Source of the DNA: an uncultured Roseburia sp. | GTDB lineage: Bacteria > Bacillota > Clostridia > Lachnospirales > Lachnospiraceae | DNA length: 17,411 bases | NCBI GenBank assembly: GCA_947384095.1 | Contig: CANDFU010000004.1 | Span: 1-17,411 of the forward strand | Direction of reading: 5' to 3' | Part shown: one piece after another, positions 1-17,411 of the stretch | How the letters are laid out: each line of letters opens with the position of its first letter | How positions within the stretch are numbered: the stretch's first letter is position 1 | Position numbers and translations under genes: made by a program | The notes under the pieces: generated by a model | The model's input: the letters and a program-made list of their open reading frames with translations, nothing else | What the model was told of the DNA's origin: nothing | The model's database searches: none

Positions 1-246
1 TCTGAGTATGGCCTCGTAATGGTCGTCTGTGGTCCCTGTTTTTGCGTATCGGCGCAGATCTTCCGGCGTCAGCGTCATGCTGAGACTGTAGGCGGCCAGA
101 TCGATGATCTCGTCGATGGAGCTGGTGTAGTGGCTGACAAATACATTGACTGCAAACCAATAGACAGCCAGCCAGATGGCAATCAGCAGAGTGATGCCGA
201 AGGTCAGAAAAAGAAGTCCAAATTTTACCCGAAGTCCTGTCTTCAT
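1..246 (-). CDS. N-terminus of a membrane sensor-type protein (partial)
   Basis: 82 codons are visible; the gene continues past the left edge. Translation from the ATG at 244-246 gives MKTGLRVKFGLLFLTFGITL followed by further hydrophobic residues to about 35, a membrane segment after a basic start. A polar part follows with YTSSIDEIIDLAAYSLSMTL and TPEDLRRYAKTGTTDDHYEA. That pattern, a short outer region with 'l..Y..tg..Dd.Y', is common in clostridial membrane sensor proteins (histidine kinases, SpoIIE-type PP2C phosphatases, cyclases), but the output domain is not in the window. AAGGAGG with a 6-base spacer precedes the ATG. It follows the PAAR-like stop by 26 bases with no terminator, so it is probably co-transcribed. 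A phosphatase opposing a kinase would suit the context but is unproven. Confidence 0.75.
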   Translation of the reverse strand, partial: MKTGLRVKFGLLFLTFGITLLIAIWLAVYWFAVNVFVSHYTSSIDEIIDLAAYSLSMTLTPEDLRRYAKTGTTDDHYEAILR

Positions 247-272
247 CGCGGTCCTCCTTGGAAAAAAGCAGG

Positions 273-662
273 TTATGGTACAAAGATGCTTGTGTTTCCG
301 GGATTTGTGATCTGAATAACCCCTGCCCAGGCGCACATAAGTTTACAATTCTGATTTAACGCCGGCTTTCCTCCTACAAGGATGGTGGGCGATCCGGGCA
401 TCCAGGGCGCCGGGATGACAGGAAGGCAGGGCATCGGCGTCAGAACGCCGAGCGCCGCCGCAGTGGCCGCCGCGACCTGCGGGTTCGCGAGAGAAGAACA
501 CATGCCGAACGGCAGGATATTTTTCATGGGTATGCAATCCATAATCGTTGCCATCGGCGGGCCGCCTGCGAGAACCCTGTTTTCCGGTGTGACGATGAGC
601 GCGGCGGGCGTCATTCCGAAACTACAGGCGCACATGGCTCCTGCGCACACACATAAGGCCAT
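273..662 (-). CDS. PAAR-like spike-tip protein (DUF4280 type)
   Basis: The product has 129 residues. It matches the DUF4280 PAAR-like pattern: a cysteine-rich start (Cys4, 6, 11, 13) leading into CSFGMTPAALIV, then MDCIPMKNILPFGMCSSLANP (41-61), PMPCLPVIPAPWMPG (76-90) and NCKLMCAWAGVIQITNPG (105-122). Nine cysteines and ten methionines occur, but no histidine, whereas classical PAAR tips bind zinc with three His and one Cys. In other systems such proteins cap the spike and may carry toxins. Here no C-terminal extension is present, so no fused effector. AAGGAGG inside the end of the upstream gene serves as its ribosome site. Confidence 0.83.
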   Translation of the reverse strand: MALCVCAGAMCACSFGMTPAALIVTPENRVLAGGPPMATIMDCIPMKNILPFGMCSSLANPQVAAATAAALGVLTPMPCLPVIPAPWMPGSPTILVGGKPALNQNCKLMCAWAGVIQITNPGNTSIFVP

Positions 663-664
663 TT

Positions 665-1450
665 TTACAAATCCTCCTTAAAATTCTGATATACTGTTTC
701 GCCTGCTTTGACGGGAAATACGGCTTCTCTCTGCCAGCCGCCTGCCGTCAGACGGCAGTATACGGGAAAACTGGTTTCTGCTCCGTCTGCGGTGAGCGCA
801 ATGAAATAGTGGGTTCCAATCGTGTCTGCCTGGTATGTTACCGCAGGGGAGAGAACCGCGTTCATTTTCCGATAGGAGTGCGCCGGCGGCTTTTCCAGAT
901 GATAGGCTGCGTTTTCAAAGTCCGCGGGGGCCGTCAGGGTAACCCAGTCTTTTCTTGCCGTATCTTTGTCTGATCCCGCGGCTGTCAGAAGATAAGTTCT
1001 TCCGCTAAGGTTCTTTCTGGTTTCCTGGAATACGGTGAGGATCGGATCTCCTGCATTGCAGTCAAGGCGCAGTCTCAAGGTATTTTTTGTGCCGGCGGCT
1101 GCGGCAAGGAGAGTGGCGCCTTGCGGCATTTCTCCCTCCAGATAAGCAGTGCCGGAAGGAAAGGGGTGTGCCCGGGACGGTAGAACGCGGATGGTCTGCA
1201 CGGGGTTACTTTCAGGAAGTGCAGAGACGTCGACAAGGATGGTCTGCCGTTGATAACGCTCCCCCTGCAGTGTCGCATGGACGAATGCTGTGTGTAATTT
1301 TGGAAATACCCAGAAGCCGTCCGGTTTTATGACTGGACGCGCGGCTCCGGGTATGGAAATATGGATGTCCGGGCTTTTGATGACGTTTCCCGTAAAGTCG
1401 TCCACCGGGAGGAGGACGAGAGGGACGTTTTGTGTCCACTGGTCTTTCAT
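665..1450 (-). CDS. Unrecognised beta-rich protein of the CIS operon
   Basis: I do not recognise this 261-residue protein. There is no signal peptide, membrane helix or coiled coil. It alternates hydrophobic strands and turns: VPLVLLPVDDFTGNVI (9-24), KPDGFWVFPKLHTAFVHATLQG and QRQTILVDVSAL look like a carboxypeptidase-regulatory or Ig-type sandwich in the first 90 residues. The second half (HYFIALTADGAETSFPVYCRLT, AVFPVKAGETVYQN) ends in further strands. GGAGGA lies 11 bases before the ATG. It is sandwiched between the DUF4255 cap gene (4 bases away) and the PAAR-like gene (2 bases away), so it is most likely a structural or assembly protein of the machine. A cargo or effector is the alternative. 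No catalytic motif is visible. Confidence 0.8.
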   Translation of the reverse strand: MKDQWTQNVPLVLLPVDDFTGNVIKSPDIHISIPGAARPVIKPDGFWVFPKLHTAFVHATLQGERYQRQTILVDVSALPESNPVQTIRVLPSRAHPFPSGTAYLEGEMPQGATLLAAAAGTKNTLRLRLDCNAGDPILTVFQETRKNLSGRTYLLTAAGSDKDTARKDWVTLTAPADFENAAYHLEKPPAHSYRKMNAVLSPAVTYQADTIGTHYFIALTADGAETSFPVYCRLTAGGWQREAVFPVKAGETVYQNFKEDL

Positions 1451-1454
1451 GATG

Positions 1455-2021
1455 CTATACTTCCTCCAGAGAAAACTGCAGATCGACGGCCCGGGTCACC
1501 TGGCGTTCCTTTGCAGATTTGATTGCCACCGGGCCTGCTTCGTAAAAGAGGGACGCCCTGTAGCCTGTTTCCGGCGCACTGAAGATATGCATTTTATCCT
1601 CAATTGACAGGTTTTGCAGAGCGACGGAGCAGAGCGCTCCGCCATCCTCCGTTTCATCTGCGCCCGGAAGCCGGATTACGGCATAGTCGTTTAGCACCTG
1701 AATAATTTTTCCGAGCATATAATGCTCTTCTCTGGCGCGACAGCTGATATCGCCGTCGGAACGTGCCATGATCATATAAAAAAGATCCACGTAGACGGGG
1801 GGATATTTCTGTCGGCTGCTGTCTGTTGTGATCATTGTGTGGCTCCGCAATTGTCCGCATTCCCTGACGTCGTAGAGCCAGACGAGGACATTGTAATCGC
1901 TTTTGTCGGACGGGCTGCCCAGTCCGATCTGATCCGCTGTTTTTACTACTCCGGGTACCAGATGTTTTTTTAATAAATTGGTTAAATAAATACCTGTATC
2001 TGCAATCGCCGTATATGACAT
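1455..2021 (-). CDS. DUF4255 tail cap/terminator protein (Pvc16/Afp16-like)
   Basis: The product has 188 residues starting at the ATG at 2021, with AGGGAGG (2028-2034) and a 6-base spacer. A longer frame from 2084 would begin inside the MORN gene with an arginine-rich, unlikely leader. The opening SYTAIADTGIYLTNLLKKHLVPG, then IGLGSPSDKSDYNVLVWLYDVREC (about 33-56) and KYPPVYVDLFYMIMARS (72-88), match the DUF4255 pattern, followed by LGKIIQVLNDYAVI (103-116). The C-terminus ends in a strand (TRAVDLQFSLEEV). In Afp and PVC this protein ends the tube and sheath at the distal side. The start codon follows the MORN stop by one base, so translation is coupled. Confidence 0.87.
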   Translation of the reverse strand: MSYTAIADTGIYLTNLLKKHLVPGVVKTADQIGLGSPSDKSDYNVLVWLYDVRECGQLRSHTMITTDSSRQKYPPVYVDLFYMIMARSDGDISCRAREEHYMLGKIIQVLNDYAVIRLPGADETEDGGALCSVALQNLSIEDKMHIFSAPETGYRASLFYEAGPVAIKSAKERQVTRAVDLQFSLEEV

Positions 2022-2022
2022 C

Positions 2023-3672
2023 TCATTCCTCCCTGCTTTCCGGCTGGATTTCCTCCGGCGAAGATTCCTCCCGCACGAAAACACCGTTTTTGTAGATCCC
2101 TTCTTCCAGGACAGTCCCGGACGGCCCGTCGTAGGTGATCCCTTTTCCGTTTTTTACACCGAGCAGAAAAGAGCCTTCGTACAGCAATTCGCCGCCCGGG
2201 CCATATAGTTTCCCTTCCCCGTCGTAGAAATCCAGGCGGAATCCGCCCTCATAGACCAGAAAATTGGTCTGCGGGTGATAGAGCGCGCCAGTTCCGGATT
2301 TTTTTCCCTGGAAAAAAGTGCCCTCGTAAATTAAGTTTCCGGTCGGCCCGTCAAATAATCTGCCGTTTCCGTCATAGTGGTTATCTTTAAATCCGCCCTC
2401 ATAGATCAGAGAACCGTTTTCATAGTATTTCCCGTCTCCGTTTTTAAGGCCTTCCGCAAACATTCCCTCGTAAGAGATATTTTCACCCATATAAAGCGTT
2501 CCGTTTCCGTCATAATGGTTATCTTTAAATCCGCCTTCGTAGATCAGGATACCGCTGATATCTTCATAGAGTTTTCCTTCTCCGGAGTACTGCCCCGCGG
2601 CAAACTGGCCTTCGTAGAGAAGCCCTTTTTTTCCGTAAAGCATGCCGCTTCCCTCGTAAAGGCCGTCTGCAAATCCGCCTTCATAGAGAAGGCTTCCGTC
2701 CTCGCGGTATTTTTTTCCGTAGCCGTTTAAAACACCGTCCGTCAGCCCGCCGTCATAGCGTGTGCCGTCTTCTTCCGCGATAGTTCCGATTCCCTGGATC
2801 AGGCTGCCGTCTTTAAATTCGCCCCGGCATACAACAGTTCCGTCGTGGCCGTAGAGCGTGCCTTCCCCGGAATAGTTTCCTTTTAAAAATCCGCCCTCAT
2901 AGATGAGCGAGCCGTCACGGTAAAGCTTTCCCTCTCCGGAATATTCGCCTGCGGCAAAGCTTCCCTCGTATTCTGTTTTTCCGTCTTCCCGATAGGATGT
3001 TCCGGCGCCGTCAAAAAGCCCTGCGGAGAAGCCTCCTTCGTAGCGAAGACGGCCGCTCTCATAATAGAGGCATCCGTTCCCCTGGTAGTGATTTTGTTCA
3101 AAGGTTCCTTTGTATTGTACGGACCCGTCGGGATAGTAGGTCTGCCCGCTGCCGGTATACATTTCCATTTCAAAATTGCCCTCGTAGAGCAGCTTTCCGA
3201 AATAATCATAGAGGGTGCCCCGGCCGTTTATCCGCCCGTTGTCAAGCCTCCCCTCGAAAATGACGCGGGAAGTCCCAGGCGCCAGCAGTTTTACTTTTCC
3301 GGTGTAGAGATACATCGCGGGAGAATTGACTTCCATTGTCTTTGTAAAAAATTTTGCCTGTGCGGACGGAATCCCCCAACGGACCATCAGGATGGCGCAG
3401 ACAAGCAGCAGGAGGAGAGAGAGGCTGAGAAACTTTCTGGATACCAGAAAGCGTCCGGCGGGGATGTAATCTTTATCTACGTCCGGTTGTGCCGTAAATT
3501 TCTCTTCTGTCTTTTTGCGGATATCCTGCGCCGCCGTATCGATAAATTCTGTGAAGGACAAGGATCTGCGGATGGCATGGAATTTCTTCTTTACAGGCAG
3601 AAAAACTGCGCGGGCAGATTTTCGGATGAGGTAGCGCACACTTATTCCGATTCTGGATTTGCGGAAGGCCAT
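2023..3672 (-). CDS. Membrane-anchored MORN-repeat protein
   Basis: The product has 549 residues from the ATG at 3672. A GTG at 3681 is also open, but AGGTG at 3679-3683 with a 6-base spacer fits the ATG. Residues 1-75 are basic and polar. One transmembrane helix follows at about 82-98 (FLSLSLLLLLVCAILMV). Then come about 16 MORN repeats plus a partial one, each 22-25 residues with the consensus YEGxFxxGxYxGxGxLY (for example EYEGSFAAGEYSGEGKLY). The tail ends in an acidic stretch. Positive charge before the helix predicts a cytoplasmic N-terminus and the repeat solenoid outside. MORN repeats make beta-hairpin ladders that act as scaffolds or bind lipid and protein. I know of no established CIS structural role. 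Placement between baseplate genes and the DUF4255 cap gene suggests it serves the machine, perhaps as an anchor. Confidence 0.9.
   Translation of the reverse strand: MAFRKSRIGISVRYLIRKSARAVFLPVKKKFHAIRRSLSFTEFIDTAAQDIRKKTEEKFTAQPDVDKDYIPAGRFLVSRKFLSLSLLLLLVCAILMVRWGIPSAQAKFFTKTMEVNSPAMYLYTGKVKLLAPGTSRVIFEGRLDNGRINGRGTLYDYFGKLLYEGNFEMEMYTGSGQTYYPDGSVQYKGTFEQNHYQGNGCLYYESGRLRYEGGFSAGLFDGAGTSYREDGKTEYEGSFAAGEYSGEGKLYRDGSLIYEGGFLKGNYSGEGTLYGHDGTVVCRGEFKDGSLIQGIGTIAEEDGTRYDGGLTDGVLNGYGKKYREDGSLLYEGGFADGLYEGSGMLYGKKGLLYEGQFAAGQYSGEGKLYEDISGILIYEGGFKDNHYDGNGTLYMGENISYEGMFAEGLKNGDGKYYENGSLIYEGGFKDNHYDGNGRLFDGPTGNLIYEGTFFQGKKSGTGALYHPQTNFLVYEGGFRLDFYDGEGKLYGPGGELLYEGSFLLGVKNGKGITYDGPSGTVLEEGIYKNGVFVREESSPEEIQPESREE
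2028..2034 (-). promoter_or_regulatory. Ribosome binding site that fixes the DUF4255 gene start
   Basis: AGGGAGG with a 6-base spacer precedes the ATG at 2021. It lies inside the end of the MORN gene and rules out the longer frame starting at 2084. Confidence 0.75.
2361..2409 (-). repeat. Near-identical DNA repeat within the MORN array, copy 1
   Basis: This 49-base segment matches 2499-2547 at 45 of 49 positions; both encode IYEGGFKDNHYDGNG. The spacing is 138 bases, exactly two repeat units, which suggests a recent two-unit duplication or gene conversion. Confidence 0.85.
2499..2547 (-). repeat. Near-identical DNA repeat within the MORN array, copy 2
   Basis: Partner of 2361-2409, with four mismatches in 49 bases, three of them at silent positions of the shared peptide and one at the edge. 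The other units of the array are visibly less similar at the DNA level. Confidence 0.85.
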
Positions 3673-3701
3673 ATTTAACACCTGCTTTCTTGCTGCTTTT
3701 T

Positions 3702-4187
3702 TCAGCCCATTTCCGGCCGTGGATTGTTTTCCTCCGTGGACTGCGTGTCCTGTAGGGGGCTTTGTAAGGTTTCGTTTTCCGTAGATGGCGCTTCCTGGGG
3801 AGGAACCGATTCGGTTTCTTTTTCGCCCGCCCCCATATTTTCCACGGGGGGAAGGGGAGTAATCCTAAGGATTCCGATATTCTGAATCTGGTTTCGCTGT
3901 GCGGGCGCGTCTTCCGGAATCAGGCAGACGAAAAGCAGGAGACCCGACAGTGCGCCGACCAGCATCCAGTACAGAACGGCGGGAACGGCGGCGGTATTCT
4001 GGATCATTCGGTTCCAGAGGCGTAGCAGAAGTCCGTTTCGAAGTAGTTTTCCTTCGCCCTGTGCGTTTCGCAGGGCGGCGCTCATCTGGCGGAAGGCGCC
4101 CAGAAGCGCTGCTTCTCCTGAAAAGGATGCGGCGGTAAGTTTTTTGATAAAGTCTGCAAGTTCCTCGGATGCCTCCTGTTTTAATTC
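3702..4187 (-). pseudogene. Membrane-anchor and tail segment of the interrupted kinase-like gene
   Basis: The frame is open from 4187 to a TGA at 3702-3704 and is in phase with the kinase-like gene above the TAA. The first ATG is at 4085 (127-residue product) and lacks a Shine-Dalgarno. An AGGAGG at 4172-4177 has no start codon at a usable distance. Numbering from that ATG, residues 33-55 form one hydrophobic helix (VPAVLYWMLVGALSGLLLFV), preceded by arginines and followed by an acidic tail rich in Pro, Glu, Ser and Thr (57-127). The charge pattern predicts N-inside, C-outside. I read this as the anchor and outer tail of the kinase-like protein. As a separate protein it would be a short single-pass membrane protein translated from 3702-4085. 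Whether either form is made cannot be told from the sequence. Confidence 0.6.
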
Positions 4188-4190
4188 TTA
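4188..4190 (-). other. In-frame ochre (TAA) codon that splits the kinase-like membrane gene
   Basis: The sense strand reads CTG TTT CAC TAA GAA TTA AAA CAG. The frame is open on both sides: 174 codons before it and 161 after it. The 34 codons just after the TAA contain no ATG, GTG or TTG, yet encode a plausible amphipathic stretch (ELKQEASEELADFIKKL). TAA ends other genes here (for example the PAAR-like and LysM genes), so the standard code applies. A single base change from CAA, GAA or AAA, or a sequencing error, explains it most simply. Confidence 0.75.
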
Positions 4191-4712
4191 GTGAAACAGG
4201 GCCGCAAGGCAGTCCGAAAACCGTTTCTGGACGCCGGGAAACAGATCATCGCCCAAAAGCTCCGGCGTAAAAAGCAAAAAATTGACAGAAAGGCTGCGGG
4301 CGGCGCCAACGACGATATTTTTCGGATGCAGCGCCTCATACTGTAAGTAAACCGGAAGGTTTTGGGCAAAAATCTGTTCTGCCAGGGCGCCTGCCAGGAC
4401 AATTTTTTCTTCTGTGGGAAGCGCTTCTTTTCCTGTTTCAAAAAAAGGTGTTCCGGCGGCATAGTCGGACACGGCCCAGACTGTTCCGTCTCTGATAAAG
4501 CTGTCCGTAAAGCTTCCCACAATGCCCCGCCCGTGCAGATCCATGTAAAAGGGCAGAAATTTTTCTGACAGTGTACGGTCTGCGATGCCTGTCACAAGAA
4601 CGGTTTTTTCATCCGGAGCATTGCTGCAGATACACACGTAGGCCCGAATGGAGGGGCTGGCGTGAAGTTTTTGGACGGCGCGGTACTCCCGGTCGATCGT
4701 TTTTAATGTCAT
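4188..4712 (-). CDS. Degenerate kinase-like protein, N-terminal part of an interrupted gene
   Basis: The product has 174 residues before a TAA. Its ATG overlaps the TGA of the upstream gene (ATGA). The arrangement resembles a protein-kinase C-lobe: a hinge-like WAVSDYAAGTPFFE (79-92), a helix with LPTEEKIVLAGALAEQIF (98-115), then YEALHPKNIVV (125-135) where kinases have HRDLKPxNI, and SVNFLLF (142-148) where they have DFG. The catalytic HRD reads YEA and DFG reads NFL, and no glycine loop or VAIK lysine is visible, so it would be a pseudokinase. This is a pattern-based inference with moderate support. The frame continues after the TAA into the downstream segment without a shift, so the real gene was probably 335 codons (3702-4712) with a membrane anchor. 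Confidence 0.6.
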   Translation of the reverse strand: MTLKTIDREYRAVQKLHASPSIRAYVCICSNAPDEKTVLVTGIADRTLSEKFLPFYMDLHGRGIVGSFTDSFIRDGTVWAVSDYAAGTPFFETGKEALPTEEKIVLAGALAEQIFAQNLPVYLQYEALHPKNIVVGAARSLSVNFLLFTPELLGDDLFPGVQKRFSDCLAALFH

Positions 4713-6502
4713 CCGGTCACCTGCGTATCCCGGACGACCACGAAGGCGGAGGCGGTGACATCCTGCCAGACGGCGCTTCTGGCGACAATTTCATAGATTC
4801 CGGGCGCGTCGGGCGCTGAGTAAATGCCGTTTTCATCGATGGTTCCTCCGCCTGGTTCGCGGACGGACCACACAACCCGTCTGTCTGCCGCCCCGGTAAA
4901 AAATACATCAAAGGAGTAGTCTTCCCGCAGGGAGAGATAAACCATATCCGGCCTGATGAATAATTCGCGCTGTCCTGTTTCCTCTTCTTCCTGGCGGGTC
5001 TTTACCGCCGTCCAGTGAATGTTGACGCGCCCGGCCGTCGTCGGCCGTGTCAGCTTTAATCCGACTGTAAATGTACCTTCGCTCCGGTCGGCGCGTATGG
5101 CAAGATCGCCGTGCACCATGCTTTCTTCTTCAAAAATACCGTAAGCACCGTGGCAGAGATAGCGGTCTTTTTCCCCGCAGGCCATCCGGCAGAATACAAG
5201 GATGTCGCCCAGCCCAAGACCGTGCGCCACCGGCTGTGAAAAAAATTTCTGCCCCGTGAGCCCCCCGACGCCGAACTCGATGCTGACGACGCCCTCCGCT
5301 GTCCTGAGATGTTCCGTCTCTGCCTGCAGTCCGGTTTCTGTCAGTGTCTCTGGAATGATTTGTTCGGAAATATGTTTCAGGCGGCGCTTAAAACTTTTCA
5401 GTTCGTCTTCCGCAGTTTTTTCTCTGATGGAAGAGAGGATATCGCTGCGGATATACTGGCAGAACGGCATCGGTGCCACCTCGTCGATTATGACGGCGTC
5501 CCCGGCGCGGATCAGATTGATTCTGGCCAGATAAATATTCTGCCGGTAATTTCCGTTCAGAATTTCCTGCATGGCTTCCGAAAAATAGTTCTGGCTGACA
5601 GCCTCCCGGATGCTGCCTGTAATGATTCTGACCGTGTTGTCCGCCCGTACCGGATAGCGTTCCGATCTGGCGCCTTCATGCGCGCCGTCTTCCAGTACAT
5701 GTTCCCCCGCTTTCAGCCAGAAGCTGCCGTCTCTTAAGGAGACGCTTCCCTCCACATCTTTTACGTCCAGGGCGCGGACGGTGACAGGTATTTCATAGCG
5801 CACAGATGTTTCGTGCTGTCCTTCATCAAAAAAAAGTTTTATCCACCTTTTGCGGTCTTTGTTTAAATGTTCGAGCGAGAGTTCATAGCCAAACGAGATC
5901 GGCAGTTTTTGTCCCAGATTTTCGACGATGACCCGGAAATCAAATTCGTTTCCGCTTTTTGCATATTTTGGGAAAACCTGGCTGATACGGATGTTGTTTC
6001 CCTGGTATACAAGAGTGGCGTCTTCATAATAAGAAAGCGCTCCGGTGTTCGCTGCCGGTTCCTGTCCTGTCAGGTAAATGTGGTATCCCTCGGCGGTTTT
6101 ATTGTGACAGACCGATTCGCCGTCCGGATCGGGATCCGCTACGTGATAGACCGGATCTTTTTCATATTCGGAATATTCGATGCACAGATACTGGCAGCCG
6201 TCCCTTTCGGGGGTATTTGCGGAAAATCCGTCGATCGTGGAGATTTTTTTTAATACCGGTTTTTCCACAAGAATTTCCCGTCCTGTAAAATCAAGGGCCA
6301 GTCCTGCTTCCAGCGAGATCGTATCGTCTCCGACGGGCACGACGCCGAGGCCGCAGACGACGCCGCAGCCGTGCATAAAGCGGTTGATCAGTCTGCGCTT
6401 ATCGTTCATATATTTCTGTTCGGATTCGAAATCGTCGACGCTTAAGAGCTTTCCGTAAAAATACCGGTTTCGTTCATATGGGAAATAGTTCAGATTTTTC
6501 AT
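4709..6502 (-). CDS. CIS-associated protein with conserved N-terminal domain and Ig-like C-terminus
   Basis: The product has 597 residues if the ATG at 6502 is used. An ATG three codons upstream (6511) abuts the AAGGCGG site without a spacer, so the second is preferred. Residues 11-82 hold RNRYFYGKLLSVDDFESEQK, MNDKRRLINRFMHGCGVVCGL and AGLALDFTGREILVEKP. I have seen the pattern 'RNrYFYGKLltv.DFe.EQ' in uncharacterised proteins of CIS clusters, but no function is established for it. The middle is beta-rich with one helical part (about 360-400). Residues 513-597 look like an immunoglobulin-type domain (RVVWSVREPGGGTIDENGIYSAP...GIYEIVA). There is no signal peptide or membrane segment. Position after the tail-I gene, where Afp-like clusters carry tail-fibre genes, suggests a peripheral baseplate or target-binding role (inference). 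Confidence 0.75.
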   Translation of the reverse strand: MKNLNYFPYERNRYFYGKLLSVDDFESEQKYMNDKRRLINRFMHGCGVVCGLGVVPVGDDTISLEAGLALDFTGREILVEKPVLKKISTIDGFSANTPERDGCQYLCIEYSEYEKDPVYHVADPDPDGESVCHNKTAEGYHIYLTGQEPAANTGALSYYEDATLVYQGNNIRISQVFPKYAKSGNEFDFRVIVENLGQKLPISFGYELSLEHLNKDRKRWIKLFFDEGQHETSVRYEIPVTVRALDVKDVEGSVSLRDGSFWLKAGEHVLEDGAHEGARSERYPVRADNTVRIITGSIREAVSQNYFSEAMQEILNGNYRQNIYLARINLIRAGDAVIIDEVAPMPFCQYIRSDILSSIREKTAEDELKSFKRRLKHISEQIIPETLTETGLQAETEHLRTAEGVVSIEFGVGGLTGQKFFSQPVAHGLGLGDILVFCRMACGEKDRYLCHGAYGIFEEESMVHGDLAIRADRSEGTFTVGLKLTRPTTAGRVNIHWTAVKTRQEEEETGQRELFIRPDMVYLSLREDYSFDVFFTGAADRRVVWSVREPGGGTIDENGIYSAPDAPGIYEIVARSAVWQDVTASAFVVVRDTQVTG

Positions 6503-7670
6503 GCCTGTCATCCGCCTTTCTTGTATTTTTTGCTCCGATCACGGAAAAAGGGAGTTCGCTGTGCCCGTCCAGCCTGAGCGTCCGGTAGCGCCCCAGAACG
6601 CTGTTGATTCCGAGATAGGAGTGGTGGTCTAAAAGAATGCAGGGCTTTAGCAGGACGATTCTGCACTCCATGTGAGCCGGTTTTGCCGTCCGGGCAATCT
6701 GCGCAAGCGCCGCGAGGCTGTTTCCCACATCGTTTTTCCCAGGGCTGGTTAAAAGGGCAAATTCCCACCGATGCCTGGCGTAAAGACGTTTCAGGAGGCG
6801 TTCCCGTTTTCTGCCGTCGAAAAACGGACAGATCTGATGGTATTCGACGATAAATACCGATGTTTGCGTGTAGAGGCTGACAAGCTCCTTCAGGCAGGAT
6901 ACGGTTCCGCGGCAGGCGCGGATCCGGCGTGCATGCCCGATCAGATACACAAGCTGTTTTTCATTCCACAGTTCCTTATTTTCGATGGACAGCCAGTCCG
7001 CCAGTTTAAGGAGCATGCCGTCCCCTTTTGCAGCCGGGTTTAAAAGTCCGGGAGTGCCTTCGATCTGTTCCGTCATGTCGTCGAAGAATGTCTGAAAAAT
7101 GCCAAGATAACGCGCCAGAAACGAAGCGCTTTCTCTGTCGGCGGAATATACTTCCGGCAGATAGGAAAGCCACGTCTGTTTTGGAAAATAAATCTGTACG
7201 CGACTGATACATGGAATCTGCCCGGCCTGTGTGTTCAGCTCAATTTTAAGCCAGAGATATCGGCCTTCCACGGAATCTTCCGAAGAGAAAAGCAGGATAT
7301 CTTTTGGGATATTGTATGTGGCCCTGCAAAAACAGGCCAGACTTTCCTCCTTCTGGTTCATCGTAAGACGTTTATCGGAAAGGACTTCCTCCACTGTCAC
7401 TTCATTTGAGAGAAACAGGCTGTCCGAAGTGTAGACGGCCACGGTGCAGGAGGATTCCCCCGGCATCTCTCCGGTGAGGCACAGCCGGTGCCAGGCCATT
7501 CTGCGCTCCCGGCTGTCAAAAATCCTCGTGTAATAGACGCCCGCCGCAGCGGGACTGCGGAGAGAGAGGCCGTCGTGTCCGATGCGGATATTGTCGCCGT
7601 ATCCCCGCCTGAAATCGCTTTCCTTGTTCAGAACAAAATATTTTTTTCGAAGAGAGACCGTAGGTTCCAT
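6474..7670 (-). CDS. Phage tail protein I-like baseplate component (Tail_P2_I / TIGR02242 type)
   Basis: The product has 398 residues. Residues 165-270 match the tail-I core: QTWLSYLPEVYSADRES, ASFLARYLGIFQTFFDDM, GDGMLLKLADWLSIENKELW and the RACRGTVSCLKELVSLYT segment with its invariant RGT at 254-256. The first 160 residues form a beta-rich domain (RRMAWHRLCLTGEM, YLWLKIELNT) that resembles the sheet placed before the tail-I core in eCIS versions. In known machines this protein sits at the wedge tips and carries fibres or peripheral proteins. Its 3' end overlaps the next gene by about 29 bases, which suggests coupled translation with that product as a partner. Confidence 0.83.
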   Translation of the reverse strand: MEPTVSLRKKYFVLNKESDFRRGYGDNIRIGHDGLSLRSPAAAGVYYTRIFDSRERRMAWHRLCLTGEMPGESSCTVAVYTSDSLFLSNEVTVEEVLSDKRLTMNQKEESLACFCRATYNIPKDILLFSSEDSVEGRYLWLKIELNTQAGQIPCISRVQIYFPKQTWLSYLPEVYSADRESASFLARYLGIFQTFFDDMTEQIEGTPGLLNPAAKGDGMLLKLADWLSIENKELWNEKQLVYLIGHARRIRACRGTVSCLKELVSLYTQTSVFIVEYHQICPFFDGRKRERLLKRLYARHRWEFALLTSPGKNDVGNSLAALAQIARTAKPAHMECRIVLLKPCILLDHHSYLGINSVLGRYRTLRLDGHSELPFSVIGAKNTRKADDRHEKSELFPI

Positions 7671-7700
7671 AGTGGTAATTCCCTTTCCTGTGTCTTGAAA

Positions 7701-9815
7701 TCAGATCTGCCCGGCGACATAGGATACGATAAGGCAGCATTCTTTTAAATAAGCCAGTCCGTTGACGGGAAGAAGGATGTCGCCGGTTCTGCTGCGTCCG
7801 TTCTCTTTTCCCTGCGCATCCATACCAAAGGAGCGGATTTCGCTCACGCAGTCGAGCACATCGACCGCCCCGTAGAGATCGCTGTAGGAAATCCGTATGC
7901 CGAACAGAGAGCGGATCCGGGAAAAATAGCCTGAAAGTGTCCGGGTAATCTGCTTTTTTGCCGTTGTGGGTTCTGCTGTCGTCTTGATCTCGGCAAAGAT
8001 GGTAATGCCGAGATATTCCGGAGAGAGAATCACAAGTTTTGTCCCGATCATGCGCCGCGGGTTTAAGAAACGAAGCAGATTCTGGCGGAACGGTTCGCTT
8101 AAAACTGGTTCCCGCTCCATGGAACAGGGTTTTACAACGATTGTCACTGTCTCCGCCTGTGTCCCGGAAAGCTGCGTGCGGAACTCTGTGGACGGGATGA
8201 CTCTGGCATTTTCAATCAGAAGGCCCGGCGCCTGCATAAGCAGCGTTTCGTAGTCCCCATAAGTGACGGCCCGGTCCGGCTCTTCCTGCAGAAACCGGCT
8301 TTTGCAGGTTCTCATTTCTTCCATATCTTCACCGCCGGCAGCTTCCCTTGCATTCGTTATAATCGGCAGCTTTCCGGAAAGATAGGAGAGCGGTTCTGCC
8401 CGGCGGATGCTTCCCGCCCTTACATTGCCCATTGCGCCGAGGCTGGTTTTTGCCGCCGCGATCAGAAGCCGTCCTTCCGGCGCCGCGCCGTGATCGCAGT
8501 CACCAAAGAGAAGGGTTCCCGTTTTTTCGTCCGGATGAAAAACCAGATCTTCGGGGCCGTGCGCGCTGAAATCGTCGGTCTTAGTCCAGAAACGGTACTG
8601 TCCCGGGTGAAGGCCGCCCTCTTCCGCCATGACGCAAAGATCCTCCGTTAAAAGTCCGGGAATGCCTGACGGGTAATTCTGCCAGGGCATTCCGGTTCCC
8701 TCTCCTGGCGAAATCTGGTTTTTACAGGTCTGATCGTACAGGATCAGGAGACAGCGTACTTTGGCGGCCCGTTCTGTTTTCCGGATGCCGGGAAGGCAGA
8801 ACATGACACCTTCGCGGCCCCGTTTTCGGCAGTGAGGCCCTTTGTAGGGGAAAAACCTGCCTTCGCGTTCCACAAAGAAAAGGGCATTTCCCTCATAAGC
8901 CAGGCGTGTCCTTAAGATAAAGTATTCCTCGGCTGCCAGAGAGACGGCATGGTTTTCAATCAGTGTGCAGGTCTGTCTGACTTTAAGGCGCGAAAGGCTG
9001 ACTTCCTCAATGACAGGCGGCATGTCATAATCGCTTCTGGCCAGTGTAAGAAAGAGCCGGTAACGGCCATCCTCTCCCGGTATCATTGTCTTTTCGGTGA
9101 GAAAAGTCAGAAATCCGTTCTGAAGCAGCCCGTGTGTGGTATCCTGGCGGATAACCGCCTGTTTTAGTCCATCTGTGGTAAAGCAGGACAGCGTATATTC
9201 CGCCAGAGGGATGAAGGAATCGTCGGTGATCGGTCTGCGTTTTTTCGGAGTGTCGGAAAAAAGATGAAAATACAGGCTGTGTCCGACGCCTGGCGCAAGC
9301 GGTCCGGAAAGTATGAGTTCCAGGGTATCCCCGGCAGACGGGTGCATGCCAAAAGCTGGAAAACGGAGCTTTTTTTCCACTACTGTGATTTCACTGCTTC
9401 TGCCGCAGCCTTTTTCCGGATTTTTTTTAAGGCAGGCCAGTCCCGATATCTCTGTCGTATCGATCCATCGCTCGTCTGTCGTCTCAAAACAGATATCGTC
9501 GGCAAAAAAGCGGCTTCCCTTCGGAAAGAAGGTCGGTTCCGAAAGATTGGTTAGGGACAGGACCGTTTCTGCGGGCCGTATACCGCGGGGCGTGATCCCC
9601 ATCAGTTTTAGAAAACCGCGCAGATGTGCTTCGCTGATCTGGTCGAGGTGAAACTGCTGCATTTCTTTTTGCCAGGCGATCAGTTCCAGCAGGGTAATGC
9701 CCGGGTCGTGGGCGTTGTAATCTGTCCATTCCGGATAAAGCCCGGGAATTTCTTTTAGTGCTTTTTCGACAATTCCGGCAAAGGTTTCGTCGTCCAGTCC
9801 GATTTGTGGGATCAT
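7701..9815 (-). CDS. Second baseplate J-like wedge protein (Afp12-related)
   Basis: The product has 704 residues. It opens with PGLYPEWTDYNAHDPGITLLELIAW-type sequence (about 24-48), parallel to the N-terminus of the preceding 1009-residue protein, so the two are probably distant paralogues. The second half shows the J-core: TGTLLFGDCDHGAAPEGR, GAMGNVRAGSI, IITNAREAAGGEDMEEM and RAVTYGDYETLL (about 450-560). C-terminal ferredoxin-like arms follow (IFAEIKTTAEPTTAKKQI). GGGAGGCGGC directly before the ATG supports the start, and the gap from the upstream stop is only 10 bases. It is likely the partner subunit of the wedge heterodimer. Confidence 0.87.
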   Translation of the reverse strand: MIPQIGLDDETFAGIVEKALKEIPGLYPEWTDYNAHDPGITLLELIAWQKEMQQFHLDQISEAHLRGFLKLMGITPRGIRPAETVLSLTNLSEPTFFPKGSRFFADDICFETTDERWIDTTEISGLACLKKNPEKGCGRSSEITVVEKKLRFPAFGMHPSAGDTLELILSGPLAPGVGHSLYFHLFSDTPKKRRPITDDSFIPLAEYTLSCFTTDGLKQAVIRQDTTHGLLQNGFLTFLTEKTMIPGEDGRYRLFLTLARSDYDMPPVIEEVSLSRLKVRQTCTLIENHAVSLAAEEYFILRTRLAYEGNALFFVEREGRFFPYKGPHCRKRGREGVMFCLPGIRKTERAAKVRCLLILYDQTCKNQISPGEGTGMPWQNYPSGIPGLLTEDLCVMAEEGGLHPGQYRFWTKTDDFSAHGPEDLVFHPDEKTGTLLFGDCDHGAAPEGRLLIAAAKTSLGAMGNVRAGSIRRAEPLSYLSGKLPIITNAREAAGGEDMEEMRTCKSRFLQEEPDRAVTYGDYETLLMQAPGLLIENARVIPSTEFRTQLSGTQAETVTIVVKPCSMEREPVLSEPFRQNLLRFLNPRRMIGTKLVILSPEYLGITIFAEIKTTAEPTTAKKQITRTLSGYFSRIRSLFGIRISYSDLYGAVDVLDCVSEIRSFGMDAQGKENGRSRTGDILLPVNGLAYLKECCLIVSYVAGQI

Positions 9816-9825
9816 GCCGCCTCCC

Positions 9826-12800
9826 TTATTCTGATTCTGCCGTGACTGTGTGATTTCCGCTCAGAGCTACCGCGGCTCCTGCCATATATTCCCGTGAAAG
9901 ATGTTTCCGGTCGCGGCTGAAAGGGTCGATTTCGACGCGCCCCTGTCCGGCGTCAAGCGATACGGCGACCCGCAGCTCTCTGATATAACGGATATCCGGG
10001 ACGCCTTTCAGGGCATTCCGGATCTGGGCTTCGTTTGGAATGAAGCCGATATCCCAGCCCTTCCCGTGGTAGTTTCCCGTGACGGGGTGAAAAAATTGTT
10101 CCAGACGCCGCAATATATGCTTCTGTGTCTGGAAAAGGTCGCCGGTTCTGCTCACAGCGCGGACGAAACAGTCGATCTGAAGAAATTGAGGCGCGGCGAT
10201 AAAAAGGCGTCCTGTGCCGGCGAGATTCCCGTCCATCCTGTCGGCGAGATAATCCGTGATCTGTTCCCGCAGCCGCTCGAAACAGACGCTGTCGGTATGA
10301 AGATCTTTCGGGAGTACGATCAGTGTCAGACATCCTGGTTCGTATTCTCCTTGCGGTGTGTATCCGCTGAGGCATTTTACGGATTGTATGGAGCGGGACG
10401 CTTCCCGGGCGAGCAGTTCGTAGTCGGCTGCAGTGACGGCCCTGCCCATGTGGCGCAGGGTTTCGCTGCAGCGGTTTATGGCCGCGTCCATTGTTTCCCG
10501 GCCACACCCTCCGCAGAGTGGAAACGGGGCGTTGACACGGCTGACATATCCGAGGGAGCTTTGGGGTGTGAGTACCGTCCTGGCGGGCAGGTTTCCACCG
10601 GAACCGTTCACGCAGCGATAATCAATGCGGATAGTCGTATTTTTGCCGTCGGCCGGCAGGGCGCCGTTGAGTCCGTCCGAAAAGGTTACAATACCGCGAT
10701 TTTTGTCGAGTAGATAATGCCGGTCTGTGGCGGCCGAGCGGGAAAAATCAGCAGTCTCCTCCCATTCTGTCCACAGTTGCATGTGTTCGCCGTCCGGGTC
10801 CTTAACTTCCGTGAGACGTCCCTTAGCCCTGAGCGCCTCCCTTGCGGAAGGGCTGAGGGTAGCTGTTTCGTTGACACGGACGGTGAGATCATAAATATTT
10901 TCCCGCAGGAGACGGCAGACTTTGTTTTTTTCACCGGCTCTGATTTCAAAAAATTCCGGCGGCCTGCGTTCTGCAGCCAGGATCTTTCCCGCGTTCAGGC
11001 GGAGGTTTCGTATAAAGGGAGACAGGCTGTTTTTTTTGCCGGAGGATTCTGTTTTACGGGTCATCCGAATCCAGTAAGCCTCTTCGCCGCAGATAGAATG
11101 CGGAGCAAAGTCCTCTTTTCCGGGAAATGTCAGGCAGCCGCTTTTTTGCAGCCCGTCGGTTCCGTCGATAACAAAGAGCGGGGCGAATCCGTCCCTGCGA
11201 CGATAGGCGAAGGCGAGATCCCGGCGTTGCGTGCGCATATGTAAAGGCTGCCCCGCGATGTCGCAAAACAACTTGACTGGCCCTGTTGCAAGCGGCCGGT
11301 CAAACCCGAGGTAGAGAGTATCTTCTGTTTCGCATCGTCCGGAAAACACCTCCCAGACGCCGCAGGCCGCGCTGCCGGTATGGTTCTGGAACATGCCCGG
11401 CGGGGCGGCCGAGGATTCCCCGTGGTTGCATGCCATGGCAAATTCGGGCTGTCTTCCCTTGCCCGCGTAGGAATAATGAAAACGTACTTTGTGTATCACC
11501 GGCGTGAGATAAGTTCCCTTCGGGCGGTACAGATTGTTCATGCGCAGCACTCTCACCCTCAGGTATCGGGTCGGCGCGCTTTCCCAGGTCAGAAGCGCGG
11601 CGTTGTCCGGACAGGCAAATGTGAGTGTCACTTCATCTCCGGCCCTGCCGGAAACGCCGTTAAAGAGAGACTGACTGCTTTCCTTTACGGGAAGCCTGCT
11701 CCAGCCGTCTCCGTTGTAATATTCCCACACGACCTGTTCGACGGTGACGTCATACTGCGGATCCGGCATAAAATCAGCGCGTCTCATCAGGATTTTCCAC
11801 TTGCGTTCGGCCGGGACCGTGTTGTCGAGCGGTATTTTTTCGTAGTCGAGAAGAAAGGTCAGGCGTACGATAGCGCCCGGTTTTCCCAAGGCTTCCTCCG
11901 AGGAGAAATAGCATTCGGCGAACAAAGAGGGGTATTCCCCGAAAGGGAAAAAACCGGTATCCGGCTGTTCGCCCGTGCCGTTTGTGATCAGGTCTGGCTT
12001 GATCCCGCTTCTTTCCGAAGTGAGGCGGATGTCCTGCACGAAAAACGGCTCTCTGTTCCAGGGGCCGGAATAGCGGCAGCAGAGCCAGTATCCGTTTTTG
12101 CCGAAAAGCGTCGTCTCTTCCGGTTCCGGACAGCCGGCGGGAAGGGACAGGACAAACGTCTCCCCGTCGGGCTGCACATCGTCCAGCTCCAGAAAGCCGT
12201 CTTTCGTCGCGTAAGAAATGTGCACAGACGTGCTGTCTTTCATCCAGTCGTTATCTTTCTTTCCAGGACCCGGTCCGCCCGGCTCAAGAGCCAGCCGGAT
12301 TTGGGCGGACTCCCTTACGTGCAGGACTTCGCTCTGACACAGATAGAGAACATGCTCCCGGTCTGCCCCGGCCTCCGCGGAAAAGGGGAAAAACGGCCGA
12401 CTGCTGTCTTTTTTTTCAATATAGTCCTGCTTTCCGTCGACATAGATAAGATGTGTCAGTTCTGCCGGGGTGACAAAAAACGTCTCCGCCGTTTCATAGA
12501 TGATGTCTTCTTCCTCTTCGTCGCCGTGCGGGCCGGTAAGCACGGTTCCTTCCGGTATCATGGTTCCGCCAAATTCATGGCTTGAGAGTGAAAAGACGGC
12601 GTATCCTTCTGCGGGAAGGGCGGGCAGCATCTTTAAGTTCTGTTCTGCAAAAAAGCGTCGGCAGAGCTTTTCGGGGATGCGGTCATACCGTTTTACCGTC
12701 TCCGAAAACAGCTCCGCGAAAATCAGCGCCAGTGTGGTTCCGGCGTCGGGGTGCGCGGGATCAAATTTCCACTCCGGAACGTAAGCCTTTGCTTTTTGCG

Positions 12801-12855
12801 CGATCTGTATGACGAGATCTTCTTTTGTCCGGCTGTCTTTTTTTTGTATTTTCAT
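9826..12855 (-). CDS. Large baseplate J-like wedge protein (Afp11/gp6-related)
   Basis: The product has 1009 residues. The N-terminus carries VPEWKFDPAHPDAGTTLALIFAEL, the 'ypeWt.......Gi.LlElfA' motif of CIS wedge proteins. The middle (about 150-680) is a long beta-rich insertion with paired WYNGD-like strands (VVWEYYNGDGWSRLPV). The J-type core lies at about 760-900: VTFSDGLNGALPADG, a GSGGNLPA turn, then NAPFPLCGGCGRETMDAAI and RAVTAADYELLAREA, followed by ferredoxin-like arms to the C-terminus. With the next gene it should make the wedge dimer that surrounds the hub and triggers sheath contraction. The Shine-Dalgarno (AAAGGAGG) lies 13 bases before the ATG, a long spacer, and there is no better start. 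The size is at the upper end for this family. Confidence 0.87.
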   Translation of the reverse strand: MKIQKKDSRTKEDLVIQIAQKAKAYVPEWKFDPAHPDAGTTLALIFAELFSETVKRYDRIPEKLCRRFFAEQNLKMLPALPAEGYAVFSLSSHEFGGTMIPEGTVLTGPHGDEEEEDIIYETAETFFVTPAELTHLIYVDGKQDYIEKKDSSRPFFPFSAEAGADREHVLYLCQSEVLHVRESAQIRLALEPGGPGPGKKDNDWMKDSTSVHISYATKDGFLELDDVQPDGETFVLSLPAGCPEPEETTLFGKNGYWLCCRYSGPWNREPFFVQDIRLTSERSGIKPDLITNGTGEQPDTGFFPFGEYPSLFAECYFSSEEALGKPGAIVRLTFLLDYEKIPLDNTVPAERKWKILMRRADFMPDPQYDVTVEQVVWEYYNGDGWSRLPVKESSQSLFNGVSGRAGDEVTLTFACPDNAALLTWESAPTRYLRVRVLRMNNLYRPKGTYLTPVIHKVRFHYSYAGKGRQPEFAMACNHGESSAAPPGMFQNHTGSAACGVWEVFSGRCETEDTLYLGFDRPLATGPVKLFCDIAGQPLHMRTQRRDLAFAYRRRDGFAPLFVIDGTDGLQKSGCLTFPGKEDFAPHSICGEEAYWIRMTRKTESSGKKNSLSPFIRNLRLNAGKILAAERRPPEFFEIRAGEKNKVCRLLRENIYDLTVRVNETATLSPSAREALRAKGRLTEVKDPDGEHMQLWTEWEETADFSRSAATDRHYLLDKNRGIVTFSDGLNGALPADGKNTTIRIDYRCVNGSGGNLPARTVLTPQSSLGYVSRVNAPFPLCGGCGRETMDAAINRCSETLRHMGRAVTAADYELLAREASRSIQSVKCLSGYTPQGEYEPGCLTLIVLPKDLHTDSVCFERLREQITDYLADRMDGNLAGTGRLFIAAPQFLQIDCFVRAVSRTGDLFQTQKHILRRLEQFFHPVTGNYHGKGWDIGFIPNEAQIRNALKGVPDIRYIRELRVAVSLDAGQGRVEIDPFSRDRKHLSREYMAGAAVALSGNHTVTAESE

Positions 12856-12890
12856 CGCTGCAGCCGTGCCTCCTTTGATTGCGGTTTGTT

Positions 12891-13319
12891 TTATACGGGC
12901 CGGATTCCGTTGCCCTCGTTCAGGTAGAAAGGAAATACCATATTATAGGGATTGTTTGTCGTGCGGACGATATAGCGGACTTCGATTCTTAGCGCGCCGT
13001 CCGACATGTGCTCCCTGCCGATAAAAACTTCCGGTTTTTTGATCCGGGGTTCCCAGCGGATTAAGGCCTGGGTGATCTCCTCTTCCATACTTTTAAGGTC
13101 TGTCAGATTTGTATCGGAAAAAGCATATCTGCGGATACCGCATCCAAATTCAGGCTGCATGGCGCGTTCGCCTTTTCCGGTGAAAAGAATCAGTTTCACT
13201 GCCTCTGCGATCTCTTCTTCCCCCGAGACTGTTTCGACCCTTCCGGTAACGGGATTGACTTTTGGAGGAAATTTCCACCCGCAGCCAAGAAAATCCGCAA
13301 TACCTGTTATTTCGCTCAT
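12891..13319 (-). CDS. gp25-like baseplate wedge protein (GPW/gp25 family, Afp9-like)
   Basis: The product has 142 residues, the normal size of the family. The diagnostic segment GKGERAMQPEFGCG lies at about 48-61, followed by LTDLKSMEEEITQAL (72-86) and the conserved EPRI at 90-93. The N-terminus FLGCGWKFPPKVNPVTG matches the family opening. A perfect AAGGAGG with a short spacer precedes the ATG. In T4, T6SS and eCIS this protein clamps the baseplate wedge to the first sheath ring, so its presence strongly supports a contractile machine even though the sheath gene is outside the window. Confidence 0.95.
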   Translation of the reverse strand: MSEITGIADFLGCGWKFPPKVNPVTGRVETVSGEEEIAEAVKLILFTGKGERAMQPEFGCGIRRYAFSDTNLTDLKSMEEEITQALIRWEPRIKKPEVFIGREHMSDGALRIEVRYIVRTTNNPYNMVFPFYLNEGNGIRPV

Positions 13320-13400
13320 AGTTCCTCCTTGTGGGGTCCGGGAACGACGCTGTGTCCGGGGCGGGATTTCGGACGCCTTGCGGGGAATGCTTTGCCGGCG

Positions 13401-14225
13401 TCAGTTTAGTTTCAGCATCGACCCTTTCAGCTGCGCCATGCCGCTGCTCTCCGCCGTGAGGGAAGCCGTTCCCTTCAGACCCAGGGATGCCTGCGCCTCC
13501 ACTTTGACATTCTGGCCCTTGACGTTGGTGCTGCTCCCGTCGAGGGTGGTATTCTGCCCATTCAGAACCAGTTTCTGCCCCGCCCCGATATCGATATTGT
13601 CCGCGCTGATCGCGGCCTTAGAGGTGCTTCCGTCAAGTGTGAGCAGTTCTTTGCCGCTGACTTTGAAAATTGCTTTCTTTTTTGCGGTGAACGTCATCAC
13701 ACCCTCTTTTGTGTCAATCTGGAAAGCGTTTTCTTCTTCTTTATCCTGTGCGGCTATTATCTGATTTTCATCGTCGAGGGTAAGGTTCAGTCCCCCTTTG
13801 GTCATAACTGTGATTTTTTCCTTTTTTTCTTCGTCCGAAATCGTAATCCGGCTGCCTCCCTTGGTGAGGATTGTTTTTGCGGTATTTTTTTCGACCGCCG
13901 TGTCTGGGGGAAGGACGTTCGTCTGATTCCAGAGGCAGCCGATAACGTAAGGGCTGCCGGGATGCCCCAGATGAAAAGCTACGATGACCTGGGAGCCGAT
14001 TTCCGGCAGAAAGTAGATTCCGAACCCGTTGCCCGCGTAGGCGGAAGCGACCGGGACCCATCCAAGGCTGTTTTTTCCCTCTTCGCCGAGCAGCAGACGG
14101 ACTTTTATCATGCCCGGATGATCTTCGTCCCAGTTCTCGGTGACTTCCCCGACGACGATCCCGTGAATCAGACCGCCGTCGTCTTCCTTTTCTTCCAGAT
14201 CGAGCAGCTCGTCGTAGAAGCTCAT
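13401..14225 (-). CDS. Central spike protein, gpV / gp5-like (C-terminal half of VgrG)
   Basis: The product has 274 residues. Residues 19-105 are an OB-fold of the baseplate-assembly-protein-V type: GIVVGEVTENW, GMIKVRLLLGEEG, GWVPVASAYAGNGFG, FLPEIGSQVIVAFHLG and PYVIGCLWN. From about 112 to 274 the sequence becomes short repeating strands (KTILTKGGSRITI, VMTKGGLNLTL, IDTKEGVMTFTAK, then NIDIGAGQ, VKGQNVKVEA, SLGLKGTASL), which is the triple-stranded beta-helix needle. It ends MLKLN, as many spikes do. It should trimerise on the hub and puncture the target envelope. The next gene (gp25-like) begins 81 bases further on, the widest gap in the cluster apart from the interrupted kinase-like gene. 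Confidence 0.9.
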   Translation of the reverse strand: MSFYDELLDLEEKEDDGGLIHGIVVGEVTENWDEDHPGMIKVRLLLGEEGKNSLGWVPVASAYAGNGFGIYFLPEIGSQVIVAFHLGHPGSPYVIGCLWNQTNVLPPDTAVEKNTAKTILTKGGSRITISDEEKKEKITVMTKGGLNLTLDDENQIIAAQDKEEENAFQIDTKEGVMTFTAKKKAIFKVSGKELLTLDGSTSKAAISADNIDIGAGQKLVLNGQNTTLDGSSTNVKGQNVKVEAQASLGLKGTASLTAESSGMAQLKGSMLKLN

Positions 14226-14234
14226 GTTTCCTCC

Positions 14235-15317
14235 TTATTTTTTCTCACGCTTTCCTCCAAGTGTAAAATCGGTCGTATATCCGTCGGTTCCGAAAGAATG
14301 TTCTGTGGATGTGATATAATAATCTCCGTTCACGGTATTGTCCAGCCCGTCGATCGTAAGATAGCGGCCAGGGACGAGTACGGGGATGCCGATGCAGGAG
14401 CCTCCTGCAGATTGCTTTTCTTCTTTCAGGGCTTCTTTTTCCCGGTCGGCGCGCGCCGAGAGTTCTTCTGCCGAGGTGATGTCGGGCAGGTTGATGATTC
14501 TTGCCGTGGCGCCGGTGAGAACGCTTTTTCTGGCGGATTTAAAGGTGCGCGTCTCTGTCGACTGTTTTGTACCCTGCCTTTGGTTTCCGCGTACCGTGAT
14601 CTCGGTGTCCGTGTAGCCGTACCGCTGGGAAAAAGAGAGCAGATCCTGGCCGAAATGCAATGTCGTTATGGGACTGTCCTCGCTTTTTTCCGTGAAGCAG
14701 GCCCTGTTTCCGCAGACGAGAAAGCGGCGGTTTGCCACTTTGCAAAGCCATGCGACCATTTTCAGATCGTTTCCGTTCTGCAGTACCGGGGCTTTCAGTT
14801 CAACCGTGGTTTTGTCCACTGTGAGCGTCAGGCCGAGGTTTTCATAGCGTGACATAATCTGTTCGAAAAGCTTCGAGTAGGTCGCCGCCTGCCATTCATA
14901 GTTTTTGCGGTAATTATCGCACATCAGCCGCCGTACATCCACGGCCGTGATCTGCATTGCAGGGATTTCCCCGAATTGCACACTGCTTTCATAGATAAAG
15001 CCGCAGAAAAGTGTTTCCAGCTCCGATTCATATCCGATCTTTGCTTTGAGTATATTTCCAAGGCAGAGCGCATCCCGGATGCCGCTGCGAAAACAGTGGT
15101 TTTCGATGTCATAAATATCGACGACGGTAAAACTGACGCTTGCGGCATCTTTTAAGTTCATGGATATCCTTATATTTTCAATCTGTGCGTGATAGGCCGC
15201 GGCAAGATCTTTCTCCGGACTCCCGACCAGGATTTTTGCGGCGGGAACCCTGTAGTTTTTGTATTTCTGCCGAAGTTCGTCATTGGAAAAAACAGCTGTC
15301 AGAAAATTAGTTTCCAT
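14235..15317 (-). CDS. Baseplate hub protein, late-control gpD / gp27-like (N-terminal half of VgrG)
   Basis: The product has 360 residues and resembles the phage late control D family. Seen: the opening IENIRISMNLKDAASVSFTV (46-65) typical of the first hub barrel, ALCLGNILKAKIGYES and LFCGFIYESSVQFGE in the next strand pair, then ITAVDVRRLM. The middle has a helical part (YSKLFEQIMSRYENLGL). Near the C-terminus VLVPGRYLTIDGL..TVNGDYYITSTEHSF ...GYTTDFTLGG is the classic late-control-D ending. As a trimer such a hub forms the centre of the baseplate and accepts the tube. In Afp8-type VgrG this domain is fused to the spike; here they are separate genes, 9 bases apart. An AGGAGG site precedes the ATG with a spacer of about 9 bases. 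Confidence 0.9.
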   Translation of the reverse strand: METNFLTAVFSNDELRQKYKNYRVPAAKILVGSPEKDLAAAYHAQIENIRISMNLKDAASVSFTVVDIYDIENHCFRSGIRDALCLGNILKAKIGYESELETLFCGFIYESSVQFGEIPAMQITAVDVRRLMCDNYRKNYEWQAATYSKLFEQIMSRYENLGLTLTVDKTTVELKAPVLQNGNDLKMVAWLCKVANRRFLVCGNRACFTEKSEDSPITTLHFGQDLLSFSQRYGYTDTEITVRGNQRQGTKQSTETRTFKSARKSVLTGATARIINLPDITSAEELSARADREKEALKEEKQSAGGSCIGIPVLVPGRYLTIDGLDNTVNGDYYITSTEHSFGTDGYTTDFTLGGKREKK

Positions 15318-15978
15318 CTTCGCCCGCCTCCTGTAATGCCGGGAGCCGGATCTGCATTCCCACCGCCGGGGAAACGGGATTTAAAATCCCGTTTGCCCGC
15401 GCGATCTCCCTCCATTTTGCGGCATCCTGGTATTCGAGATAGGCGTACTGCCAGAGCTGTTCGTTTTCATGGATCACTCGTATTTTGGTGCGGTCCGGCG
15501 ACTCAAAAGGGGTCTGTCTTTTGACGGCGTCCGGGTCTGAGACGGAGTGAAAGGTAAGATCTGTTTTTGCGCGGACGGGCGTTCCGTCCGCGAGAAACAT
15601 CGTATAGTTTTCCTTAACGCTTGTGACGACGCCTTTAAAGTGCAGCGTGCCCCAGCAGAAGGCGACTGTGGGCGGCCGGTGCAGCGTTCCGTCGGGGAAG
15701 GTCAGCTCCCGGATGGGTTTTGTCTTTGCGGCCACGCTCGTGCCGCCTTCCGGTTCCAGCGGCGTCGGAGGCTGGTAGGTGTCGAAAAACAAGGTCATAT
15801 CCAATGTCATGCTTTCCCCGGAAATATACTGGCTGACAGGACCGGAAAGCCCTGCAATCTTTTTCTCGCTGTATGAGGCGCCGTAGGAGAGCTGGTAAGA
15901 TTCGGGATTTATCATCACTTCGATTTCGGTGTCGCTGTTTTCTCCGTCCAGTATTTTGATTACGGCCTTTTCCGTCAT
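15307..15978 (-). CDS. LysM-type tube/spike adaptor protein (Afp7/gp53-like)
   Basis: The product has 223 residues. An ATG four codons upstream (15990) is rejected because GGAGGGAG lies just before the second ATG at 15978. The N-terminal part holds the family's INPESYQLSY segment (23-32), then FCWGTLHFKGVV (107-118) and MFLADGTPVRA (127-137). Residues 164-214 form a LysM-like domain (TKIRVIHENEQLW ... AVGMQIRLP) containing the usual 'Wr.IA.aNgI.np' core. In known CIS this protein joins the last tube ring to the VgrG-like hub; the LysM is thought to act in protein packing or cell-wall contact. Its TAA stop lies inside the beginning of the hub gene (11-base overlap), so the two are probably translated together. 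Confidence 0.9.
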   Translation of the reverse strand: MTEKAVIKILDGENSDTEIEVMINPESYQLSYGASYSEKKIAGLSGPVSQYISGESMTLDMTLFFDTYQPPTPLEPEGGTSVAAKTKPIRELTFPDGTLHRPPTVAFCWGTLHFKGVVTSVKENYTMFLADGTPVRAKTDLTFHSVSDPDAVKRQTPFESPDRTKIRVIHENEQLWQYAYLEYQDAAKWREIARANGILNPVSPAVGMQIRLPALQEAGEDGN

Positions 15979-15980
15979 GG

Positions 15981-15988
15981 CTCCCTCC
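15981..15988 (-). promoter_or_regulatory. Ribosome binding site that fixes the LysM gene start
   Basis: GGAGGGAG on the sense strand lies two bases before the ATG at 15978 (5 bases from its GGAGG core). It overlaps the codons that the upstream ATG at 15990 would use, so that earlier ATG is unlikely. Confidence 0.7.
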
Positions 15989-16008
15989 ATATATCTGAAA
16001 AGCAGCGT

Positions 16009-16824
16009 TTAATATCCGCGTCTGATTTTTTCCAGGTGAAGTTCCCACTCCATTTTTTTCACGACCTCTTTTGTGATCCGGGTGATTACTTCCGGCGAGA
16101 GGCTGACGGCAAGGCGGGTGTGCTTCAGCTCGCTGAGCACATTCTCCTGCACGGTGAGGCGCTCCGTCAAAGAGGTTACGAGCTGCCTTGTCTTTCTGAG
16201 TTCTTCTTCCTGTCTTGTCTGTTTTTTTAAAATATGGGACTGCTCCGGCATTCTCCCGTAAAAATCGTCCGCCAGGATGCGGATCAGTTTCTGTTCCGTT
16301 TTTCGTGCGATATCCGGCTGTCTTTCCCGGTTTTCAAAAATAGAGGCAATATTGTAGTATAGATCAAGTTTTTTCCTTTCGGCTTGCCAGACGCCGCGCG
16401 GCAGAGGATGGGAGAGATGTCTCTTCAGATCATCTGTAATACTCTGGTGGAGATATCTGGTTTCCCGCTTTAAGTTCCGGCGCACCGCCTGGTCCGTTTC
16501 CCGCATTACACGGGCGCTTAGTATCTTTTCCGCCTCATTCTGGAAGTTTTTTACGGAAATCTGTGAAATTTCCTTTCGGAGTTGTTTTAAAATGGTTTGT
16601 CCGGACAGGATTGAATGGGGCGCCTCCGGAAATGGTTTCTGTGTATCTTTTTGTCCCGGCAGGGGAAAATACAGGCGGAACAGAACATTTTTTTCAGCCG
16701 TCCGATAAAAAAATGGCTGTCGGTTTGCATCAAAGAAGACGAGCGACGGCGCGTTAAGGCGGTATCTGCCGAATTTTTTGTATTTGTTTATAATGCGCTC
16801 CGCAAAGGAGAGATCGATTACCAT
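16009..16824 (-). CDS. Unrecognised helical coiled-coil protein of the CIS operon
   Basis: I do not recognise this 271-residue protein. The N-terminal 60 residues hold a short aromatic, beta-like segment (SLVFFDANRQPFFYR, about 27-41). The rest is charged and predicted helical, with a likely coiled coil around residues 195-235 (EEELRKTRQLVTSLTERL) and a basic C-terminus (VVKKMEWELHLEKIRRGY). There is no signal peptide or membrane segment. The C-terminus is reminiscent of short CIS proteins ending in 'dlrlerERrG', but this is only a resemblance. It sits between the tube and the LysM adaptor genes, so a role in the tube-baseplate junction or assembly is plausible but inferred. The start is uncertain: the ATG has only a weak GGCGGTG-type site about 12 bases upstream, and the frame stays open 14 further codons, back to 16866, without another standard start. 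Confidence 0.8.
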   Translation of the reverse strand: MVIDLSFAERIINKYKKFGRYRLNAPSLVFFDANRQPFFYRTAEKNVLFRLYFPLPGQKDTQKPFPEAPHSILSGQTILKQLRKEISQISVKNFQNEAEKILSARVMRETDQAVRRNLKRETRYLHQSITDDLKRHLSHPLPRGVWQAERKKLDLYYNIASIFENRERQPDIARKTEQKLIRILADDFYGRMPEQSHILKKQTRQEEELRKTRQLVTSLTERLTVQENVLSELKHTRLAVSLSPEVITRITKEVVKKMEWELHLEKIRRGY

Positions 16825-16866
16825 ACTGCAGGAAGCACCGCCTTTTCCGTAAAAGATTTCTGCCAG

Positions 16867-17322
16867 TCAATAGTTGATTCCGTCGTGGAGGATTTCCATT
16901 CGCTCGATCAGAATGGAATTGCCCATTGCGTTTAAATCGGAGAGTTCCCACTTTGTGACGGTTCCGTCTTCAATCCAGAATTGTCTGGCAGTCGGGAGGC
17001 CGCTTTCGTCCATTACGATTATCTGCAGCCACGTTCCAAGCCGCATTCCGGGTTTTAACCGGCTCATCCAGTGGTTGAGGGGAAGAACGCCTTTTTCCAG
17101 TATAAGCGGGGTATGCCGTTTTGCGGGGACAGAGAGGAGGCGCGGCCCGTTGTTTCTGCCGCCCTCCGCGATCTCTTCTGATTCTGCCGTGGATTCGATT
17201 CCGGAGATTCTGGAAAAACAGATATCGGATCCGGGAATGGTTATCCCGATATAACGGTTGATTCCCGTGAGCACGCGGAAACGGAAGTCCGAGGCATAAT
17301 GTCCGCGCAGGATGTCTGTCAT
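16867..17322 (-). CDS. CIS inner tube protein (Hcp/gp19-like phage tail tube)
   Basis: The product has 151 residues, the usual size of eCIS tube proteins (Afp1/Afp5, TIGR02241 'conserved phage tail region' type). Family features seen: FSRISGIES near residues 36-44, an acidic segment followed by EGG and an asparagine pair (53-58), PLILEKGV at 72-79, a tryptophan at 85 in the sheet core, and the closing KWELSDLNAMGN...IERMEILHDG at about 124-148. Such subunits form hexameric rings that stack into the tube expelled on sheath contraction. Its ATG overlaps the stop of the preceding DUF6760-like gene. It lies two genes before the LysM adaptor, the position of the specialised baseplate-proximal tube protein in Afp-like clusters, so a second (main) tube protein and the sheath probably lie upstream, outside the window. 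That last point is inference. Confidence 0.9.
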   Translation of the reverse strand: MTDILRGHYASDFRFRVLTGINRYIGITIPGSDICFSRISGIESTAESEEIAEGGRNNGPRLLSVPAKRHTPLILEKGVLPLNHWMSRLKPGMRLGTWLQIIVMDESGLPTARQFWIEDGTVTKWELSDLNAMGNSILIERMEILHDGINY

Positions 17323-17411
17323 GTGGTTACCCCCTTTGGATCAAAGACATTTTCCGGCTCATGGTTGAGCTGGCTGTTGATTTTTGAGATCTCCCTGCAC
17401 CAGCGGAGACG
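17319..17411 (-). CDS. C-terminus of a small DUF6760-like CIS protein (partial)
   Basis: Only the last 30 codons are inside the window; the gene starts beyond the right edge. The reading frame runs from the edge to a TGA that overlaps the ATG of the tube gene (ATGA), a typical translational-coupling junction. The visible peptide begins RLRWCREISKINSQLN and ends FDPKGVTT. A short 'rrWcrEIsrIN..l' tail is what I know from DUF6760, a family of very small proteins found next to tube genes in eCIS-type clusters, where their role is unknown. The identification rests on about 16 residues plus position beside the tube gene. It should be confirmed with the upstream sequence. Confidence 0.6.
   Translation of the reverse strand, partial: RLRWCREISKINSQLNHEPENVFDPKGVTT

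Follow-up and report, generated by a model that had tools for sequence, protein, structure and literature searches.

How a contractile injection system (CIS) is held, aimed and fired in gut bacteria with a single membrane is the question raised by the locus described here, in which genes for a membrane pseudokinase, a transmembrane (TM) MORN protein and a Cache-HAMP sensor lie close to that of a possibly crown-like baseplate protein, P600. The conservation of this set makes the question directly testable. In known systems, according to the part of PMC8894136 that was consulted, the mode of contact between baseplate and membrane sets the mode of action. The window, by which we mean the whole stretch of DNA analysed, is an entire contig (C4 of genome G000) of 17,411 bases from an incomplete assembly (61.6% complete, 396 contigs).

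The first-pass annotation had placed a membrane module inside a contractile injection operon, with a DUF4255 cap gene behind the MORN gene, and both statements were confirmed (Table 1). On the minus strand, the genes for the tail tube, a 271-aa protein, the CIS_tube protein, a YQBQ-like protein, the Phage_base_V spike, gp25, two J-like proteins and a tail-I-like protein are followed by those for P600, the kinase-like protein, the MORN protein, Pvc16 (Pvc16_N, E 9e-23), a 261-aa protein, a DUF4280 PAAR-like protein and the start of a membrane sensor. Tube, gp25, spike, Baseplate_J (twice), Pvc16 and PAAR-like genes occurring together, with a sheath gene in the genome, identify this as a CIS operon. 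The sheath (PF04984) was present in 15 of 15 genomes tested, 11 of which have it on the same contig as P600; the genome of the window carries it on a separate contig (C75), so that its link to the window operon is presumed. The dedicated, conserved membrane pair sits where tail fibres usually are.

Table 1. Features of the window, in the order of the minus strand, with the evidence for each.
Feature	Position	Strand	Evidence or remark
Tail tube protein	16867..17322	-	Pfam Phage_T4_gp19 1.5e-15
271-aa protein	between tail tube and CIS_tube genes	-	without Pfam match
CIS tube-initiator-type protein	15307..15990	-	Pfam CIS_tube 4.1e-36
YQBQ-like protein	between CIS_tube and spike genes	-	
Spike (gpV/VgrG-like) protein	13401..14225	-	Pfam Phage_base_V 2.6e-20
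gp25 baseplate wedge protein	12891..13319	-	Pfam GPW_gp25 4.9e-24
Baseplate J-like protein	9826..12855	-	Pfam Baseplate_J 1e-8; PDB 9gtp 7.7e-26
Baseplate J-like protein	7701..9815	-	Pfam Baseplate_J 3e-8; PDB 9gtp 1.4e-21
Tail_P2_I-like baseplate protein	6474..7670	-	Pfam E 0.0042, under the family cut-off
P600 (600 aa), adjoins baseplate genes	4709..6511	-	weakly Cis19-like close to the N-terminus
Kinase-like (probable pseudokinase) domain, ahead of the in-frame stop	4191..4712	-	L029 model; profile links to Ser/Thr kinases
In-frame TAA of the kinase-like gene	4188..4190	-	relatives have intact copies
Rest of the kinase-like frame: end of the kinase domain, predicted TM helix, outer segment carrying an IG motif and an acidic tail	3702..4187	-	
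TM-MORN protein	2023..3672	-	Pfam MORN 2e-19; repeats against shuffles; predicted TM helix and charge; start by alignment
Pvc16/DUF4255 cap protein	1455..2021	-	Pfam Pvc16_N 8.7e-23; likely start ATG at 2021, by eye
261-aa protein, after Pvc16 in many relatives	665..1450	-	without Pfam match
PAAR-like DUF4280 protein	273..662	-	Pfam DUF4280 3.4e-36
Cache-HAMP membrane sensor, N-terminal 82 codons, cut by the contig end	1..246	-	78% identity to L029:16212-17891

The MORN open reading frame runs from 2023 to 3681 on the minus strand (552 aa counted from a GTG), and the alignment of relatives favours the ATG at 3672 as the start of the gene. With six stretches matching Pfam MORN at 68.7 bits against a cut-off of 22.5, the protein belongs to the MORN family. 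A strict repeat pattern matched it 14 times, while 2000 shuffled versions gave 0.018 matches on average and never more than 2, and 16 repeats plus one partial repeat were counted by eye; a loose pattern, with 3 to 41 matches across 55 homologues, gives 23 in the window protein and hence overcounts. Ahead of the single predicted TM helix (residue 84, score 2.38) lie about 80 residues, many of them basic, that are predicted to be cytosolic, with five K/R before and two after the helix, and charge favours an N-in/C-out orientation in 51 of the 55 homologues. The earlier description of a single-pass, N-inside protein with some 16 MORN repeats outside the membrane agrees with these figures, its topology being a prediction. 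FAP266 and MORN1 were the best solved relatives in a PDB profile search. Among those window proteins that were scanned against PHROGs, the MORN protein gave the sole match, to an unnamed family.

The gene for the kinase-like protein starts with a four-base overlap with the 3' end of the P600 gene. Its frame is broken by one TAA, missed in the first-pass annotation, with similarity to an intact relative (L029) both ahead of the stop (173 columns, 68%) and past it (163 columns, 60%), and the predicted TM helix is encoded beyond the stop. A kinase-like TM protein with an acidic outer tail had been described here, which holds as far as the predicted N-in/C-out orientation (favoured by charge in 57 of 60 kinase-like proteins) and the presence of the tail in the window frame and close relatives are concerned; the tail is nevertheless not conserved, and the window's own gene is interrupted. 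Most of the 32 aligned homologues lack the tail and have an outer part of about 25 residues ending with an IGT-like motif. The alignment of the kinase-like proteins is without any conserved stretch.

The predicted structure of the intact homologue L029 has a two-lobed kinase fold, which places it in the protein kinase superfamily; the 50 structures listed as matches of this model were all kinases, kinase-homology domains or complexes thereof, and profile comparison linked the family to Ser/Thr kinases. Active Ser/Thr kinases possess a catalytic Asp (HRD motif) and a metal-binding Asp (DFG motif). None of the 32 homologues has an Asp at the aligned catalytic position, and most show an FNY-like motif at the expected place of DFG. 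In three members (L047, L065 and L066) an Asp is found one residue off the catalytic position, and L065 and L066 read CFYD at the DFG region, so that inactivity is not certain for every member. From these residues an active kinase is unlikely, these three members being exceptions, and the earlier pseudokinase reading, a kinase fold with loss of activity, is probable on the basis of the model and the aligned residues.

The predicted layout of a pseudokinase, one TM helix and an extracytoplasmic part fits that of EssB/YukC. Membership of that family is unsupported by sequence: PF10140 had no match at E up to 5 in seven kinase-like homologues, within HMMER's filters, and hhalign of the kinase-like family against one EssB protein was insignificant (probability 0.2%). 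EssB was not among the 50 structures listed for the L029 model, which excludes nothing. A homologous-protein search with A1 yielded eight proteins only, its candidates being picked by shared words.

A third membrane protein had been reported to start at 246, as is indeed the case; over 81 residues it is 78% identical to L029:16212-17891, a Cache-HAMP membrane protein (Pfam HAMP 1.2e-11; a weak Cache match of 2e-4 lies under its cut-off). Among 24 sensor homologues, Pfam matches were to HAMP in 19, SpoIIE in 7 (L080 included) and Guanylate_cyc in 1, and the profile of the sensor family matched adenylate cyclases (E 1.3e-8) and HAMP proteins in the PDB. The cyclase motif contains two metal-binding Asp residues. 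In the five closest relatives (L029, L030, L031, L034 and L037) the first of these aligns with Glu and the second with Ala, by which the cyclase-like part seems degenerate and cyclase activity of the HAMP protein is disfavoured. The sensors of L088 and L090 may retain the first Asp, and five sensor rows, taken as SpoIIE members, are by eye without the usual Asp motif. A protein of the sensor family is encoded between the kinase-like and MORN genes in a divergent clade.

A survey with P600 as bait, in which six-frame translations were searched with profiles, asked whether related CIS operons lack the kinase-like and MORN genes at this position, and the outcome was the opposite. Seventy-six loci were assembled from 47 named-contig, 20 family-sample and 9 phylum-sample regions, the family-sample regions representing 20 of the 22 other P600-positive genomes among 200. 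With 8 loci having less than 4.5 kb of room and 2 duplicates set aside, 66 unique assessable loci were obtained, of which 59 have both genes, 62 the MORN gene, 59 the kinase-like gene and 55 a match to the HAMP-sensor profile. Even where room was below 4.5 kb, the pair was found in five of the eight loci; in L071, L073 and L089 the sequence stops 5 to 139 bases past P600. By set, duplicates counted, both genes were found in 40/41 named-contig, 17/18 family and 4/9 phylum loci. Since P600 served as bait and most of the profile training used named-contig loci, the count for these loci lacks independence, and the family and phylum sets are the fairer test. The kinase-like/MORN pair belongs to this CIS, and a Cache-HAMP-type membrane sensor is usually encoded in the same operon. 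In a group made up of L068, L111 and L112, P600 is shorter (519-528 aa), the TM-MORN gene lies on the opposite strand and the kinase-like gene is missing. Neither membrane gene is present in L095, which has Pvc16, PAAR, AAA and eCIS-core-like genes, nor in L113-L115, where only the N-domain of P600 matched; L113 and L115, the two scanned, have a glycosyltransferase downstream, L113 also a deaminase-type toxin with Imm5.

At the level of whole genomes, the MORN N-terminal/TM profile A2 matched in 19 of 200 family genomes and in 19/19 beside P600; seven of these genomes (that of the window, G022, G041, G054, G076, G174 and G180) had supplied A2 rows or a duplicate of one, which leaves 12 as independent. 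The kinase-like profile matched in 35 of the 200 at E 0.001, and the 18 strong matches (E 2.4e-9 or better) all adjoin P600. Among 398 phylum genomes P600 was matched in 18, strongly in 9; seven of these nine have a strong kinase-like match, each adjoining P600, and three of the nine with a weaker P600 match were fetched for examination. The kinase-like gene of G129 was missed at genome level and found at locus level (L086), G146 was left out of the fetched loci, and the P600 match of G141 is a fragment in a 2027-aa frame.

The best PDB profile match of P600 was 7b5h (All3314/Cis19), a weak one with E 0.021 over only 56 positions; All3314 is Cis19, the crown protein of a thylakoid-anchored CIS, as stated in the portion of PMC8894136 consulted. 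Downstream of MORN, eleven divergent loci encode large related proteins whose N-terminal part has a hydrophobic stretch, and Pfam OEP was matched by four of five large downstream proteins scanned (L063, L064, L085 and L087; not L091). With one query each, giving lower bounds, relatives were found of the SLH-domain protein of L043 in at least 5 unique loci, of an AAA ATPase in at least 26 and of the eCIS_core (DUF4157) protein of L030 in at least 6, L030 included. A prophage is not supported by two pattern scans of viral contigs for relatives of P600 and of the MORN protein, which gave almost nothing, namely a P600 relative (residues 12-84 only) in 1 of 101 candidate stretches and MORN-protein relatives in 0 of 4.

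The kinase fold with probable loss of activity, the MORN solenoid, the predicted topology and the linked sensor support the first-pass interpretation, whereas a conserved acidic tail and an intact kinase-like gene in the window had to be given up. We infer a part for the pair in membrane docking or firing control, and think it rather probable that it is the core of a docking and firing-control module of a cell-retained CIS of Clostridia. The cytosolic pseudokinase would bind the assembled baseplate, most likely via the adjacent crown-like P600, and hold it at the membrane; it is taken as the contact because of the analogy with EssB and TraF and the four-base gene overlap with P600 in the window. 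The MORN rod could project into or through the wall and mark or brace an exit path, or read the surface, while the HAMP sensor may relay an outside signal to the pseudokinase, which would then let the baseplate fire. Against docking speak the phylum set, in which only four of nine loci have both genes, L095 with neither, L068, L111 and L112 without the kinase-like gene, the interruption of the window's own gene and the weakness of the Cis19 match; operon conservation by itself would fit an assembly or surface role too. More tentatively, Clostridia might own a monoderm counterpart of the trans-envelope complex of the type VI secretion system (T6SS) built from unrelated parts, with a pseudokinase hub holding the baseplate crown, a MORN solenoid that lines or marks the route across the wall, and a Cache-HAMP sensor, often with degenerate cyclase- or phosphatase-like output domains, that triggers firing by protein contact and not by catalysis; in some lineages, OEP-like or SLH-domain proteins would complete its outer part.

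A different, rather unlikely reading is a self-directed cytoplasmic CIS as in Streptomyces, where the module would be a stress checkpoint, docking transient and the outcome cell death, not neighbour injection, as the particle punctures the producer's own membrane. According to the consulted part of PMC12237407, CisA is bitopic and required for firing inside the producer, and its gene, conserved with one CIS type, lies just downstream of the baseplate genes, in the place usually taken by fibre genes. This precedent and the linked Cache-HAMP sensor suit a self-directed CIS, but a task beyond the membrane, for which such a system would have no obvious need, is suggested by the large MORN region outside and, in some clusters, by OEP-like and SLH-domain proteins. 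Still less probable is that the particle is a free eCIS and that the MORN protein and pseudokinase serve in its assembly, in surface display or in shielding the producer from particles it has released; strict operon linkage would fit an accessory or immunity function too, and an eCIS_core (DUF4157) protein is encoded in L030, with similar genes in five other loci, yet two membrane proteins and a sensor stand where tail fibres are usual and, in the main clade, the genes for P600, the kinase-like protein, MORN and Pvc16 are consecutive without any gene between them. That unrelated neighbours share the operon by chance, for which nothing was found in favour, is ruled out for practical purposes by the locus survey (59/66) and the specificity of the MORN profile (19/19).

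No literature pairing a pseudokinase with contractile injection was found in a search that had many subscription papers and all bioRxiv preprints outside its scope; for MORN and contractile injection systems, the match in PMC6748792 was the word 'morning' and other matches were judged by title. In the portions consulted, MORN is absent from PMC8213781, PMC10598620, PMC12210884 and PMC12998442, and kinase from the last three; its three occurrences in PMC8213781 concern a histidine kinase beside regulator genes, kinase-activated regulators and a reference title. CisA (SCO4242 of Streptomyces coelicolor) resembles the proteins of the putative docking module, by published description, in its single TM helix, cytoplasmic N-terminus and Gram-positive host, and differs in that its N-terminus is mostly unstructured and its outer domain resembles substrate-binding proteins, where here a kinase fold is predicted inside and the MORN repeats of a second protein outside. 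The thylakoid-anchored CIS of Anabaena (Cis12/Cis13/Cis19) has the crown protein that P600 weakly matches and is membrane-anchored, as is proposed for the present one; its anchoring relies on an extension of Cis12 and on Cis13, a fibre that has a putative TM helix, and neither kinase nor MORN occurs in the consulted text (PMC8894136). A conserved membrane gene that tracks one CIS cluster group is also known from the T6SS-like CIS of haloarchaea (Hbor_38620; consulted part of PMC11566945). Its product differs in having six predicted TM helices, in an archaeal envelope, and the gene lies upstream of the core cluster. In the T6SS of diderms, a membrane complex (TssJLM) holds the baseplate and a PpkA kinase pathway controls firing. 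By analogy, the putative module would share a membrane complex holding the baseplate and kinase-linked firing control; it differs in that the T6SS is diderm, the downstream proteins scanned with Pfam gave no match to a Tss family, and the kinase domain is apparently inactive. EssB/YukC of the T7SSb and TraF of the pIP501 T4SS likewise combine a cytosolic pseudokinase with a TM helix in a Gram-positive secretion machine, and YukC is described as an interaction hub in the part of PMC13037476 consulted. They serve another machine, the outer part of the window family is mostly short, and sequence similarity to one EssB is lacking; if docking is true, the CIS would be the third Gram-positive secretion machine using a membrane pseudokinase, after T7SSb and conjugative T4SS.

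The kinase-like gene of the window, which together with a TM-MORN gene forms the membrane pair, is interrupted by an in-frame TAA, past which the reading frame is still open and similarity to relatives continues; this stop codon may represent either a loss of function or an assembly error. The Cache-HAMP sensor usually encoded in the same operon carries one of two kinds of output domain, adenylate-cyclase-like or SpoIIE phosphatase-like. The former appears degenerate in close relatives and, as judged by eye, so do some of the latter, and the pseudokinase gene is possibly adjoined by a series of pseudo-enzymes.

Among the related loci (L-numbers), L068, L111 and L112 form one group that lacks the kinase-like gene and has its TM-MORN gene on the opposite strand; in L111 and L112, nearby genes encode an ABC_sub_bind protein and a ~800-aa protein with many TM segments. 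The CIS-like L113, L114 and L115 are of another type, sharing only the N-domain of P600, a 600-aa protein, and lacking the membrane pair; a glycosyltransferase lies downstream in L113 and L115, and L113 also carries a deaminase-type toxin with Imm5.

Near its N-terminus, P600 weakly resembles Cis19, the crown protein of thylakoid-anchored CIS. Two further operon proteins had no Pfam or PHROGs match. Within Clostridia CIS clusters, a gene downstream of the MORN gene encodes a large protein whose N-terminal part contains a hydrophobic stretch (two loci tabulated, nine others); four of the five such proteins scanned have a Pfam outer-membrane-efflux (OEP) match. The L043 cluster encodes an S-layer-homology protein, with related genes in L039, L040, L041 and L070.

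Coordinates of the features, within the window or the named locus
Feature	Location	Coordinates
In-frame TAA, kinase-like gene	window	4188-4190
P600	window (-)	4709-6511
Operon protein	window	16009-16824
Operon protein	window	665-1450
HAMP sensor	L029	16212-17891
HAMP sensor	L048	17623-19266
HAMP sensor	L080	8170-9837
Large protein	L085	7509-9671
Large protein	L063	17355-19406
S-layer-homology protein	L043	18660-21548
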